Positions 1 to 64,000 of a DNA stretch of 64,000 bases are shown piece by piece; position 1 is the stretch's first letter; every line of letters starts with the position of its first letter. Under the pieces are notes generated by a model. That model searched no databases, had not been told where the DNA came from, and saw only the letters and a program-made list of their open reading frames with translations. The stretch is from a virus, in IMG/VR virus record IMGVR_UViG_3300020474_000005, positions 1 through 64,000 of that record. One strand, 5' to 3'. The position numbers and the translations under genes were made by a program.

Positions 1-337
1 TGCCGAAATCTCTGGCGTACTTGTCTCCGTGGAGCCAAGTCAGTGTGCCAAGGTCCCTTCCCATGATACGCAGTTCTTCTGCCTTGTGTCTCCATTCGAT
101 GTTCTTGAATCCCAACTCCGCCAACCTATCGTAGGTCTTGGCGCCTACGGCGAGGACCTTTTGGTCCAGCAGTGGTTCCAGTTCGTGTTGGTAATGTTTG
201 ATTGATTCTATGTGAGTGATGATTAAGCCTTGCGGCGTGGCGGGATCGTGATCCACTGTATAAGTCTTCATACAGGGGAGCCACACGTCATCCTCATTCA
301 ACTCATTGGGGCGAGTTATTTGTGTGTATACTATCAT
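1..337 (-). CDS. HemD-like (uroporphyrinogen-III synthase-like) protein, partial
   Basis: About 112 residues are visible from an ATG at 337; the gene runs off the left edge of the window, so its C-terminal part is missing. The N-terminus has a T-R-P motif (ITRPNELN) followed by a proline-containing strand (LPCMKTYTV), like the start of HemD. Residues about 41-50 (LIITHIESIKHY) match the HemD 'TSxxAV' strand-helix. The stretch VLAVGAKTYDRLAELGF is close to the HemD hallmark 'aVGxxTaxaLxxlG'. It is followed by KAEEL and a strand ending in HGDK. HemD cyclises hydroxymethylbilane to uroporphyrinogen III. The N-terminal domain looks shorter than in cellular HemD. hemB lies about 11 kb away on the other strand, which supports a tetrapyrrole theme. 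The call rests on motif resemblance only; another Rossmann-like two-domain protein is possible. Confidence 0.5.
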   Translation of the reverse strand, partial: MIVYTQITRPNELNEDDVWLPCMKTYTVDHDPATPQGLIITHIESIKHYQHELEPLLDQKVLAVGAKTYDRLAELGFKNIEWRHKAEELRIMGRDLGTLTWLHGDKYARDFG

Positions 338-344
338 ACAGGAT

Positions 345-351
345 TATTTAG
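345..351 (-). promoter_or_regulatory. T4-type late promoter (CTAAATA) for the HemD-like gene
   Basis: CTAAATA on the minus strand ends 7 nt before the ATG at 337. With T4 late promoter geometry, transcription would start about 1-2 nt before the ATG, giving a leaderless message. No Shine-Dalgarno sequence is present. Confidence 0.5.
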
Positions 352-442
352 AACAGTTGGTTGTGTCATTAAAACAGCATATTTGCTTTTTGATGTCGGT
401 ATGGTATGATATTTCTACACTTTATATTATGTGCAATATACG

Positions 443-631
443 TTAAAAGAACGGTTGTCCTGTTTTTTTGGCTGTGTCCAAGTTTTCTTTTATCACTTTC
501 GCCATCACTTGTCTGTCTTCGTGTGATGTGCCGAACAGTTCGTCCAGTGTGACGCCGCCACGCATGAACCATGCTATCTTGTACAGTTCTGCTTTGAAGT
601 TTTTGATTTCGTTGTCCATTTCTTTGGACAT
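443..631 (-). CDS. gp51-like short tail/baseplate assembly protein, probably a -1 frameshift extension of the gp26-like gene
   Basis: The frame encodes 62 residues from an ATG at 631, with a central K-I-A-W-F-M-R-G-G-V motif and an end of T-G-Q-P-F-F. From memory this resembles short proteins found next to gp26 in T4-like marine phages, named gp51-like (baseplate hub assembly). There is no clear ribosome binding site before the ATG. The reading frame stays open upstream, with no stop, back into the end of the gp26-like gene, where slippery heptamers lie at 673-682. A -1 slip would add 14 residues (RIKIATLDTSEILK) before this ATG and make a 363-residue fusion. This mirrors the G/GT tail chaperone arrangement of many tailed phages. 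Separate initiation at 631 cannot be excluded. Confidence 0.6.
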   Translation of the reverse strand: MSKEMDNEIKNFKAELYKIAWFMRGGVTLDELFGTSHEDRQVMAKVIKENLDTAKKTGQPFF

Positions 632-666
632 CTTTAAGATCTCAGATGTGTCGAGAGTCGCTATCT

Positions 667-1533
667 TTATCCGAAAAAATTTGCTGAGTCAAATGCAACT
701 GGAACTGTGTATTCAGCAGGTGCACCTCCCTTAACTTCCTCTTCCGTGGAAATAACTTTCTGTGGAGCAAGTTGGAATGCTTTTCTATTTTCTTCTAGAT
801 GGTCCATTATTGCTTTGAAAAATGCTTTACTTGTATTGTCTATGAAATCTTTTATCATGCCTTTGTCTGTAACAGTTTCGCCATCTACTCTGATTGATCT
901 AATAGTCTGTGAAACCATGCCAACATTTAGTTCAGTAAGTTTTGTGAAACTTTTTTGGAACTCTCTGATCTTTTCTTCGTCTGTTAATTCTGTATCATTT
1001 ATGACACTTTGCAATCTTGCTTGTTCAAACTGTTTAAGAGCACTTGCAGTGAACTCTGCATAACTCAAAGGTCTTGTTTTAATTTCCATATTTTCATATA
1101 GGAAAGTGTCTTTGTAAGTTGCTCCAAGTATTGTTGTTAAAGTTTCTTGTAAATTTAATTCTAAATCTTTTTCAATTTTTGTGCCGGGCACTGTGACTGG
1201 CAAAGTCATGCTTTCACCATATGTAGCCATTCTGATTGCAATCAGAGCCGCATCACAATCTATGGAAGGCATTGCCCAAGCATTTTTAATTTGTGGTATA
1301 CAACTTTGTATTACCTGCACAGTTGCTTCGCCGTTTAATAATGCATCTGGAGTTTTGAACAGCATTTCGTCTTTAGCAGTCATAGGATACACAGCAATCT
1401 CTTTGGATTCTGGTACTTCTATTGTGCCTTCAGGATAAAATTCATATTTGCTAGGCAGTGTCACAAACTGTTTAGGTTGTCTGTAATACTTCTTAAGCGG
1501 GTTACTAGGTGTCTTTATTTGTTCGTTTGACAT
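667..1533 (-). CDS. gp26-type baseplate/tail assembly protein (T4_baseplate family)
   Basis: This 288-residue protein carries the pattern of the T4 gp26 / T4_baseplate family: a V-T-L-P-S-K-Y-E-F-Y-P-E-G segment near residues 23-36, then 'pMTAKDEmLfKTPDALLNGEA' split over residues about 50-70, 'VIQSCIP' and 'IRMATYGES'. Members sit in or assemble the baseplate hub; by position and by the frameshift signal at its 3' end it may act as a tail tape-measure chaperone like phage lambda gpG. A good ribosome binding site (GGAGTAAAA) precedes the ATG at 1533, with a CTAAATA late promoter at 1584-1578. It is transcribed divergently from the tape-measure-like gene at 1640. Confidence 0.8.
   Translation of the reverse strand: MSNEQIKTPSNPLKKYYRQPKQFVTLPSKYEFYPEGTIEVPESKEIAVYPMTAKDEMLFKTPDALLNGEATVQVIQSCIPQIKNAWAMPSIDCDAALIAIRMATYGESMTLPVTVPGTKIEKDLELNLQETLTTILGATYKDTFLYENMEIKTRPLSYAEFTASALKQFEQARLQSVINDTELTDEEKIREFQKSFTKLTELNVGMVSQTIRSIRVDGETVTDKGMIKDFIDNTSKAFFKAIMDHLEENRKAFQLAPQKVISTEEEVKGGAPAEYTVPVAFDSANFFG
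673..682 (-). other. Candidate programmed -1 ribosomal frameshift site
   Basis: Read on the minus strand, the end of the gp26-like gene is GCA AAT TTT TTC GGA TAA. This contains two overlapping X-XXY-YYZ heptamers in the zero frame, A AAT TTT (682-676) and T TTT TTC (679-673), two codons before the stop. After a -1 slip the next codons are CGG ATA AAG ATA and the frame stays open into the 62-residue gp51-like frame, ending at 443. No clear downstream pseudoknot was identified. Confidence 0.6.
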
Positions 1534-1542
1534 TTTTACTCC

Positions 1543-1550
1543 AATAAATA
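1543..1550 (+). promoter_or_regulatory. T4-type late promoter candidate (AATAAATA)
   Basis: AATAAATA followed by CA matches the late promoter consensus and points toward the tape-measure-like gene, 89 nt upstream of its ATG. It overlaps the leader of the divergent gp26-like gene. Confidence 0.45.
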
Positions 1551-1577
1551 CATATAAAGTTAATTGTTATATGCGTA

Positions 1578-1584
1578 TATTTAG
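1578..1584 (-). promoter_or_regulatory. T4-type late promoter (CTAAATA) for the gp26/gp51 unit
   Basis: CTAAATA followed by TAC on the minus strand, 44 nt upstream of the ATG at 1533, leaves room for a leader of about 40 nt with a Shine-Dalgarno sequence. Confidence 0.55.
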
Positions 1585-1617
1585 TGGAGTGAATAAACTG
1601 CGTACTTAATGATTGGC

Positions 1618-1625
1618 ATTAAATA
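1618..1625 (+). promoter_or_regulatory. Second late promoter candidate (ATTAAATA) close to the tape-measure start
   Basis: ATTAAATA lies 14 nt before the ATG at 1640. A transcript from here would have a leader of about 9 nt and no Shine-Dalgarno sequence. Confidence 0.4.
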
Positions 1626-1639
1626 CATTTTGGTACCAC

Positions 1640-3796
1640 ATGGCAATAGACGAAAGATTACTTGAAAAACTTATGGACGGCGTCGACGCGAAGGGCGGGA
1701 TAGCCTCCGAACAGACTTTACAAGAGTTAAAAGACGTATTGTCCGGTAGAACGAGTACCGGATTCGGAAAAGTCATTAAAGATGTTGCTAAAGGGGGAGG
1801 CGGCATGGGCGGAATGTTTAAACGTCTAGCCGTTGCAATTACCGATGTCCAAGATGAGGGCGAATTTTTAAAGGACAGTTTCGAAGCAATTAAAATATCC
1901 ACAAGAGCCGCGGCAGGCGGAATGGAAGGCATGACTGCCGGACTTTATGAACTGGGTGATTTGGCTGGAGGCATAACAGGTAAATTAATAACTGGATTAG
2001 CAATGGCTTCGGAAGTTATTGGTGCTAACGTAACAGCATTTAGAAATTTGTCAAACGTTGGAGCCAATGCAACACTTGATTTGGAAAGATTAAGAGAAGC
2101 ATCAGGAAGAACAGGAATAGACTTAGACACACTAGTTGGCGAAACTGTAAGACTATCTAAAGAGTTTGCACAATTAACTGGATCACCTGCAACCGGTGTT
2201 AATAGATTTTTCAACATTCTCGAATCCTTCAACCAAGGTGACTTTAGAAGAGATTTCCAAGCACTAGGTTTAACAACAGCGGATCTTGCCGAGCAGACTG
2301 GAACCTATCTAGAAATACAAACTAGATTAGGAAGAGCACAAAGCATGACACAAGGACAGTTGAATACTGGAGCAAGTAATTTTATCCTGCAATTAGATGA
2401 ACTTGCAAGATTGACCGGACAACAGAAAAGTGAATTACAGGCAGAATTGAGAACGCAGGCATTGGATAGAAGAATTCGATTGACTGGTAACCAAGAAATG
2501 CAATCAAGTATTGCCAGGGTAGCCGCGTTTGCACCGGAACTGCGTGACAGTTTTGTAAACATAATTGGTACAGGGTTTCCAAGAACAATGGAAGAGATAG
2601 GTATCTTCAGTAAGGCTGGAGTTGGAGAAGCCGTTCAAGCAATCAGAGACGGAGTACCTGGAGCATCGGATCAATTAGTGGCGGCACTACAAAGAGCGTC
2701 TATGGAAACTGCCAACATGAGTGCAGAGGAAAGAAAAAGATTACAAACACTAGTAAACACAACTGATGGATTCTTTAATGCCGACGTTGCTTTAATTGGA
2801 TTCCAAAAAGCGACACAAGAGCAAACAGAAACAATTAGGAAACAACAAGAGTTTCAGAAGTCACAAGAAAGTAATTTAATAAATTTAGACAGAGCGTCTG
2901 AAAGACTACGTACAGCATTCTTATCGTTAGTATCACAATTCACTCCAGTGTTTGATGTTATTGCGGCAGGCTTAGAAAAATTTGCTACTATATTAACAAA
3001 TATTTCTGTAGGTTTGCAAAATAAATTTGAAGGACTAGGAGACAGCACAGCAAAACTTATTGCCGCTTTCGCAGTTTTAACAACAGGAGTTCTTGCAGTC
3101 AAAGGTGGAAAAGCATTAATAGGTGCAGGTAAAAGTTTATTTGGTGGAGGCGCACAAACAAATCCATTACAGAACGTTGCACCAGGAACAGGTGGAATGT
3201 TAGGTGGACTAGGTATGGGACTGAAAGGTTTCGCTGGTGGTTTGAGAGCATTCGCTAATCCGATGGTAGTGTTAGGTGCAGGTGCATTAGGTGCCTCGAT
3301 AACATTAGTTGGAGCAGGTATCGCCGGTGCAACATACTTGATGGGCGGTGCATTAGAAAAATTTGGAGAAGGTCTAAAGAGCATAGGTGAAGTTGATGGC
3401 AAGAACTTAATGGAAGTTGCCAAAGGTTCAACAGCACTTGCAGGAGCAATGGTGGCTTTGGCAGGCGGAGGTACCGTTTCAGCAGTAACAGGCTTCTTTG
3501 GTAAACTTTTAGGTGGCGGAACAGATAATTTTGCCAAAAACATCAATAATATGCTAGATAATCTTGACAAAAACAAAATAGATATGTATGCTACAAGTAT
3601 TAACAATCTTGGAGAATCTATGCAATCACTTTCTTCTGGAATGCAAACGGTGACAACTGGAGCCGCAAAGGGAACAGGAGATAAATTGGATCAGTTAAAT
3701 AGTACAATGGAGCAGATTTTAATGGTGATGAGTGAAAATACTAGATATGCTCTTAAAACATCACGGTCATCTACAGAGGTAGCAGAAGCAGTATAA
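1640..3796 (+). CDS. Tape-measure-like tail/structural protein
   Basis: This 718-residue protein has long helical, Gln- and Leu-rich stretches followed by a Gly/Ala-rich hydrophobic segment at about residues 470-575 (for example VLTTGVLAVKGG and GAGALGASITLVGAGIAGA), typical of tail tape-measure proteins that span the tail tube and cross the membrane on DNA entry. It lies between the gp26-like gene and gp20, and its stop overlaps the gp20 ATG (TAATG). The frame extends back to a TTG at 1613, but the ATG at 1640 is preferred because a late promoter motif lies between the two. No strong ribosome binding site is visible. T4 gp29 would be the functional counterpart; direct homology was not recognised. 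Confidence 0.55.
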   Translation: MAIDERLLEKLMDGVDAKGGIASEQTLQELKDVLSGRTSTGFGKVIKDVAKGGGGMGGMFKRLAVAITDVQDEGEFLKDSFEAIKISTRAAAGGMEGMTAGLYELGDLAGGITGKLITGLAMASEVIGANVTAFRNLSNVGANATLDLERLREASGRTGIDLDTLVGETVRLSKEFAQLTGSPATGVNRFFNILESFNQGDFRRDFQALGLTTADLAEQTGTYLEIQTRLGRAQSMTQGQLNTGASNFILQLDELARLTGQQKSELQAELRTQALDRRIRLTGNQEMQSSIARVAAFAPELRDSFVNIIGTGFPRTMEEIGIFSKAGVGEAVQAIRDGVPGASDQLVAALQRASMETANMSAEERKRLQTLVNTTDGFFNADVALIGFQKATQEQTETIRKQQEFQKSQESNLINLDRASERLRTAFLSLVSQFTPVFDVIAAGLEKFATILTNISVGLQNKFEGLGDSTAKLIAAFAVLTTGVLAVKGGKALIGAGKSLFGGGAQTNPLQNVAPGTGGMLGGLGMGLKGFAGGLRAFANPMVVLGAGALGASITLVGAGIAGATYLMGGALEKFGEGLKSIGEVDGKNLMEVAKGSTALAGAMVALAGGGTVSAVTGFFGKLLGGGTDNFAKNINNMLDNLDKNKIDMYATSINNLGESMQSLSSGMQTVTTGAAKGTGDKLDQLNSTMEQILMVMSENTRYALKTSRSSTEVAEAV

Positions 3797-5523
3797 TGAG
3801 TTGGAAAAAATTTTTTAGTGAAGTGCCGGTACAAGGCGCAACAGACGGAACATATTCAGCAATGGGCGGAGCCGCTACAGGCAAACCAGGTCCAGCAAAA
3901 ACAAACTATTCATCATATCTTCCAGATGTGTACAGCGGTGCACCAAACAGGATAGAAAGATATGGACAATACAATGTGATGGACATGGACAGTGAGGTGA
4001 ATGCCGCACTAGACATACTTGCAGAATTTTGCACACAGAACAATTCACAGAACGACACTCCATTCAAGTTCGGATACAAACAAAAAGCAACAAACACTGA
4101 AGTACAGATACTAGAACAGTATCTTCACCAATGGTGCAAGTTGAATGATTTCAACAAACGTATCTTTAAGGTTATGCGTAACGTATTCAAGTTTGGTGAT
4201 GCTTTCTTTATTAGAGATCCTGAAACTAAAAAATTGTTTCATGTTGATCCAGCAAAAGTTTCTAAAATTATAGTTAATGAAAGCACAGGAAAGACTCCTG
4301 AGCAATATGTTATTAGAGACATCAACTTTAATTTTAGAAGTTTAGTAGCAACAACTCCTTTTCAAACAACAGGTAACGTGACTGGCGGCGGTTCAGGATA
4401 CTTAACTGGTGGGGTAAGAGGCATGGTTGGTGCAAACTACAATGATTCACCTGGCACAAGATTTGCAACAGGACAAAGAGAGATAGCGGTAAACGCCGAG
4501 CACGTGTTCCATTTAAGTTTAAGTGAAGGTCTTGACATGAACTTTCCTTTCGGAAACAGTTTATTAGAGAGTGTGTTTAAGGTTTACAAACAAAAAGAAC
4601 TATTAGAAGATGCAATTATAATTTATAGAGTACAAAGAGCACCTGAAAGACGTGTGTTTTACATAGACGTAGGTAATATGCCATCGCACTTGGCAATGCA
4701 ATTTGTAGAAAGAGTTAAAACTGAGATCCACCAAAGACGTATTCCGTCAAGCACAGGTGGAGGAACAAACGTAATTGATTCAAGTTACAATCCTTTATCA
4801 ATTAATGAGGACTACTTCTTCCCACAAACAGCAGAAGGAAGAGGTTCTAAAGTAGAAACACTACCAGGTGGTACTAACTTAGGTGAAATAGATGACCTTA
4901 AGTACTTTACAAACAAACTATTAAGAGGTTTACGTATACCTAGTTCATACTTGCCAACAGGAGCAGACGATGGACAAAGCCAATACAACGATGGTAGAGT
5001 AGGAACTGCCTACATACAGGAATTAAGATTTAACAAATACTGCGAAAGATTACAAAATTTAGTGTCTAATGAATTCAATCAAGAGTTTAAACAGTATTTG
5101 ATAGAAAAAGGTGTGAACATTGATGTTGCGATGTTCGATATCAAGTTCCAACCACCAATGAACTTTGCATCTTACAGACAAGCAGAAGTAGACAACAACA
5201 GAATTAGTACATACACACAGATTGCAACTGTTCCTTATGTTAGCAAACGTTATGCACTACAAAGATTCTTAGGACTTACTCCAGAAGAGATGGCTGAAAA
5301 TGAAAAACTATGGAGAGAAGAGAACGACGAGAACATTAAAGCGAAGCCTACAACATCAGCAACTGAATTAAGAAGTGCTGGAATCAGCACAGCAGGTATA
5401 GATGCTGACTTAGATGCGGCTGAGCCAGATGCACCAGCAACAGAACCAGGAGCACCAGCAGGTGACACGCCAGCAGACGCTACTCCAGGCGGTACGACAC
5501 CAACTCCAGGTCAAGGAACATAA
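3796..5523 (+). CDS. 20: Portal vertex protein gp20
   Basis: This 575-residue protein is the T4-type portal that forms the dodecameric DNA gate at the capsid vertex and initiates prohead assembly. The N-terminus has R-Y-x-x-Y-N-V-M-D-M-D-S-E-V-N-A-A-L-D near residues 54-74, then a 'VFKFGDAFF' segment and 'RAPERRVFYIDVGNMP', all strongly typical of gp20. 'PAGADD'-type text (LPTGADDG) and an 'F-N-x-Y-C-E-R-L-Q' helix follow. The last 50 residues are a low-complexity Ala/Pro/Thr/Asp tail. Length is slightly above T4 gp20 (524). The start overlaps the stop of the tape-measure gene. Confidence 0.95.
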   Translation: MSWKKFFSEVPVQGATDGTYSAMGGAATGKPGPAKTNYSSYLPDVYSGAPNRIERYGQYNVMDMDSEVNAALDILAEFCTQNNSQNDTPFKFGYKQKATNTEVQILEQYLHQWCKLNDFNKRIFKVMRNVFKFGDAFFIRDPETKKLFHVDPAKVSKIIVNESTGKTPEQYVIRDINFNFRSLVATTPFQTTGNVTGGGSGYLTGGVRGMVGANYNDSPGTRFATGQREIAVNAEHVFHLSLSEGLDMNFPFGNSLLESVFKVYKQKELLEDAIIIYRVQRAPERRVFYIDVGNMPSHLAMQFVERVKTEIHQRRIPSSTGGGTNVIDSSYNPLSINEDYFFPQTAEGRGSKVETLPGGTNLGEIDDLKYFTNKLLRGLRIPSSYLPTGADDGQSQYNDGRVGTAYIQELRFNKYCERLQNLVSNEFNQEFKQYLIEKGVNIDVAMFDIKFQPPMNFASYRQAEVDNNRISTYTQIATVPYVSKRYALQRFLGLTPEEMAENEKLWREENDENIKAKPTTSATELRSAGISTAGIDADLDAAEPDAPATEPGAPAGDTPADATPGGTTPTPGQGT

Positions 5524-5531
5524 ATATCAAT

Positions 5532-5771
5532 ATGATATTACGTGAATTATTCTATTTCGATCAAATTAGCACCCAACCAGGTGAGCAAAAACAGTACGAT
5601 TCTACTGAAGACCAGTCAATCATGCAGATGGATGACACACGTAAAACAAGATTAAGTCTAAAACAGATCAACAAAGCACGTAAAGCCGGTGAATTCCACA
5701 AAGATGAACAAGAGAAAGAACTTGTATTTGTGAGACAGATGTACGGCACAGCCAACCAGCCAGAGGTTTAA
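5532..5771 (+). CDS. Small conserved protein downstream of gp20
   Basis: This 79-residue basic protein follows gp20 after 8 nt. Its middle, T-R-K-T-R-L-S-L-K-Q-I-N-K-A-R-K, and the C-terminal Q-M-Y-G-T-A resemble short proteins found between gp20 and gp21 in T4-like marine phages. In T4 this place is held by gp67 and gp68 (prohead core), so a role in prohead assembly is possible but is inferred from position only. Confidence 0.6.
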   Translation: MILRELFYFDQISTQPGEQKQYDSTEDQSIMQMDDTRKTRLSLKQINKARKAGEFHKDEQEKELVFVRQMYGTANQPEV

Positions 5772-5774
5772 TAA

Positions 5775-6362
5775 GTGTCCGTTGCTTTTGTCTTGGGCAA
5801 TGGTCTCAGTCGCAAACCGATACCTTTCGATCCACTTAAAAAGATAGGCAAAGTTTATGCCTGCAATGCCGTTTACCGATCACACACCCCAGATTACCTT
5901 GTGGCAGTTGATGCCAAGATGGTTAATGAGATATGTGATGCAGGAGCACAATTAAGAATGCCTGTTTGGACCAATCCTAATCACGCATATAAGAAATTCA
6001 AGGGATTAAACTTCTTTGAACCAAGCCTTGGTTGGTCATCTGGACCAACTGCACTATGGTTGTGTTGTTCACATAACCATCAACTGGTGTATTTGCTTGG
6101 TTTCGACTTCCTAGGCACAGATCAAGGCAAACTAAACAACATCTACGGTGACACAGACAACTACAAAAAGAATTCAGATGTTGCAACATACCATGGCAAC
6201 TGGAATAGGCAAACAGCAATCATACTACAGAAGAACGGACAGAAGAAATTTTGCAGAGTTATACCCGATGGTGGTCAGGTATTTCCAGCAGAAGACCTTA
6301 AAAAGTACACAAATTACAGCGAAATCACGGTATCTGAGTTCAAACATCAATACCACCTGTAA
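5775..6362 (+). CDS. Conserved Rossmann-like protein of unknown function
   Basis: The 195-residue frame starts with GTG at 5775, four nt after the previous stop. The N-terminus reads V-A-F-V-L-G-N-G-x-S-R, then a 'YACNAVYR' strand and 'YLVAVDAKM', and later 'LLGFDF' followed by 'NNIYGDTDNYKK'. This order (a G-N-G loop, an N after a strand, a D after 'VAV') recalls DUF115/MptE-like and sialyltransferase-like Rossmann proteins that bind nucleotides or nucleotide sugars. The enzyme activity is not known. Its place between portal and prohead core genes suggests it travels with the head module. A hairpin follows it at 6374-6394. Confidence 0.6.
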   Translation: MSVAFVLGNGLSRKPIPFDPLKKIGKVYACNAVYRSHTPDYLVAVDAKMVNEICDAGAQLRMPVWTNPNHAYKKFKGLNFFEPSLGWSSGPTALWLCCSHNHQLVYLLGFDFLGTDQGKLNNIYGDTDNYKKNSDVATYHGNWNRQTAIILQKNGQKKFCRVIPDGGQVFPAEDLKKYTNYSEITVSEFKHQYHL

Positions 6363-6373
6363 ATTTGAACATA

Positions 6374-6394
6374 AAAGGGGCCGATTGGCCCTTT
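6374..6394 (+). terminator. Terminator-like hairpin after the Rossmann-like gene
   Basis: AAAGGGGCC, a GATT loop and GGCCCTTT form a GC-rich stem with one bulged G. Only a weak T-rich stretch follows, so termination may be partial. Confidence 0.5.
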
Positions 6395-6418
6395 ATCGAC
6401 CCGTTTTATTAATAAAAG

Positions 6419-6426
6419 TGTAAATA
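6419..6426 (+). promoter_or_regulatory. Late promoter candidate (TGTAAATA) for the prohead core and capsid genes
   Basis: TGTAAATA lies 44 nt upstream of the ATG at 6471 and just after a terminator-like hairpin. The leader contains AATAGGAGAAA as ribosome binding site. Confidence 0.5.
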
Positions 6427-6470
6427 ATAACAGACAGTCTTATCATATAAACGTTAATAGGAGAAAAACA

Positions 6471-7532
6471 ATGACAGACAAAAGTAAATTCGAGCAAATG
6501 CTTGAAAAACTAGTTGCTGACGACAAAACAGCGGCTGAAGAGATTTTCCACAATATCGTTGTTGAAAAATCGAGATCAATATATGAAGGTCTTTTAGAAG
6601 ATGATATCAAAGATATCGAAGTAGAAGAAACTTCAAAAGAAGAGTCTAAAGAAAAATCAGCAGAAACTACAGAAGCGTCTAAAGAAGACAAAAAAGAAGA
6701 CGAAAAAGTAGAAGAAAAAACTGAAGAAACTAAAGACGAAGAAACTACAGAAGCATCAAAAGACGACGCTAAAGAAGATGAAGCGGTTGAAGAAGCATCA
6801 AAAGACGAAGAAGCAAAAGAAGAAGAGTCAAAAGATGAAGACGCAACTGATGAATCATTAGCAGACGTTCAAGATTCAGAAGCACCAGCAGTAGAAACAC
6901 CAGTAGTACCAGCAGAAATGGGCGGCGACGCAACTGATGATATGATGGGTGACATCGAAGCAGACAAAGGTGAAGAAGACAAGGAAGGCGACACTGACGG
7001 AGAAGACATGGAAGACAGAGTTGTTGACTTGGAAGATGCAATTGACGACCTTAAGGCAGAATTTGAAAAAATGATGTCAGACAAAGGTGATGATGAAGAA
7101 GGCGACGACGACGCTGAAGACAAAGGCGAAGAAGAAGCAATCATCAGTCAAGACGCAGAGGGAGAAACAGAAGTTGCTCCCGAACTTGCTCCTGAAGAAG
7201 TAGCACCGGCAGTAGAATCGAAAGAATCTGCTCCAAAATCAGCAACAGAAGAAATAAGAGAGTACGTAAACAAAGTTGAAGCAAGCCATTCAGATGGTAG
7301 CGACAACACTGCGTCTCCAGTTGCTAAATCAGGCGGAACTGATGCAAAAGCAGATGCAAAAGGTTTAGTCCAAGGTGGTGAGGAAAAAGGTAGACCTGCA
7401 CCAAAGGCTAAAGAGCATGATGCTGGAAACATCAACAAACCTGGTAACAAAAGTGCGGCTCCGAAGGCGGCAAAGGCTAATACAGCAGACGGAACAGATG
7501 GTTCATCTAAGAAATCTGCAATTGGCAGTTAA
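6471..7532 (+). CDS. Acidic prohead core/scaffold protein (gp67/68-type position)
   Basis: This 353-residue protein starts with a short helical domain (FEQMLEKLVADD, then AEEIFHNIVVEKSRSIYEGL, residues 7-43) and continues as a very acidic Glu/Asp/Lys low-complexity region to about residue 250, then an Ala/Lys/Gly tail. The N-terminal 'VVEKSRxIYE' segment resembles prohead core proteins of T4-like marine phages. It sits directly before gp21 and gp22, so it is likely an internal core component that the gp21 protease cleaves. It is far longer than T4 gp67 (80 residues). The Leu-rich and Ser-rich frames seen opposite are shadows of its repetitive codons. Confidence 0.65.
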   Translation: MTDKSKFEQMLEKLVADDKTAAEEIFHNIVVEKSRSIYEGLLEDDIKDIEVEETSKEESKEKSAETTEASKEDKKEDEKVEEKTEETKDEETTEASKDDAKEDEAVEEASKDEEAKEEESKDEDATDESLADVQDSEAPAVETPVVPAEMGGDATDDMMGDIEADKGEEDKEGDTDGEDMEDRVVDLEDAIDDLKAEFEKMMSDKGDDEEGDDDAEDKGEEEAIISQDAEGETEVAPELAPEEVAPAVESKESAPKSATEEIREYVNKVEASHSDGSDNTASPVAKSGGTDAKADAKGLVQGGEEKGRPAPKAKEHDAGNINKPGNKSAAPKAAKANTADGTDGSSKKSAIGS

Positions 7533-7553
7533 TAGTTGAGTTTAGGAAAACGG

Positions 7554-8177
7554 ATGTTACAATTACGAGAGACACTGACTTTCGACCAAGCGGGAATAGT
7601 CGTTGAGTCCAAGGATGAAAACAACGGTAAAAGCCTTTATATGAAAGGCATATGCATTCAAGGTGGCGTGAAGAACGCTAACCAGAGAGTGTACCCTGTT
7701 AACGAAATCCAAAGGGCTGTCAGTACGCTCAACGATCAAATCAAGGGCGGATATTCAGTTCTCGGAGAAATTGATCATCCAGAAGGCTTAAACATCAATT
7801 TGGATCGTGTATCACACATGGTAAATGAAATGTGGATGGACGGACCTAACGGATACGGGAAATTAAAAGTATTACCTACACCGATGGGATCTCTAATCAA
7901 AACAATGCTGGAAAGCGGAGTTAAATTAGGAGTCTCATCGCGTGGTAGTGGTAATGTATCAGAAGACGGATCCGGAAAAGTATCAGATTTTGAAATTATT
8001 ACCGTTGACATAGTTGCACAACCATCGGCGCCGGGAGCATATCCTGAGCCCATCTACGAGCACCTAATGAATACAAAAGGCGGTTATAAAGCATTTAACT
8101 CAGCAAGGGACAAACAGGCACAAGAATACTTAAAAGAAAAACTAGTAAACATAATTGGAAAACTCCAATCTAAGTAG
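7554..8177 (+). CDS. 21: Prohead core protease gp21
   Basis: This 207-residue protein is the T4-type maturation protease that cleaves capsid and core proteins. The motif GEIDHPEG carries the expected catalytic His (residue 75), and LGVSSRGSG carries the Ser (residues 128/129); 'DIVAQPSAPGA' follows, as in the family. Length matches T4 gp21 (212). The frame is open back to a TTG at 7536, but the ATG at 7554 has TAGGAAAA at proper distance and gives the usual N-terminus (LRETLTF). gp22 follows 14 nt after the stop. Confidence 0.93.
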   Translation: MLQLRETLTFDQAGIVVESKDENNGKSLYMKGICIQGGVKNANQRVYPVNEIQRAVSTLNDQIKGGYSVLGEIDHPEGLNINLDRVSHMVNEMWMDGPNGYGKLKVLPTPMGSLIKTMLESGVKLGVSSRGSGNVSEDGSGKVSDFEIITVDIVAQPSAPGAYPEPIYEHLMNTKGGYKAFNSARDKQAQEYLKEKLVNIIGKLQSK

Positions 8178-8191
8178 AGGAGAAAAATAAA

Positions 8192-9274
8192 ATGTTAGAA
8201 GCACTGAAATCACTTTTTGAAACGAACGCAATTTCGGAAGAGATCAGAGCGGAAATAGAATCAGCGTGGAACAAAAAAGTTGACGAAAACAAACTTGCTG
8301 TTACTGCCGAATTGAGAGGTGAATTTGCAGAGAAGTACGAACACGACAAAGCAAATTTAACTGATGCTGTTGATAAAATGGTATCAGAGAGAATCGAAGC
8401 AGAAATGGCTGAATTCGCGGAAGACAAGAAAGCATTGGCAGAAGAAAAAGTCAAGTATGCTACTCAAATTCGTGAGCATTCAGATAAGTTAAAATCATTT
8501 GTTTTTGAACAACTTAAGAGTGAAATTGCTGAACTACACAATGACCAAAAAGTTATGGCTGAAAACTTCAGTAAACTTGAGGACTTTGTGGTTGAGGCTC
8601 TATCAAAGGAAATTAGTGAGTTCCATCAAGACAAACAAGACGTTGCCGAAACAAAGGTACGTCTAATCCGTGAAGCAAAAGCACATTTTGAAAAAGTTAG
8701 AAATAACTTCATATCAAAAGGCGCTGAAAAAGTATCAGAAATAGTAGGCAAAACTCTTAACAAAGAGATTAGTTCACTAAAAGATGATATTGATGCGGCA
8801 CGTAAGAATGACTTTGGTCGCAGAATGTTCGAAACTTACAGCACAGAATACTCAAACAGTTTTCTGAACAGTAAGAGCGAAACTTCAAAACTTCTAAAAG
8901 TTGTGGATACAGCGAAGCAACAATTAGAAACTGCGAAAGAGACTGCCAACGAGAAAGACAAGATCATCGAGTCAAAAGTTAAAGAAATAGAAGATCTTAA
9001 GAACACGGCAGAGAGAGATTCAGTTATCAATGAGTTAATTCAACCATTGAATGCTGAACAAAAAGATATAATGACAAATCTTTTGGAGAGTGTACAGACC
9101 GGACAACTTAGAAAGCAGTTCGAAAAGTATGTACCGGCTGTAATAAACGGTAGGTCTCCAGCGAAGAAACAGGCTTTAAAAGAAGGCACAGAAATAACAG
9201 GCGACAAACAAATAGTAAACGCAGGTCAATTCAACAGCAAACTTGTTGATATTAAAAGACTTGCAGGTATATAA
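8192..9274 (+). CDS. 22: Prohead scaffold protein gp22
   Basis: This 360-residue protein is almost entirely charged helix (Glu, Lys, Ala, Asp), with heptad-like coiled-coil segments from about residue 20 to 280, and lies between gp21 and gp23, the fixed position of the T4 scaffold gene. The C-terminal part contains V-x-x-x-x-G-R-S-P-A-K-K. A clear ribosome binding site (AGAGGAGAAA) precedes the ATG. The product forms the inner core around which gp23 assembles and is later degraded by gp21. Confidence 0.88.
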   Translation: MLEALKSLFETNAISEEIRAEIESAWNKKVDENKLAVTAELRGEFAEKYEHDKANLTDAVDKMVSERIEAEMAEFAEDKKALAEEKVKYATQIREHSDKLKSFVFEQLKSEIAELHNDQKVMAENFSKLEDFVVEALSKEISEFHQDKQDVAETKVRLIREAKAHFEKVRNNFISKGAEKVSEIVGKTLNKEISSLKDDIDAARKNDFGRRMFETYSTEYSNSFLNSKSETSKLLKVVDTAKQQLETAKETANEKDKIIESKVKEIEDLKNTAERDSVINELIQPLNAEQKDIMTNLLESVQTGQLRKQFEKYVPAVINGRSPAKKQALKEGTEITGDKQIVNAGQFNSKLVDIKRLAGI

Positions 9275-9287
9275 GGAGAAACGACAA

Positions 9288-10460
9288 ATGTCAGAACTAA
9301 CAGAAACACGCTGGCAGGATACGAAGAGTGCGTTATTAGAAGGCTTAACTGGAAACAGAAAAGCAGTCATGGAGTCAACTTTAGAAAATACTAAAAAGTA
9401 TTTGGCTGAGGCGGCGACAGCAGGTGCCACATCTGCAGGTAACGTAGCAACTTTGAACAGAGTGATCCTACCGGTAATAAGACGGGTTATGCCTACTGTG
9501 ATCGCAAACGAGATCGTTGGTGTACAACCAATGACTGGTCCAGTTGGACAAATCCACACTCTAAGAGTAAGATACGCATCGACTAACGACGCTACTGGAA
9601 CATCAAATGATGTAACAGCAGGCGACGAAGCATTATCTCCATTCAAAATAGGTCAAGCCTATTCTGGAGATGGAACTGCCGGAAAAGCAGACGCAACAGC
9701 ATCTAAAGAAGGTGTTGGCGGTAATGCAATGTCAATCCAAATCTTGAAACAGACAGTTGAAGCAAAAACTAGAAAGTTACAAGCAAGATGGACATTCGAA
9801 TCGGCGCAAGATGCTCAAGCACAACAAGGCATTGATGTAGAGGCTGAAATCATGGCGGCATTAGCACAAGAAATTACTGCTGAAATCGACCAAGAGATCA
9901 TCAACTCATTAAGAGCTCTAGCGGCTACTGAAGAAACATTCAACCAAGCGGCAGTATCAGGTACGGCAACGTTCGTAGGTGATGAACACGCGGCTTTGGC
10001 TGTTTTAATCAACAGAGTTGCTAACAAAATCGCACAAAGAACAAGACGTGGTGCAGGTAACTATGCAGTGGTATCACCACAAGCATTAACTATACTTCAG
10101 TCTGCAACAACTTCTGCGTTCGCAAGAACAACAGAAGGTGCGTTTGAGGCTCCAACAAACCAAAAATTCGTTGGTACTTTAAACAGTGCGATGAAAGTAT
10201 ATGTTGATACATATGCGGCTGACGACACGGCAGTATTAGTAGGTTACAAAGGTTCATCTGAAGCAGATGCGGCGGCGTTCTACTGTCCATACATTCCGTT
10301 AATGTCAAGCGGCGTTGTACTTGACCCGTCAACTTTCGAACCAGTAGTGTCATTTATGACAAGATATGGTTATGTAGAGTTGAACAACACGGCAAGTTCA
10401 CTAGGTAATGCTGGTGACTACGTGGGTGAAGTTGCAATATCTAACGTATCTTTTGCTTAA
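9288..10460 (+). CDS. 23: Major capsid protein gp23
   Basis: This 390-residue precursor has the gp23 signature I-V-G-V-Q-P-M-T-G-P-V-G-Q-I at about residues 75-88 and the C-terminal motif Y-C-P-Y-I-P-L-M followed by FMTRYGY. The ATG at 9288 follows AAGGAGAAACGACAA; an upstream in-frame extension to 9243 overlaps gp22 and is unlikely. A T4-type protease site is visible: Y-L-A-E at residues 38-41 followed by A-A-T-A, which fits the L/I-x-E cleavage rule of gp21, so the mature protein likely starts at residue 42. A strong terminator follows at 10486. Confidence 0.96.
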   Translation: MSELTETRWQDTKSALLEGLTGNRKAVMESTLENTKKYLAEAATAGATSAGNVATLNRVILPVIRRVMPTVIANEIVGVQPMTGPVGQIHTLRVRYASTNDATGTSNDVTAGDEALSPFKIGQAYSGDGTAGKADATASKEGVGGNAMSIQILKQTVEAKTRKLQARWTFESAQDAQAQQGIDVEAEIMAALAQEITAEIDQEIINSLRALAATEETFNQAAVSGTATFVGDEHAALAVLINRVANKIAQRTRRGAGNYAVVSPQALTILQSATTSAFARTTEGAFEAPTNQKFVGTLNSAMKVYVDTYAADDTAVLVGYKGSSEADAAAFYCPYIPLMSSGVVLDPSTFEPVVSFMTRYGYVELNNTASSLGNAGDYVGEVAISNVSFA

Positions 10461-10485
10461 TAATTAGAGCAACAGAAAACATTTT

Positions 10486-10515
10486 AAAGGGCGGCTTTTT
10501 TAAGTCGCCCTTTTT
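10486..10515 (+). terminator. Strong intrinsic terminator after gp23
   Basis: AAAGGGCGGC and GTCGCCCTTT pair across a T-rich 8-nt loop (one G-T wobble) and are followed by TTTTT. It ends the capsid transcript. Confidence 0.85.
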
Positions 10516-10541
10516 GTTTATAACCAATCAGGAGAAATAAA

Positions 10542-10652
10542 ATGAAAGCATTTTTGAAAAGTAAGAAAACATGGATTGCAGTTGCAGTTGTTGTGATTGT
10601 ATTCGCTTATGTTCTTTGGACAGGTCAACCTGCTCCAGAAGTTACACAATAA
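10542..10652 (+). CDS. Small single-pass membrane protein (36 residues)
   Basis: ATG at 10542 follows a clear GGAGAAATAAA ribosome binding site and encodes 36 residues: a short basic N-terminus (MKAFLKSKKTW), one hydrophobic segment (IAVAVVVIVFAYVLW) and a short tail ending PEVTQ. It is bracketed by two similar intrinsic terminators (10486 and 10677), which suggests a real, separately bounded gene. No function is recognised. Charge distribution suggests N-in, C-out topology in the inner membrane. Confidence 0.6.
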   Translation: MKAFLKSKKTWIAVAVVVIVFAYVLWTGQPAPEVTQ

Positions 10653-10676
10653 TAGATTTCAATTTTAATCTAACTG

Positions 10677-10710
10677 AAGGGCGGCAATGAAGAACGTGCC
10701 GTCCTTTTTT
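10677..10710 (+). terminator. Intrinsic terminator after the small membrane protein
   Basis: AAGGGCGGCA pairs with TGCCGTCCTT across a loop of about 10 nt, followed by TTTTTT. The stem resembles the terminator after gp23. Confidence 0.85.
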
Positions 10711-10762
10711 TATGGCTGAATAACAGCACATAATTTTCTCCAAATACCACGTAAGTATTATT

Positions 10763-10990
10763 GTGAAGTGGTTAGTTATATATTTTTACCTATCAGGTGT
10801 ATGGATAGCCGGGGACTTTGTTCACCCTGAAGGCTGGAGCAGTATCCAATATGCGACCGAAAAAGAGTGCATAGAACATATGAAGTATGCCAACGAAAAC
10901 CTTCAAAAAAGCGACAGATTTAATGATAATGCCAAAGCAGTATGCATGGCTCATAAGCCTGGACCATTCACACCCACACCAAAATTTTAG
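10763..10990 (+). CDS. Small secreted or membrane-anchored protein, unknown function
   Basis: This 75-residue frame starts with GTG at 10763 and has an N-terminal hydrophobic segment (residues 3-17, LVIYFYLSGVWIAGD) like a signal peptide or anchor. Two cysteines (in KECIEHM and AVCMAHK) could form a disulfide after export. No strong ribosome binding site is visible. The next promoter begins at the base after its stop. No family is recognised. Confidence 0.5.
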   Translation: MKWLVIYFYLSGVWIAGDFVHPEGWSSIQYATEKECIEHMKYANENLQKSDRFNDNAKAVCMAHKPGPFTPTPKF

Positions 10991-11019
10991 TTGACATCTT
11001 AACCAAAATTTGTTATATT
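10991..11019 (+). promoter_or_regulatory. Consensus sigma70-type promoter for the lipoprotein-hemB operon
   Basis: TTGACA (10991-10996), a 17-nt spacer and TATATT (11014-11019) form a near-perfect host-type promoter. The ATG of the lipoprotein gene is only 8 nt after the -10 box, so the predicted transcript is leaderless or nearly so. The same layout recurs at 61340. Confidence 0.8.
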
Positions 11020-11027
11020 ATTAGTGT

Positions 11028-11225
11028 ATGAAGAACATCGCGATAATAATACTAGGATTCTTATTCTTATCTGCTTGTAGTGTATCTAATCCAAAAGTTT
11101 CTTTGGGTAAAAAATGTGTGGTAAAAGACGACAGCGTCAGTTACTCATATGTTTGGATATATGACAAAAACACAGGTTTACCTGCGTCAGAAGAACAGTG
11201 CAAAGCACTACCTAAGAAAGACTAG
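11028..11225 (+). CDS. Small lipoprotein
   Basis: This 65-residue protein has a typical type II signal: MKN, a hydrophobic core (IAIIILGFLFL) and lipobox L-S-A-C with Cys at residue 17. The mature part is about 49 residues with two more cysteines. Phage lipoproteins of this size can act in superinfection exclusion or envelope modification, but nothing specific is visible. It is the first gene after the promoter at 10991 and lies 2 nt before hemB, so the two should share a transcript. Confidence 0.7.
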   Translation: MKNIAIIILGFLFLSACSVSNPKVSLGKKCVVKDDSVSYSYVWIYDKNTGLPASEEQCKALPKKD

Positions 11226-11227
11226 TA

Positions 11228-12019
11228 ATGGAACTAATCCAGCCTATCTTTGTGAACCAATCTGGCTCTACTAGAGAGGCTGGTTTAGGAATAGAAAATT
11301 CGAACTATTCGGAAACAGATATACTTGAAAGAATACAAAAAGATGTAGACAAGGGAGTTGACAGTTTCCTACTATTCATAACTCCAGACACAAAAACATG
11401 GAATCCTACTTGGGATTTCCAAGCGGACATAGTAAACAAAATTAAAAATAAATTTCCAAAAAATGAATTAATAGTAGACGTGTGTCTATGCTCGACACTG
11501 CCAGATGGTCATTGTAGAGTTTTGGATAAACCAGACACAACTGATAGGTTGCTTACAGATTTAGGTATAAAATTAGAGAAGGCAGGAGCAGATATATTAG
11601 CACCAAGCGACATGGGAGACAACACAGTACAAAATTTAAAATTAGAAACAAAGTCTACAATAATGGCATACGTGAAATGGAGAAGTGTGTTTTACAGTTC
11701 ATTTAGAGAATTGGCAGACAGCAGTCCAAGTAGCGAAAGATTTTATCAGATGAATTTAGACAACAGTTGGAATGCCACAGGCACAGCACACAAATATGAT
11801 AAAGCAGGAGCAGATATGCTTTTACTAAAACCAGCAATGCATTCAATAGATGTTTTTGGAATAATCAAGGCTGGCACATACAAACAATGCGGATTCTTCC
11901 AGGTGTCAGACGAGTACAAAGGATTACCTACAATTAAACATCAAGTAGAAGTTGCAGGCATAATGAAAAGAGCAGGAGCACAATTTTTAGTTACATATGG
12001 AGCAAGAGATCTGGTATGA
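11228..12019 (+). CDS. hemB: 5-aminolevulinate dehydratase (porphobilinogen synthase)
   Basis: HemB condenses two 5-aminolevulinate molecules to porphobilinogen in heme and other tetrapyrrole synthesis. The protein is 263 residues, shorter than cellular HemB (about 320-340). Visible family motifs: LIQPIFV near the start; the metal site D-V-C-L-C then G-H-C (Cys86, Cys88, Cys96, with the spacing of the zinc-type enzyme); ADILAPSDM; MAYVKWRS with Schiff-base Lys150; FYQM and NS; ADMLLLKPA with the second Lys201; FFQVSDEY; and a C-terminal RAGAQFLVTY. All catalytic and zinc ligands appear present. The missing part is mainly the N-terminal arm that holds the octamer together in cellular enzymes, and there is a one-residue deletion near Lys150. 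It is co-transcribed with the lipoprotein gene and overlaps the next gene by ATGA. Confidence 0.92.
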   Translation: MELIQPIFVNQSGSTREAGLGIENSNYSETDILERIQKDVDKGVDSFLLFITPDTKTWNPTWDFQADIVNKIKNKFPKNELIVDVCLCSTLPDGHCRVLDKPDTTDRLLTDLGIKLEKAGADILAPSDMGDNTVQNLKLETKSTIMAYVKWRSVFYSSFRELADSSPSSERFYQMNLDNSWNATGTAHKYDKAGADMLLLKPAMHSIDVFGIIKAGTYKQCGFFQVSDEYKGLPTIKHQVEVAGIMKRAGAQFLVTYGARDLV

Positions 12020-12291
12020 CGGAAGAAGAAAAATTACTCGCGGAATACAACGACTACATGAATAGGATCACAACATGGAAAAAGAACCATGGAATATTCT
12101 ATAAGGACATACAAAAATTAGAAGACGCAGTTGCTATAATCATGGATAAGCGGTCAGATAAACTGATTGATTACCGTAGAACACGAAAACAACGTTATCT
12201 AGACGAAGCAAACGATATACTCAAAGATGCACTAAAAACCATTAAAACGTTCTCGAAAGTGGAACTATTGGCATCACTCAGCAAACGATAA
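12016..12291 (+). CDS. Conserved small helical protein, unknown function
   Basis: This 91-residue charged, mostly helical protein overlaps the hemB stop by four bases (ATGA), so translation is coupled. It has a Y-N-x-Y-M-N-R-I-T-T-W-K-K-N helix near the start, a D-Y-R-R-T-R-K-Q-R segment in the middle and a C-terminal K-V-E-L-L-A-S-L. No family or function is recognised; the basic middle part could bind nucleic acid or protein. Confidence 0.55.
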   Translation: MTEEEKLLAEYNDYMNRITTWKKNHGIFYKDIQKLEDAVAIIMDKRSDKLIDYRRTRKQRYLDEANDILKDALKTIKTFSKVELLASLSKR

Positions 12292-12294
12292 ATA
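12287..12294 (+). promoter_or_regulatory. T4-type late promoter (GATAAATA) for the start of the fibre block
   Basis: GATAAATA overlaps the last codons of the previous gene. Transcription would start near 12300, giving a leader of about 90 nt before the gene at 12390. Confidence 0.6.
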
Positions 12295-12299
12295 CCTTG

Positions 12300-12389
12300 T
12301 AACATATGTTTTGGGCCAGGAGTTTACTCTTGGACTTATGGGGAATACCGACCCCGTAGACCTAGAACGTCAAAAAGAGGAGAAAACAA
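12300..12389 (+). other. Structured leader of the 12390 gene
   Basis: The predicted leader contains two hairpins: CCAGGAG/CTCTTGG with loop TTTA (12316-12333), and TATGGGG/CCCCGTA with an 8-nt loop (12337-12358), each with one G-T pair. A clean ribosome binding site (AGAGGAGAAA) follows. It matches no riboswitch known to me and could stabilise or control a strongly expressed late message. Confidence 0.4.
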
Positions 12390-12764
12390 ATGGGAAGACC
12401 AGTAAACAAACGTAACTTCGGCGCTCTTGCCGATGGTACTAATATCACTATCAACTGTAAAGTAGCGGGTAATGGCGCTTCAGCAGTAGGTATGATTAAA
12501 AGACAACGTTCAAACAACAAATTCTTAGTTGATGATGCAAAAGACGATTCAGGAAATGAAGGCGTTTGTACACTTGTAAACAAAGCAAGTGGATCACTAG
12601 GATCAAATGAAATGTCTATAAACGGACAAATCGCGGCAACAGGTCAATCTGTGTTTATCAAAAGACTTTACAACAGAACTTGTAGAGACTTTGAAAACAG
12701 AAGATACACTTATGCAATAAGTGATGACTCAACTGTTTCACAGTTATTGTTAACCGAGATATAA
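12390..12764 (+). CDS. Conserved virion protein of T4-like marine phages
   Basis: This 124-residue protein starts M-G-R-P-V-N-K-R-N-F-G, a start I associate with small conserved structural proteins of T4-like marine phages. It then has NITINCKVAGNG, an 'RQRSNNKFLVDD' strand pair, and EMSINGQIA, consistent with a small beta-rich protein. It has its own late promoter and structured leader, and a long hairpin follows, so it is likely made in quantity. A decoration or tail-associated role is inferred. Confidence 0.55.
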   Translation: MGRPVNKRNFGALADGTNITINCKVAGNGASAVGMIKRQRSNNKFLVDDAKDDSGNEGVCTLVNKASGSLGSNEMSINGQIAATGQSVFIKRLYNRTCRDFENRRYTYAISDDSTVSQLLLTEI

Positions 12765-12773
12765 TAAATTGAT

Positions 12774-12803
12774 TTTTTAGGGGGTGGAAACACTCCCTAA
12801 AAA
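12774..12803 (+). terminator. Long symmetric hairpin, possible terminator
   Basis: TTTTTAGGGGGTG and CACTCCCTAAAAA form a 13-bp stem (one G-T pair) closed by a GAAA tetraloop. The A/T ends allow it to work in both directions. It lies only 16 nt before the ATG at 12820, so it may act as processing or stability element rather than full terminator. Confidence 0.6.
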
Positions 12804-12819
12804 TTAAAAAGGATTTTTG

Positions 12820-13827
12820 ATGTCGAAAAATGTAATAGTAACAGATGGCAATTATAAAATTGTTGTACCTGATAATAACAGTATCGTTCTTGATACTGGT
12901 ACGTCTGTCGGCACAGTTGAGATTACAGGTAACTTACTTGTAAAAGGAACACAAACAACAGTAAATTCTGCAACACTAGAAATTGATGACAACATAATTG
13001 TTGTTAACAAAAATGAAAGTGCAAATGGTGTTTCTGAGACAACAGCAGGATTAAGAGTAGACAGAGGTGGACAAACTTATGAAGACGTTCAATTTGTTTA
13101 TGATGAATCAATTTCTTGGAACGATCCACAAACACAAACAACGTCACAAGGACCAAAAGGTGGTGGACCGCAAGGACCAAACTTTGGTGGCTGGGCAGTA
13201 ACTTCAGCATCAGGAGATATATTAAGTTTAAGAGTTGCGAACATTAATAACAACAATGCAATTTATTTCCAACCAGGTGGTGCAGGCACATTAAGAATTA
13301 TTAGAGCAGGATACAAAGCATTAATAACAGACAACAATGATATTCCTAACAAAGAATATGTTGACTATGAAATTAATCAGGCTGTAATTGGTGCTAACAT
13401 TCCTAAGATTGGACAACAGGATACAGAAGTAATAATCACTGACACAGGTGTAGGTAAAATAGAATTTAAAGTTGATAACTCACTTTTAGGTTTATGGAAA
13501 CTAGGTGGTAACAACACAGGTCATTTAGAAATTTACAATGGCACAACTGATATAGGAAGTGTAAGAATAGAAGATGCAACAATAAGTGGATTGAATTCAA
13601 ACCAAGATTTAGAACTTGTTGCTCCAGGAACTGGATCAGTAAGAATAAATGATTCAATGGTTATGCAAAACGTAACTGTTGATCCAGCAAAAGACAATAC
13701 AGGTGTCAAAATGTATGCTAAAACTCCAGGCGGAGGAGGCACAGGATTAAATTTTGTAAATACAAACGACTCAAGAGGAGAAGTAATCAGCACAAATAGA
13801 GCATTACTTTTTGGATTGATATTTTAA
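12820..13827 (+). CDS. Tail-fibre-like virion protein
   Basis: This 335-residue protein begins SKNVIVTDGNYKIVVPD and contains 'GNLLVKGTQTTVNSATLEID' followed by DNIIVVNKNES, a module typical of long fibre proteins of T4-like marine phages. A Gly-rich loop (GPKGGGPQGPNFGG) and repeats of the 'GTGSVRIND' kind follow. The chosen ATG at 12820 follows AAAAAGGA; a TTG one codon earlier is less likely. It is probably a trimeric beta-rich fibre segment. Confidence 0.6.
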   Translation: MSKNVIVTDGNYKIVVPDNNSIVLDTGTSVGTVEITGNLLVKGTQTTVNSATLEIDDNIIVVNKNESANGVSETTAGLRVDRGGQTYEDVQFVYDESISWNDPQTQTTSQGPKGGGPQGPNFGGWAVTSASGDILSLRVANINNNNAIYFQPGGAGTLRIIRAGYKALITDNNDIPNKEYVDYEINQAVIGANIPKIGQQDTEVIITDTGVGKIEFKVDNSLLGLWKLGGNNTGHLEIYNGTTDIGSVRIEDATISGLNSNQDLELVAPGTGSVRINDSMVMQNVTVDPAKDNTGVKMYAKTPGGGGTGLNFVNTNDSRGEVISTNRALLFGLIF

Positions 13828-13836
13828 GGAGAAACA

Positions 13837-14169
13837 ATGGCAATAACAAATGGTAACGTTGGATCAGGACAAACAGTTGACGTGTTAACTGTGCCTGCAG
13901 GTAAAAGTTATGCTATCACTTCTGTGTTAATAACAAACACAGGATCAGAAGACCCAAATGGTGGACAGGACAGTAGATTTTATCTATATGCTGTGACTGG
14001 TTCGTACACTGCGAACAATTCTATGATAGTCAATAATGCAGTACTTCCAGGAGCAGAAACGTTTACGTTAGACACTGAAAAATTAGTGTTAGCGGAAAAT
14101 GACAAGTTAAAAGTTAGTGTGTCTGGTACAAACAGTGCATCAGTAGTAGTAAGTTATCTGGAGGTATAA
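13837..14169 (+). CDS. Small beta-rich virion protein (paralogue family)
   Basis: This 110-residue protein (VDVLTVPAGKSYAITSVLITN near the start) is one of three related small proteins in the fibre block, with those at 22074 and 35485. All have a 'strand - N-T/N-R - strand' start and a C-terminal 'SVVVSYLEV/V-L-S-Y-V-E-I' strand. They lie between large fibre genes, which suggests they attach to or cap fibres. The ribosome binding site is AAGGAGAAACA. The stop overlaps the next ATG (TAATG). Confidence 0.55.
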   Translation: MAITNGNVGSGQTVDVLTVPAGKSYAITSVLITNTGSEDPNGGQDSRFYLYAVTGSYTANNSMIVNNAVLPGAETFTLDTEKLVLAENDKLKVSVSGTNSASVVVSYLEV

Positions 14170-14966
14170 TGAGATATCTTAAGAGACAAAGCACCAACAG
14201 AAGACTGTTGAGAGGTAAAGGCGTAATATACGATCAATATGAAAATATTGAAATCCAATCTACTGGAGCCTTGTTAATGCCTAAAGGTACGACAGCGGAA
14301 AGACCGGTTTCTGTCGTTGGACAATTAAGATACAACACAACAACAAAATCATTTGAAGCCTATGAAGATTTACAAGGAGGTGGAGCCACTTGGAAAGAAT
14401 TTAGACTGGCTGAGCCTGTTGCCATCACACAACAAAATTTAGGAAATGGTGACGACACAGAAGTAAACTTTGGAATATTAAATTCTGCATACACAGGATA
14501 TCTTGTGCCAACAACTGCACAATCAGTTTTAGTAATGGTGGAAAATGTTTTACAAATTCCAAGCACAAACTATACACTAACACAAAATCCATGCGATGTT
14601 TCAAGCAATCTTATAGGCGCAATTGGTAATTACAACTCAACTGGCGTAGGTGCATATGTAAGTTCTAACACAGGTATTGTAGACTTTACTTCTAAAGGAT
14701 ACCACGTTGGACAGACTATTGTAGTATCAGGTGCCCAGACTGGTGGAAACAACGGAACAAAAACTGTAACGGCTGTAACGCCAAGTCATTTGAGTGTAAA
14801 TGCATTATTAACCACTGAAGCAAACAGTGGACAAGGAAATACCTTCGTCATTGACGGTAAAAGTTCAATTACAGGTGTTTCATATCCAACAGGCACATAC
14901 ATCACATTCGGTACAGCAGTACCAACAGGAAAGCCTGTTACTGTGCTACATAACTTCGACAAATAA
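14169..14966 (+). CDS. Virion/fibre protein with a 'TTAERP' module
   Basis: This 265-residue protein carries 'MPKGTTAERPVSVVGQLRYN' followed by TTTKSFEAYE, a short module (I/MPxGxTAxRP...RYN...xExY) repeated in several other fibre proteins here (14994, 18339). The second half is Thr/Asn/Gly-rich beta structure (for example GYHVGQTIVVSGAQ). Translation is coupled to the previous gene. A role in the tail fibre or its connector is inferred. Confidence 0.55.
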   Translation: MRYLKRQSTNRRLLRGKGVIYDQYENIEIQSTGALLMPKGTTAERPVSVVGQLRYNTTTKSFEAYEDLQGGGATWKEFRLAEPVAITQQNLGNGDDTEVNFGILNSAYTGYLVPTTAQSVLVMVENVLQIPSTNYTLTQNPCDVSSNLIGAIGNYNSTGVGAYVSSNTGIVDFTSKGYHVGQTIVVSGAQTGGNNGTKTVTAVTPSHLSVNALLTTEANSGQGNTFVIDGKSSITGVSYPTGTYITFGTAVPTGKPVTVLHNFDK

Positions 14967-14969
14967 TCC

Positions 14970-14977
14970 AATAAATA
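14970..14977 (+). promoter_or_regulatory. T4-type late promoter (AATAAATA) for the 14994 fibre gene
   Basis: AATAAATA followed by CTA lies 16 nt before the ATG at 14994, and AAAAAGGAG lies between them. The predicted leader is about 10 nt, so the ribosome binding site would sit at the very 5' end of the message. Confidence 0.55.
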
Positions 14978-14993
14978 CTAAAAAAGGAGTGTC

Positions 14994-17900
14994 ATGCCAG
15001 TCACAAATGTAGGTAAAATATCGGGTCAGTTATTAAAAGCAAATTTAACACGTACAAGTGATTTGCTTATAGATAACACTCAAACCACATCCACTCCTAC
15101 ACTATTCATCGGACACACAAACAATAGAATAGGTATCAAAACAGATAGTCCTACAAGAGAATTATTAGTAAATGGAGATACCAAAATTGCTGGTGACAGT
15201 ATTCAAACAAACTCCATGACCGTGGGAAATCTTACCTTTAACGGCGTCACAAGCACCGTTACAGCGTCGGTAGGCAAGATTAACTTAAACAGTAGCGGAA
15301 GCCACGTGTTCAGCGAATTACGTACAGATAATTTGGCATTTACCAATAGCGGTATTAGAAGTTTGGGTGGATCGGACATTATGATTTATCCAGGTCCTGG
15401 CACAGGAAAATTTATAATTCCAACAGATTTAAAAAGTTATGGTGGCATTCATGCAACTGGTGATATAACTTTTGACGGCAGTGTATTCCTTGGAGGAGAT
15501 GGTTCAGAAGATTCATTAACTATTGGTGCAGATATCCATTCTAATTTAATTCCAGATGTCACAGGAACATATGATTTAGGTGAAACAGGAAAACGTTGGG
15601 GCGATGTAAGATTGGCTTCAATGCCAGGATTGAATGACGTAACAATTGACAACACAATTTCATTGGCAGGTGTTGCCGTCAACTTAGGTATTCAGAATAA
15701 ATGGTATGTAAGTACAAACGGTGCAGACAACTTGGCAGGTAATCACCCTAACTTTGCGTTTGGTTCTATAAAACACGCATTAAGTTACATACAAGAAAGT
15801 TCAGGTGGTCCACATCAATTACACATTTTGCCAGGAACATATATAGAAGACTTTCCATTAGAAATACCTGAAAACGTAAGTATAAAAGGTTCAGGCATAC
15901 GTTCATGTATTATTAAACCTAGAGTACAATACAGAGGTAATGATGCATTCATAATGAACAATGCAACTATGGTTGCAGATGTAACCATTACAGATTTCCA
16001 GTATGTCCCGGCGGAGGACAAAGGTTATGCATTTAGATTTTCTACAAATGCTGGAATAGTAAGTAAGTCACCTTACGTTCAAAACGTGACAGTATTAACA
16101 CATGGCGAAACAACTTCAGCATCTGATCCAAGAGGTTTTGCTTCAGGAGATGCTGGTAAGGGTGCATTATTAGATGCCAACGTTTTAGATACTGCATCAC
16201 CAAGAGCAAGTATGCTTTTCAATGGTGTAACATTTATCACTCCAGGTGTAGATGCTGTAACAGTTAAAAATGGATCAAGAATAGAATTTATAGATTGTTT
16301 TACATACTTCGCAAACAGAGGTTTGTATATGCAACACTCATTGAATCAGTACACACCATCAGCAGGTTCATACAATCCAGTTACTGGAGACATGAGTTTG
16401 ACAGTTGGAAGTCATACAATGAGAGTTGGCGAAACTGTAACAATCGCAGACAACAGTTTAACTTTCACGTGTGCCCAAGACAATCATCAAACTGATCACA
16501 CTTACCCTAGATCTACTGATCCTTATTCAGGTAAAAAAGTAACAATCACAGCCACAACTGCAACTGGTTTCACTTGTAACGTTGGAACTTCGAGCAACGT
16601 CACAGCACACTTATTCAAAAGTGCAACTTCAAACGCAGTTTCAGAAGGCACAATGAACGAAGCAAGAGTAATTGCAAGTGCAACAATATATGGAAACAAA
16701 GGTGTTGTTGCAGATGGTAATGGTTGTTTAGCATACCTTATCAGTCATAACTTTGCTTATGTTGGCACAGGAAAAAATGTTGAAAACGAAACAGATCAAA
16801 TCAATCAAGAAAATGAAGTTGAAGCATTAAACAATGCGAAAGTACACTTTGTAAGTCAAGACCAAGATGGAGATTTTAGAGTTGGTGACAACTTTGTTGT
16901 TGATTTAGGAAAAGGTACAACCACAATAGATGTAACTGGATTAGATTTAACAGGTTCAACGTTAACTGTTGGTACACCAGGTTCAACAACATTAATCAGT
17001 GCAACAGGTATCGACGTACCAAATTTCAGAATTAGTAATAATACTGTATCAACATTAGACAATGGATTAACAATAGATTCATCTGGTACAACTAATATTA
17101 CTGCAAATGCAAATATGCAGGCAAATGTAACTGTGTCAGGTGATGCAACTATTGCCGGTAGCGGTATTAATTTTGGTGATGCTCCTGGAGATACTATTAA
17201 TTTCTCTATGGACTTTACTGATAATCTTTTACCAAGCACAACCACTTTAAGCAATTTAGGAAGTGCAATTAAACAATGGCGTTCTGCCCAATTTGAGACG
17301 GCAAATATTGATGGAATACAAATTAAAGATTCTACAATACAAACAACGGATACAAACTCAGGTTTAGATTTAAGAGGTAGCGGAACAGGTTCAGTAAACC
17401 TAGAAGACATAAAATTCAAAACAGAAATAACATCAAATAATTCAAATGATGTGGGATTTGGTGTTGGCTCAGGTAGTTTACGATTTACAGGTTTACAAGA
17501 CATTCAATTGCCTAAAGGTACAACTGCACAAAGACCGGTTGCACAAAATTCAGTTAGATACAACACAGATGTAAATGAATTTGAAGTTCAATCAACTGGA
17601 AATATTCCTTTAGGTGGAATTAGAGATGGTGATTTAGATACAAAAGTTGACCTAACAAACAATGAATTTACTTTCTTTGCACAAGGCAACAACATGGGAA
17701 CAATCAACGGTTCGGGCCATTTGACTGTGCCAAGATTTGCTTCTCAAGACAAATTTACTATTGATGGCAATCAAATTACAGTCAGCACACCCGGTCAAGA
17801 AGCGGCCCTTGTTGCTAAAGGAAATGCAAAAGTTTTCCTAGATACATCACAATTTGAAATTCAAGGCGGTGAATTATTGACCACTGGCACAAACAGTGAC

Positions 17901-18164
17901 ATGGTATTCACTGGTACTGGTCTAAAACAAAACAGAGTTATCTTCTTTGAAACTACACAGGCTTACAAAGGTCACGCAGGAAACACTGCGGCCCGAGATG
18001 CACAAACAGCCAGACAGGGTGAATTGTGGTGGAATCAAACAACTTCGACACTTGAAGTATACACAGGAACTCAATGGAAATCTGCAACAGGTTTACAAGA
18101 AATCACAGTTACAGAGTCGTTTGCACAGGACTTGAATTTGCTCTACAACCTCATATTAAACTAA
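14994..18164 (+). CDS. Large beta-helix tail fibre protein
   Basis: This 1056-residue protein starts 'MPVTNVGKISGQLLKANL', shared with the gene at 18339. Residues about 235-345 look like a pectate-lyase-type beta helix (YVSTNGADN..., LHILPGTYIEDFPLEIPENV, GSGIRSCIIKP), followed by 'SPYVQNVTVLTHG' and 'TFITPGVDAVTVKNG'. A 'SQDQDGDFRVGDNF' motif near residue 622 recurs in four large fibres of this window. The C-terminal third has fibre repeats and the 'LPKGTTAQRPV' module. Likely a receptor-binding or structural fibre; the helix may bind or cut polysaccharide, but no catalytic residues could be assigned. Confidence 0.65.
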   Translation: MPVTNVGKISGQLLKANLTRTSDLLIDNTQTTSTPTLFIGHTNNRIGIKTDSPTRELLVNGDTKIAGDSIQTNSMTVGNLTFNGVTSTVTASVGKINLNSSGSHVFSELRTDNLAFTNSGIRSLGGSDIMIYPGPGTGKFIIPTDLKSYGGIHATGDITFDGSVFLGGDGSEDSLTIGADIHSNLIPDVTGTYDLGETGKRWGDVRLASMPGLNDVTIDNTISLAGVAVNLGIQNKWYVSTNGADNLAGNHPNFAFGSIKHALSYIQESSGGPHQLHILPGTYIEDFPLEIPENVSIKGSGIRSCIIKPRVQYRGNDAFIMNNATMVADVTITDFQYVPAEDKGYAFRFSTNAGIVSKSPYVQNVTVLTHGETTSASDPRGFASGDAGKGALLDANVLDTASPRASMLFNGVTFITPGVDAVTVKNGSRIEFIDCFTYFANRGLYMQHSLNQYTPSAGSYNPVTGDMSLTVGSHTMRVGETVTIADNSLTFTCAQDNHQTDHTYPRSTDPYSGKKVTITATTATGFTCNVGTSSNVTAHLFKSATSNAVSEGTMNEARVIASATIYGNKGVVADGNGCLAYLISHNFAYVGTGKNVENETDQINQENEVEALNNAKVHFVSQDQDGDFRVGDNFVVDLGKGTTTIDVTGLDLTGSTLTVGTPGSTTLISATGIDVPNFRISNNTVSTLDNGLTIDSSGTTNITANANMQANVTVSGDATIAGSGINFGDAPGDTINFSMDFTDNLLPSTTTLSNLGSAIKQWRSAQFETANIDGIQIKDSTIQTTDTNSGLDLRGSGTGSVNLEDIKFKTEITSNNSNDVGFGVGSGSLRFTGLQDIQLPKGTTAQRPVAQNSVRYNTDVNEFEVQSTGNIPLGGIRDGDLDTKVDLTNNEFTFFAQGNNMGTINGSGHLTVPRFASQDKFTIDGNQITVSTPGQEAALVAKGNAKVFLDTSQFEIQGGELLTTGTNSDMVFTGTGLKQNRVIFFETTQAYKGHAGNTAARDAQTARQGELWWNQTTSTLEVYTGTQWKSATGLQEITVTESFAQDLNLLYNLILN

Positions 18165-18202
18165 TAGTTTATTAAAGCAATATAATATAAAAACCAAATC
18201 TT

Positions 18203-18210
18203 AATAAATA
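18203..18210 (+). promoter_or_regulatory. T4-type late promoter (AATAAATA) for the 18339 fibre gene
   Basis: AATAAATA followed by GTA in the 174-nt gap after 18164. A transcript from here has a leader of about 120 nt. Confidence 0.6.
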
Positions 18211-18338
18211 GTATTAATGGTATGTCAGACCAGATATGCCAGGACAAACCGTGGTTAACCGGCGAAGAACTAACAAATAACGTTAGGTGAAAAACAGGTT
18301 AGAGGGACAAGATCCCCGTGCTAAAAAAGGAGTACACA
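18211..18338 (+). other. Structured leader of the 18339 fibre gene
   Basis: This is the longest non-coding stretch in the fibre block. It can form several small hairpins: GGTAT/ATGCC (18219-18240), the palindrome GGTTAACC (18253-18260), CTAAC/GTTAG (18270-18286) and GGGA/TCCC (18304-18316), then AAAAAAGGAG as ribosome binding site. No known riboswitch was matched. It may be a regulatory or stabilising leader. Confidence 0.4.
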
Positions 18339-21300
18339 ATGGCCGTTGGTCGAATTTCCGGGCAACTCTTGAAGTCAAACCTTCTGAGACAAGGTCAGAA
18401 TTTGGCTTTTGAGACTAACCTGTTATACATTGATGTTAATAACAACAGGGTCGGTATTAAAACCGCAACTCCGCAATATCCGTTAGATGTTAACGGAACA
18501 GCACGTACAACAAATTTAGAAGCAACTGGAAACGTCCAAGTTGGCAATATCACAATATCAGGAAACAGTATCACAACAACTGCATCGCAGTTAAACTTAT
18601 CTGCACCTGACGGAATTCTATACAACAACAATCTACAAATTGATGACCTTATAATCAGCGGAAATACTATTAGAGCCACTGATTCTAATCAAAATTTTGA
18701 AATTGTTACAAGTGGAACAGGTACAGTTGATATCTATGGTGACACAAGAGTAAATGGTAATATCCATGCAACAGGTAACATCAGAACAGATGGTAATATT
18801 ACAATTGGTGACCAAGACACAGACTCATTAACAATCAATGCAGACGTGGCATCCAACTTAACTCCTGATGTTAGCAACACATATAACTTGGGTACAGCAA
18901 CAAAAAGATGGAACAACGCATACGCAAACAATTTAACTGTTGATAACTTAACACTATCAGGCAACATCACAGTACAAGGACTAAACTTAACAGCACGTCC
19001 AGGTAAAGTGATTTACGTTGCAACTAACGGCAGTGACAGTAATTCAGGAACTCACCAAAATGATCCTTACGCAACAATAGAACAGGCTTTGTCTGTATGT
19101 GTTGCTGGTGATCACGTTCACGTTTATCCAGGCACATACACAGAAGCATTTCCTTTAACTGTGCCAACAGGCGTATCAATAAGAGGTGATGGTTTAAGAG
19201 CAGTATCAATCCAACCAACTGGTTCAACAAATACGAAAGATGCTTTTATATTAAATGGTGAAGTAACAATTGAAGATATCACTATCACAGGTTTTTATTA
19301 CAACAGTTCAGCAAATGAAGGACACGCATTTAGATTTAATCCGTCTGGCAATGATGACAGTAGTGGTTTCCAAGTTACATCTAGATCACCTTACATAAGA
19401 AATATTACAGTAATCACGCAAGGTTCAACAACAACTGCGGCTGACCCAAGAGGTTTTGCGGCGGGAGATGCTGGAAGAGGAGCATTTTTTGATGGAGAAC
19501 TTGCTACACCAAACAGTAACGAAGCAAGTTGTTTATTTCAAAATGCAACATTTATTACTCCAGGTGTTGACGCAATCACATTAACAAACGGTGTTAGAAT
19601 TGAATGGTTAAACTCTTTCACATACTTTGCATTAACAAGTATCAATGCTTACGACGGCACAAACGGAATTAAAGGTGCAGGTCAAACTGCATTGAAACTT
19701 GGTGGCTTTTCAGGAGCCGCACTTGCACAAGGTCAAGTACTTTCTTACTATGACACATCAGGAAATATATTAGCAACAGGAACTATTGCGGCAGTTGATG
19801 GTGGTAAAATTTTTATTAACGGAAAAAGCAGTGGTTTCCAATTGCCTTCAGAGCAAAACGGAAAAACAATTCAAGCAATAGGTGATGCAAAATTAGACAC
19901 AACAACTAAAAAATTCGGTTCAGCAAGTTTAAAATTAGACGGAACTGGTGACGCGGCAAAAATTAATACCAATGCCGACTTTGGATTTGGAACGGGTGAC
20001 TTTACGATTGACTTCTGGGCATATCCTAACGCAGTACAAACAACTTCATTGATTGATATGCGTAACAATGTATCAGTAGAAAATGCTTTTTACTTTTATG
20101 TCGCAAACAATGTTCCAAAAATTTACATAAATGGTGTAGATATCATAACTGGTACACAGGGTTTCAACTTATCGGTATGGACGCACTGTGAAATAGTTAG
20201 AAGCAGTGGCACAATAACAGTTTACATCAATGGTACAAGTGTAGGAAGTGCAAGTGCATCGGCGGATTTTGCAAACGCGAAACCAATGGTAATAGGAAAC
20301 AACTATGGAAACACAAATGGTTGGAACGGATACATTGATGGATTAAGAGTTTACAAAGGACAAGCATTACACACAGGTAACTTTACAGCGCCAACTACAG
20401 AAGCAGTTGGTAATGCAAACACAAAACTAGTTGCAAACTTTAACGGTAACAATGCATCTACAACATTCTTAGATACAAATTTAATTGCACAAGATATTAG
20501 AACATCTGCAGGTGCAACAGCAACATCATTCACTCTTGTTGATTACACAGACTTTGGTGCTGAAGTAAGATCAATAGCATCTGCTTCTATCTATGGAAGA
20601 TTTGGAGTTAAAGGTGACGGTGTTGGTGTAAAAATGTATTTGATAAGTCATAACTTTGCGTACATTGGAAATGATTATGAAGTAGACAACGATGCGGCAA
20701 CAGTAATTCAAGCAAACGAAGTCGTTGCAAACAATGGAGCAAAAATATTTTATAGTTCAGTTGACCATAGAGGAGACTTTAGAGTTGGTGATCAATTTAG
20801 TGTTAATCAACAAACTGGACAAGTAAGTTTCACAAGTGCGGATTTAAACATTGATGTTGATTCTACTTTAACATTTACTACAGGTTCAGATGTTACAACT
20901 ATTTCAGGAAGTGAAATCCAATCAGGAAATGTAAAAATTAGTGGTAATACAATTACAACAACTTCAGGAAATTTAAATTTAGATTCATTTACTAATACAG
21001 TTGCTTTCAGCGACAATGTTAACATCACAGGAAATTTAGATGTTGGTGGAGATATTACAATTGGTGGTAACGTAACTATTGGTGATCAAACAACTGACAA
21101 TATTACAATATCGGCAGGTATTGCATCTGACTTAATTCCTGCAACAAACAATTTATACAACATTGGTTCTCCTACAAAAAACTGGAACAAACTTTTTGCA
21201 AACGAAGTAATAGTTGACAGTGTAAAAATTACAGGTAATCAGATTGAAACTATTGACACAAATGCAGATTTAGATTTAAGAACAAGTGGAACAGGAAACA

Positions 21301-22067
21301 TAACACTTGAAAACTTTACGGCATCAGGTGATACAATTTCAAACACAACTGGAGACTTTATAGTAAATCCAGCAAGTTCAGTGTTTAAGGTTTCAGGTAC
21401 TGGCTCAATTAGAATACCATCTGGTAACACAGCACAAAGACCAGGCTCTCCAGTAGCAGGTATGATGAGATTTAACACTCAAACAAATGTATTTGAGGGT
21501 TACAACGGCAGTAACTGGATAGCACTTACTGGTGTTTATGACCTTGACCAAGACACTTACATCACAGCAGAACTTACGCCAGGTAACGATGATGACACAA
21601 TAAGATTTTATGCGGCAAATACTTTAGTAGCCAGTGTAAATTCAACTAGATTTGACGTCACAAAATTGGTAGTTGATAATATTGAAATTAGTGGAAACAC
21701 ACTTACGACCACTGGAACCGACCAGGATTTGATCTTAAACGCCAATGGAAATGGTAGTATCAGGATTGAAGACTTCAGATTCCAAGGAAATACGATAACT
21801 AATACTATATCGGCTCCGTTAAAGTTAAAAACTACTGGAACTGGGTATATTGACGTATCAGACGCTGGTGGATTTGTTATTCCGGTTGGATCAACAATTG
21901 ATAGACCAGCAACTGGCTTGTTAGGTATGATTAGATACAATACCAATGATGAGCGGGTTGAGTTATACGACGGTCTACAATGGGGATCAATTGCAGGATC
22001 TTCAGGTGCAGTAAGTATAATTGATGCAACAGAAATAGCCGTACAAATGGCGGTAACATTAGGATAG
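18339..22067 (+). CDS. Large beta-helix tail fibre protein with a LamG-like insertion
   Basis: This 1242-residue protein is a paralogue of the protein at 14994: same start (MAVGRISGQLLKSNLL), same 'YVATNGSDSN' beta-helix start near residue 226, same 'RSPYIRNITVITQG' and 'DPRGFAAGDAGRGAFF', and the 'SVDHRGDFRVGDQF' motif. Between the helix and that motif (residues about 505-695) lies a concanavalin/LamG-type jelly roll: FGSASLKLDG, DFTIDFWAYP, FYFYVANNVPKIYINGV, VWTHCEIVRSSG, TVYINGTSVG and GYIDGLRVYKG. Such domains often bind glycans. Two 'IPxGxTxxRP' modules follow near the C-terminus. The ATG at 18339 has a strong AAAAAAGGAG; the upstream GTG at 18318 is rejected. Confidence 0.65.
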   Translation: MAVGRISGQLLKSNLLRQGQNLAFETNLLYIDVNNNRVGIKTATPQYPLDVNGTARTTNLEATGNVQVGNITISGNSITTTASQLNLSAPDGILYNNNLQIDDLIISGNTIRATDSNQNFEIVTSGTGTVDIYGDTRVNGNIHATGNIRTDGNITIGDQDTDSLTINADVASNLTPDVSNTYNLGTATKRWNNAYANNLTVDNLTLSGNITVQGLNLTARPGKVIYVATNGSDSNSGTHQNDPYATIEQALSVCVAGDHVHVYPGTYTEAFPLTVPTGVSIRGDGLRAVSIQPTGSTNTKDAFILNGEVTIEDITITGFYYNSSANEGHAFRFNPSGNDDSSGFQVTSRSPYIRNITVITQGSTTTAADPRGFAAGDAGRGAFFDGELATPNSNEASCLFQNATFITPGVDAITLTNGVRIEWLNSFTYFALTSINAYDGTNGIKGAGQTALKLGGFSGAALAQGQVLSYYDTSGNILATGTIAAVDGGKIFINGKSSGFQLPSEQNGKTIQAIGDAKLDTTTKKFGSASLKLDGTGDAAKINTNADFGFGTGDFTIDFWAYPNAVQTTSLIDMRNNVSVENAFYFYVANNVPKIYINGVDIITGTQGFNLSVWTHCEIVRSSGTITVYINGTSVGSASASADFANAKPMVIGNNYGNTNGWNGYIDGLRVYKGQALHTGNFTAPTTEAVGNANTKLVANFNGNNASTTFLDTNLIAQDIRTSAGATATSFTLVDYTDFGAEVRSIASASIYGRFGVKGDGVGVKMYLISHNFAYIGNDYEVDNDAATVIQANEVVANNGAKIFYSSVDHRGDFRVGDQFSVNQQTGQVSFTSADLNIDVDSTLTFTTGSDVTTISGSEIQSGNVKISGNTITTTSGNLNLDSFTNTVAFSDNVNITGNLDVGGDITIGGNVTIGDQTTDNITISAGIASDLIPATNNLYNIGSPTKNWNKLFANEVIVDSVKITGNQIETIDTNADLDLRTSGTGNITLENFTASGDTISNTTGDFIVNPASSVFKVSGTGSIRIPSGNTAQRPGSPVAGMMRFNTQTNVFEGYNGSNWIALTGVYDLDQDTYITAELTPGNDDDTIRFYAANTLVASVNSTRFDVTKLVVDNIEISGNTLTTTGTDQDLILNANGNGSIRIEDFRFQGNTITNTISAPLKLKTTGTGYIDVSDAGGFVIPVGSTIDRPATGLLGMIRYNTNDERVELYDGLQWGSIAGSSGAVSIIDATEIAVQMAVTLG

Positions 22068-22073
22068 AATAAA

Positions 22074-22406
22074 ATGGCAACGACCTTTAGAAACAACGTA
22101 ACAAAAAACATAGGTACAATACCTAACTCAGTTTATACAGCAGGTAATGGAATTTACACAACTGTGGTTGGAATGGTTTTAGCAAATTTAACAGAATCAG
22201 TTGTAAAAGCAAGTGTAACTTTAACTGCTACTCCAGATTCAGTATCAGGTTTTATAGTAAAAGATGTTTTGATAGCACCTAACTCAAGTTTACGTGTGTT
22301 AAACTCGGGAGAAAAATTAATTGTTGCAAGTCAAAACAGTTTGAACGTACAAGCAAACATCAACGACTCACTTGATTGTGTGTTAAGTTATGTGGAGATA
22401 AGTTAA
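22074..22406 (+). CDS. Small beta-rich virion protein (paralogue family)
   Basis: This 110-residue protein is related to those at 13837 and 35485 (strand 'GMVLANLTESVVKASVTLTA', 'LRVLNSGEKLIV', and the end VLSYVEIS). It lies 6 nt after the large fibre gene and 1 nt before the next gene, as part of a fibre operon. Function is inferred from position: a fibre connector or accessory virion protein. Confidence 0.55.
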   Translation: MATTFRNNVTKNIGTIPNSVYTAGNGIYTTVVGMVLANLTESVVKASVTLTATPDSVSGFIVKDVLIAPNSSLRVLNSGEKLIVASQNSLNVQANINDSLDCVLSYVEIS

Positions 22407-22407
22407 G

Positions 22408-22869
22408 ATGTCAAATACAGTTGGACAGGATACAGTTGTTTATTTAGAAAATGGTATAAAGTCGAGATACTTCTACGGATTAAGAAGAACAGAAGAAGGA
22501 ACTTTATACATTGGAAAAGTTGACCAACTACAAGCAAACGACCCTGTAACGATAAACGTACCAGGTGCAGTCGCTGACAACTACGAAGGATTTGACCAAG
22601 GTGAAGATTTTTACGAAGGAAGAGATTTAAATCACGCTAAACCATTTAAAAATTTACAATACGAACAATTTAGATGGGATGATGTAAACTTAAATTATTA
22701 CATCAACAGCGAAGGAGAATTTGTTGTTCGATTAAACAGTAAAGTTGGAGACGGAACTATCACGTATCCACAAACTGATGAAACTTTAGTGGCACAACCA
22801 AGTGTGTTTACTATGGACAAGAACACAATTAAGTTTGATAGTAACGAAATAACATTCGATAGAACGTAA
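22408..22869 (+). CDS. Virion-associated protein, paralogue of the 24181 protein
   Basis: This 153-residue protein shares with the protein at 24181 the segments R-Y-F-Y-G-L-R-R-T-E/S-x-G-T and 'DQGEDFYEGRDLNH', then 'K-N-L-x-Y-E-Q-F/Y-R/K-W-D'. The pair flanks the cupredoxin-bearing fibre gene at 22889, which suggests a tandem duplication of a small fibre module. No enzymatic motif is visible. Confidence 0.55.
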   Translation: MSNTVGQDTVVYLENGIKSRYFYGLRRTEEGTLYIGKVDQLQANDPVTINVPGAVADNYEGFDQGEDFYEGRDLNHAKPFKNLQYEQFRWDDVNLNYYINSEGEFVVRLNSKVGDGTITYPQTDETLVAQPSVFTMDKNTIKFDSNEITFDRT

Positions 22870-22888
22870 ACGTGGGAGGATACGAAGA

Positions 22889-24172
22889 ATGACAAGACAA
22901 CTAATTAACACCGGTACTTTACCTAACGATGGTCAGGGTGACTCGTTACGTGATGCTGGTACAAAACTAAATTCCAATTTCAATGAGGTATATACTGCCC
23001 TTGGAAATGGAACGACTTTAACAGTCGTACAAAATAATTTATTCAACGCAACAGGTGCCAACAAAATTGCATTTTTATATAATGCACTTTCCGATCTGCC
23101 TAATGCTACAACCTATCATGGTATGTTCGCCCACGTACATACTGAAGGTGCGGCATACTACGCTCACGCAGGCAACTGGGTTAAACTTCTTGACGCTAAC
23201 AAGTCGATTGACCTTCTATCGGATGTAGACACTTCATCAGCGGCTCCAACAAATGGACAAGCATTAGTTTGGGACGCAGGTGGTTCAAAATGGAAACCGG
23301 GAACAGTATCCGGTGGTGGAGGCGGCAGTGGTGTCACTTTATTCACAGGACTGACTGATACTCCAAGTTCATTCAGTGGATATGCAAATGGTTTTTTAAG
23401 AGTTAACACCGCGGCAGATGGTCTAGAACTTACAACAAGTTTTGGAATTGACACATTGTCAGATGTTGACACAACAACTTCGGCTCCAACAGCAGGACAA
23501 GTTTTAAAATGGAGTGGTACAAAATGGCAACCAGCGGCTGATTCAACATCAGGCGGCGGTGCATCGGATGCCTCAACATTAGATGGTTTAGATAGTACAT
23601 ACTTCTTAAACTACAACAACTTGAACAACAAACCTACAATCGCAACTGCATTTACAGGATTAACAGATACTCCTGCAAACTTCTCAGGTGCTGAAGGTAG
23701 ATTTGTTAAAGTCAACGCAGGTGGAACAGCATTAGAATTTGTGACTTCGTCAGCGGCTTCAACAGCATTCAATGATTTGACAGACGTTACAACAACAGGT
23801 GCGGCACAAGGTGATGTAGTTTACTACAATGGAACTGCATGGGTGTTGCAAAATGGTCCAGTAACTAGATGGAATCTTGGAACTAATGGAGCACAAGACT
23901 ACACATTCAGTGGTCCTGGTTTTCCAACAACAACTAATGACCCAGTATTATATTTGAGCAGAGGACAGACTTACGTTTTTGTAAATGGTGGAGGCTCTAC
24001 GCACCCATTTGAAATAAGAGTTTCAAACGGTGGAAGTGCGTATAGTTCAGGAGTAAGTGGTTCACAATCAGGAACACAGGTGTTCACTGTACCAATGAAT
24101 GCTCCAAGTACTTTGTATTATCAATGTACGGCGCATAGTGGAATGGGTAACACAATTAATATTGTAACATAA
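22889..24172 (+). CDS. Fibre protein with a C-terminal cupredoxin-like domain
   Basis: This 427-residue protein has an N-terminal module common to phage fibres (RQLINTGTLPNDGQGDSLRD, then NSNFNEVYTAL), two 'LSDVDTxxxAPTxGQxLxW' repeats and a GFTDTP-type repeat. The last 100 residues resemble a cupredoxin: 'LYLSRGQTYVFVN', HPFEI, 'TQVFTVPMNAPSTLYYQC' and TAHSGMGNTINIV. His372, Cys413, His416 and Met419 stand where type-1 copper ligands are expected, with the C-x2-H-x2-M spacing of amicyanin. Whether it binds copper is unknown; in a fibre it may be a stable beta sandwich used for binding. Confidence 0.65.
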   Translation: MTRQLINTGTLPNDGQGDSLRDAGTKLNSNFNEVYTALGNGTTLTVVQNNLFNATGANKIAFLYNALSDLPNATTYHGMFAHVHTEGAAYYAHAGNWVKLLDANKSIDLLSDVDTSSAAPTNGQALVWDAGGSKWKPGTVSGGGGGSGVTLFTGLTDTPSSFSGYANGFLRVNTAADGLELTTSFGIDTLSDVDTTTSAPTAGQVLKWSGTKWQPAADSTSGGGASDASTLDGLDSTYFLNYNNLNNKPTIATAFTGLTDTPANFSGAEGRFVKVNAGGTALEFVTSSAASTAFNDLTDVTTTGAAQGDVVYYNGTAWVLQNGPVTRWNLGTNGAQDYTFSGPGFPTTTNDPVLYLSRGQTYVFVNGGGSTHPFEIRVSNGGSAYSSGVSGSQSGTQVFTVPMNAPSTLYYQCTAHSGMGNTINIVT

Positions 24173-24180
24173 GGATTATA

Positions 24181-24555
24181 ATGGCACAAGTTTTTGGAGT
24201 AGGCATAGATGAATTACAGAAGACACTTGGTAACAACAGGTATTTCTATGGTTTACGCAGAACTTCAGATGGAACGATCTACATGGTAAAAGCAGATTTG
24301 CTTGAACTGGAAGATGGTGTAGAATTGAATAGACCAGGAAATATTAATGAAAATTATAACAATTGGTCACGTGGAGAGGATTTCTTTGAAGGCAGAGACA
24401 CTCAACACAAACTTGTTTATAAAAACCTTGTTTATGAACAGTACAAATGGGACGGAAGAAACCTATTTTACTACGTGAATAAAGATGGTGAATTGGTATT
24501 AAAAGTTAACGAGGCGCAGACGTATACAGGATACGTTGAACCTTATAGTAGTTAG
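24181..24555 (+). CDS. Virion-associated protein, paralogue of the 22408 protein
   Basis: This 124-residue protein has the same 'RYFYGLRRTSDGTIYMVK' and 'RGEDFFEGRDTQHK' segments and the W-D-G-R-N-L-F-Y-Y-V motif as the protein at 22408, without its C-terminal 30 residues. It follows the cupredoxin fibre gene after 8 nt and precedes a late promoter. Function unknown; part of the fibre block. Confidence 0.55.
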   Translation: MAQVFGVGIDELQKTLGNNRYFYGLRRTSDGTIYMVKADLLELEDGVELNRPGNINENYNNWSRGEDFFEGRDTQHKLVYKNLVYEQYKWDGRNLFYYVNKDGELVLKVNEAQTYTGYVEPYSS

Positions 24556-24557
24556 GA

Positions 24558-24565
24558 AATAAATA
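24558..24565 (+). promoter_or_regulatory. T4-type late promoter (AATAAATA) for the 24584 gene
   Basis: AATAAATA followed by GTA lies 18 nt before the ATG at 24584, with AAGGAATTAATCA between. The leader would be short (about 13 nt). Confidence 0.55.
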
Positions 24566-24583
24566 GTATTAAGGAATTAATCA

Positions 24584-27500
24584 ATGGCAGATTTTCGAAT
24601 AGATAGGATACGTTTTAAATGGAGAGGTGACTGGACAGCAGGAACTCTTTATGTAAAAGATGATGTCCTAAGATTCGGTGCAAAAGTTTATGTTTGTACT
24701 GAAGTACACACATCAGATTCAAATTTTTACAACGACTTAAACGCAACAATTCCAAGATGGACACAAATGATGGACGGTCAAAGTTGGACCGGCGCATGGC
24801 AACCATCTACATTTTACAAAATAGGTGAACTTGTTAAAGTTGGTGGTCTTATATACAAATGTATAACAGGACACACTTCTAATTCATCAGCATCAAATGG
24901 TGTATTAGGTGATGAAACAAAATGGGTTTACTTTGCTAGAGGAGAAGACTGGGCAAGTGTATGGCAACCAGCGACTCTTTACAACGTTGACCAAACTGTT
25001 ATCTATGGTGGATCAATTTGGAAGTGTAACACAGCACACACTTCTGCCACAGCAGATGACGGTTTGCAATACAACGCGGCATACTGGGATCAATATTCAA
25101 GATCAGACAACTGGAGAGGTGACTGGACACACAATACTTTATACTATCCAGATGATGTTATATACCACGGTGGTATGGTTTACAGATGTCTATCAGGACA
25201 CAGATCTTCCACAACAAATGAATTTATTAGTCCAACAATAAAAACAAGTAACGTATCAGGTACAAGTTTTACATTCGCAATTTTCAAAGTAACAACAACT
25301 TACTATTGTAGAATTATTACTGCTGGTTCAGGATACACAGCACTAGGCACAATCACAATAGATGGTGCGAACATAGGCGGTGTGACTGGAACAAATGATG
25401 CAGTGATTACACTTAACACCGTAGACGGTTCAGGTGCGGTAACGGCAGTTTCAGTTGATGGTACTCCTAATTCAAACACAGATGGCTTAGAAGCCAACCA
25501 AGCACAATGGGAAACTGTTATGGATGGTATTAGATACCAAGGTGATTGGGGATTTGGTAAGAGATATTCAAAAGGTGATTTAGTAAGATGGTCTCCAGGT
25601 ATGTGGAGAACAACAACAGGACACTGGTCAACTACTGGAACTATGGACGAATCCAAGTTTACACTGTGGTTACCAGGATTAGAATTCGAACAACTTTGGA
25701 CAACGTCACAATATTACCAACAAGGTGACATTGTTTTATATGGAGGTTACACATATCTTGCTTTAAAAAGTAACATCGGCGTAACTCCATTAGTAACAGA
25801 TTCAAGCGCCACATGGCAATTACAGATTGTTGGATACACATTCAAAGGCGACTGGGTAGGACAAACAATAGTAAACAACCAACTTACTCCATACGAATAC
25901 AAAACAGGTGATGTTGTAACAGCAGGTGGTCATTTATACATCGCGGTTAGAACGCACAGCAACACAGATCCGAACACGGATACAACCTACGATCCTGGTA
26001 CAGATACTCCATTCCCATGGCAAAAACTTGTAGATGCTCATGCTTGGAAAGGTCCTTGGAAAACACAAGACATCGGTGGCAAAACTGGTGAGTCAACTTA
26101 TTTCCCAGGAGATGTAGTTTCAGTTGCAGGTACAATATATAGATGTATACTAACACACGAAGCAAATTCATCAGATGCTAAACCACCGTTAGACTTTGCA
26201 TCTGAAAACGTTGGACCATATTGGGTATTATTAGCACAAGGTCACGCACCAAACGTATTGGAATATCCAGGTGATGTTAAAACAGTACAATCAGATTCAA
26301 CAAGATTAAGAATAGGTTTAGGAACGGCGGGACAATTATTAAAAGTAAACACAAACGGTTTACCTTATTGGGAAGACTTTGAAGTAGTACAAAAAGTTTT
26401 CTATGTTGCTCCAGAAGGAAATGACACAATTAATAATGGAGATAAATTATCTGCTCCATTCAAAACTATAAAATATGCTTGTGATTACATTCAACAAGAT
26501 TTAAACAACAGAGCACCAGCAACTGTTTTTGTTAAAACAGGAATTTATGAAGAAATATTACCAATCACAGTTCCAAGAGACGTTGCTATTGTTGGAGATG
26601 AATTAAGAAGTACAACAATTAAACCTGCGTCAGGATATGAAACAGGTTATGATATGTTCAGAGTAAACAACGGAACTGGTATTAGAAATTTAAGTTTAAT
26701 GGGACTAACAGGTTCTTTGGGAGCGATGAATTCCTATGGTACAAAACGTCCAACAGGTGGAGCATTTGTTACCTTAAATCCAGGAACAGGTCCAACAGAC
26801 GCAAGTGCATGGATTACAAGTAAATCTTGTTATGTACAAAACGTTTCTACATTTGGTACAGGTTGTATTGGAATGAAAGTAGACGGCGATTTACACAATG
26901 GTGGTAACAAATCAATTGTTGCCAATGACTTTACACAGGTAATTGACCAAGGTATTGGTTATTGGGCAAACGGTGAAGGTAAATCGGAACTTGTATCTGT
27001 GTTTACGTACTATTGCCACATAGGTTATCTTGCTACAAACGGTGGAAAAGTTAGAGCAACAAACGGAAACAATTCATATGGAGATTTTGGTTCGGTTGCA
27101 GAAGGTGTTACACCAACTGAAACAGCAATTACGGCAAAAATTAACAACAGAACAAAAGAAGCGACTGTTGACGCAGTTTACAATGATGAAAACGAAATAT
27201 TTGCATTTGCTTATGCTCATGCAGGTCAGGATTACACATCAGGAACAATTACAATTTCAGGTTCAGGTGCAGGAGCGGCAGGTACTCTTGGATATGCAAA
27301 CACACGTGATGGTGGTGTAAACAGAATTAGATTAATGGGTCCTGGAGATTCTACTCCAGCAGGAGGTGCCGGTTATACAAGTATATCTGGTCCAGCAATT
27401 TCAGGTGATAAAACATCTATCAAACTTAATGCACAATTTCAAGGTACGTCGGCACAGACTATTGGACAAAGAATATACATAAGAGAAGGTACAGGTAGAG

Positions 27501-29749
27501 GACAGTACGCGATAGTTGATACTTTTAACGAAGTGACAAAAGTTGCAACAGTTAAAAAAGAATTTGATAATACACCAGGTTGGCAACATTTACTAGGTGG
27601 CTTCCCGATTGCGGCTGTATTAGATCCATCTACAAAATATTTCATCGAGCCTAGAGCCAGTTTTGCAGAACCAAGTTATACTAGCACAACTCCAAATTTA
27701 GCGATAGCAGGTGATTATCAAGTTGGTTGTCATGGAAGAATAGGTTCTTCTAACATCACAGTATTATTAGGTTCTGGCAGAGGTTCTAGAACATCAGACG
27801 GTACAAACTTTACTACTTGTAGTGGTGTATCCACAACTACTTGGAATGATATCGAAGCAAATCAAAATAAATTTATAGCAGTTTCGTCAAGCGGTGTAGT
27901 AAACACATCTAACGATGGTGCTACATGGAGTGACATAAGTGGTTCAGTTGGTTCAGACACATTCACAGGTGTTGCGGCGATTGGAACAACTTGGATAATT
28001 GTATCAGACACAGGTATTATATATCGTTCAACAGATAACGGTTCAAGTTGGACAAACTCACAAGTAGAACCATATGATGGTTCAACTCCGATATTTAAAT
28101 ATGTTGCGGCAGGTAACGGATTGTTTATAACTTCTAACCAATACGGACAAACTTGGGAATCAGTTGATGATGGTGTTACATGGCAATTGGCGGCAATAGT
28201 TGGTGGACAAGGTGTAGGTGGTTACAAATATCTTGCAAAAGATTTAGTTTTCAAAAATGGAAAATTCTTAATGCCTGTACAAGATTCACCATTAGATGAT
28301 TCAACGTCATTGAATAAAATTTTTGTAACAAACGCTAACGTGGCACAAAGTTCTACAAGTGCAGTTACAACTTGGACTGAATCAGATACTTTACCACACA
28401 GTGGACCTTACAAAGTTACAGGTATGCAAGGAACTTTTGTGGCAATCACTGCAAATGGTGAGGTAGCATACAGTTACGATGGTATGTGTTGGAAACAATT
28501 AACAGGAACACTTTCAGGAACATATGACAAAATTGTTGAAGGAAGAAATTCAGGTGGTTACTTTATTCCACTAAAAACAACTGCAATGAGTTCAGCAACT
28601 GTAATGAAAAAAGGTGCTCCACCATTAGCAAGAGTTATTACAAACGCAGGAAAACTTTCAAAAGTACAAATTTTTGATCCAGGAAGTGGTTATTCGGCGG
28701 CGCCTAACATAACAATTACTGATAATAGAAATACTATAGATGCACAACTGCAATGTAGAATTGCAAATGGTGTACTAGGGCAACCTACATTTACAAACAG
28801 AGGTACAGGATTTATAAATGTAAGTGCAACAATTACTGGTGATGGTTTAGCAGATGAATATCAAGTTGGAAAAGTTGTACAAATAAAAGATTTATCACGT
28901 GAACCTGGTCCAGGAGACTTGTTATACGTGACTGGAATCGCAGATCAAATATATAGAGTTACACAAATTACAAACGTAAGTGGAAGTGCACCAAACTTAT
29001 CAGCAACGTTTAGAATATCACCAAGTTTTAAAGAAAATGAATCTCCGGATCATGAAACAACGTTAACTATCAGACAACAATATTCACAAATTAGATTAAC
29101 TGGACACGACTTCCTAGATATAGGTACTGGTGGAACAAGCACAACAAACTATCCAGACTTATACACTAACCTAGGATTTACTACTGGTTATGAAGCACAA
29201 CAAAATAAAGAAGTTAAAATGAGTGGTGGTGGAAGAGTATTCTACACTTCAACTGACCAAGATGGTAACTTTAGAACAGGTGAATTGTTTGAAGTAGAAC
29301 AGTCAACAGGTATTGTAACACTAAACGCAGACTTATTCAACCTATCAGGATTAAGTGAATTAAGTTTAGGTGGTGTTGTATTAGGTGGTACAGAAGTTGT
29401 AATTAGAGAATTTAGTACAGACGAAACTATGTCTGCCAACTCTAATGAAAAAGTTCCAACGCAGAAAGCAGTTGTTTCTTACATTGGAAACAGAGTATCT
29501 GGCGGTGGTGCTAACTTGAACGTTTCTGGATTTAGAGCAGGTCAAGTTAAAGTAAGAAATGCCGAAATATTTAACGAAGCATTTCCAACTAATGGAACTA
29601 TTACGTTCCCACAAACCACTGAATTAGCAGGTGGAATTGACGGTTACTTGATGGCATTAAACTATTTTACAGGTGGTGTTGCAAGTACAGAATTAAATGA
29701 AGGAGATCCGATTAGTGCAACAGACCCATCTAACGGATATGGACAATAA
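24584..29749 (+). CDS. Giant fibre protein: carbohydrate-binding-like repeats, beta helix and BNR-type repeats
   Basis: This 1721-residue protein has, in order: eight repeats of the type W-x-G-x-W-x3-T-x-Y-x2-G/D-D-x-V-x2-G-G-x-x-Y-x-C (residues about 10-540), like CBM5/12 carbohydrate-binding modules; a pectate-lyase-like beta helix from about residue 605 (YVAPEGNDTINNG, PFKTIKYACDYI, 'PRDVAIVGDELRSTTIKP'); an Asp-box/BNR-like region at about residues 1060-1310 (TSNDGATW, YRSTDNGSSW, ESVDDGVTW, YSYDGMCW), which suggests a beta propeller; and the C-terminal module 'STDQDGNFRTGELFEVEQ' with 'PTQKAVVSYI', shared with the protein at 29785. Likely a host-surface polysaccharide-binding fibre. No catalytic site was assigned. 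Confidence 0.65.
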   Translation: MADFRIDRIRFKWRGDWTAGTLYVKDDVLRFGAKVYVCTEVHTSDSNFYNDLNATIPRWTQMMDGQSWTGAWQPSTFYKIGELVKVGGLIYKCITGHTSNSSASNGVLGDETKWVYFARGEDWASVWQPATLYNVDQTVIYGGSIWKCNTAHTSATADDGLQYNAAYWDQYSRSDNWRGDWTHNTLYYPDDVIYHGGMVYRCLSGHRSSTTNEFISPTIKTSNVSGTSFTFAIFKVTTTYYCRIITAGSGYTALGTITIDGANIGGVTGTNDAVITLNTVDGSGAVTAVSVDGTPNSNTDGLEANQAQWETVMDGIRYQGDWGFGKRYSKGDLVRWSPGMWRTTTGHWSTTGTMDESKFTLWLPGLEFEQLWTTSQYYQQGDIVLYGGYTYLALKSNIGVTPLVTDSSATWQLQIVGYTFKGDWVGQTIVNNQLTPYEYKTGDVVTAGGHLYIAVRTHSNTDPNTDTTYDPGTDTPFPWQKLVDAHAWKGPWKTQDIGGKTGESTYFPGDVVSVAGTIYRCILTHEANSSDAKPPLDFASENVGPYWVLLAQGHAPNVLEYPGDVKTVQSDSTRLRIGLGTAGQLLKVNTNGLPYWEDFEVVQKVFYVAPEGNDTINNGDKLSAPFKTIKYACDYIQQDLNNRAPATVFVKTGIYEEILPITVPRDVAIVGDELRSTTIKPASGYETGYDMFRVNNGTGIRNLSLMGLTGSLGAMNSYGTKRPTGGAFVTLNPGTGPTDASAWITSKSCYVQNVSTFGTGCIGMKVDGDLHNGGNKSIVANDFTQVIDQGIGYWANGEGKSELVSVFTYYCHIGYLATNGGKVRATNGNNSYGDFGSVAEGVTPTETAITAKINNRTKEATVDAVYNDENEIFAFAYAHAGQDYTSGTITISGSGAGAAGTLGYANTRDGGVNRIRLMGPGDSTPAGGAGYTSISGPAISGDKTSIKLNAQFQGTSAQTIGQRIYIREGTGRGQYAIVDTFNEVTKVATVKKEFDNTPGWQHLLGGFPIAAVLDPSTKYFIEPRASFAEPSYTSTTPNLAIAGDYQVGCHGRIGSSNITVLLGSGRGSRTSDGTNFTTCSGVSTTTWNDIEANQNKFIAVSSSGVVNTSNDGATWSDISGSVGSDTFTGVAAIGTTWIIVSDTGIIYRSTDNGSSWTNSQVEPYDGSTPIFKYVAAGNGLFITSNQYGQTWESVDDGVTWQLAAIVGGQGVGGYKYLAKDLVFKNGKFLMPVQDSPLDDSTSLNKIFVTNANVAQSSTSAVTTWTESDTLPHSGPYKVTGMQGTFVAITANGEVAYSYDGMCWKQLTGTLSGTYDKIVEGRNSGGYFIPLKTTAMSSATVMKKGAPPLARVITNAGKLSKVQIFDPGSGYSAAPNITITDNRNTIDAQLQCRIANGVLGQPTFTNRGTGFINVSATITGDGLADEYQVGKVVQIKDLSREPGPGDLLYVTGIADQIYRVTQITNVSGSAPNLSATFRISPSFKENESPDHETTLTIRQQYSQIRLTGHDFLDIGTGGTSTTNYPDLYTNLGFTTGYEAQQNKEVKMSGGGRVFYTSTDQDGNFRTGELFEVEQSTGIVTLNADLFNLSGLSELSLGGVVLGGTEVVIREFSTDETMSANSNEKVPTQKAVVSYIGNRVSGGGANLNVSGFRAGQVKVRNAEIFNEAFPTNGTITFPQTTELAGGIDGYLMALNYFTGGVASTELNEGDPISATDPSNGYGQ
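24614..26200 (+). repeat. Eight CBM5/12-like repeats at the N-terminus of the 24584 protein
   Basis: Repeat units of about 50-70 residues carry W-x2-x-W, then T-x-Y-x2-x-D-x-V and G-G-x-x-Y-x-C/A followed by H-T-S or similar. The fourth and fifth units are separated by an insertion of about 80 residues. The same array occurs in the 29785 gene. Confidence 0.6.
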
Positions 29750-29750
29750 T

Positions 29751-29758
29751 GATAAATA
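29751..29758 (+). promoter_or_regulatory. T4-type late promoter (GATAAATA) for the 29785 gene
   Basis: GATAAATA lies 26 nt before the ATG at 29785, and AGAGGAAATT lies between as ribosome binding site. Confidence 0.6.
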
Positions 29759-29784
29759 ACTTTAATAAGAGGAAATTTTAACCC

Positions 29785-32700
29785 ATGGCAGAGTTTAAAC
29801 TAGGTAGAATACGTTTTGTATGGAAAGGTGCTTGGTACACGAGCACTATATACAGTGTAGATGACGTTGTAAGATACGGTGGTAGAACATATATCTGTGT
29901 TGTCAACCACACGGCTAACGCATCATTTCAAGTTGATTTAACAGCGGCAAATTGGGCGTTGATGTCCGATGGTCAAGAATGGAAAGGCGATTGGAGTCTT
30001 AACACAACTTACAAACCAAACGATATTGTAAAATACGGTGGTTACATTTACATTGCTAACACAGGACACACATCTAGTTCAAGTGCATCAGACGGATTAG
30101 AAGTTGATTCTTCTAAATGGGATTTATTCATTGAAGGTTTTGATTACAAATCATCTTGGGCAATCAACACAAGATACAAAGTTAACGATTTAGTAAAATA
30201 CGGCGGAGTAGTTTATCTTTGTATAACAGAACACACTTCAGCGGCAACAACCGCAGATGGTTTAGAAACTGATCAAGCGAAATGGGAAGCATTTTCAAAA
30301 GGATTCAATTGGTTAAACACTTGGGCAACTAGCACAAGATACAAATCAAAAGACACAGTTTCATATGGTGGACAGATTTATGTTTGTATAACAGGTCACA
30401 CATCAAACGCATCGGCGGCATCAGGATTAGAAGCCGACCAAGCGAAATGGGAATACCTACACAAAGGTATAGAGTACAAAGGTGCTTTCGCAGGTACAAC
30501 AAGATACAAAGCAAACGATGTTGTTAAAGGTGGAGCAAACTTATACATCTGTACAACAGGTTACACATCAACAACAGATATAAATGCAGATGCATCTAAC
30601 TGGTCATTATTTGTTCCAGGTTTAGAATTTGAAGATTCATGGAGTTCAGCAACAAAATATCAACCAGGTGACACAGTTACTTACGGTGGTTACCAATATG
30701 TTGCAAAAACTTTAAACGAAAATAAAGTTCCGTCAACGCAAACAAGTGACTGGGCATTATTTGTAACAGGATTTAATTTAAGAGGCGACTACAACAACGG
30801 AACAGCATACAAAACTGGTGACGTTGTAAGAGTTGGTGGTTTCACTTACATAAACATTGCAGACTCAACAGGTAATAGACCACCTAACGTTGTATACTGG
30901 AACAAACTTAATGAAGGTATGTACTGGAAAGGCAACTGGGCCAATGCAACTTATTACGACAAAGGTGATATTGTAAGAGGAACATTAAACACAGATACAT
31001 CTTATATTTGTGTTGGTTCGCACACATCGAACAATCAAGCACCAAGCACAATCAATCAACCAGATTATCCAGCAGGAGCAGGTGTAGACACATCTAACTG
31101 GCAATTATTATCAGGCGGTCCTGAAAATGATGTATTATCTGCACAAGGTGATATTTTAATTTACGGTGCATCTGGTCCACAAAGATTACCAATTGGCACA
31201 TCGGGACAAGCATTAGTTGTTAATGCGGCAGGTACTTTACCAGAATGGGGCAACGTAGGTAAAATTGATCAAGTTTATTATGTAAGTCCAAATGGAACGG
31301 ACAAACCAGCACCAACATCAGGTGTAACTTTAGATAGAGCATGGAAAACAATTAGATATGCACTTCATGAAATAGATAAAGGTCCTAGAAACCCACAAGC
31401 GGCTTATATGCTTACAAGAAACAAAGCATACATCCAAGATGAAACTATTGCTTGGATCAATGCACAGATTGCCGGTAACGTTCCACCATTTACAACTTCG
31501 TTCACATACGGCGCAGTAAAATGTAGAAGAGACATTGGTATAATCATTGACGCAACAATCTATGACTTAACACACGGTGGAAACATTAAATCAAGATTTG
31601 CGGCATTAAATTACTTTACACCAGCAGGTGCTTCTTATGTAACAGGACAAACGTCTGAAACAGCGGCGTCTATTGTTCAGGCAAGTGCTATTGCTAAATT
31701 AGTTGTTGCAAACGGAACACACAGTAACTTACAAGGTTCAACACCTAAGTATGCAAATGCGGCTTACACAGCAGAAGAAGGTACAACTACACTAATTGAA
31801 ACATTGATGAAATATTCATCAGATGCAATCACGGCAGGTAACGTAACAAGTGTACCAGTAGCAAACAATCCAAACATTACTTTAAATGTTAAAACAGGAA
31901 TTTACAACGAAATTCTTCCAATGAGAGTTTCAAGAAACACAGCAGTTGTTGGAGATGAATTAAGATCAACAAACATCAGACCAGCGGCTTCAGTTGTTAA
32001 CTCTTCAGATGTACAATACAGTCTACAAGGTATACAACGTATGGAAGCAATTATAAGCGATGTTGTACAAAACAACTCAGTAACAAAAACACCATCAGGT
32101 GGTGTTGTGTCAGTTACTATGCCAGGTGGTTACATAGGTGTAACTCAAGGTACAGGAACAGCAGTTTCTTCAACTGGTGGTGATGGTACAGGTGCAACAT
32201 TTAATATCACAACTAACGCATTTGGTTTCGTAACTAATTTAACAGTGGCGGCTCCAGGACAAAGTTATATAATTGGAAACAATATTACAATACCAGCAAG
32301 TACAGTTATCGTTGGAACAAGTGGTAACACAACACTTGGTGTTGCAGTTACTTTCCCAGTTACAGCAGTAACTTCAGGAAACACACTAACACAGAACACA
32401 GATGCTCCGGCAGGTAACGCGACTGTTGGTACTAGAGCGGCTACAATCGCTGATCAAATTGAGAAGTACATTGACTTCAAAATCAACGCAAACGGTTCGG
32501 AACCAGCACTTCAAGGTAGCAATATTGCTGAATTTACAGCGGCTTACACAGATGCAAGATTAAGACTTTTAGCAAACAAAGAATTTATTGCCAAAGAGGC
32601 GGCTGAATATGTGAAAAGACAAAACCCAGGCGTAAGTTTTGTTGTTGCAGATTGTGAAGATGACATCAAAGATTACGTAGACGGAATTATTCACGACTTA

Positions 32701-35460
32701 CAATACACTGGTAACCAAAGATCATTACAAGGTGCAGAATGGTATGTGAACGCAGTACAAGGTTCAACTACTAAAAATATGTTCCATATGAGAAATGCAA
32801 CTGGTTTAAGAAACTGTACACTACAAGGTTTAACAGGAACACTAGGATCAGCAAACAGTTATGGTACAAAACGTCCATCAGCAGGTGCTTTTGTTTCACT
32901 AGATCCAGGATACGGTCCACAAGATTACAAAACATGGATTGCTACTCCGGCGGCAGGTACATTATCATACACACCAACTAATGGTACATATGATCCTGCA
33001 ACAGGAACAACAGTATTAACAATTGGTGCTCACAACATGGAAGCAGGTGAGTCTGTTAGAATTACAACAGCAAGTTTAAGTTTCCAATGTTCACAGGACA
33101 ACTACAACACAACTCATGCTTATCCAAGAACAACTGACCCAGCGGCAGGTAAAGAATTATTAATCGAAGCAGTCACTGACACAACAATTCAAGTTAATGT
33201 TGGTGCAAGTGGCGGCGGAGACCAATACATTCACAGATGGGTAAGTGCATCAGCAAACTCAGTACAACAAGAAGTTGTATGTAGAGTAGGTGGTAGATCA
33301 CCTTACGTACAAAACGTAACAAACTTTGGTACAGCGGCAATTGGATTAAAAATTGATGGTAACTTACACGAAGGTGGTAACGATTCAATCGTTGCTAATG
33401 ACTTCACACAGGTAATTTCCGATGGTATAGGTGCTTGGGTAACTAACTTAGGTAGAGCAGAACTTGTTTCTGTATTCTCATACTACGGACACATAGGTTA
33501 CCTTGCAGAGAACGGTGGAAAAATTAGAGCAACAAACGGTAACTCATCATATGGTGACTTTGGTTGTGTGTCAGAAGGTGTTGACTCAACAGAAGTTCCA
33601 ATTACAGCAACAGTTGACAACAGATCAACAGATGCACTTGCAGATGTATTCACAGACGGAAGTGCGATACAGGCGCTATTCTACAAAAACGCAGGTAGAG
33701 AATATGTTGCTAACCAAGTAACTTTAACTTTCTCAGGTGATGGTTACGGATTGAACACACCAGCGGCAACAGTTAATACAGGTGGTATATACGAAATTAG
33801 AGTAACTGATCCAGCAGGTAACAACTTGGGTGGTGACGGTTACATTACAACAACTAACTCAGCACAAACAGGAACAACAACACAGATCACTTTAGCGGCG
33901 GCAGACAGCAGAGCCTCAAGTGCTTATGTTGGTATGTTCTTATTAATTACAGAAGGTAAAGGTGCAGGTCAATATGGTTACATTGACACTTACAGTTCAG
34001 CAAGTAAAATTGCAACAATTAAAAAACTTTCAGACAACAGTGCAGGTTTTGATGTACTAGGTGGCGTAAGTGTTGAAGCAAGTTTAGATTCTACAACAAC
34101 TTATGAAATTACTCCAAGAGTACAGATAGGTGCACCGGCAGGAGATGGTTCAACTGCAACAAGAAACGCAGTTGGTATAGCAACAGTTGTAACAAATAAA
34201 ATTACACAAATTAGAATGATCGATTGTGGTGCTTCTTACACAACTGCACCAACAATAACACTTGTTGATCCTAACAACACAGCGGACGCAACATTACAAT
34301 CTTACATTGGTGATGGTGTGTTAGGTCCACCAACATTTGTTGCAAGAGGTATTGATTACAAAACAGCGGCAGTAACTATAACTGCACAAGGTACACAGGC
34401 AACTGTGACAGGTATCACACAGGCTGGACCTGCAGTGGTAACAACACAGGCGGCTCACAACTTTAGCACAGGTGATAGAGTTAAATTCACTGGTATAGTT
34501 GGAATGATAGAATTGAATACTGCTGTGTTCTATTATGTAAAAACTATAAACGCAACTACATTTTATCTTTTTGCTGATAATGACTTTTTAGTTCCAATAG
34601 ATTCAACAAATTACACTGCATACTCAAGTGGTGGTACAGCAGAATTGTTTGGTGGATTTAGAGATTCACATCAATCAGGCAAATACATACAAGTAGAAAA
34701 TTTAAGTGCTTTACCAAGAGCAGGAGCAAACATCGAGTTTGGTCACAGACCAGGCATTTACTACAAACTAGTTGCTATCACTAGTCAACTTGGAACACAA
34801 ACACCTTACAGTGCATTGTTACAAGTTTCACCAAACGTGACGGCGCAGTATGCACCTGACCATGGAACAAGTTTATCTATAAGAATTAGATATTCACAAA
34901 ACAGATTAACAGGACACGATTTCTTAGATATTGGTACTGGTAACTTCACTTCAACGAATTATCCAGGCTCACCAAATCAGAATCCAATACCGGCTAACGA
35001 AACTGTTGAAGGCGGCGGAGGTAGAGTATTCTTTACTTCAACTGACCAAGACGGTAACTTCAGAGTTGGTGACTTGTTCAACGTAGAACAGGCAACAGGT
35101 ATTGCGTCATTGAATGCAGATGCATTCAACATTTCAGGACTACAAGAATTACAGTTGGGAGATCTAGCATTAGGAGGATCTAGTGCTTCAATTAACGAGT
35201 TTTCAACTGATGGAACGATGGCGGCTAACTCAGACGCTATTGTACCAACACAAAGAGCAATACGAACTTATATCGCTTCACAGATCGGTGGTGGTGCTAG
35301 TTCGCTCAATGTTAACTTAATTACTGCTGGATTAGTGGTAATTACGGGTAATACAATAAGTACAAGTAACAACAGTAAAATTACTATTAGCAGTGTTGCA
35401 AACTTCACAAAAGGTGTAACTGGTGTGCCAATAGCGATGAATATGTTGATACATAGTTAA
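29785..35460 (+). CDS. Giant fibre protein, paralogue of the 24584 protein
   Basis: This 1891-residue protein starts AEFKLGRIRFVWKGAWY and has the same eight N-terminal carbohydrate-binding-like repeats, a beta-helix start near residue 497 (YYVSPNGTDKPA), 'VKTGIYNEILPMRVSRNTAV' and 'GDELRSTNIRPA', and the same C-terminal module (GRVFFTSTDQDGNFRVGDLF, 'PTQRAIRTYI'). It differs from its paralogue by an extra helical segment (about residues 545-690 and 895-985, with 'RLLANKEFIAKEAAEYV' and DDIKDYVDGIIHDL) and lacks the BNR-like part. The pair arose by duplication and then exchanged central domains, which may change binding specificity. Confidence 0.65.
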   Translation: MAEFKLGRIRFVWKGAWYTSTIYSVDDVVRYGGRTYICVVNHTANASFQVDLTAANWALMSDGQEWKGDWSLNTTYKPNDIVKYGGYIYIANTGHTSSSSASDGLEVDSSKWDLFIEGFDYKSSWAINTRYKVNDLVKYGGVVYLCITEHTSAATTADGLETDQAKWEAFSKGFNWLNTWATSTRYKSKDTVSYGGQIYVCITGHTSNASAASGLEADQAKWEYLHKGIEYKGAFAGTTRYKANDVVKGGANLYICTTGYTSTTDINADASNWSLFVPGLEFEDSWSSATKYQPGDTVTYGGYQYVAKTLNENKVPSTQTSDWALFVTGFNLRGDYNNGTAYKTGDVVRVGGFTYINIADSTGNRPPNVVYWNKLNEGMYWKGNWANATYYDKGDIVRGTLNTDTSYICVGSHTSNNQAPSTINQPDYPAGAGVDTSNWQLLSGGPENDVLSAQGDILIYGASGPQRLPIGTSGQALVVNAAGTLPEWGNVGKIDQVYYVSPNGTDKPAPTSGVTLDRAWKTIRYALHEIDKGPRNPQAAYMLTRNKAYIQDETIAWINAQIAGNVPPFTTSFTYGAVKCRRDIGIIIDATIYDLTHGGNIKSRFAALNYFTPAGASYVTGQTSETAASIVQASAIAKLVVANGTHSNLQGSTPKYANAAYTAEEGTTTLIETLMKYSSDAITAGNVTSVPVANNPNITLNVKTGIYNEILPMRVSRNTAVVGDELRSTNIRPAASVVNSSDVQYSLQGIQRMEAIISDVVQNNSVTKTPSGGVVSVTMPGGYIGVTQGTGTAVSSTGGDGTGATFNITTNAFGFVTNLTVAAPGQSYIIGNNITIPASTVIVGTSGNTTLGVAVTFPVTAVTSGNTLTQNTDAPAGNATVGTRAATIADQIEKYIDFKINANGSEPALQGSNIAEFTAAYTDARLRLLANKEFIAKEAAEYVKRQNPGVSFVVADCEDDIKDYVDGIIHDLQYTGNQRSLQGAEWYVNAVQGSTTKNMFHMRNATGLRNCTLQGLTGTLGSANSYGTKRPSAGAFVSLDPGYGPQDYKTWIATPAAGTLSYTPTNGTYDPATGTTVLTIGAHNMEAGESVRITTASLSFQCSQDNYNTTHAYPRTTDPAAGKELLIEAVTDTTIQVNVGASGGGDQYIHRWVSASANSVQQEVVCRVGGRSPYVQNVTNFGTAAIGLKIDGNLHEGGNDSIVANDFTQVISDGIGAWVTNLGRAELVSVFSYYGHIGYLAENGGKIRATNGNSSYGDFGCVSEGVDSTEVPITATVDNRSTDALADVFTDGSAIQALFYKNAGREYVANQVTLTFSGDGYGLNTPAATVNTGGIYEIRVTDPAGNNLGGDGYITTTNSAQTGTTTQITLAAADSRASSAYVGMFLLITEGKGAGQYGYIDTYSSASKIATIKKLSDNSAGFDVLGGVSVEASLDSTTTYEITPRVQIGAPAGDGSTATRNAVGIATVVTNKITQIRMIDCGASYTTAPTITLVDPNNTADATLQSYIGDGVLGPPTFVARGIDYKTAAVTITAQGTQATVTGITQAGPAVVTTQAAHNFSTGDRVKFTGIVGMIELNTAVFYYVKTINATTFYLFADNDFLVPIDSTNYTAYSSGGTAELFGGFRDSHQSGKYIQVENLSALPRAGANIEFGHRPGIYYKLVAITSQLGTQTPYSALLQVSPNVTAQYAPDHGTSLSIRIRYSQNRLTGHDFLDIGTGNFTSTNYPGSPNQNPIPANETVEGGGGRVFFTSTDQDGNFRVGDLFNVEQATGIASLNADAFNISGLQELQLGDLALGGSSASINEFSTDGTMAANSDAIVPTQRAIRTYIASQIGGGASSLNVNLITAGLVVITGNTISTSNNSKITISSVANFTKGVTGVPIAMNMLIHS
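29815..31120 (+). repeat. Eight CBM5/12-like repeats at the N-terminus of the 29785 protein
   Basis: Units begin WKGAW, WKGDW, YKSSW, WLNTW, YKGAF, FEDSW, LRGDY and WKGNW and each continues with T-x-Y-x3-D-x-V and G-G-x-x-Y. Spacing is more regular than in the paralogue, without the large insertion. Confidence 0.6.
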
Positions 35461-35484
35461 TAATAAAAAGAAGGAGAAAAGGAC

Positions 35485-35805
35485 ATGGCATCAGGAAGAA
35501 TAGGAAAAGCAAATCTTACTGCCGCTACCAATACCACTGTGTATACGACACCTGCTTCAACTTTCACGGTTGCATCAGTATCGTTTTGTAACAGAGGTAA
35601 TCAAGCCATTAGTGTCAGATTAGCGGTGGCGGATAGTGCAACTCCAGATAACGCAGAATTTGTTGAATTTGAAACAGAAATTCTGTCTCATGGGGTGTTA
35701 GAAAGAACAGGTTTGGTACTGAGTGCAACACAGAAATTGGTTGCATACTCTAGTGCGGCTAACGTAAGTGTGGTAGTTACTGGTATAGAAACAAGTACTG
35801 CTTAA
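35485..35805 (+). CDS. Small beta-rich virion protein (paralogue family)
   Basis: This 106-residue protein (GRIGKANLTAATNTTVYTTP at the start, then 'TVASVSFCNRGNQAISVRLA') is related to the proteins at 13837 and 22074. A strong GAAGGAGAAAAGGAC ribosome binding site precedes it. It follows the giant fibre gene after 24 nt and is probably an accessory fibre or virion protein. Confidence 0.55.
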   Translation: MASGRIGKANLTAATNTTVYTTPASTFTVASVSFCNRGNQAISVRLAVADSATPDNAEFVEFETEILSHGVLERTGLVLSATQKLVAYSSAANVSVVVTGIETSTA

Positions 35806-35820
35806 TTTTGTGTAGAATAA

Positions 35821-35828
35821 CATAAATA
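35821..35828 (+). promoter_or_regulatory. T4-type late promoter (CATAAATA) for the 35853 gene
   Basis: CATAAATA followed by GTA lies 24 nt before the ATG at 35853, with CGAAGGAAAC between. Confidence 0.6.
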
Positions 35829-35852
35829 GTATAAACGAAGGAAACAAAAAAA

Positions 35853-36185
35853 ATGGGAAGATACATATCAACAACTGGAACTGCTGGAGTATCCACTAAA
35901 ATAGTGAGTACAACACACCAAGCGGCGGTAAATGAGAGAATCTTAGCAAACAGTTCTTCAGGAACGTTTACAATAACGTTACCTACGAACACTAGTTTAT
36001 TGACAAATGATACAATTCAAATCATCGACGCAAACTCTAGTTTCGGAACTAACGCGGTAACTGTTGCAAGAAATTCATCTTTAATTCAAGGAGCGGCAGA
36101 CGATTTGACTCTTGACTTAAATGGTGCAATAGTAACTTTAATTTACACAGGTTCGACTTATGGTTGGATCGTAGGTGCTGTATAA
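35853..36185 (+). CDS. Small virion/fibre protein
   Basis: This 110-residue protein (MGRYISTTGTAGVSTKIVST) has a beta-rich Thr/Ser/Asn composition with 'SGTFTITLPTNTSLLTNDTI' and ends in Y-G-W-I-V-G-A-V. The pattern 'tltLP...n...vtv...ns...i.g.a....l' is common in phage tail fibre heads. It lies just before the three cysteine-rich genes. No family name can be given. Confidence 0.5.
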   Translation: MGRYISTTGTAGVSTKIVSTTHQAAVNERILANSSSGTFTITLPTNTSLLTNDTIQIIDANSSFGTNAVTVARNSSLIQGAADDLTLDLNGAIVTLIYTGSTYGWIVGAV

Positions 36186-36233
36186 TATTTTTTATTATAC
36201 TACACTTATAAAACTAATTGGGAATCGGAGACT

Positions 36234-37196
36234 ATGGCAAGTTTAAAATCATTACTCGGTACAAAGCAAGATGCATTCGTATCGGTTGCGGAATCTAACC
36301 TAGAAAAAGGTCAGATTTTTACATACCATAACGGTGCAAACTACTCTAGAATATGGTGCGGATTTTGTTTCCATCCAAGCGTATCTGGAACAGCAGTAGT
36401 AGAGGCGTGGGGAGCAGGTGGCTCTGGCGCTGAGATGTGTTGTTGCGGTTTTGGTCTTCCAGGTAACTCAGGTGCCTATGTTAAGAAAACAGTTGTGATG
36501 TCAGTCGGCGACTACATTTGTGGTTGTACTGGTATATCTTGCGGAAATTCATCAGATTTATGTTTTAGAGGTTGTTCAGAACCTACCATGTTAAGATTTT
36601 GCATAGGTGGCGCAGAGACTTGCGTGTGTGCAGAAGGTGGTAGAGGTGGAATAACTTATTGTTCAACTAATAACAGTTTTTATTGTTGCTACAGAGCAAA
36701 TGGTTTCTGTGTAACAAAAACAGACAATAACCAATGTGGAATTATTTGTAACCAATGTAACGGTGCATGGGTAGCCTGTGCATACGGTGGTGAAACAAAT
36801 AAACCAGGATTAAATTCTTGTGTATCAGCATTTGGTTGTTATCCATCATGTATTTGTATGTTTAATCACCACATTCCAACTCCAGCGGGACAAGGTTCCA
36901 AAGAGGGAAGGATGATTGTATATACAAATGACAACAGTAACGATTTTGCACAATGGTCAGGTCAAGGTCATCACCAACACAGAGCAAATTTAGGATCAGG
37001 TAGATTTCCAACAGGCGGTATACCTTGGTCATCTTGTTGGGGTTTCAGTGGTGCTTGTGGTTGTTATGAAAACGACGGTTGTGTTCCAGTGCTTCCAGTA
37101 GGAACTGGTGGTAGAGGACCTAACCCTTGTCCAGGTGTTAGAGATCACGCAATCAGAGGTGGCTTTGGAGCAGTAAGGATTAGATTTATTAGTTAA
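36234..37196 (+). CDS. Cysteine- and glycine-rich protein, copy 1 of 3
   Basis: This 320-residue protein contains about 30 cysteines, many as CC, CCC, CxC or CxxC, plus glycine-rich strands (VEAWGAGGSGAEMCCCGFG, AEGGRGG) and a conserved end R-D-H-x2-R-G-G-x-G-A-V-R-I-R-F. No signal peptide is visible. It is the first of three tandem paralogues. The G-x-G-G-S-G segment resembles glycine-rich adhesin or fibre-tip loops; the cysteines could bind metal or form disulfides in the virion outside the cell. The ribosome binding site is GGAATCGGAGACT. Function not known. Confidence 0.6.
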   Translation: MASLKSLLGTKQDAFVSVAESNLEKGQIFTYHNGANYSRIWCGFCFHPSVSGTAVVEAWGAGGSGAEMCCCGFGLPGNSGAYVKKTVVMSVGDYICGCTGISCGNSSDLCFRGCSEPTMLRFCIGGAETCVCAEGGRGGITYCSTNNSFYCCYRANGFCVTKTDNNQCGIICNQCNGAWVACAYGGETNKPGLNSCVSAFGCYPSCICMFNHHIPTPAGQGSKEGRMIVYTNDNSNDFAQWSGQGHHQHRANLGSGRFPTGGIPWSSCWGFSGACGCYENDGCVPVLPVGTGGRGPNPCPGVRDHAIRGGFGAVRIRFIS

Positions 37197-37205
37197 GGAT
37201 TTATT

Positions 37206-38219
37206 ATGGCAAGTTTAACAACATTATTACAAACCAAATATGATTTTGCAGTAGGTAACGAGACTAACCTAGAGCAAGGAAGAATTTATCAGTACTATCC
37301 AGGCAGTGCTAGAGGTACAAACTTTAGATGTCACGTATGTTGGGTAGCACCATCGGCTGGTACAGCAACTATTGAGATATGGGGTGCTGGTGGATCAGGT
37401 GCAGAGATGTGCTGTTGTGGATTTGGTATTAACGGAAATCCAGGAGCATACAGTAAAAAAGTTTTAACAATGGCATCAGGCTGTTTCATTTGTGGAATAG
37501 TTGGTCAGTCATGTGGTAACGCAGATGACCTATGTCACAGAGGTACTTCAGAGTCAACACAAATTTGTTGGTTTGCAGGCGGTGCCGACGGTTGTATGTG
37601 TGCCCAAGGTGGTAAGGGTGGTTACTCTTACTGTTCAACAGGTAACTCAGGTTACTGTTGTTTTGTAGCAGGTGCTTTCTGTAACACACAAGGCGGAGAT
37701 TCATACTGCGGAATTATTTGTAACTTTAAAGATTCATCAAGTGAACCAACTTTCTGTGCCCAAGCATATGGCGGAGATAATAACTGCTACGGCGGATTCA
37801 GTTGTTTCTATTTTAGAGGATGTCAACCAAACTGTAACTGTAGACAAGTTCCAGTTCTTAGATTCCCACCAGGACAGATATCTACAAAAGGTGGTGAAGT
37901 ACACTACACATTAGATTCTGACAATGGAAGATCACAATGGTCAGGAATGGGTGGTTGGATGAATGCCTCACACGGATTTAACCTTGCAACAAGATCACCA
38001 ACACAGGGTGGTCCATACACTGCTTGTTGGACAGGTAACAGAAGTTGCGGTTGTTATCAAGCAAATGGTTGTATACCTTTCATGCCAGCAGGAATTGGTG
38101 GACAAGGTCCAAGACCATGTGATGGTGTAAGAGATCACGCACACAGAGGTGGTCATGGTATGATTAGAATTAAATTTGTAAGTACTACTAGTGATTACGA
38201 TCTAGATAGTGCACCGTAA
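37206..38219 (+). CDS. Cysteine- and glycine-rich protein, copy 2 of 3
   Basis: This 337-residue paralogue of the 36234 protein has about 29 cysteines at largely the same positions, for example IEIWGAGGSGAEMCCCGFG, the CxC before GGKGG, C-G-I-I-C-N and the G-C-Q-P-N-C-N-C cluster, with the same terminal R-D-H-x2-R-G-G motif plus a short extra tail (STTSDYDLDSAP). It starts 9 nt after copy 1. Sequence between the cysteines differs clearly, so the copies are old or under divergent selection. Confidence 0.6.
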   Translation: MASLTTLLQTKYDFAVGNETNLEQGRIYQYYPGSARGTNFRCHVCWVAPSAGTATIEIWGAGGSGAEMCCCGFGINGNPGAYSKKVLTMASGCFICGIVGQSCGNADDLCHRGTSESTQICWFAGGADGCMCAQGGKGGYSYCSTGNSGYCCFVAGAFCNTQGGDSYCGIICNFKDSSSEPTFCAQAYGGDNNCYGGFSCFYFRGCQPNCNCRQVPVLRFPPGQISTKGGEVHYTLDSDNGRSQWSGMGGWMNASHGFNLATRSPTQGGPYTACWTGNRSCGCYQANGCIPFMPAGIGGQGPRPCDGVRDHAHRGGHGMIRIKFVSTTSDYDLDSAP

Positions 38220-38227
38220 GGATAAGG

Positions 38228-38235
38228 AGTAAATA
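38228..38235 (+). promoter_or_regulatory. Late promoter-like motif (AGTAAATA) before cysteine-rich copy 3
   Basis: AGTAAATA ends 6 nt before the ATG at 38242, the same spacing seen at the leaderless candidates. AAGGAG directly overlaps its start and could serve as ribosome binding site for a read-through transcript, so the promoter role is uncertain. Confidence 0.35.
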
Positions 38236-38241
38236 TAGTAT

Positions 38242-39219
38242 ATGGCTAGTTTAAAAGGATTATTAACTAATAGAAACCCAGCAGAGATGGTTGAGGAAAA
38301 CCTAGAGACTGGATATATCTACGTATGGACTCCAGGTACTAACTACACTAACTTTTGTAATGGTGTATGTTGGACGGCTCCAGCGGCTGGTAAGGCTCAC
38401 ATAGAAATATGGGGAGCAGGCGGTTCAGGTGCTAGAATGTGTTGTTGTGGTGACGGATTACCAGGCAACGCAGGTGGATATTCTTATAGAGAAATTACTG
38501 TAGAAGCAAACGACACACTAACAGGATGTACAGGTATGCCTTGTCAGGCTCACCCATTATGTCACTCAGGATGTTCTAACCCAACAGGTATTTGTTGGAT
38601 AACAGCATCTAACGGAAATGGCTGTATGTGTGCAAGAGGTGGTTACGGTGGAAAATCAATGTGTACAACAGGAAGTTCTTTATACTGTTGTTACAGAGCA
38701 CAAGGATTCTGCACTGTAAGATGTAACAATGATAACTGTGGACTAGTTTGTAACGTATGTACAGACGGTAGTACAGATTCATGGCAGTCGTGTGCTTATG
38801 GTGGAACAATTAACTGTTGCGGACAATTCGGTTGTGTATCATTCTTTGGATGTTGCCCACACTGTAAATGTAGATTCCAGCAACACGTTCCGATTCCAGC
38901 AGGACAATTTGCTGTTAACGGTGCGTTGATTACTTTCCAGAAAGAGTCGGATGGAACTCCGATGTCTAACTGGTCAGGTAACCAAATATTCCAATACTAT
39001 GCGGCTTTGAACTCAGCATCTAAAACGCCAAGACAAGGAACTCCAGACTCACACTGTTGGAGATCAGATAGAGCGTGTGGATGTTATGAAATGCAAGGAT
39101 GTAACAACTATCTACCAGTGGGTGGTGGCGGAATTGGCCCTAACCCATGTCCTGATGTAAGAGATCACGGAATCAGAGGTGGATTCGGAGGAGTAAGAAT
39201 CAGATTTGTTGCTTCATAA
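38242..39219 (+). CDS. Cysteine- and glycine-rich protein, copy 3 of 3
   Basis: This 325-residue paralogue has about 33 cysteines and keeps the order of copies 1 and 2: C-N-G-V-C-W, IEIWGAGGSGARMCCCGDG, C-x-C before GGYGG, LYCCYRAQGFC, F-G-C-C-P-H-C-K-C, and the end VRDHGIRGGFGGVRIRF. Like its neighbours it has no signal peptide or membrane segment. Three such copies in a row suggest they form a hetero-oligomer or offer alternative receptor-binding tips. Function not known. Confidence 0.6.
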   Translation: MASLKGLLTNRNPAEMVEENLETGYIYVWTPGTNYTNFCNGVCWTAPAAGKAHIEIWGAGGSGARMCCCGDGLPGNAGGYSYREITVEANDTLTGCTGMPCQAHPLCHSGCSNPTGICWITASNGNGCMCARGGYGGKSMCTTGSSLYCCYRAQGFCTVRCNNDNCGLVCNVCTDGSTDSWQSCAYGGTINCCGQFGCVSFFGCCPHCKCRFQQHVPIPAGQFAVNGALITFQKESDGTPMSNWSGNQIFQYYAALNSASKTPRQGTPDSHCWRSDRACGCYEMQGCNNYLPVGGGGIGPNPCPDVRDHGIRGGFGGVRIRFVAS

Positions 39220-39231
39220 TAATTGAAGTTA

Positions 39232-39239
39232 GATAAATA
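39232..39239 (+). promoter_or_regulatory. T4-type late promoter (GATAAATA) for the 39262 gene
   Basis: GATAAATA lies 22 nt before the ATG at 39262, with AGAGGATAAA between as ribosome binding site. Confidence 0.6.
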
Positions 39240-39261
39240 AAACTGTAAGAGGATAAAAACA

Positions 39262-39906
39262 ATGTTTACAAAAGAATTTAGTATAGCAATGCCAAATGAA
39301 CCACTAAAGAACGACTTTAGTGACAACACAACTATCACAGGAACTTACAAAGGTCCAAGATACATTAAAATCGAGTACAACAACGAATCTAAAGTTGTTG
39401 GTAACTGGATTGATGAAGGTGACACAGAGGCAGAATTTGCAGGTAACCCAGTAGCAGAAGGTTATACATCAACAACTTTAGACGCAGATGTTGATACAAA
39501 ATGGGTTGCATACATAACAGGTTTTTATTCAACAGGTGACGTTGCTGACTACGAAGAAGACTTAGGCACAACAGATGGTAACGGTGACGCAGAAAAATTT
39601 ACTTTTTACTGGCACGATGGTTCAGGTGTACTTGCACAGATTTACAATCAAGGCACAATGAAATTTGAAGACGGTGCTATCACAGAACCTTCAGTAAGAG
39701 TTCACACAGTATCAGAAGCAGATTTCACAGAATCAGTAAACAGCCATATTGCTAACGCAACAACAGAAGCGGCAAGAGATGTTTACTCAGATGATGAAAA
39801 AACGGCTATCAATGCTTACAAATCTACACTAGAAGGTTTAAGCACAAAATACAGTGGTAAAGATCACTGGAAAATTCCTTTCCCACAACAACCAGACTAC
39901 AAATAA
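39262..39906 (+). CDS. Conserved phage protein, paralogue of the 40361 protein
   Basis: This 214-residue protein shares with the protein at 40361 an 'F-x-I-A/T-x-P-N-x-P' start, the middle 'W-V/E-A-Y/F-I-T/S-G-x-Y' and 'D-V-x-x-Y-x-E-x-x-G-T-T-D', 'G-V/L-x-A-Q-I-Y' and the end 'K-D/K-H-W-K-I-P/L-F-P-Q-x-P'. Both copies end with the same helix plus Pro-rich tail. No known domain is recognised. Its position among fibre genes suggests a virion or fibre-assembly role. Confidence 0.5.
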   Translation: MFTKEFSIAMPNEPLKNDFSDNTTITGTYKGPRYIKIEYNNESKVVGNWIDEGDTEAEFAGNPVAEGYTSTTLDADVDTKWVAYITGFYSTGDVADYEEDLGTTDGNGDAEKFTFYWHDGSGVLAQIYNQGTMKFEDGAITEPSVRVHTVSEADFTESVNSHIANATTEAARDVYSDDEKTAINAYKSTLEGLSTKYSGKDHWKIPFPQQPDYK

Positions 39907-39915
39907 TAATTTGCC

Positions 39916-40302
39916 ATGGCAACTGTAACAAGAGTAAACGGATCAGGTCTTTCAACAGCAGGAAACGTTTTTTACCCAGGTGCATTTGCATTTAAAATTT
40001 TAGTAAAAATTGCAAACGGTACAGCAGTTGATTTAAGAGCAGAAGATGATGCCCTTGACGAAACAGTAGAAGCAATTTGCAAAGAAATTAATCCTTTAGT
40101 TTATTGTACTACAGACGACAACAGTGGGACAATGACTGTTGTATGTGATAACAGTGCAACAGCGGCGGACTTACAAGCACGTATTAGACTAATTGGTAGA
40201 GCGGAAAACTATCCAACAAGCACAGTTACAGCAGTTGGACCAAATACTATTGATACAAGCGGTACATTAGTAACTCTCGCGGCAACATTAACAGCAACGT
40301 AA
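39916..40302 (+). CDS. Small virion-like protein, unknown function
   Basis: This 128-residue protein (MATVTRVNGSG at the start) has an alternating hydrophobic beta pattern with a central helix (DETVEAICKEINPLVYC) and ends in a Thr-rich strand (VTLAATLTAT). It sits between the two paralogues at 39262 and 40361. No family is recognised. Confidence 0.5.
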   Translation: MATVTRVNGSGLSTAGNVFYPGAFAFKILVKIANGTAVDLRAEDDALDETVEAICKEINPLVYCTTDDNSGTMTVVCDNSATAADLQARIRLIGRAENYPTSTVTAVGPNTIDTSGTLVTLAATLTAT

Positions 40303-40360
40303 TCCAAAAAACACCAATCATTTTTAAAAGCAAGGTTTCGTTCACAAAATAAGTACGAGT

Positions 40361-41089
40361 ATGCCTTACAAAAAGATTGAAGTAGATGAAGCAGACAAAT
40401 ACTCACAAGATGATTTGAATCATCTCACATTTATCAACAATAAAATCCCATTCGACGTCACACTACCAAATCAACCATACGTAGACGATTTCAGCGAAGG
40501 TGTAACTCACCCTTGTTTTTACACAGGACTGAATTTCATGAGAGTCAATAGACGTATCAAGGATGGATTGATATTGGAAGTTCTAGTAGAAGCAATGAGC
40601 CTGGAAGAAATAGAATCTAGAAAGATTATTCACGACGAGGGTTGCGACAGTTTTATAATTGATGCGAGAGAATATCCATGGGAAGCGGCTTTTATCAGTG
40701 GTAGATACTATCATGAAGATGTTCCAAACTATGTAGAGGAAATAGGCACAACAGATTTCTGGGGCAAACCAGAAGTTTGGGAGTATGTGCATTCACCTGA
40801 AACAGGATTAATGGCACAAATTTATTATGTGGGATCAATGCATTACAACGACGGCAAATATAGCACACCAAAATTTAGAGCACACATAATCGAACGCGAA
40901 TCATTTGATATGAACGTACAGGTACACATCAAAGACTGTGTTAGAGAAGCAAAAAGAGATGTTTACAACACGGAAGAAAGAGATTATATTATTAAGTATG
41001 GTGAATGGTTAAAAACAGTGCCTCAAACATACAAAAATATCAAGCATTGGAAGATATTATTCCCTCAACTTCCCGAGTTTAAACCCTAA
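40361..41089 (+). CDS. Conserved phage protein, paralogue of the 39262 protein
   Basis: This 242-residue protein aligns with the 39262 protein over most of its length and adds an N-terminal segment of about 30 charged residues. It is more acidic and has fewer Thr/Asn residues than the surrounding fibre proteins, and lacks a clear ribosome binding site. It directly precedes the glycosyltransferase trio, which leaves open a role in glycan handling or chaperoning rather than in the virion. Confidence 0.5.
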   Translation: MPYKKIEVDEADKYSQDDLNHLTFINNKIPFDVTLPNQPYVDDFSEGVTHPCFYTGLNFMRVNRRIKDGLILEVLVEAMSLEEIESRKIIHDEGCDSFIIDAREYPWEAAFISGRYYHEDVPNYVEEIGTTDFWGKPEVWEYVHSPETGLMAQIYYVGSMHYNDGKYSTPKFRAHIIERESFDMNVQVHIKDCVREAKRDVYNTEERDYIIKYGEWLKTVPQTYKNIKHWKILFPQLPEFKP

Positions 41090-41120
41090 TCAGACTTAAC
41101 ATACCTTTAGCAGACCAATC

Positions 41121-41128
41121 ATTAAATA
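41121..41128 (+). promoter_or_regulatory. T4-type late promoter (ATTAAATA) for the glycosyltransferase trio
   Basis: ATTAAATA ends 6 nt before the ATG at 41135. No Shine-Dalgarno sequence is present, so transcripts would be leaderless. Confidence 0.5.
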
Positions 41129-41134
41129 AATTAT

Positions 41135-42085
41135 ATGAGCAATTCGAAAAGACCTAAGGCTTTTTTTCTAAATGGCGGAATGGGAAGAATAATATCTGCG
41201 ATTCCTGCCTTGGAAAAATATTATGAATCAAAGGAAGATCCTGATTTTATTATTGTGATTGAAGGTATTTGTAATATCCTAAATGGACATCCAACATTGG
41301 ATAATAAAACTTATGATATGTATCATAAAAATTTATTCCACACAAAATTAATTAACATGGACATAGTAAGTCCTGAACCTTACAGACTGAATGAATATTT
41401 CAATCAGAAATGTGACATCGCCCAAGCATTTGATATACTGATTAACAAAAAAGGAGTAAGAAAATTGCCTGCTCCAACGTTAATATTAAGTAAAGAAGAA
41501 CTTTTAGAAGGAAGAAAAGCAGTAGATGAAATAAAAGAAAAAGTTAAGAAAGAAAAATTAGTCATCATACAACCTTTTGGACGTGCTATTACACAAATAG
41601 ATAATTCTTTCATAGACAAAAGCAATAGAAGTATAGAATTCACAAATTTAAAAAAAATTATTAAAAAATTACAAGAAAAAGATTGGGCAGTATGCGTAAT
41701 GGCTGAGTTCGGAATAGAATTTAAAGACGCAGGATTTAAAGATGAGGTTGCTATTCCTGAAATAGCAGATTTACGTAACTGGGCAGGTTTAATAAAGTAT
41801 GCAGATCACTTTTTAGGATGTGATAGTGTAGGTCAACATCTTGCAAAAGCAATGGAAACTCCAGCAAGTGTTGTTATGGGAGCAACGTATCCGATAAACA
41901 CTTCATATCCAGACGATAAAAGTTTTAAAATTATTGATATGGGACAATTTGATAGAGAATATGACCCTATAAGAATAAGTTTCGATGAAAGGATCAGTAG
42001 AAAGCATGAAAGAATTATGTCAATGACTCCTGAAATAGAAGATTATGTAGTGTCTGCTGTTAACGGAGATCCAATAGAGGAATAA
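41135..42085 (+). CDS. GT9 (heptosyltransferase)-like glycosyltransferase, copy 1
   Basis: This 316-residue protein begins FFLNGGMGRIISAIPALEK, the G-x-G-D/R-x3-x-P-A-L pattern of family 9 transferases, and has the C-terminal nucleotide-sugar site 'HFLGCDSVGQHLAKAMETPA' followed by VVMGATYPIN, like the 'GxDSGxxHLAxAxxxPxxxxFGxtxP' of WaaC/WaaF. GT9 enzymes typically use ADP-heptose. The phage also encodes HldE and HldD for ADP-heptose at 54650-57307, which supports this donor. It shares its architecture with the protein at 43912, and the two flank a carbamoyltransferase with almost no spacing. Confidence 0.7.
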   Translation: MSNSKRPKAFFLNGGMGRIISAIPALEKYYESKEDPDFIIVIEGICNILNGHPTLDNKTYDMYHKNLFHTKLINMDIVSPEPYRLNEYFNQKCDIAQAFDILINKKGVRKLPAPTLILSKEELLEGRKAVDEIKEKVKKEKLVIIQPFGRAITQIDNSFIDKSNRSIEFTNLKKIIKKLQEKDWAVCVMAEFGIEFKDAGFKDEVAIPEIADLRNWAGLIKYADHFLGCDSVGQHLAKAMETPASVVMGATYPINTSYPDDKSFKIIDMGQFDREYDPIRISFDERISRKHERIMSMTPEIEDYVVSAVNGDPIEE

Positions 42086-42086
42086 C

Positions 42087-43919
42087 ATGAGTGATGATTT
42101 AAACAAATACAACAAAACAGGATACATAGCCGCAGTGGCAAGAGGTCACAACGCAGGTGTATGTTTACTGAAAGACGGCAAAATAGTATTTTCAATAGAA
42201 GAAGAAAGACTATCAAGAAGAAAATATGATGGTGGTCCTTATGCTTCCATGTTTGAAATATTAAAATACACGGACAAGATTGATTACCTAATAATTGCAC
42301 ATACACAATCATTGAAAGATCCATCTACTGGCAGAGTAGATTATTCAGGAGATGATGTATACACAGGTATTGCTAGAAAGTTAGGATTAATAGATCCATA
42401 CATTCATAAGATAGAACATCCACAAGTTATTGACTTATCACATATACACCACAAACTTCATGCCGCGTGTGCATTTTATAGATCAGGTTTTGACAAAGCA
42501 GTTGCAGTGATTGTTGACGGTGCAGGAACTTTTATACCTATTAAGAATAGTGTAGCAGGTGACATGACTGTATTTGAAGTTGAAAGTATATTCAGTTGTG
42601 ATTATCCTAATGATATCTTTGCACTGTACAAACATTATGCAACAGGCACAGCAAGTCCAGGAGGTTACTATCCTGAAATGGATTCGGAAAGTATTAGTGA
42701 ACCAGGAAAAACACATGAAGCATTATTCACAGACAAAGCAGGCATAACAAAAACATATGAAGCAATAACTCAGTATTGTGGATTCAGTGCCATTGAGGCA
42801 GGAAAGACTATGGGATTGTTTCCTTATGGAAAGAAAAATGATGTAATACCACCACTGTTTCAAAAAGAAGGAAAATTTGAATTATCAAATAGAAACTTTA
42901 TCATACCAACTTACCCAAATGCGGCGCAGGTAAACAGTCAAATATATCCTTTTGTGGATGCTAATCCTGATTCTGATAAAGGCGAAGATTGGACAAAAAT
43001 GCAAAACAGAAGAGACATGGCTTACGCAGTACAAAAAGAAACACAGAAACAATGTTTAGATTTAATTTACAAAGCAGTTGAGATGAGTGGATGTAAAAAT
43101 GTTGTGTTTTCTGGAGGATACGGATTAAATTGTGTGGCAAATTATTATTATCTTGAAAGTTTACAAAAAGACGGTATTAAGTTATATGCTGAACCAGTTT
43201 CAAATGATGCGGGAACGGCAATGGGTGCGGCTATGTTGTTCTATTACAGCCTTACACAAACAAAAGAAAAGAAAGTTGATGCACCAACTTTGTACTTAGG
43301 TCCAAAAAGAGAATACACACAAGAGCAAATAAGCGGAATATGTCAAAGACCAGGTGTTGTTTTAGAAGATTGTGACGATTCTAAAGTTGTAGAACTTTTA
43401 GTTAATAAAAATATTGTATCAATATTCCAAGGGCAAAGTGAAAATGGTCCTAGGGCATTAGGTAATAGAAGTATTTTGTTTGATCCAAGATTCAAAGACG
43501 GTAAAGATTATGTAAACAGAGTGAAAAACCGTGAATACTTTAGACCATTTGCTGGAACAATACTTCATGATTACGTGCATGATTGGTTTGATCTACGTGG
43601 AATGGAAGAAACTCCACATATGATGTATGCTGTAAACTGTCAACCAGGTATAGAAGAGAAGATTCCAAGTATAATTCACGTGGACGGTACTTGCAGAATA
43701 CAATCTGTGAAACGTGAACAGAATCCTTTGTATTATGACCTAATAAAAGAGTTCCATAAACAAACAGAATGTCCTATAATTTTCAATACATCATTTAATT
43801 TAGGTGGTGAACCATTAGTTGAGACATTAGAAGACGCAGTAAGAACATTACAACACAGCGAAATAGAATATCTATATTTGCCAGAGTACAAAAAGATAGT
43901 AAAGGTTTTAAATGGCTAG
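42087..43919 (+). CDS. Carbamoyltransferase (NodU/CmcH/TobZ family)
   Basis: This 610-residue protein has the full two-domain layout of O-carbamoyltransferases. The N-terminal Kae1-like domain begins with 'RGHNAGVCLLKDGKIVFSIE' then E-E-R-L-S-R, and carries a metal-binding H-H-x2-H-A motif (IHHKLHAACAFY) and D-G-A-G. A second conserved part has FSGGYGLNC near residue 340. The C-terminal YrdC-like domain has QGQSENGPRALGNRS near residue 450 and 'YFRPFAGTILHDY'. Such enzymes make carbamoyl-adenylate and pass the carbamoyl group to a sugar hydroxyl. Lying between two GT9 genes, with overlap to the second, it probably decorates the sugar these enzymes transfer. Confidence 0.88.
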   Translation: MSDDLNKYNKTGYIAAVARGHNAGVCLLKDGKIVFSIEEERLSRRKYDGGPYASMFEILKYTDKIDYLIIAHTQSLKDPSTGRVDYSGDDVYTGIARKLGLIDPYIHKIEHPQVIDLSHIHHKLHAACAFYRSGFDKAVAVIVDGAGTFIPIKNSVAGDMTVFEVESIFSCDYPNDIFALYKHYATGTASPGGYYPEMDSESISEPGKTHEALFTDKAGITKTYEAITQYCGFSAIEAGKTMGLFPYGKKNDVIPPLFQKEGKFELSNRNFIIPTYPNAAQVNSQIYPFVDANPDSDKGEDWTKMQNRRDMAYAVQKETQKQCLDLIYKAVEMSGCKNVVFSGGYGLNCVANYYYLESLQKDGIKLYAEPVSNDAGTAMGAAMLFYYSLTQTKEKKVDAPTLYLGPKREYTQEQISGICQRPGVVLEDCDDSKVVELLVNKNIVSIFQGQSENGPRALGNRSILFDPRFKDGKDYVNRVKNREYFRPFAGTILHDYVHDWFDLRGMEETPHMMYAVNCQPGIEEKIPSIIHVDGTCRIQSVKREQNPLYYDLIKEFHKQTECPIIFNTSFNLGGEPLVETLEDAVRTLQHSEIEYLYLPEYKKIVKVLNG

Positions 43920-44892
43920 AAAAACAGCAATATTTGTAAACGGTGGTGCAGGTAGAAGCATAAGTTCAATACCAGCAATAGAAAAATACATAGAAGAGAA
44001 CGCAGATCTAGATCCAATTATCATTTGCGAAGGTGGTACAGATGCATACAAAGGTCATCCTAAACTACATTATAGAGCATATGACAATTGGCACAAAAAT
44101 TTATTCCAAGATTTATTAAAAGATAGAGATTTATTATCGCCTGAACCATATAGAGTATGGGAATATTACAATCAAAAATGTAGTTTAGGTCAAGCATATG
44201 ATATAGCAATAAATGATAAAGGAATTAGAGATTTGCCAAGAGCAAATTTAAAATTAAGCAAGGAAGAAATATTATTAGCACGAAAAATGATTGCGGAAGT
44301 CAAAGAAAAAACAGGAAAAGATAAGATTGTTGTATTCCAACCTTTCGGCAGAGGCGCACAGCCAGAAAAACTTGATGAAAAACAAAAAGAAAAACAACCT
44401 GACATAATAGACTCTACAGGAAGAAGTGTAGAACTACAAAATGTTTGGAATATTGTACGTAAATTAAGCAAAGATTATGGTGTAATGGTAATGAGTGAAT
44501 TTCCATTAGACTTTGGAAAGCACATACCCAATAAACCAGTGGCATTGCCTATGGGAACACACATTAGAGTATGGATGGGTATTATTCAACAAGCGGATCA
44601 TTTTGTTGGTTGCGATTCAGTGGGTCAACATATTGCTCATTCATATAATAAATCAGCAACTGTGATAATAGGCTCTACGTATCCTATTAATACTACTTTT
44701 CCAGATGATGAAAAATTCAATGTAATTGATTTAGGTAAAGATGAACGTGTGTACAGTCCAATAAGAGTCACTTCAGATGAGTTTTCAGACAGACTTAATG
44801 AAGGTATTATGGCTATGGATGAGGAAGTAGAAACACGTATTATTAAATCTGTACAAAGGCTTATCAAACACGGCAAAAACGCCCGTAAATAA
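43912..44892 (+). CDS. GT9 (heptosyltransferase)-like glycosyltransferase, copy 2
   Basis: This 326-residue paralogue of the 41135 protein starts with IFVNGGAGRSISSIPAIEK and has 'HFVGCDSVGQHIAHSYNKSA' followed by VIIGSTYPINTTFPD. Both share 'Y-D-x-x-H-K-N-L-F-x' and S-P-E-P-Y-R near residues 60-85. The start overlaps the carbamoyltransferase by 8 nt. The two copies are clearly diverged, so they may attach two different sugars or act on different acceptors. Whether the acceptor is a virion protein, LPS or DNA cannot be seen. Confidence 0.7.
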   Translation: MARKTAIFVNGGAGRSISSIPAIEKYIEENADLDPIIICEGGTDAYKGHPKLHYRAYDNWHKNLFQDLLKDRDLLSPEPYRVWEYYNQKCSLGQAYDIAINDKGIRDLPRANLKLSKEEILLARKMIAEVKEKTGKDKIVVFQPFGRGAQPEKLDEKQKEKQPDIIDSTGRSVELQNVWNIVRKLSKDYGVMVMSEFPLDFGKHIPNKPVALPMGTHIRVWMGIIQQADHFVGCDSVGQHIAHSYNKSATVIIGSTYPINTTFPDDEKFNVIDLGKDERVYSPIRVTSDEFSDRLNEGIMAMDEEVETRIIKSVQRLIKHGKNARK

Positions 44893-44927
44893 CCTATATC
44901 TACGTATTCCACAACTACTGCCAATTA

Positions 44928-44935
44928 GGTAAATA
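44928..44935 (+). promoter_or_regulatory. T4-type late promoter (GGTAAATA) for the 44960 gene group
   Basis: GGTAAATA followed by CAC lies 24 nt before the ATG at 44960. A weak AAGGGA lies between. Confidence 0.5.
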
Positions 44936-44959
44936 CACTATAACAAGGGATTTTCGACT

Positions 44960-45394
44960 ATGTTTGATGTATCAAGATTTTTTGGCAAGGGTGATAAAAA
45001 CACGCTTCTTTTGAAGAATGGTTTAAATTTTTCACACAATGGGCCATATGGAGTTGTAGAGGACGGTCTAGTATTAGACAAGTTCCATGTGAATACGTTT
45101 TCATCGGCTGAATATGCCATACAAGTTGACTACGATACTAACAACAAAGAACTTATTAAAATGTTAGTAACAGCAAGTCCCAATCAATCAGCACTTACAA
45201 TATATGCTAGAACAAATTTAGGAAACAATCTAATAACAATAGACAGCACAGTAGACAATTCATTGTGTAAAATAACAGTAAGTCCTACGGATAAAACTCA
45301 AACAGAGAAATATTCAGGATCTAAAATAATATTCAGTGCCACTTATTTTGCAACGCAAAATGCATTAGTGGGAGGAAGTCAGGTAACAAGTTAA
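44960..45394 (+). CDS. Small virion/fibre-associated protein
   Basis: This 144-residue protein has a short Lys-rich start (MFDVSRFFGKGDKN) and then beta-rich sequence ending in A-L-V-G-G-S-Q-V-T-S. It lies 1 nt before the hydrolase-bearing fibre gene, so the two are co-translated. No family is recognised; a connector or fibre cap is an inference from position. Confidence 0.5.
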   Translation: MFDVSRFFGKGDKNTLLLKNGLNFSHNGPYGVVEDGLVLDKFHVNTFSSAEYAIQVDYDTNNKELIKMLVTASPNQSALTIYARTNLGNNLITIDSTVDNSLCKITVSPTDKTQTEKYSGSKIIFSATYFATQNALVGGSQVTS

Positions 45395-45395
45395 T

Positions 45396-47252
45396 ATGGC
45401 AGTAGTAAAAAGACCTTTCATAAGTGAAAATGGTTTTCAAAGTACAGGATTCGCAGTTGATACGGCAGGTAACGTAACTGTCCGTACAATTACTAACACA
45501 TATACTCCACCTGCTCCGGCAGTGGTTCCAGATTTTAATGTAGAGGAAACATCAGGTGCTTTTACATGGAAAAAAGACGGTACAGCAGTTGCAGGAAACA
45601 ATCCAACAATTACTATAGAACGTGGTAAAACATATTCTATAAATTTAACTTTAAACAGTTTAGCATTTAACATTTACAAAGCAGATACAGGTAACAGTGC
45701 TGTTCCAGGATTACTTTACAGCACAGGATTATCACACACAAACATTGTAACTGGTTCGACATTAGTTACAGGAAGTAAAAATTTCTCACAAACTTGGCAA
45801 CAAGCAACTACTGGAGCAAATAGAACTGCACAATATTTTGTGCCTGACACAACAGGAACGTCATATGCAACTAAAAAATTACCAGTTGTAATTGCTTTAC
45901 ATGATTCAGGTAGCACTAGTGCAACAGGATTAGCGTCAATAAATTACATTACAAATTCAGTGTTAATTGCGCCTCAAGGTTACAATAACACATGGAACGT
46001 AGGATATCAATCTAGTAAAGCAGATGATATAGCATTGTTAGATTCAATTATTGCTGACTTGGCAAATTATGATAACGTTGATACAAGAGAAATTACAATA
46101 ATAGGTTATGGAAACGGTGCTCAGTTGGCTCTACAATATTCTAATTACAATCAATCTGCAACAATAAAAAATATAATTTGTTACAATGGTCTTCTACACA
46201 TGGACCAATACAATTCTACTTTAGGAAAATTTTACAATTATTCTTTAAATTCTGTAGACAACGATACATCAACTGAAATTAGTTGGAGTGAACTTACACC
46301 AATAGGACAAAGACAAGTATTAATGTTCAATGGTGAACAAGAACTTAATTTTTTATTCAACGGCGGAACTTACTTAGGTCAAAGTTTATACAGCGGTGTA
46401 GATAGTATTCATGGAATGGCTGTTGCAAACGCTTACAGTGGAACAAAAATTACATCAGCAACTTTACAACCAAATGGAAGTAATCTATACGATTACACAT
46501 CAGTTAAAATGTACTCATTTCCAACTGTGGCTAACAATTTTTCTGGTGTACAGAATGATATTAGAACATTAATTACAACACAAATTACTCCTTCAACATA
46601 TTTGGATATTCCTACATCTACGACTTTGACAGATGCGGCGGCGCAAGGTCAACAAACAGGAAATTTAAGTTACACAGTTCCAGTAGATGCTCCGGACAGT
46701 ATGTTTTATGGTGACAGTGATGGAAATCCGTTCGGAACGGTTACAGTTACACAACCATCAGTAATTGGTGTTGGTGTATTCAGCAGTATTTTAAACACAG
46801 GAAATTTATTACAGAATGGTGTTAATGCAAATATAGAAATGAAACCAACTGGAACAGGATTGATCACCATTAATCCTGAGACTACAGGTAGCATTAATAA
46901 CATGAATGTTAATACAGCACAATTAACAACATCAGGAAACGTAAATTTAACACCAAATGCAGATGTTACAATAAGTCCACAAGCAAGTGGTAACCTTACA
47001 ATTAGTCCTCTTTCAGTAGGCTCATTAGATAACGTCACAGTGGGCGGAACAACACCAAGAAATGGAACCTTTTCAAGTTTGGTTTCGAGTGCAGGAACGT
47101 TAAATAGTACTACAATAGGATTAACAACTGCGGCGCAGGCGGCATTTACATCGGCTACTGTAACAAGTGGGCCGGCAACGGCTAATAGTTTAACTAGAAA
47201 GTCGTATGTAGATAACACGGCGACAGTATTAAGTATTGCCTTAGGAGCATAG
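45396..47252 (+). CDS. Fibre protein with an alpha/beta-hydrolase-like domain inserted in a cupredoxin-like domain
   Basis: This 618-residue protein begins as a fibre (KRPFISENGFQSTGFAVDT). Residues about 48-110 look like the first half of a cupredoxin (PTITIERGKTYSINLTL). Residues about 155-400 then resemble a PHB-depolymerase/LpqC-type esterase: LPVVIALHDSGS, LIAPQGYNNTW, 'KADDIALLDSIIADLANYDN' and 'VDTREITIIGYGNGAQLALQ'. The nucleophile elbow, normally G-x-S-x-G, reads G-Y-G-N-G (residues 237-241), so the catalytic Ser is missing. The cupredoxin fold resumes at about residue 420 (LSYTVPVDAPDSMFYGDSDG, then GTVTV) without copper ligands. The C-terminus is fibre repeat. The hydrolase part may now only bind its ligand. 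Confidence 0.55.
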   Translation: MAVVKRPFISENGFQSTGFAVDTAGNVTVRTITNTYTPPAPAVVPDFNVEETSGAFTWKKDGTAVAGNNPTITIERGKTYSINLTLNSLAFNIYKADTGNSAVPGLLYSTGLSHTNIVTGSTLVTGSKNFSQTWQQATTGANRTAQYFVPDTTGTSYATKKLPVVIALHDSGSTSATGLASINYITNSVLIAPQGYNNTWNVGYQSSKADDIALLDSIIADLANYDNVDTREITIIGYGNGAQLALQYSNYNQSATIKNIICYNGLLHMDQYNSTLGKFYNYSLNSVDNDTSTEISWSELTPIGQRQVLMFNGEQELNFLFNGGTYLGQSLYSGVDSIHGMAVANAYSGTKITSATLQPNGSNLYDYTSVKMYSFPTVANNFSGVQNDIRTLITTQITPSTYLDIPTSTTLTDAAAQGQQTGNLSYTVPVDAPDSMFYGDSDGNPFGTVTVTQPSVIGVGVFSSILNTGNLLQNGVNANIEMKPTGTGLITINPETTGSINNMNVNTAQLTTSGNVNLTPNADVTISPQASGNLTISPLSVGSLDNVTVGGTTPRNGTFSSLVSSAGTLNSTTIGLTTAAQAAFTSATVTSGPATANSLTRKSYVDNTATVLSIALGA

Positions 47253-47259
47253 AAAAAGA

Positions 47260-50200
47260 ATGGCTAAAAAACGAATAAACGACTATAAATTTATACCAGG
47301 TATACCTTCAACAGGTAATCTTTATCCTAATGCTTGGGCACAACTAAATGCCAACTTTGAATTTTTAAAAGATGAAGCAACGGCTTTTATTGCTTCAAGA
47401 GTAACAACAGACACAGCATACAATCCCTACCCAAATGCATCAGCAAGAATAGTAAACAACTTAAATTACATCAAGGCGGAAGTTGCCAAGTATGTTGAAA
47501 ACCAAGTTGCAGGAAACGTGGCTCCATTTGCAGGTTACACAGGTTTATCAGCGAACATCAAAGCAGACGTTGAGAAAGTTGTTAATGCGGCATACAAAGA
47601 CACAAGATATGGTGGTAACGAAAGAATGCGAACACAATCCAACACATACTATATCGATGGTGTACTACAATTAGGAGACCAAGGTAATCCTGAAATACAA
47701 TATTTGACTTACGCAAGAACTTTGATCGACAGTTACATCTTACCAGGTGTTGCTAACTCTACAATAAACACAGAAGGAATATCACAAAACACTTCAGGTT
47801 CTAATGGAGAAGCGGCTGGTAGAACATTGATGAAGTCAAACATGGATGTAATAATTAATGCGATTGACAATGGAATACTTACTTTACCAGCAGAAGTGAT
47901 TTCAAGTTATCCATTTGCAGATTACACATATGACTCTTACCTTTGTGAAAGAGATATGGGTTACAATCTAACTGGTATATTAAAAGATTTAAGATATGGT
48001 GGAAATGAACAATCAAGATACAACGCAGGAACTTACTGGAACGGTGAAGTATCTGTTTTAACAGGAAATAGACAACCAGAAATACAAACAAAAAATGAAA
48101 TAAAAAGCATTATCAACAATTACATTTTTCCTGGTACAGCATTTTCAAGCAGACAGAGTCCTGTTGTTACACAACAAACAATTTTAGGTTCAGCAGGTGA
48201 ATCTGCGGCAAGTACAAGAGTTACGAGTTTATTCGGAATAATCACAGACGTGATACAAAATGGTTTAGACAACTTACCTGCACAGGTATCAAACGGAATA
48301 TCTAGTGTAAAAATTCCTGAAAGAGTTGAATTAGCAGAATTATTATTGATCACGAACACTACAGACAACACAGTATTATACACATTCAACGACGCGACAC
48401 AAGGTGCAACAGTAAGTTACAAAAGAGAATACGAAACAGGAACATCTAACACAACAGCATTTGTTGATCCAGATTTTCCTAAGGCATATCACGGAAATGA
48501 TGTAATCACTACAATATTTTTAAATGCTGATACATCAGCAGATGCCTCAACAGATGAAATACAAATATTTGTTGAAGATGATGAAGTAAGAACACGTCCA
48601 CATGACTTTGGAACAGATGCGATTGAAAGACTTAGAGTTGCACAACCAGAATCAATGCTTGACGCTGACTTTGAATACGGACTTCAGCCTACGAAGTGGC
48701 AAGCGATTGCAACACAAAGAGGTTATCCATCAATTTATGAAGTACCAGGTACAGACTTTGATATAGCAACTGTAACTTCTGATGCTTCTGCGGGAACACA
48801 AGGTATTGGTTCATCTTTAATCACTGTGACAACAGTAGGTCCACACAACTTTGAAGCAGGACAACCGTTTACAATTACAGGATTTAACAACGCAGTATCA
48901 GGTTCAAGTAGAGCGGCGGGTTCATTTGTTGTAAACACTATTGTAAGTAACACACAATTTACATACTACGCAAAAGCAAAAGTTGCCGTTGCAAACCCAA
49001 CAACGATTTCTACAACTAACACACAGTTAAGAGAAGGTGACTTCTACACAGGAGCGGCGATTGGATTTCCTTCGTTCAGTGTTGCAAGTAATGGTTCTTC
49101 AGGAACTTTCACAACAACAATAAGTGCTTTAAGTGGTGCGAGTATTTTACCATACACAGGTACAACGCCACCAATTGGTGCACCTTTATCAGGAACAGGT
49201 ATACAAACAGGTACACAGGTAACTGGTGCTAACGGATCCGGTGGTTCATTAGCATCTCCAAACGTTACAGGAGACTTTTTATCAGGTGTTACAGAAATTA
49301 CTGTGGCAAGTTCAGCAGGTATTGTGCAAAACTCAGTAATTGATAGAGGAGATGGTTACGCAGTTGCAATCACAAACATCGCTGGAAATAACTTAACATT
49401 ATCAGGACCTCTTACACAAAATTTAATTGGTGACATTACACAATACACAGGACTAGCAGGTGTAAATTATAACCCAGCGGGACAATTAGCAACATTTGAT
49501 ATCACTAGAAATGGTGGAAACTACTCCGTTGTTATTGCGGGATCAGGTCAAGACTACACAGTAGGTGATGCGATAGTTGTAGCAGGAACAACTCTAGGTG
49601 GTTCTACTCCAGCCAATGACGCAACAGTATTAGTAGAAAGTGTAGACACAGGAGGAGAAATCCTTACAGCAACTATTTCAGGATCTGCATTCACTGGTTC
49701 AGGAAGCACAACAGGTACACCAGCAGTATTCCAAGGTGGATTAGGACAAGGTGCACAACTCAATGTAACAAAAACAAACCAATCTTACACAGTTGCATTA
49801 AATTCACCAACTTACACAGGCACAGCAGTAGGAACTTTCCCAGGAGCGGCAGGTTCAAGTGCAACATTTGATGTTGTTGCAACAGCAGGATCTTATTCTG
49901 CAAGTGTAAACGGAGCAGGTACAGGATACATTGTCAATGATGTAATTAGAATTGACGGTTCAACATTTGGTGGTACAAGTGCCAACCATGCAAACATCAG
50001 AGTAACAGCAGTAACAGGTGGTGGAGCAATTCAAACACTTTCAGTATTAGGTACAGCACCAGCACAGACAGTAACTTATAACACAGTTGCATTTACAGGT
50101 GGTAACGGTTCGTCAGCGGCATTTAACATTACGAGAACAGGTACAACTTATTCAGCGGCAATTACAAATTTAGGTTCTAACTATCAACAGAATGATATTT

Positions 50201-53200
50201 TAACTTTCGTTGGAACAAATCTAGGTGGTGCTACAACTGCCAATGATGCGGCATTAGAAGTAACAGCAGTTGATGGCAATGGTGGAATTTTAACTTTCAA
50301 CGTTACAGGTACAGCGGTTGATACAAAATCTTACACAGCAATATCAAGCGGTACAAACTTATCAGGTGTTGACGCAACATTTGATGTTGCAATTTCTGGA
50401 ACATCTTATTCAGTATCAGTAAACCAAGCAGGTAGCGATTACAGTGTAGGACAAGATTTAAAAATATTAGGAACTTCTTTAGGTGGTACAACACCAGCAA
50501 ACGATTTAACAATAACAGTAGCATCAATCACAGGTTCTACTGGTGCAGGCCCTATCAACACAATTTCAACATCAGGCACAGCGGCACTAGAAGGAACAAA
50601 TGGTTACAAAGTAGGTGATCGATTCTTAGTAGGCGGCGGTGACGTAGGTGGAGTGGCAACAACCAATGATGCTTATGTGGCTGTAAGTGGTGTAAACGGT
50701 ACAGGTGGTATCACAGGTGTAACAATCAGTGGTACGGCAACAGATGCCAATGTAGATTATACAAGTCCAGCATACACAACATCCGCTTCGGGTACTGGTG
50801 CAGTGTTTGATATAAACAGAACAGGCACAACTTATACAGCAACATTCAGCAACAATGGTAGTTCATTTGTAGGTGCAGAAACAATAGATATTGCGGGTAC
50901 GGCATTAGGTGGAACAAGTCCAGCAAATGATTGTCAAATTACTGTTGACACAGTTTCAGCAGGTGCGGTAGCAACATTCACAGTAACTGGTACGGCTGTA
51001 AACACACAGGTTTACAACAATGTTAACAAAGCAGGTATAACAGGAACAGGTTTAAGTGTTAACGTAACACTGAACAGTGGTTCTTACAACGTTGCACTTA
51101 ACAATCCAGGTGCAAACTACGCCGTTGATCAAACATTTAAAATTGCAGGAACAGATTTATTTGGTACATCACCAACAAACGATTTAACTTTTACAATCAC
51201 AGCGGTAAACAATATTCCAAGTGGTGTTGTAACAACAATAGGCAGTGTGGCAGGAACGGCAAACACAGGTACTGGTAACTCTTTAGGAGTAAGTGGTACA
51301 AACAGAACTCCATCAGGAGTTGGTGCTCAGTTCAGTGCTACAAGATCCAACCAGACTGACTCTTCAACAGCATACACAGAAGTTACAATAACAAGTTTAG
51401 GTTCGAACTATGCAATAGGTGACAAACTTGTGATAGCAGGTACTAGTTTAGGTGGACAAACTCCGGCAAATGATATCACGTTAAGAGTTCAAAGTGTAAA
51501 CACAACTGGCGGAATATTGACACAAACACACAGCGGTACAGCAGTGGCTGGTACAGGATTAAGTGTGTATGGTTCGATATCTATATCAGAAACAATTTCA
51601 CAAAACATCGCACAGAACAGCACAATAAGTTACAGTGCGTTAGCAACTATACAGGTAGACTTTACTACTCCTCACGGACTAGTTCCAGGAAACGCATTCT
51701 TGATTGTGATACAATCAGATGACGGTGCCAATAATCACATACTTGCATCAGGTCCATTCCTAGCAACGGCAATTCCATCCTCAACAAGATTACAATATCA
51801 AGTTAGATCTCCGGGTGCAATAACAGATTCAGGTTGGCAAGGTTTTGTATATGCAAGACCAGATTCATTCTTTATACATAGACCATTTGATGGAGGTGTA
51901 CAATTAGGTACAGGTGGTCCATCACACGGTGCACAGGCGATACGTCAATCTAAAAAATACATTAGATATCAATCAGGTAAGGGTTGTATGTATACGACGG
52001 GTGCCTTGTTTGCTCCAAGTTATGACCTATTGACTGTGACAGCAGACGGATTAGCACAGGGATCAACAATCACAGTAACGACTGATGATGTTGACCACAA
52101 TTTACAGGTAGGTGCTAGAATAAGATTGATTGGTATTGCCACATCGGGTTATGATGGCACATACACTATCGCAAGTATTGTAAATGAAAGAACATTTACA
52201 GTATTGGCAACTATCGCACTTGGCGGAACGACAGCAGAATTTACAGATCAACCACAGGTATCATTGTATCAATGGAATGGTGCAACTGTAAGATCAGGAA
52301 TATTTGATGACCAAAACGGAATTTATTGGGAATATGATGGACAAACAACAAACGCAGTACAAAGAACAGCAACAAGACAACTTGCAGGTGTAGTAACTGT
52401 TACACCTAACAGTAACACTGTATCAGGAACTGGTACAAGATTTAGAGAACAAGTTAAAGCAGGTGACAGAATAGTAATCAGAGGTATGACACACGTTATA
52501 TCATCTGTTGCTTCTAATACATCAATGTTTGTTACTCCAGATTATAGAGGTGTCAACACTTCAACTGGTGTAAAAGTTTGTGCTGTTGTAGACAAAAAAG
52601 CAAAACAATCAGAATTTAATAGAGATAAAATGGACGGTAATAGCAAGAGCGGTTACAATTGGGACGTATCTAAGATGCAGATGATCGGGATACAATTTTC
52701 ATGGTACGGGGCTGGATTTATTGACTGGATGGCAAGAGGTCAAAAGGGTGACTTTATATTTGCTCACAGAATGAGAAATTCAAACATTAACACAGAAGCA
52801 TTTATGAGAACAGGTAACCAACCTGTACGTTACGAAGTAACCAACGAAGGTCCAAACGGTAGATTAGAATTAGATATGACAACTGTACAAACAACTGTAC
52901 AATTAGTTGATGCAAGTTTCTTTCCGTCAACAGGTGGAACAATTTTCATAGACAATGAAATTATCACTTACACAGGTAAGACAGGTGACGTATTGACTGG
53001 TGCCACAAGAGCGGCAACACTTACAAACTTTAACGCAGGTGCTACAAGAAACTATACAGCCGGCGCGGCAACAACACACTTTAGAAACACAGGAGTTGTG
53101 TTAATATCTAACACAGCATCACCGATCATATCACACTGGGGATCAGCATATCTAACAGATGGTAACTTCGATGAAGATAGAGGATATCTATTCAGTTACG

Positions 53201-54270
53201 CTTCCACAGGATTAGCACTTACAACTACAAAACAAACAGTGTTCCTATTAAGACTAGCACCGTCAGTATCCAACGCATTGACAGGTGACCTAGGAGATAG
53301 AGATCTACTTAACAGAGCCCAGTTGCTACTAGACGGTGTTGAGATTACAACTGACGTTCCAGCGGCGGGTGTAAACGGACAGTTGGTTGTACAGGGTGTA
53401 TTGAATCCACAAAACTATCCAATTGATCCAGCAGATATAGGTTGGGGTGACTTGAAAGGTCCAGCACAAGGTGGACAGCCAAGTTTTGCCCAGATTGCGG
53501 CAGGTGGTTCGGTTAACTGGAACGGTGGTGCATCGCAAACAACAGCGACAGCAAATACACAGGCACAGATGACTGCAACAGCAAACCACTGGTTCAACTT
53601 GAGTGGTAACAGAAACTATGCATACTTCCTTGAAGCACAATGGGAAGGCAAAGGTTTAAGAGTAGGTATGGCAGTATCTTCCGGACAGTTCCCTTCAGGT
53701 ACAGTTGTTACACAGATTATTGACTACAACTCATACTACTTTGTAAGATTCAGTAATAGACACACAGGAATAAGTTCAAATCAAGCAGTGACATTTACAC
53801 TTGGTGGTGATCTATCCGGTACTAACTTCTTGTACATGGATCAAACAACGTGGGAGGCTTCTAACGCAGTTAGCGGTACAGAAGTTGATGTAAGTTACGC
53901 TACTTTCCCACCAGGTACAACAGTGGCATCAGTTGACTCATTAGATACATTTGGAACAACTGACTTCTACAGAGTTACGTTCACACAGACGTCGACGGGT
54001 AATATTGCGGCGGGTGATGCAATTACATTTACATTTGGACAACCACCATATGCACAACCGGGTGAAACAATCTTTTCATTCATTGGGGTACCGGGTGAAA
54101 GAGCAACATTGGCTCTTAGCGCCATTAAAGCCTTAACTAACACAACACTAGGTGGACGTGGTACGTTCCCTAATGGTCCAGACGTGTTGGCTATCAACGT
54201 ATTTAGAACAGCGGGAACGGGTTCTGTTGCAGGAACAGTTACACTGCGTTGGTCAGAAGCACAGGCTTAA
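47260..54270 (+). CDS. Giant repeat-containing virion protein (2336 residues)
   Basis: This is the largest gene in the window. The N-terminal 350 residues contain a duplicated helical unit (KDTRYGGNERMRTQSNTYY and KDLRYGGNEQSRYNAGTYW, each followed by a 'Y-x-L/F-P-G' segment). Residues about 744-1430 hold eight units of about 80 residues with 'Y-x-V/I-G-D-x-L/I-x-I-A-G-T-x-L-G-G-x-T-P-A-N-D'. The C-terminal third (from about residue 1440) has 'FDGGVQLGTGGPSHGAQAIR', 'QSGKGCMYTTGALFAPSYDL' and 'IGIQFSWYGAGFIDWMARGQ', non-repetitive and probably globular. It is likely a long virion fibre or tail-associated protein. It ends the plus-strand fibre block, tail to tail with the cupin gene. Confidence 0.6.
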   Translation: MAKKRINDYKFIPGIPSTGNLYPNAWAQLNANFEFLKDEATAFIASRVTTDTAYNPYPNASARIVNNLNYIKAEVAKYVENQVAGNVAPFAGYTGLSANIKADVEKVVNAAYKDTRYGGNERMRTQSNTYYIDGVLQLGDQGNPEIQYLTYARTLIDSYILPGVANSTINTEGISQNTSGSNGEAAGRTLMKSNMDVIINAIDNGILTLPAEVISSYPFADYTYDSYLCERDMGYNLTGILKDLRYGGNEQSRYNAGTYWNGEVSVLTGNRQPEIQTKNEIKSIINNYIFPGTAFSSRQSPVVTQQTILGSAGESAASTRVTSLFGIITDVIQNGLDNLPAQVSNGISSVKIPERVELAELLLITNTTDNTVLYTFNDATQGATVSYKREYETGTSNTTAFVDPDFPKAYHGNDVITTIFLNADTSADASTDEIQIFVEDDEVRTRPHDFGTDAIERLRVAQPESMLDADFEYGLQPTKWQAIATQRGYPSIYEVPGTDFDIATVTSDASAGTQGIGSSLITVTTVGPHNFEAGQPFTITGFNNAVSGSSRAAGSFVVNTIVSNTQFTYYAKAKVAVANPTTISTTNTQLREGDFYTGAAIGFPSFSVASNGSSGTFTTTISALSGASILPYTGTTPPIGAPLSGTGIQTGTQVTGANGSGGSLASPNVTGDFLSGVTEITVASSAGIVQNSVIDRGDGYAVAITNIAGNNLTLSGPLTQNLIGDITQYTGLAGVNYNPAGQLATFDITRNGGNYSVVIAGSGQDYTVGDAIVVAGTTLGGSTPANDATVLVESVDTGGEILTATISGSAFTGSGSTTGTPAVFQGGLGQGAQLNVTKTNQSYTVALNSPTYTGTAVGTFPGAAGSSATFDVVATAGSYSASVNGAGTGYIVNDVIRIDGSTFGGTSANHANIRVTAVTGGGAIQTLSVLGTAPAQTVTYNTVAFTGGNGSSAAFNITRTGTTYSAAITNLGSNYQQNDILTFVGTNLGGATTANDAALEVTAVDGNGGILTFNVTGTAVDTKSYTAISSGTNLSGVDATFDVAISGTSYSVSVNQAGSDYSVGQDLKILGTSLGGTTPANDLTITVASITGSTGAGPINTISTSGTAALEGTNGYKVGDRFLVGGGDVGGVATTNDAYVAVSGVNGTGGITGVTISGTATDANVDYTSPAYTTSASGTGAVFDINRTGTTYTATFSNNGSSFVGAETIDIAGTALGGTSPANDCQITVDTVSAGAVATFTVTGTAVNTQVYNNVNKAGITGTGLSVNVTLNSGSYNVALNNPGANYAVDQTFKIAGTDLFGTSPTNDLTFTITAVNNIPSGVVTTIGSVAGTANTGTGNSLGVSGTNRTPSGVGAQFSATRSNQTDSSTAYTEVTITSLGSNYAIGDKLVIAGTSLGGQTPANDITLRVQSVNTTGGILTQTHSGTAVAGTGLSVYGSISISETISQNIAQNSTISYSALATIQVDFTTPHGLVPGNAFLIVIQSDDGANNHILASGPFLATAIPSSTRLQYQVRSPGAITDSGWQGFVYARPDSFFIHRPFDGGVQLGTGGPSHGAQAIRQSKKYIRYQSGKGCMYTTGALFAPSYDLLTVTADGLAQGSTITVTTDDVDHNLQVGARIRLIGIATSGYDGTYTIASIVNERTFTVLATIALGGTTAEFTDQPQVSLYQWNGATVRSGIFDDQNGIYWEYDGQTTNAVQRTATRQLAGVVTVTPNSNTVSGTGTRFREQVKAGDRIVIRGMTHVISSVASNTSMFVTPDYRGVNTSTGVKVCAVVDKKAKQSEFNRDKMDGNSKSGYNWDVSKMQMIGIQFSWYGAGFIDWMARGQKGDFIFAHRMRNSNINTEAFMRTGNQPVRYEVTNEGPNGRLELDMTTVQTTVQLVDASFFPSTGGTIFIDNEIITYTGKTGDVLTGATRAATLTNFNAGATRNYTAGAATTHFRNTGVVLISNTASPIISHWGSAYLTDGNFDEDRGYLFSYASTGLALTTTKQTVFLLRLAPSVSNALTGDLGDRDLLNRAQLLLDGVEITTDVPAAGVNGQLVVQGVLNPQNYPIDPADIGWGDLKGPAQGGQPSFAQIAAGGSVNWNGGASQTTATANTQAQMTATANHWFNLSGNRNYAYFLEAQWEGKGLRVGMAVSSGQFPSGTVVTQIIDYNSYYFVRFSNRHTGISSNQAVTFTLGGDLSGTNFLYMDQTTWEASNAVSGTEVDVSYATFPPGTTVASVDSLDTFGTTDFYRVTFTQTSTGNIAAGDAITFTFGQPPYAQPGETIFSFIGVPGERATLALSAIKALTNTTLGGRGTFPNGPDVLAINVFRTAGTGSVAGTVTLRWSEAQA
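49489..51550 (+). repeat. Eight tandem protein repeats of about 80 residues
   Basis: Each unit begins with a 'A-T/x-F-D/N-I-T-R' strand, then 'Y-S-V-x-I-x-x-x-G-x-x-Y-x-V-G-D', 'G-T-x-L-G-G-x-T-P-A-N-D' and ends near 'G-G-I-L-T-x-T-x-S-G-T-A'. One unit (around 50590-50740) lacks its first strands. DNA-level identity between units is modest, so this is an old expansion. Confidence 0.65.
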
Positions 54271-54660
54271 TTATTTTTCTTCAGTAACGGTAGTTTGTTG
54301 ATTATCGCCTTTAATTATGCGATAATTGTCATTGGGATCATCAGCAGTACTAACTTCAGTAATACTTCCATTGTCAGTAAGACATTGTACTTGATGAGGT
54401 AGGAACGGCGGATTACGCCATGTGTCGCCTTCATTTAATTCTTTGGTATATAATGTTGCATCTTTGGTATCTATCCAACTTAATAAAAATTTACCGTTGT
54501 TTATAAACCATGATTCATCTTTTACAGCGTGATAGTGCATTGAAAATTTTGCACCTTTTCTATTGAAAACCATTATTTTTCCACAATATAAATCATTGGA
54601 AGCAAAGATTAATTCATATCCCCAACCTTTGTCTATTTTTCCTTCTTTATTAATTGACAT
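54271..54660 (-). CDS. Cupin (mannose-6-phosphate isomerase type II-like)
   Basis: This 129-residue single-domain cupin has K-G-W-G-Y-E near residue 11, metal ligands H42, H44 and E49 in M-H-Y-H-A-V-K-D-E, and H89 in FLPHQVQ, followed by 'EVSTADDPNDNYRI', the order seen in the C-terminal domain of type II phosphomannose isomerases. It is the last gene of the minus-strand operon and overlaps HldD by 11 nt. It may isomerise or bind a sugar phosphate in the same pathway as HldE and HldD; the substrate cannot be read from sequence. Confidence 0.7.
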   Translation of the reverse strand: MSINKEGKIDKGWGYELIFASNDLYCGKIMVFNRKGAKFSMHYHAVKDESWFINNGKFLLSWIDTKDATLYTKELNEGDTWRNPPFLPHQVQCLTDNGSITEVSTADDPNDNYRIIKGDNQQTTVTEEK

Positions 54661-55468
54661 TTAAGAATTCCTCCACTGTTCTAAATTTGTGTTCTATATT
54701 TTTATTTAATTCTGTTAAATCTGCACTGGTGTAGGTCTGATATTGACCTTGTAATTTTGCAGGCATGGGTATTGTTTCTATTTGTGCGTCATATTTTTTG
54801 GCAACAAGTTCTGCAACTTTTTGAAAAGATATTGGTGCTCCTGTGCCAACATTGAATATACCAGAAACATCAGCATTAAGCATTTTTCCATGTACCTCAC
54901 AGACATCATCTACACTAACAAAATCACGTAGATACTTGTCACTGTTTTCAAACAATTTTATTTTGCCAGTCTTTGCTTGATTGGCAAATTTAGTTACAGG
55001 AGATGCTTGATCGCCTTTCTTTTCTTCGTTGTGTCCATACACATTAAAATATCTAAATCCTTGTACAAGCACTTTAAATTCTCCCATTACAGAATTAACA
55101 AATCTATCAAATAGGTATTTGCTCCAAGCATAAGCATTTAATGGATACACGTCACCATCTTCCTTGAAATTTCCTGTGTTCCCATACACACTTGCGGAAC
55201 TGGCATACTGAAAATTTGTACCCATGTTGTCGCACATTTCCAAAAGTTTCATGCTGTATTCTAAATTCGTTTTCATGATTTTATCAACGTCTCTTTCAGT
55301 TGTGCTTGTGATTGCTCCTAGATGTATGATCCAATCATACAAAGACGGATCCGGAAAATGATTATAATCTTCCCATCTAAAGCCGATGACTTCATGCCCT
55401 TGTTTTGTAAGATGCATTCCTAAATGATCTCCGATAAATCCTTTGTAACCTGTTAAGCAAATTTTCAT
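54650..55468 (-). CDS. hldD: ADP-L-glycero-D-manno-heptose 6-epimerase (HldD-like)
   Basis: This 272-residue short-chain epimerase has the NAD site T-G-Y-K-G-F-I-G (residues 6-13), S-S-A-S-V-Y-G (90-96) and catalytic Y113-x3-K117 (YAWSK). HldD-specific parts follow: KGDQASPVTKF, 'IKLFENSDKYLRDFVSVDDV', GIFNVGTGAPISFQ, and 'IPMPAKLQGQYQTYTSADLT', which closely match the E. coli enzyme in order. It would convert ADP-D,D-heptose to ADP-L,D-heptose. It is about 40 residues shorter than E. coli HldD (310). The ATG overlaps the stop of the upstream oxygenase gene (ATGA), and HldE lies one gene upstream. Confidence 0.85.
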   Translation of the reverse strand: MKICLTGYKGFIGDHLGMHLTKQGHEVIGFRWEDYNHFPDPSLYDWIIHLGAITSTTERDVDKIMKTNLEYSMKLLEMCDNMGTNFQYASSASVYGNTGNFKEDGDVYPLNAYAWSKYLFDRFVNSVMGEFKVLVQGFRYFNVYGHNEEKKGDQASPVTKFANQAKTGKIKLFENSDKYLRDFVSVDDVCEVHGKMLNADVSGIFNVGTGAPISFQKVAELVAKKYDAQIETIPMPAKLQGQYQTYTSADLTELNKNIEHKFRTVEEFLNVN

Positions 55469-56070
55469 TTAACATTCTCCCACAATTTTATAATTTTATC
55501 AGCGCCTTCTGGTCTTATGTCTTTAGTAAGTTCATCGTGCCAGTTGGTCAAGTAGTTCATGTTTATGTTAATCCTGCTTCTTTTATCTGTACAAGTCGTG
55601 CCTGTGTGTTCCATGTAACTTGGAAATACCACCATTGAATTTTCTACACTAGGAACTTTTGTGCCATCTTTAAATTCAGTGTAACCATCTGTTGTGTTTA
55701 CATAATAAATTGCGGTGTAACTTAATGCCACTCTTGTATCTGCATGGAATCCATGCTTAATAATTTTTTCTGTTCTTGGTATGTTGTTTGCTTTTACTCT
55801 AATAAAAGTATTTGCTTTCAATACATTAAAGATTGGATAAAGCATTACCCAATTACTGTGTTCAGTGGTCACATCGGAAACTCCATGAAAGTTGTGTTGA
55901 AACTGTAATTGTTCTTTTTCCTCAGTCATTTTTTGTGCATCTTCAACAACGTGTTCCGAGTAATACCAAGGAAAATGATCACTTAACATTTTGTCCGTAA
56001 GTATCTTAAATTCTTCTTTTTGAATTACATTGGTGCAAATTAATTTGCCTTTTTCAATTCTTGTTTCCAT
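55465..56070 (-). CDS. 2OG-Fe(II) oxygenase (prolyl-hydroxylase-like)
   Basis: This 201-residue protein shows the H-x-D...H...R set of iron and 2-oxoglutarate dependent oxygenases: H109 and D111 in GFHADTR, 'TAIYYVNTTDGYTEF', H155 in SYMEHTGT and R164/R166 in DKRSRININ. It lies between HldE and HldD and overlaps both (17 nt and 4 nt), so it probably acts in the same sugar pathway or on the glycosylated target. The substrate is unknown. Confidence 0.78.
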   Translation of the reverse strand: METRIEKGKLICTNVIQKEEFKILTDKMLSDHFPWYYSEHVVEDAQKMTEEKEQLQFQHNFHGVSDVTTEHSNWVMLYPIFNVLKANTFIRVKANNIPRTEKIIKHGFHADTRVALSYTAIYYVNTTDGYTEFKDGTKVPSVENSMVVFPSYMEHTGTTCTDKRSRININMNYLTNWHDELTKDIRPEGADKIIKLWENVK

Positions 56071-57307
56071 TAACCTTGTCCACTATGTTTGATGTTGAAA
56101 AACCTTCTACTGTTGGAAATATTATCACTTCGGCAAGGTCATTTCCGACCACTGTGTCGAACGTGTAATCTCCACCTTTTACAATCACGTTTGGTGTATG
56201 TTCTTTTAATGCATCTATGGGAGTATCTTGTTCAAATACAACCACTTGGTCCACCCAGGGCAGTTGTAATAGTTGTTGTTCTCTTGCCCAAGCATTATTG
56301 AATGGTCTATCGTCACCCTTTAATCTTTTTACACTTGCATCAGAATTAATTCCAACAATTAATCTATCTCCTTGCTGTTTCGCAAATTTTAATAATTCTA
56401 AATGTCCTTTATGCAGAATATCAAAAACGCCATTTGTCCATACCACTGTGTCTTCAATATCTGATCTATCTATTATAGATACTCCTCTTTTTTGCACAAT
56501 TTTTTCTGCACCTTTAACTGCTAATTCACAACAAGCAATCATATTGTTGGTTTTAAAATAATGTGCAATTATGGCAAGTACAGAATCACCTGCACCACTT
56601 ACATCTGCAACTTCAACAGTATTGCTTTTAATATGATCATAAGAATCTTTAGTGACTACGTGTATACCGTTCGCTCCATCAGTTACAACAAGCCATGTCC
56701 ATACATTATCTTCACACATTTTTTTAGCAGTTTCAATATTAAAATTACCAAACCATGCTTCATATTCTTTCATATTTGGTTTGACTAAAAATGCACCAAC
56801 GTATCTACTAAATCCTTGTTTTGGATCCACATATACATTCTTACATTTTTCTAAAATTTTCGTTATTGTATCTTTTTTGATTACTCCTTTGTTGTAATCA
56901 CTTACAATTACCACATCGGTTTCATTTAAATTTTCAAGCAGTATTTCAACAGGAGTATCTGCCTTATATTTCTCCTCCTTGTCCACACGAATAAGGTGTT
57001 GTCCGTTCTGTCCTATGATTCTAGTTTTGGTAGTTGTCATTTCACCATCTTGGCACAGATGCGACTTTACTCCATTTTGCAGTAAAATTTCTTGGATTTT
57101 GTGTCCGGGGATGTCGTTGCCCACGGCACCATAAAGCCACGTGTCTGTGCCCAAGTTTGATAGGTTTAACGCTAGGTTTCCAGCGCCTCCAACATTGAAA
57201 TCTTTGTTTGTTTCTTTAACTACAAGCACCGGTGCTTCTGGACTCACTTTTTGGCAATCGCCCTGTGTCCACATATCAAGCATTACATCACCGATGATTT
57301 TAATCAT
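56054..57307 (-). CDS. hldE: Bifunctional heptose-7-phosphate kinase / heptose-1-phosphate adenylyltransferase (HldE-like)
   Basis: This 417-residue protein has both HldE domains. The ribokinase-like part carries IIGDVMLDMW, VSPEAPVLVV, GGAGN (residues 40-44) and the catalytic GAGD (238-241). The nucleotidyltransferase part carries TNGVFDILHKGH with H-x-G-H at residues 299-302, then VGINSDASVKRLKG and DRP. It would phosphorylate D,D-heptose-7-phosphate and, after phosphatase action, attach AMP to give ADP-heptose. It is shorter than E. coli HldE (477), mainly by trimmed loops. The ATG overlaps the stop of the Nudix gene (TAATG). Confidence 0.9.
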   Translation of the reverse strand: MIKIIGDVMLDMWTQGDCQKVSPEAPVLVVKETNKDFNVGGAGNLALNLSNLGTDTWLYGAVGNDIPGHKIQEILLQNGVKSHLCQDGEMTTTKTRIIGQNGQHLIRVDKEEKYKADTPVEILLENLNETDVVIVSDYNKGVIKKDTITKILEKCKNVYVDPKQGFSRYVGAFLVKPNMKEYEAWFGNFNIETAKKMCEDNVWTWLVVTDGANGIHVVTKDSYDHIKSNTVEVADVSGAGDSVLAIIAHYFKTNNMIACCELAVKGAEKIVQKRGVSIIDRSDIEDTVVWTNGVFDILHKGHLELLKFAKQQGDRLIVGINSDASVKRLKGDDRPFNNAWAREQQLLQLPWVDQVVVFEQDTPIDALKEHTPNVIVKGGDYTFDTVVGNDLAEVIIFPTVEGFSTSNIVDKVNGNKN

Positions 57308-57735
57308 TACATTAATTTTAACATTTTGAACACAGTATCTAATTTGACCTGGTTCATTTTATTTTGAAGAGTCTTACGTAAACCTTGGTGTAATGGCTTG
57401 GGCCAATTACCAAAACTTACCCACGCATATCCATCGTGTTCTGTGTTTAATTTTGGAATAAATTCTTTCTCTACAACACACAAGAAAGTGTGATATAAAA
57501 AATTTTCATCATTGCTTATAAAAGTTTCCATAGGTATTTTCTTTTTTATTTCTACTTCACCTACTTCCTCTTTAATCTCTCTATGTAGTCCTTCCCATAA
57601 ATTTTCATCTACGGTTGTGCCACCTACTAATCCCCATACGTGATTTTGTTTGCTCTGCACTCTATGAAGTACTAAAAACCTTTGGGTATCCAAAGTATAG
57701 AAGAGTGCACCGCACCCTATAATTTTACTGCTCAT
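57307..57735 (-). CDS. Nudix hydrolase
   Basis: This 142-residue protein contains a complete Nudix box at residues 38-60: G-x5-E44-x7-R-E-I-K-E-E-V-G-E. Before it lies VLHRVQSKQNHVWGLVGG, a usual Nudix start. Nudix enzymes cut nucleoside diphosphates linked to another group. Directly upstream of HldE and overlapping it, this one could act on a nucleotide sugar or simply clean up nucleotides. It lies 16 nt after gp15. Confidence 0.85.
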   Translation of the reverse strand: MSSKIIGCGALFYTLDTQRFLVLHRVQSKQNHVWGLVGGTTVDENLWEGLHREIKEEVGEVEIKKKIPMETFISNDENFLYHTFLCVVEKEFIPKLNTEHDGYAWVSFGNWPKPLHQGLRKTLQNKMNQVKLDTVFKMLKLM

Positions 57736-57751
57736 GTTAATAATTATGTGA

Positions 57752-59209
57752 TTAAGAGATCTTCCAGGTTCCTTTACGATATTCGCCTTCGAAACTTAAT
57801 ATCCATTCACTACCATTCCATTTATATTGGATACCAGTTTTTAAATTGGTAATGTATGTTGGTGTAAATGTGCTATCACCTGGATCAGGATTTGTACTTG
57901 CGTCAAATATTATTTGCCAATTTGCACCATTCCATTCTACAATGTCATTGGCACTTGCAATTAAATCTACATTGCTGTTGCTTTTCCAAGCATCTGCACC
58001 ATCTGTGTTTTGTGAACTACCAATATCTTTTAGTAGCAATACACGTTTTCCATTTTGTTTAATTGCACTTGGATTAAATGTTGTAGGATCAACAATAAAG
58101 TCTACACTACCTCTTGTATCTTGAGGTCCTACTATTACTGTGTCTGTAGGTATTGTGTCCATGTCCCACGTGACCAATAATTGCATAGGATTAGATTCGT
58201 TCAATGCAATAGTTCCTACTACAGGCACATCTATACCTTCTCTGTTCAATTGTATTTTACTTAAACCTGCTTTGTAATTTAACAACACATCTAAATATCC
58301 GTTCCATGCTAATCCGCCTATCACGCCTTTGTCAATTATAGATGCTGTTTGTCCTAGGACGTAGATATCGAATTGTGTTCCTGTTGTGCCTTGTACACTA
58401 GCAGTATCTTTACGCGAAGCAACGCTTGTATCGACGCTACCATCAGCATTTGTTCTGATTGACGCTTTAATACTTTTGTCATAGTCATCTTGATATGCCA
58501 TTAGTTCTGGCATAGATTGACTTAGGTCTATGTTCCCAGTCTTTTCGTTGAATATACTTGTAATAATATGAGTAATCACTCCTAATTTTTTTACTTTGGT
58601 TGGTGGACTAATGAATATAGGCATACTGAAAGTTAATGTTGCCACGTCCACTTCTGTTTCTGTACCAACAGGAATAGACCTGCTAGAAAAATTTATATTG
58701 TCTAATTCAACTACACTCAAACTTGTCCAGTCTATATAATTGTCAGTGGTTTGAATTTCTAAACTTGGATTGAATAACATACAAATTTGTTCTATTATTT
58801 GTAATTTTTGTTCTGTATTGCTTGACCAAATATCACAGTTCACTGTTAATGTGTATGGAGTTGGCATCAGTCTTTCAACTGTAACATTTTTTCCTTGCGT
58901 GTTTAGGTATTCTTTGCCTGTTGCATCGTAGGAACGTTCTCTTAAATGTACTTTACTAATAAAACTTGCATCAGATAATCTTGTTCTATCCATTTGCAAG
59001 TTGGTAATGTATATTCCCATTCTAGGAATGCTTGGCAATTTATTTTCGGAATTATCTCTGATTATGTGTGCAACTTGACGTGTCATATCACCATACATTA
59101 CAGGGATAGTTCTTAATGCATCATCACCATCTTTGTAAGAAAAATTACTCATCAATCTAATGATCTGAGTAATATATCTTCTAACCTGTCCGTCGTAAAA
59201 ATGTTGCAT
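57752..59209 (-). CDS. 15: Tail completion and sheath stabiliser protein gp15
   Basis: The 485-residue protein begins MQHFYDGQVRRYITQIIRLM and 'ALRTIPVMYGDMTRQVAHI', then LPRM/IPRMGIYI and a 'TPYTLTVNCDIWSSNTEQKL' segment with QIIEQICMLFNP, in the order of T4 gp15 (F-Y-x-x-x-x-R-R-Y..., P-Y/S-x-x..., I-V-E-Q-I-L-P-Y-F-x-P). gp15 forms the ring that joins tail to neck. It is much longer than T4 gp15 (272): the C-terminal 200 residues are a beta-rich extension with two short 'W-N-G-A/S-x-W' motifs. The ATG overlaps the stop of the 50-residue gene upstream. Confidence 0.85.
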   Translation of the reverse strand: MQHFYDGQVRRYITQIIRLMSNFSYKDGDDALRTIPVMYGDMTRQVAHIIRDNSENKLPSIPRMGIYITNLQMDRTRLSDASFISKVHLRERSYDATGKEYLNTQGKNVTVERLMPTPYTLTVNCDIWSSNTEQKLQIIEQICMLFNPSLEIQTTDNYIDWTSLSVVELDNINFSSRSIPVGTETEVDVATLTFSMPIFISPPTKVKKLGVITHIITSIFNEKTGNIDLSQSMPELMAYQDDYDKSIKASIRTNADGSVDTSVASRKDTASVQGTTGTQFDIYVLGQTASIIDKGVIGGLAWNGYLDVLLNYKAGLSKIQLNREGIDVPVVGTIALNESNPMQLLVTWDMDTIPTDTVIVGPQDTRGSVDFIVDPTTFNPSAIKQNGKRVLLLKDIGSSQNTDGADAWKSNSNVDLIASANDIVEWNGANWQIIFDASTNPDPGDSTFTPTYITNLKTGIQYKWNGSEWILSFEGEYRKGTWKIS

Positions 59210-59361
59210 TATTTTTTCTCTTTATTCTTTTCATTAATCTTGTTACCAACAGGTTCGTAATAAGTTCTTACTTTACCCATTAATTTTTTTGAAACTTTTT
59301 TAAGTCCAACTGCTTTTTCTGTACCTGGTATAGGTATTCCCCAAAGTTCTCTTAATCTCAT
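59209..59361 (-). CDS. Small basic protein between gp14 and gp15 (50 residues)
   Basis: An ATG at 59361 overlapping the gp14 stop (TAATG) starts a 50-residue frame, MRLRELWGIPIPGTEKAV and then a Lys-rich helix ending KNKEKK. Its stop (59211-59209) in turn overlaps the gp15 ATG. This double coupling argues for a real gene although it is very short. It is strongly basic in its second half. No function is recognised; a neck/tail joining or chaperone role is an inference from position. Confidence 0.6.
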   Translation of the reverse strand: MRLRELWGIPIPGTEKAVGLKKVSKKLMGKVRTYYEPVGNKINEKNKEKK

Positions 59362-60524
59362 TATCCGTCCGCCTTAGGTTTAAGTGCTTTTGATAGACTT
59401 TGTCTTTCTGTAACAGTTTCACCAGCAATAGATGATGTTTTTGTGTTATTAACGAAAGTACCTTTCAAGTTGCTTCTTGTATCTGTGTTAGATAATGTCA
59501 TACGCACATTGTCTTCCATTTTAATCCAACGTCCACCATCGTATCTAAACAATCTATTAGGTAAAAAATCTGTTCTTAAGAAATAATCACCTTTGTCTGA
59601 AGCACTCGGAAAACTAATTCCAAATCCAAATACTTCTCCGTTAGGTGCAAGTCCGTCTCCTAATAGATAACCATCATAACCTGATTTACTAGGCGTTTGA
59701 TTAATTCTGTCTGTTAAGGTATTGTGTGTTGTTGTATCTAAAGTAGAAGTATCTGTTGTTACTAGTTCAGGCTTACCTTTGTCATCTACTTGTAAGGTAT
59801 ATAAATTTGTTGTATCGTAACCTGCTTTTTTAGTATTTGCTTCTGCTTGAGCAACAACGGCATTGTTAATTTGCATTTCTTTTTCGTAAGTTGAAAGCAC
59901 ATCACGTAAAGTTTTTCCATCTCCAGCACCAGCGTCTTTTTGTAGTATTTCTTTGAACTCTTGACTGTCGTAAATTTGTTTTAATTTTACTCTATACAAG
60001 TGTGGATACCATGTTGCCGAAAATCCTTCAGCGGCTCTGTTGACATCTTCCACAACATAAAACCTTTTCAATGCTACATTAAAATCATTTAAAGCATATT
60101 CGTCTTTAAGATGTGGTAATTCAAATACATCACCTGGCATCACCTTTCTACCCAATACTTTCACACTAGAAGTTATAGGTATGGTCATGAATAAAGTGTC
60201 GTTCTGTAAAAATAAACCAAATTGACTCATATCAAAGTCAATATCTTGCACGTTGTAAATGCCTCTTAAATTATAAATTGATGAATCATATTTTCTATCG
60301 CGGTTTTCTAAAAACAGCATATCTTGAATATTTGTTTCTTTTACTGAATCGTACCTAGGTTCATCAGATGTGGCATCTGCTTCAGCAGGATTTTTAGGTC
60401 CTAAATATTTGTGGACAAAAACGTCTGTTCCACCCACAGTAAACATCTCTACTACGGTCTTATCTAAAAACGTGTAATCCTGACCTTTTTCCGGCTTATA
60501 TAGACTTAATCTAGGCATAGACAT
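59361..60524 (-). CDS. 14: Neck protein gp14
   Basis: This protein (387 residues from the ATG at 60524; 385 from the ATG at 60518) starts (MS)MPRLSLYKPEKGQDYTFLD and has FTVGGTDVFVHKYLG, ENRDRKYD, 'FDMSQFGLFLQNDTLFMTIP' and GRKVMPGDVFELPHL, all typical of gp14 of T4-like marine phages. gp14 joins the portal/connector to the tail with gp13, whose gene lies divergently next to it. The frame extends to 60581, but this would overlap gp13 and run through the late promoter at 60533-60526, so 60524 or 60518 is preferred. The last 150 residues include Thr/Asp-rich linker sequence not expected from T4 gp14 (256). Confidence 0.88.
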   Translation of the reverse strand: MSMPRLSLYKPEKGQDYTFLDKTVVEMFTVGGTDVFVHKYLGPKNPAEADATSDEPRYDSVKETNIQDMLFLENRDRKYDSSIYNLRGIYNVQDIDFDMSQFGLFLQNDTLFMTIPITSSVKVLGRKVMPGDVFELPHLKDEYALNDFNVALKRFYVVEDVNRAAEGFSATWYPHLYRVKLKQIYDSQEFKEILQKDAGAGDGKTLRDVLSTYEKEMQINNAVVAQAEANTKKAGYDTTNLYTLQVDDKGKPELVTTDTSTLDTTTHNTLTDRINQTPSKSGYDGYLLGDGLAPNGEVFGFGISFPSASDKGDYFLRTDFLPNRLFRYDGGRWIKMEDNVRMTLSNTDTRSNLKGTFVNNTKTSSIAGETVTERQSLSKALKPKADG

Positions 60525-60525
60525 A

Positions 60526-60533
60526 TATTTATC
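60526..60533 (-). promoter_or_regulatory. T4-type late promoter (GATAAATA) for the gp14-cupin operon
   Basis: GATAAATA on the minus strand ends 1 nt before the ATG at 60524 and 7 nt before the ATG at 60518. A T4-type start site would lie near 60520, so the message is probably leaderless from 60518. It forms an inverted repeat with the promoter at 60548. Confidence 0.6.
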
Positions 60534-60547
60534 GGATGGTGGTGAGT

Positions 60548-60555
60548 GATAAATA
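60548..60555 (+). promoter_or_regulatory. T4-type late promoter (GATAAATA) for gp13
   Basis: GATAAATA followed by TAT lies 19 nt before the gp13 ATG, with TAAGGAACG between. It is the plus-strand half of a divergent promoter pair. Confidence 0.65.
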
Positions 60556-60574
60556 TATGTAAGGAACGTATTAA

Positions 60575-61333
60575 ATGGCAAATTTAACCACAGAAAAACA
60601 AGAGATATTCGACTACGTATTCAATTCGCTGGGTGGCGGAATGGTAGATGTAGAGTTGGATCCTGCCCACTATGAGACCGCTGTAAAGGATGCCTTAGAT
60701 AGATTCAGACAGAGATCGGACAATGCAGTAGAAGAAAGTTACATATTTTTACCATTAGTGCAAGATCAGAATGATTATACACTTGCTGATGAGATAATTG
60801 AAGTAAGACAAATTTTCAGAAGAAGCATTGGTTCTAGATCAGGTGGTGGAGACGGTGGTACACTATTTGAACCATTCAATCTTGCCTACACAAACACTTA
60901 CCTATTAGCAAGTTCTAATATGGGTGGTGTTGCAACTTACAATATGTTCTCGCAGTTCCAAGAATTGGTTGGAAGAATGTTTGGTTCTTTCATAGAATTT
61001 AAATGGAACACCACAACTAAAAAATTAACAATCCTACAAAGACCAAGACAGGGTGAAGAAGTTTTGATGTATGTCTATATGTACAGACCAGATACGGAAC
61101 TATTCAAAGACTATTTGGCAAAAAAATGGATTAAAGATTACACTTTGGCAAAGTGCAAATTTATGCTTGGCGAAGCCAGAAGCAAATTTAACACAATAGC
61201 AGGACCACAAGGCGGAACCACATTAAATGGTGACGCACTTAAACAAGAAGCACTTGCAGAAATGGAACGTTTGGATGCAGAAGTCAAAACTCAAACTGCT
61301 GGTGGTCAAGGTTACAGTTTCTTAATCGGCTAA
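60575..61333 (+). CDS. 13: Neck protein gp13
   Basis: This 252-residue protein matches gp13 of T4-like phages: an N-terminal 'VELDPAHYETAVKDALDRFR' helix with QRSDNAVEES, 'YIFLPLVQDQNDYTLADEII' and 'EVRQIFRR', then a W-N-T-T-T-K-K-L-T-I motif and a C-terminal 'KKWIKDYTLAKCKFMLGEAR' with 'KFNTIAGPQGG' and 'LNGDALKQEAL'. It forms the gp13/gp14 neck with the product of the divergent gene. The ATG at 60575 is preceded by AAGGAACG. A sigma70-type promoter starts 6 nt after its stop. Confidence 0.92.
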   Translation: MANLTTEKQEIFDYVFNSLGGGMVDVELDPAHYETAVKDALDRFRQRSDNAVEESYIFLPLVQDQNDYTLADEIIEVRQIFRRSIGSRSGGGDGGTLFEPFNLAYTNTYLLASSNMGGVATYNMFSQFQELVGRMFGSFIEFKWNTTTKKLTILQRPRQGEEVLMYVYMYRPDTELFKDYLAKKWIKDYTLAKCKFMLGEARSKFNTIAGPQGGTTLNGDALKQEALAEMERLDAEVKTQTAGGQGYSFLIG

Positions 61334-61339
61334 TTCCTA

Positions 61340-61368
61340 TTGACATTACCGTAATTTTGTTGTATTAT
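61340..61368 (+). promoter_or_regulatory. Consensus sigma70-type promoter for the oxygenase-dNMP kinase pair
   Basis: TTGACA (61340-61345), a 17-nt spacer and TATTAT (61363-61368), then exactly 8 nt to the ATG at 61377. The layout is identical to the promoter at 10991 and predicts a leaderless early message. Confidence 0.8.
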
Positions 61369-61376
61369 CGTAAGAT

Positions 61377-62021
61377 ATGCAACATGAAATGATTCCGTTA
61401 TTTTCCGTGCCTTTGATCAAAACTAACATTGGAGTAATGGATCCAGTGTCTATGGCATGGGTACGTGGGTTGGATTATCCTTCCCAAAGAACAGGTACAG
61501 ATCATTCAGATGATGATTTACCTATGATGAATAGAGGTATGAAAATACTTGAAAGACCACAACTAAAAGATTTAAAATACAAAATACAAAATGCAATAAA
61601 TTATTTTGTGGGCGATGTTTTAGGCATAGTGCAAAATTTTCAAATTACAACAAGTTGGATTAACAAAACAGACAAGACAGAATACATAGACAAACATTCA
61701 CACCCAAACAGTATAATAAGTGGTGTATATTATATAAGCACAACTCCTAAATGTGCTCCAATTATTTTCAGCAAACCTCATCTATACTCTAACATTACAT
61801 TTCAAAACATACAGTTGGCGTACAGTGGTGAAAATAAAAATCAATACAATACAGATTACTATGGAATAAATCCACTGCCTGGAGAATTATTAATGTTTCC
61901 ATCTTGGTTAGAACATGAAGTATTAGAACAAGGACCAGAACACAACCGTATCAGTCTAGCATTTAATACATATCCAAAAGGAGACATTGGAGAAGGTACA
62001 AAGCAGTTAAAAATATTATGA
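61377..62021 (+). CDS. 2OG-Fe(II) oxygenase (T4-like phage type)
   Basis: This 214-residue protein has the late part of a 2OG-Fe(II) oxygenase fold: KHSHPNSIISGVYYIST (metal His107 or His109), 'PGELLMFPSWLEHEVLEQGP' (His180) and NRISLAFN (Arg191 for 2-oxoglutarate). The first ligand pair is less certain than in the 55465 protein. Proteins of this kind are frequent in T4-like marine phages, where the substrate is not known. It has its own early-type promoter and overlaps the dNMP kinase by 4 nt, so it is likely expressed early. Confidence 0.75.
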   Translation: MQHEMIPLFSVPLIKTNIGVMDPVSMAWVRGLDYPSQRTGTDHSDDDLPMMNRGMKILERPQLKDLKYKIQNAINYFVGDVLGIVQNFQITTSWINKTDKTEYIDKHSHPNSIISGVYYISTTPKCAPIIFSKPHLYSNITFQNIQLAYSGENKNQYNTDYYGINPLPGELLMFPSWLEHEVLEQGPEHNRISLAFNTYPKGDIGEGTKQLKIL

Positions 62022-62644
62022 TAGTTGGAATTTGTGGATTAATAGGGTCTGGAAAAGACACAATAGCAGATCATTTAGTAAAAGATCATAATTTTGTAAA
62101 AATATCCTTTGCAGATAAACTTAAAGACACAGTGGCAACATTATTCGACTGGGATCGAACGTTGCTTGACGGCAAGACCGAACAAAGTAGACTATGGAGA
62201 GAACAAGAAGATCCTTATTGGAGCAAAGAATTAAAGAAAAAAGTTACTCCAAGATATGTACTTCAAGTATTTGGAACTGAATGTATGCGTGATGGATTTT
62301 ACGATGGTATTTGGGTCAGTATGTTAAAGAAGAAAGTGACTGAAAATCCAGACATAAATTGGGTTATACCCGATGTTAGATTTGAAAATGAAGTGAAAGT
62401 ACTCAATGACATAGGCGGTGAAGTATGGTGGGTAAAACGTGGTCAAATTCCTATGTGGTTTAGAATGTATCAAGACATAGGTCAAAAACCTAAGGACATA
62501 CATCCATCGGAATGGCAATGGGCAAGATCAAAATTTCATAAAGTTTTCGACAATGACAGCACTATAAATTCGCTTAAAAGTCAGGTACAAGATCACCTTG
62601 TTTCCAACGGATTCCTTCAAGGTGCAGTGTTGTTTGACAATTAG
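62018..62644 (+). CDS. 1: Deoxynucleoside monophosphate kinase (T4 gp1-like)
   Basis: This 208-residue kinase has the P-loop G-L-I-G-S-G-K-D-T (residues 7-15), then DHLVKDHNFVKISFADKLK, the 'YVLQVFGTECMRDGFYDGIW' segment and VIPDVRFENEV with a catalytic Asp/Arg pair, in the order of T4 dNMP kinase and related phage enzymes. It converts dNMPs to dNDPs for phage DNA synthesis in the cytoplasm. It is translated from the same transcript as the oxygenase (ATGA overlap). Its 3' end overlaps the convergent HNH-like gene by 71 nt. Confidence 0.88.
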   Translation: MIVGICGLIGSGKDTIADHLVKDHNFVKISFADKLKDTVATLFDWDRTLLDGKTEQSRLWREQEDPYWSKELKKKVTPRYVLQVFGTECMRDGFYDGIWVSMLKKKVTENPDINWVIPDVRFENEVKVLNDIGGEVWWVKRGQIPMWFRMYQDIGQKPKDIHPSEWQWARSKFHKVFDNDSTINSLKSQVQDHLVSNGFLQGAVLFDN

Positions 62645-62915
62645 CACACACAGTTTTTAAATTATCAAATTTACAGTTATTAAGATTAGTGTCTATATGA
62701 AACACTCTGAAATGCTCTTTGTATTCACTTTTATGACCACACTTATCACATTGTTGCTTAGGTCTATATCCTGCCACATACCATTTGGGCATATAACCAG
62801 AAGGTCCACCATAACGTAAACACATTTCACAAAGGCTTCTATAGTAAGTCTTGTTGCCCTTTTTATAGTTTACTGCCGAGGGTCTTTCGTTGCATTTATT
62901 ACATAAAGGTCTCAT
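62574..62915 (-). CDS. Zinc-finger HNH-like protein
   Basis: This protein (113 residues from the ATG at 62915; a GTG at 62921 would add two) has four cysteine pairs: CNKC, CEMC, CDKCG and CANCQ, plus 'FRVFHIDTNLNNCKFDNLKT', an HNH-type core (H-x-D...N...F/N-L). It ends EGIRWKQGDLVPDF. From memory, similar short proteins are common beside gp1/gp18 in T4-like marine phages and are called HNH endonucleases. No intron or split gene is seen nearby, so homing is not supported. A late promoter motif (GGTAAATA) ends 7 nt before the ATG. Confidence 0.75.
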   Translation of the reverse strand: MRPLCNKCNERPSAVNYKKGNKTYYRSLCEMCLRYGGPSGYMPKWYVAGYRPKQQCDKCGHKSEYKEHFRVFHIDTNLNNCKFDNLKTVCANCQTTLHLEGIRWKQGDLVPDF

Positions 62916-62922
62916 ATACACG

Positions 62923-62930
62923 TATTTACC
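62923..62930 (-). promoter_or_regulatory. T4-type late promoter (GGTAAATA) for the HNH-like gene
   Basis: GGTAAATA on the minus strand, then 7 nt and the ATG at 62915. No Shine-Dalgarno sequence lies between, so the transcript would be leaderless. Confidence 0.5.
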
Positions 62931-62986
62931 TGCCCTTTACCACCCCTTTTCGATGCCTTTTAATTTGGTGCATTTTACCTGTATTA

Positions 62987-62994
62987 CATAAATA
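62987..62994 (+). promoter_or_regulatory. T4-type late promoter (CATAAATA) for gp18
   Basis: CATAAATA followed by CAAACAA lies 44 nt before the gp18 ATG; the leader contains CTAGGAGATTT as ribosome binding site. Confidence 0.65.
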
Positions 62995-63038
62995 CAAACA
63001 ATACAAAAGTTTTATATTAAAACTAGGAGATTTAACAC

Positions 63039-64000
63039 ATGGCAATAGTTTCACCAGGAGTACAAGTCAGCGTAATTGACGAAAGTTTTTATACACCAGC
63101 CGAACCAGGCACGGTGCCAATGATCTTTGTTGCGACAGCACAAGATAAAACATCAAGCACAGGAACAGGAACAGCATCAGGAACAACAGCGGCTAACGCC
63201 GGCAAAGTTTTCTTAATGACTTCTCAAAGAGAGTTAGCAGAAACGTTTGGTGATCCAGTATTCAAAACAGATACAAGCAATAATCCAATCCATGGTGGTG
63301 AAACTAATGAGTTTGGATTACAAGCGGCTTATTCATACTTAGGTGTTGCCAACAGAGCATACGTTGTAAGAGCAGATGTTGACTTAGGTCAATTAGAAGC
63401 AAGTGCAAATGCACCAGCGGCAAATCCAGCATCAGGAACATATTGGTTTGACACAGCAAGTTCAAGATATGGTATATTTGAATGGAATGGTTCAGCGGCA
63501 ACTGTAACAGGTGGTCAATCATTCACAAACAAAATTCCAACAGTAATCACATCAACTACACAATTATCAGCAGGACTAGGAAGTGCACCAAAAACTTCAG
63601 TTGGTTCAATTGGTGATTATGCGATTACGGCTACAGACACAAACAACGATGTATACTACAAACAATACGACGGAAGTTGGGTTGCAGTAGGAACAGCGGC
63701 TTGGGTAGCATCAAGACCAACAATAGCAGGTGGTACTCCAGGTACTATCACAGGTGGTCAAAATTTCACAATCACTATTAACAGTGCGGCAACAACAATC
63801 ACAGCAAGTGGTACAACAGTTACAGATATAGCAAGTGATATCAGCGGTGCTGGTGTTTCAGGTTTATCTGCAAGAGTTAATGGTGGTAAATTAGATATTC
63901 ATTACAACGGTTCAAATGATAGTGCAGTAATAATAGCAGATGGTACAATGACGATCTCAACTGCTTTAGGTATTACAGCAGGAACTTATTATGTTCCAGC
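63039..64000 (+). CDS. 18: Tail sheath protein gp18, partial
   Basis: The ATG at 63039 follows CTAGGAGATTTAACAC and opens a frame that runs without stop to the end of the window (320 codons). The start M-A-I-V-S-P-G-V-Q-V-S-V-I-D-E-S is typical of T4-type sheath proteins, followed by 'TVPMIFVATAQDK', 'ELAETFGDPVF', 'NEFGLQAAYSYLGVANRAYV' and VRADVDLGQLE. The sheath contracts to drive the tail tube through the host envelope. The insertion with Thr/Ser-rich beta sequence after residue 130 is typical of the variable surface domain. Confidence 0.93.
   Translation, partial: MAIVSPGVQVSVIDESFYTPAEPGTVPMIFVATAQDKTSSTGTGTASGTTAANAGKVFLMTSQRELAETFGDPVFKTDTSNNPIHGGETNEFGLQAAYSYLGVANRAYVVRADVDLGQLEASANAPAANPASGTYWFDTASSRYGIFEWNGSAATVTGGQSFTNKIPTVITSTTQLSAGLGSAPKTSVGSIGDYAITATDTNNDVYYKQYDGSWVAVGTAAWVASRPTIAGGTPGTITGGQNFTITINSAATTITASGTTVTDIASDISGAGVSGLSARVNGGKLDIHYNGSNDSAVIIADGTMTISTALGITAGTYYVP

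Follow-up and report, generated by a model that had tools for sequence, protein, structure and literature searches.

A putative heptose-based glycosylation module around a giant tail-fibre gene in a marine T4-like phage

Introduction

Gene clusters of this kind are already known from cyanophages as "LPS genes", and whether they are functional or stuffer DNA has remained unexplained since they were reported (PMC3037559). A marine, T4-like phage that carries genes for ADP-heptose synthesis raises the question of what is made from the heptose and which molecule receives it. We analyzed a window of 64,000 nucleotides from a 76-kb contig, a fragment limited to the structural half of a T4-like genome. 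We suggest that the locus is a phage glycosylation module based on heptose, with a virion protein as the most likely acceptor, and we assign this reading a probability of roughly 45%. New here are the assignment of heptosyltransferases, the interpretation as carbamoyl-heptose and the linkage to the fibre.

Results and Discussion

Organization of the locus

Five overlapping minus-strand genes at 54271-57735 follow the tail gene gp15 in the order Nudix hydrolase, HldE, 2OG-oxygenase-like protein, HldD and cupin. The overlaps, counted from the cupin through HldD, the 2OG-like gene and HldE to the Nudix gene, were 11, 4, 17 and 1 bases; the interleaving of the Nudix, 2OG oxygenase and cupin genes described in an earlier note on this DNA was confirmed with exact coordinates, the 2OG assignment being the weaker part. 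The gp15 tail-sheath stabiliser (57752-59209, minus strand; PF16724, 1e-24) belongs to the same minus-strand run directly upstream, and starts 16 bases upstream of the Nudix gene. The earlier note also spoke of a late operon; the position behind gp15 and beside the fibre gene fits late expression, but the late-promoter motif TATAAATA occurred 0 times in the 64 kb compared with 5.3 expected occurrences. Sigma-70-like promoters in 53500-60800 numbered 25, compared with 28.6 expected, and were uninformative. The core genes were closest to those of jumbo T4-superfamily phages and not of cyanophages, with 69% identity of gp23 to Phosso and 52% identity of the terminase to PA5oct.

Additionally, we found that the cassette extends across the giant fibre gene. 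On the far side of this gene, 10-16 kb from the heptose genes, lie two phrog_8954 paralogues, which encode GT9-like proteins, and between them a NodU-type carbamoyltransferase gene. These are the most telling parts of the locus, and they had been overlooked in the earlier note.

HldE and HldD

The bifunctional HldE (56054-57307, minus strand; PRK11316, 5.8e-98) contains the heptose-7-phosphate kinase and heptose-1-phosphate adenylyltransferase domains fused in one protein, with the catalytic motifs GAGD (kinase), HxGH (nucleotidyltransferase) and GGDY. It was 34% identical to E. coli HldE over the full length (2e-76), and it matched the domain models rfaE_dom_I (3e-70) and rfaE_dom_II (1e-43) as well as HldA (PDB 4e84, 1.9e-32). 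Its best NCBIfam matches were HldE models, yet the scores of 328, 237 and 148 bits lay below the equivalog cut-offs of 521, 345 and 181.5. The phage protein is a divergent family member, for which the same function is not assured. The compact HldD-like ADP-glyceromanno-heptose 6-epimerase (54650-55468, minus strand; TIGR02197, 3e-69; PDB 1eq2, 4e-49) is approximately 40 residues shorter than E. coli HldD and retains the Rossmann motif GxxGxxG at residues 7-13, YxxxK at residues 113-117 and the second active-site lysine (Lys178 in E. coli) within KKGDQAS. Its 233.4 bits against TIGR02197 were under the cut-off of 274.6, with a profile alignment that started only at residue 44.

The profile searches, which the earlier note had named as a possible refutation, assigned both proteins best to heptose families, below the equivalog cut-offs; the earlier description of their sites and motifs holds. 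As judged from these matches, the locus very likely encodes ADP-heptose synthesis. In the phylogeny, proposed earlier as a check, a single branch with an SH-aLRT of 98 separated 16 phage HldE rows from 79 bacterial HldE sequences; on sequence grounds, the phage heptose genes are an old phage lineage. The dN/dS values of HldE, the GT9-like protein, the carbamoyltransferase and the cupin (around 0.1, with a range of 0.02-0.18) indicated purifying selection, similar to that on gp13 and gp15.

Accessory genes and the missing GmhA and GmhB

The "full activated-sugar route" that had been attributed to the five genes was overstated, as the five include only HldE and HldD of its enzymes. A complete route from the five genes alone was rejected on the grounds that GmhA is lacking and that the contig revealed nothing to take the place of GmhB. 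In agreement with the earlier note, GmhA was missing from the 76-kb contig, where a profile of the relatives' HAD protein also revealed no GmhB-like HAD. The GmhA models TIGR00441 and PF13580 had no match in 10 records, five of which are complete genomes of cyanophages that carry the heptose genes; the controls were positive. The cyanophage "phosphoheptose isomerase" was rejected as a GmhA candidate; it is instead a HAD phosphatase of approximately 110 residues (motifs DxDGT, TAR, GKP and IDDK; PDB 9iqw, 2e-19). We propose that this mini-HAD substitutes for GmhB in the relatives, although 10 of the 12 related long contigs searched had no match to it.

The metal-binding cupin (54271-54660, minus strand; PF00190, 6e-7) is a proposed sugar-phosphate isomerase with an intact GX5HXHX4EX6G motif. 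Its top Foldseek match was D-lyxose isomerase (2y0o, 7.7e-8), and this enzyme and a cupin phosphoglucose isomerase were among the tied fold matches; many cupins matched too, and the fold matches are not specific. That the cupin substitutes for GmhA is a tentative idea that we regard as rather doubtful.

The 2OG-Fe(II) oxygenase-like gene (55465-56070, minus strand) may be an optional tailoring gene. It matched phrog_274 (3e-42), which is labeled DNA endonuclease V in PHROGs, and phrog_81 (9e-6); it had no Pfam match, its HxD...H...R motif was recognized by eye, and no match to it was found in the relatives L023, L027 and L047. The Nudix hydrolase (57307-57735, minus strand; PF00293, 3.5e-14) is part of the operon and probably outside the heptose route. 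It was present behind gp15 in each of the 53 relatives whose sequence extends far enough, and in four of these no HldE was found on the contig; it is therefore a fixture of the gp15 locus rather than evidence for the heptose route, and it was ruled out as a heptose enzyme.

GT9-like proteins and the carbamoyltransferase

The two putative heptosyltransferases (copy 1, 41135-42085; copy 2, 43912-44892, phrog_8954 7.5e-134; both plus strand) were 48% identical in alignment and belong to phrog_8954, a family of unknown function in PHROGs. The predicted fold of copy 1, a model of modest confidence (pLDDT 69), was most similar to the GT9 structure 3tov (Z-score of 19.3), followed by WaaF (16.8), WaaC (15.6) and TibC (14.5), whereas other GT-B enzymes showed Z-scores of 12.0 and lower. 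PF01075 matched copy 1 with an E-value of 3e-4 and 20.5 bits in hmmscan, or 22.1 bits counted with its neighbors in frame, against a cut-off of 22; relatives exceeded this cut-off with 29.1 and 26.6 bits. A tie of phrog_8954 to WaaC/WaaF by sequence comparison was rejected as too weak (profile comparison probability of about 5%), and the GT9 assignment therefore rests on the fold search. On this model, the phrog_8954 protein very probably has a GT9 fold.

The donor-site D-(S/T)-x3-H motif was kept: Asp230, Ser231 and His235 align with the WaaC segment from Asp261 to His266, and the Asp and His are invariant. No Asp was found at the position of WaaC Asp13, which we take to be the catalytic residue; all phage copies aligned carry an arginine (Arg18) there, so the mechanism or activity of the GT9-like proteins may differ. 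The N-terminal β-barrel of the TibC/Aah type was missing from the model, which opens with a Rossmann strand at residue 8. It is reasonably likely that these enzymes use the ADP-heptose made here.

The NodU/WapO-type O-carbamoyltransferase (42087-43919, plus strand; phrog_1601, 1e-162) contains both the N- and C-terminal carbamoyltransferase domains (PF02543, 4e-24; PF16861, 7e-58). The chances that it makes carbamoyl-heptose are about even.

Co-occurrence of the cassette genes

Among sequenced phages, the GT9-like gene, the carbamoyltransferase gene and HldE/HldD co-occurred almost exactly. A full-length HldE match was present in 21 of the 24 phage records with a GT9 homologue; the other three were a 4-kb fragment, a record with HldD and only the adenylyltransferase half, and a distant Aeromonas phage. 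Carbamoyltransferase relatives with at least 43% identity were the same 23 marine records. HldE was present on 20 long related contigs, 18 of which also carried the GT9-like gene. The remaining two end within approximately 11 kb and 2.4 kb of HldE, so that the co-occurrence of the cassette genes held in all 18 long relatives that reached far enough.

This linkage bears on two rival explanations. The cluster might instead yield a secondary metabolite that is soluble, or a nucleotide-sugar product that is not heptose, as the cluster description of Iyer et al. predicts a halogenated sugar/amino-acid metabolite for S-SSM6a from its halogenase, carbamoyltransferases, 2OG oxygenases, cupin and HAD (PMC7824862). 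Some relatives of the present phage do carry a tryptophan halogenase between Nudix and HldE, but the halogenase is optional, both HldE domains and HldD match heptose enzymes best, and a GT9-type transferase co-occurs with them; we consider this explanation improbable. Alternatively, the phage might merely replenish the host ADP-heptose pool, thereby keeping the LPS core as a receptor or timing lysis, which would agree with HldE and HldD being LPS-core precursor enzymes and with GmhA being left to the host. However, the co-inheritance with GT9-like genes and a carbamoyltransferase would then be unexplained, and the cassette occurs in phages whose hosts have LPS without heptose. In particular, Sf-FS3 carries it and infects Synechococcus WH8102, whose LPS contains neither heptose nor KDO (PMC4515613), so that topping up host core heptose is not its general purpose. 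We regard replenishment as very unlikely.

Candidate acceptors

Heptosylation of virion proteins, LPS or DNA had been suggested earlier; heptose synthesis is supported, and DNA as the acceptor is not. Sugar cassettes of phages can modify DNA, as in the glucosylation of T4, but neither a base-hydroxylating nor a DNA-glycosyltransferase gene was recognized in the cassette, and no GT9 enzyme is known to act on DNA. DNA heptosylation is the least credible of the explanations, with hardly any chance of being correct.

A modified heptose is probably attached by the phage either to its own fibre or to the surface of the host. With the same chemistry, the acceptor could be host LPS or capsule, where a heptose, possibly carbamoylated, would block the adsorption of other phages. 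This is how such cyanophage and pelagimyophage clusters have been viewed in published accounts (PMC7824862, PMC7029224, PMC3037559); GT9 enzymes act classically on LPS, and carbamoyl-heptose is known from the LPS core (PMC8005017). However, the genes behind gp15 and around the fibre gene occupy an expected late-gene position, which is late for superinfection exclusion, a core with heptose or KDO that could be extended is missing from the LPS of WH8102, and neither a flippase nor a polymerase was present among the profiled ORFs of the window. We judge a host-surface acceptor possible and on balance unlikely.

A virion protein as the acceptor, the reading that we prefer at a little under even odds, is suggested by gene position. 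The giant Thr/Ser-rich tail-fibre/virion protein (47260-54270, plus strand; 2336 residues, 13.4% Thr and 8.3% Ser) is a candidate acceptor encoded between the cassette halves, and a putative virion/tail-associated protein (45396-47252, plus strand; phrog_2576, 5.7e-21), so assigned by its position, is another possible one. The giant fibre was 43% identical to a virion structural protein of S-CAM3 that adjoins the HldD of that phage, and the giant fibre is flanked by the cassette not only in the present phage but also in S-CAM3 and the divergent L049-L052 group. Partial matches to the fibre family were found in cyanophages beyond the GT9 set as well, and a full-length relative is lacking in several of the phages with the cassette. 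A co-occurrence search for the acceptor among sequenced phages matched phrog_4205 in S-CAM1 only and gave no match for 40361-41089.

Proposed mechanism

The cupin would convert sedoheptulose-7-phosphate to D-glycero-D-manno-heptose-7-phosphate, the same aldose-ketose exchange as that from fructose-6-phosphate to mannose-6-phosphate. The sequence of the HldE kinase domain supports phosphorylation of this product at C1; removal of the 7-phosphate may fall to a phosphatase of the host or, as in related phages, to a mini-HAD encoded in another part of the genome. The HldE adenylyltransferase would afterwards add AMP, and HldD would epimerize ADP-D,D-heptose to ADP-L,D-heptose, both as expected from their sequences. 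As suggested by their fold and by the linkage of the genes, both GT9-like enzymes may then transfer heptose to the acceptor in parallel to TibC/Aah, the autotransporter heptosyltransferases that hyperglycosylate adhesins, and the carbamoyltransferase may add a carbamoyl cap to the heptose, like WapO, which acts in this way on the core heptose of Pseudomonas. Position points to Ser/Thr residues of the giant fibre or of nearby adhesin-like virion proteins as the putative acceptor sites. In its most complete form, which we consider a long shot, a self-contained route from sedoheptulose-7-phosphate to ADP-heptose (cupin, HldE, mini-HAD and HldD) would supply Arg-bearing GT9 enzymes that O-heptosylate the fibre, and the heptose would receive a carbamoyl cap, even where the LPS of the host is free of heptose.

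A heptose donor route, a heptosyltransferase family of its own and a carbamoyltransferase, co-inherited around a giant fibre across quite different lineages, pose a testable question. If the proposal is true, it would mean virus-encoded protein heptosylation and the renaming of three unnamed or misnamed phage families (phrog_8954, phrog_1238 and phrog_7851).

Comparison with known systems

The cyanophage "LPS gene clusters" of P-SSM2, S-SSM7 and S-SM2 (T4-GC 304/305/307/308; Sullivan 2010, PMC3037559) contain homologues of the HldE halves, HldD and the cupin (24-47% identity) adjoining virion genes, and P-SSM2 and S-SSM7 additionally contain the carbamoyltransferase and a GT9 homologue. In contrast, HldE is fused in the present phage, the GT9 gene is duplicated around the carbamoyltransferase gene, and the contig lacks the HAD. 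The cluster of Iyer et al. (2021) shares a carbamoyltransferase, 2OG oxygenase, cupin, HAD, PfkB kinase, nucleotidyltransferase and epimerase, whereas its description there names no ADP-heptose route or GT9 and gives capsule decoration or a metabolite as the product (PMC7824862). The pelagimyophage "rfaE" was reported as LPS-related, such genes often lying in a host-recognition cluster, although the section on these genes does not describe a GT9/carbamoyltransferase module (PMC7029224). In Pseudomonas, the GT9 enzymes WaaC/WaaF and the carbamoyltransferase WapO act on LPS-core heptose (PMC8005017); the phage family is remote from them in sequence, and an LPS acceptor is not supported for it. 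The phage GT9-like proteins differ from TibC/Aah in that the model has no N-terminal β-barrel, an Asp corresponding to Asp13 of WaaC is missing and the aligned identity is only 13%, but TibC/Aah likewise have a GT9 fold that uses ADP-heptose, and their acceptor is a repetitive surface adhesin (PMC4358343), the parallel that we propose for the phage fibre.

Locus architecture

The virus record is 76 kb long, and the window spans 64 kb of it. This stretch holds the structural half of a myovirus genome of T4-like type, in which portal, protease, gp23, baseplate, fibre, gp15, neck, sheath-region and terminase genes were recognised. In a core-gene comparison, gp23 matched Sinorhizobium phage Phosso at 69% and the terminase matched PA5oct-type phages at 52%; by these genes, the nearest kin are jumbo phages of the T4 superfamily rather than cyanophages. 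After gp15, five minus-strand genes with overlapping ends (54271-57735) encoded, in transcription order, a Nudix protein, HldE, a 2OG-oxygenase-like protein, HldD and a cupin. Gene calls and profile matches confirmed the coordinates and gene names given for this run in the earlier note; the 2OG name was the weakest of the five, as it was supported by PHROG_81 (9e-6) and a motif read by eye but not by any Pfam match.

phrog_274 (55465-56070; L057:5164-5697 on a related contig) is labelled 'DNA endonuclease V', yet it has the 2OG-oxygenase motif HxD...H...R, and the label was probably copied in error through cyanophage records. A second 2OG-Fe(II) oxygenase (61377-62021; PF13759, 2e-23) adjoined gp13 and a dNMP kinase. 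The T4 late-promoter octamer TATAAATA was absent from window positions 1-64000 (5.3 expected from shuffles); the late genes may thus depend on a different motif or avoid this octamer. Past the window, an FkbM methyltransferase gene (L002:10932-11471, contig 68932-69471) lay among tail and terminase genes and could encode a further glycan tailoring enzyme.

Identity and age of HldE and HldD

HldE aligned over its whole length with its E. coli counterpart (34% identity, 2e-76) and also with the solved heptose-7-P kinase structure 4e84, and it kept the motifs GDVMLD, SPEAPV, GAGD, TNGVFDILHxGH, NSDAS..RLKGD and GGDY. HldD matched E. coli HldD (1eq2) at 4e-49; it has a shorter N-terminal part but retains YxxxK and also the second Lys of the active site. 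Both scored under the curated equivalog thresholds; they are, as judged from these alignments, divergent members of their families with a predicted substrate.

The phylogeny proposed earlier as a check set the phage HldE rows, including cyanophage split kinase/adenylyltransferase pairs, apart from 79 bacterial HldE on a single branch (SH-aLRT 98), to be read with caution given the root and long branches. The nearest bacterial genes were 31-38% identical. Among relatives, dN/dS was 0.10-0.18 for HldE and 0.01-0.3 for the remaining cassette genes, with gp13 and gp15 in a similar range. By the tree split, the bacterial identities and the low dN/dS, these are old, maintained phage genes.

GT9-like genes and carbamoyltransferase

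Beyond the giant fibre gene (47260-54270), which lies between the two cassette parts, we found three nearly touching plus-strand genes. A NodU/WapO-type carbamoyltransferase (42087-43919) was flanked by paralogues of 48% identity (41135-42085 and 43912-44892), both in phrog_8954, which PHROG labels 'unknown function'. One window copy fell slightly below the Pfam GT9 cut-off, and the copies of relatives lay above it. The best matches of the predicted structure (pLDDT 69) were GT9 enzymes, namely Veillonella GT9 (Z-score 19.3), WaaF (16.8), WaaC (15.6) and TibC (14.5); other matches reached at most 12.0, except a protein from three plant NDH-PSI complexes (16-17). Two WaaC residues at the donor site, Asp and His, were retained, and every aligned phage copy had Arg at the position of the catalytic Asp13 of WaaC. 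From the fold matches, the kept Asp and His and this Arg, we infer a GT9 fold with a changed catalytic site; the phrog_8954 proteins are probable heptosyltransferases.

Upstream of the GT9 gene, three tandem Gly/Cys-rich paralogues (phrog_4205; 36234-39219), a relative of which adjoins GT9 in P-SSM2, are adhesin-like and candidate acceptors. The virion-type protein at 45396-47252 contained an alpha/beta-hydrolase-like stretch where GxSxG reads GYGNG by eye, with the nucleophile lost; this stretch is maybe a binding domain.

Linkage of the module in phages

The GT9-like gene occurred in 24 of 50,697 phage records (about 10 phages after merging duplicates), and 21 of these had a full-length HldE match; the others were a 4-kb fragment, a record with HldD and an adenylyltransferase half, and a remote Aeromonas match. 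Carbamoyltransferase relatives of at least 43% identity came from the same 23 marine records as the GT9 set, and the next, at 40%, fell outside it.

The order gp15-Nudix-HldE-(2OG)-HldD-cupin-fibre was kept across dozens of IMG/VR contigs. HldE directly followed Nudix in 43 of 53 neck-gene relatives with room past gp15; five had HldE further along, one short contig was left unassigned, and on four contigs HldE was not found. In the two of the five that were read, a tryptophan halogenase separated Nudix from HldE (L110:6106-7152, PF04820 4e-72; L121:6087-7157, alike by sequence); a tryptophan halogenase also adjoins the HldE half of S-SSM7. In the four (L115:6129-6494, L119, L144, L147), a different cupin (37-41%) directly followed Nudix. 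Among long contigs carrying HldE, 18 out of 20 also had GT9, and the remaining two stop too soon for it to be seen.

The divergent group L049-L052 (HldE 42-43%) carried carbamoyltransferase, fibre, HldE, cupin, mini-HAD and HldD in one run, and its cupin was 65-67% identical to the window cupin, compared with only 43% for HldE. The relatives are not independent of one another, but module linkage was common to four well-separated lineages (the window clade, L049-L052, L068 for GT9 and carbamoyltransferase, and cyanophages). In one subclade, a 261-aa gene without clear family (L022:8249-9034; SGNH-hydrolase-like by eye) lay between the 2OG gene and HldD, with a similar gap in L026, L032-L035 and L043; it is a possible extra tailoring enzyme.

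GmhA and GmhB steps

As the earlier note had stated, GmhA was missing: models of this isomerase had no match on the contig, on any of four long relatives or in any of five cyanophages whose complete genomes carry heptose genes, and positive controls were detected. The cyanophage 'phosphoheptose isomerase' (phrog_1238) is an approximately 110-aa HAD phosphatase with all four motifs (DxDGT/TAR/GKP/IDDK); it was rejected as GmhA, and its annotation is likely wrong. This mini-HAD (L057:12747-13091, L056:10767-11102 and homologues), whose closest PDB match was a capsule-biosynthesis protein, is therefore a candidate for the GmhB step. It was not found on the window's contig, so in this phage either the host has to supply the phosphatase or its gene has to sit in the other half of the genome.

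The cupin had an intact metal site and a fold like sugar-acting cupins, with D-lyxose isomerase top among many ties. S7P and D,D-heptose-7-P are related by the same aldose-ketose exchange as fructose-6-P and mannose-6-P; a cupin isomerase could therefore take the place of GmhA, and we propose the cupin as a substitute by analogy.

Proposed heptose acceptor and comparison with known systems

Published accounts (PMC7824862, PMC7029224) explain such clusters by a metabolite or by changes to the host surface that counter superinfection, and a host-surface acceptor is the alternative here. The virion is the favoured candidate by position, because in different phage lineages the genes follow gp15 and flank the fibre, and because Sf-FS3, which has the cassette, infects Synechococcus WH8102, a strain with no heptose or KDO in its LPS. 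The GT9-like enzymes would heptosylate the virion acceptor in the manner of autotransporter heptosyltransferases, which hyperglycosylate adhesins (PMC4358343), and a carbamoyl cap would be added to the heptose, as on Pseudomonas core heptose (PMC8005017).

In cyanophages, sugar clusters of this gene content already go by the name 'LPS genes' (PMC3037559). Within the open-access literature searched, the new points are the identification of the donor as ADP-heptose throughout; the recognition of a phage GT9 family among 'unknown function' proteins and the carbamoyltransferase tied to it; the exclusion of GmhA in complete genomes, with replacement candidates named; and the presence of the module in phages that their core genes place outside the cyanophages.
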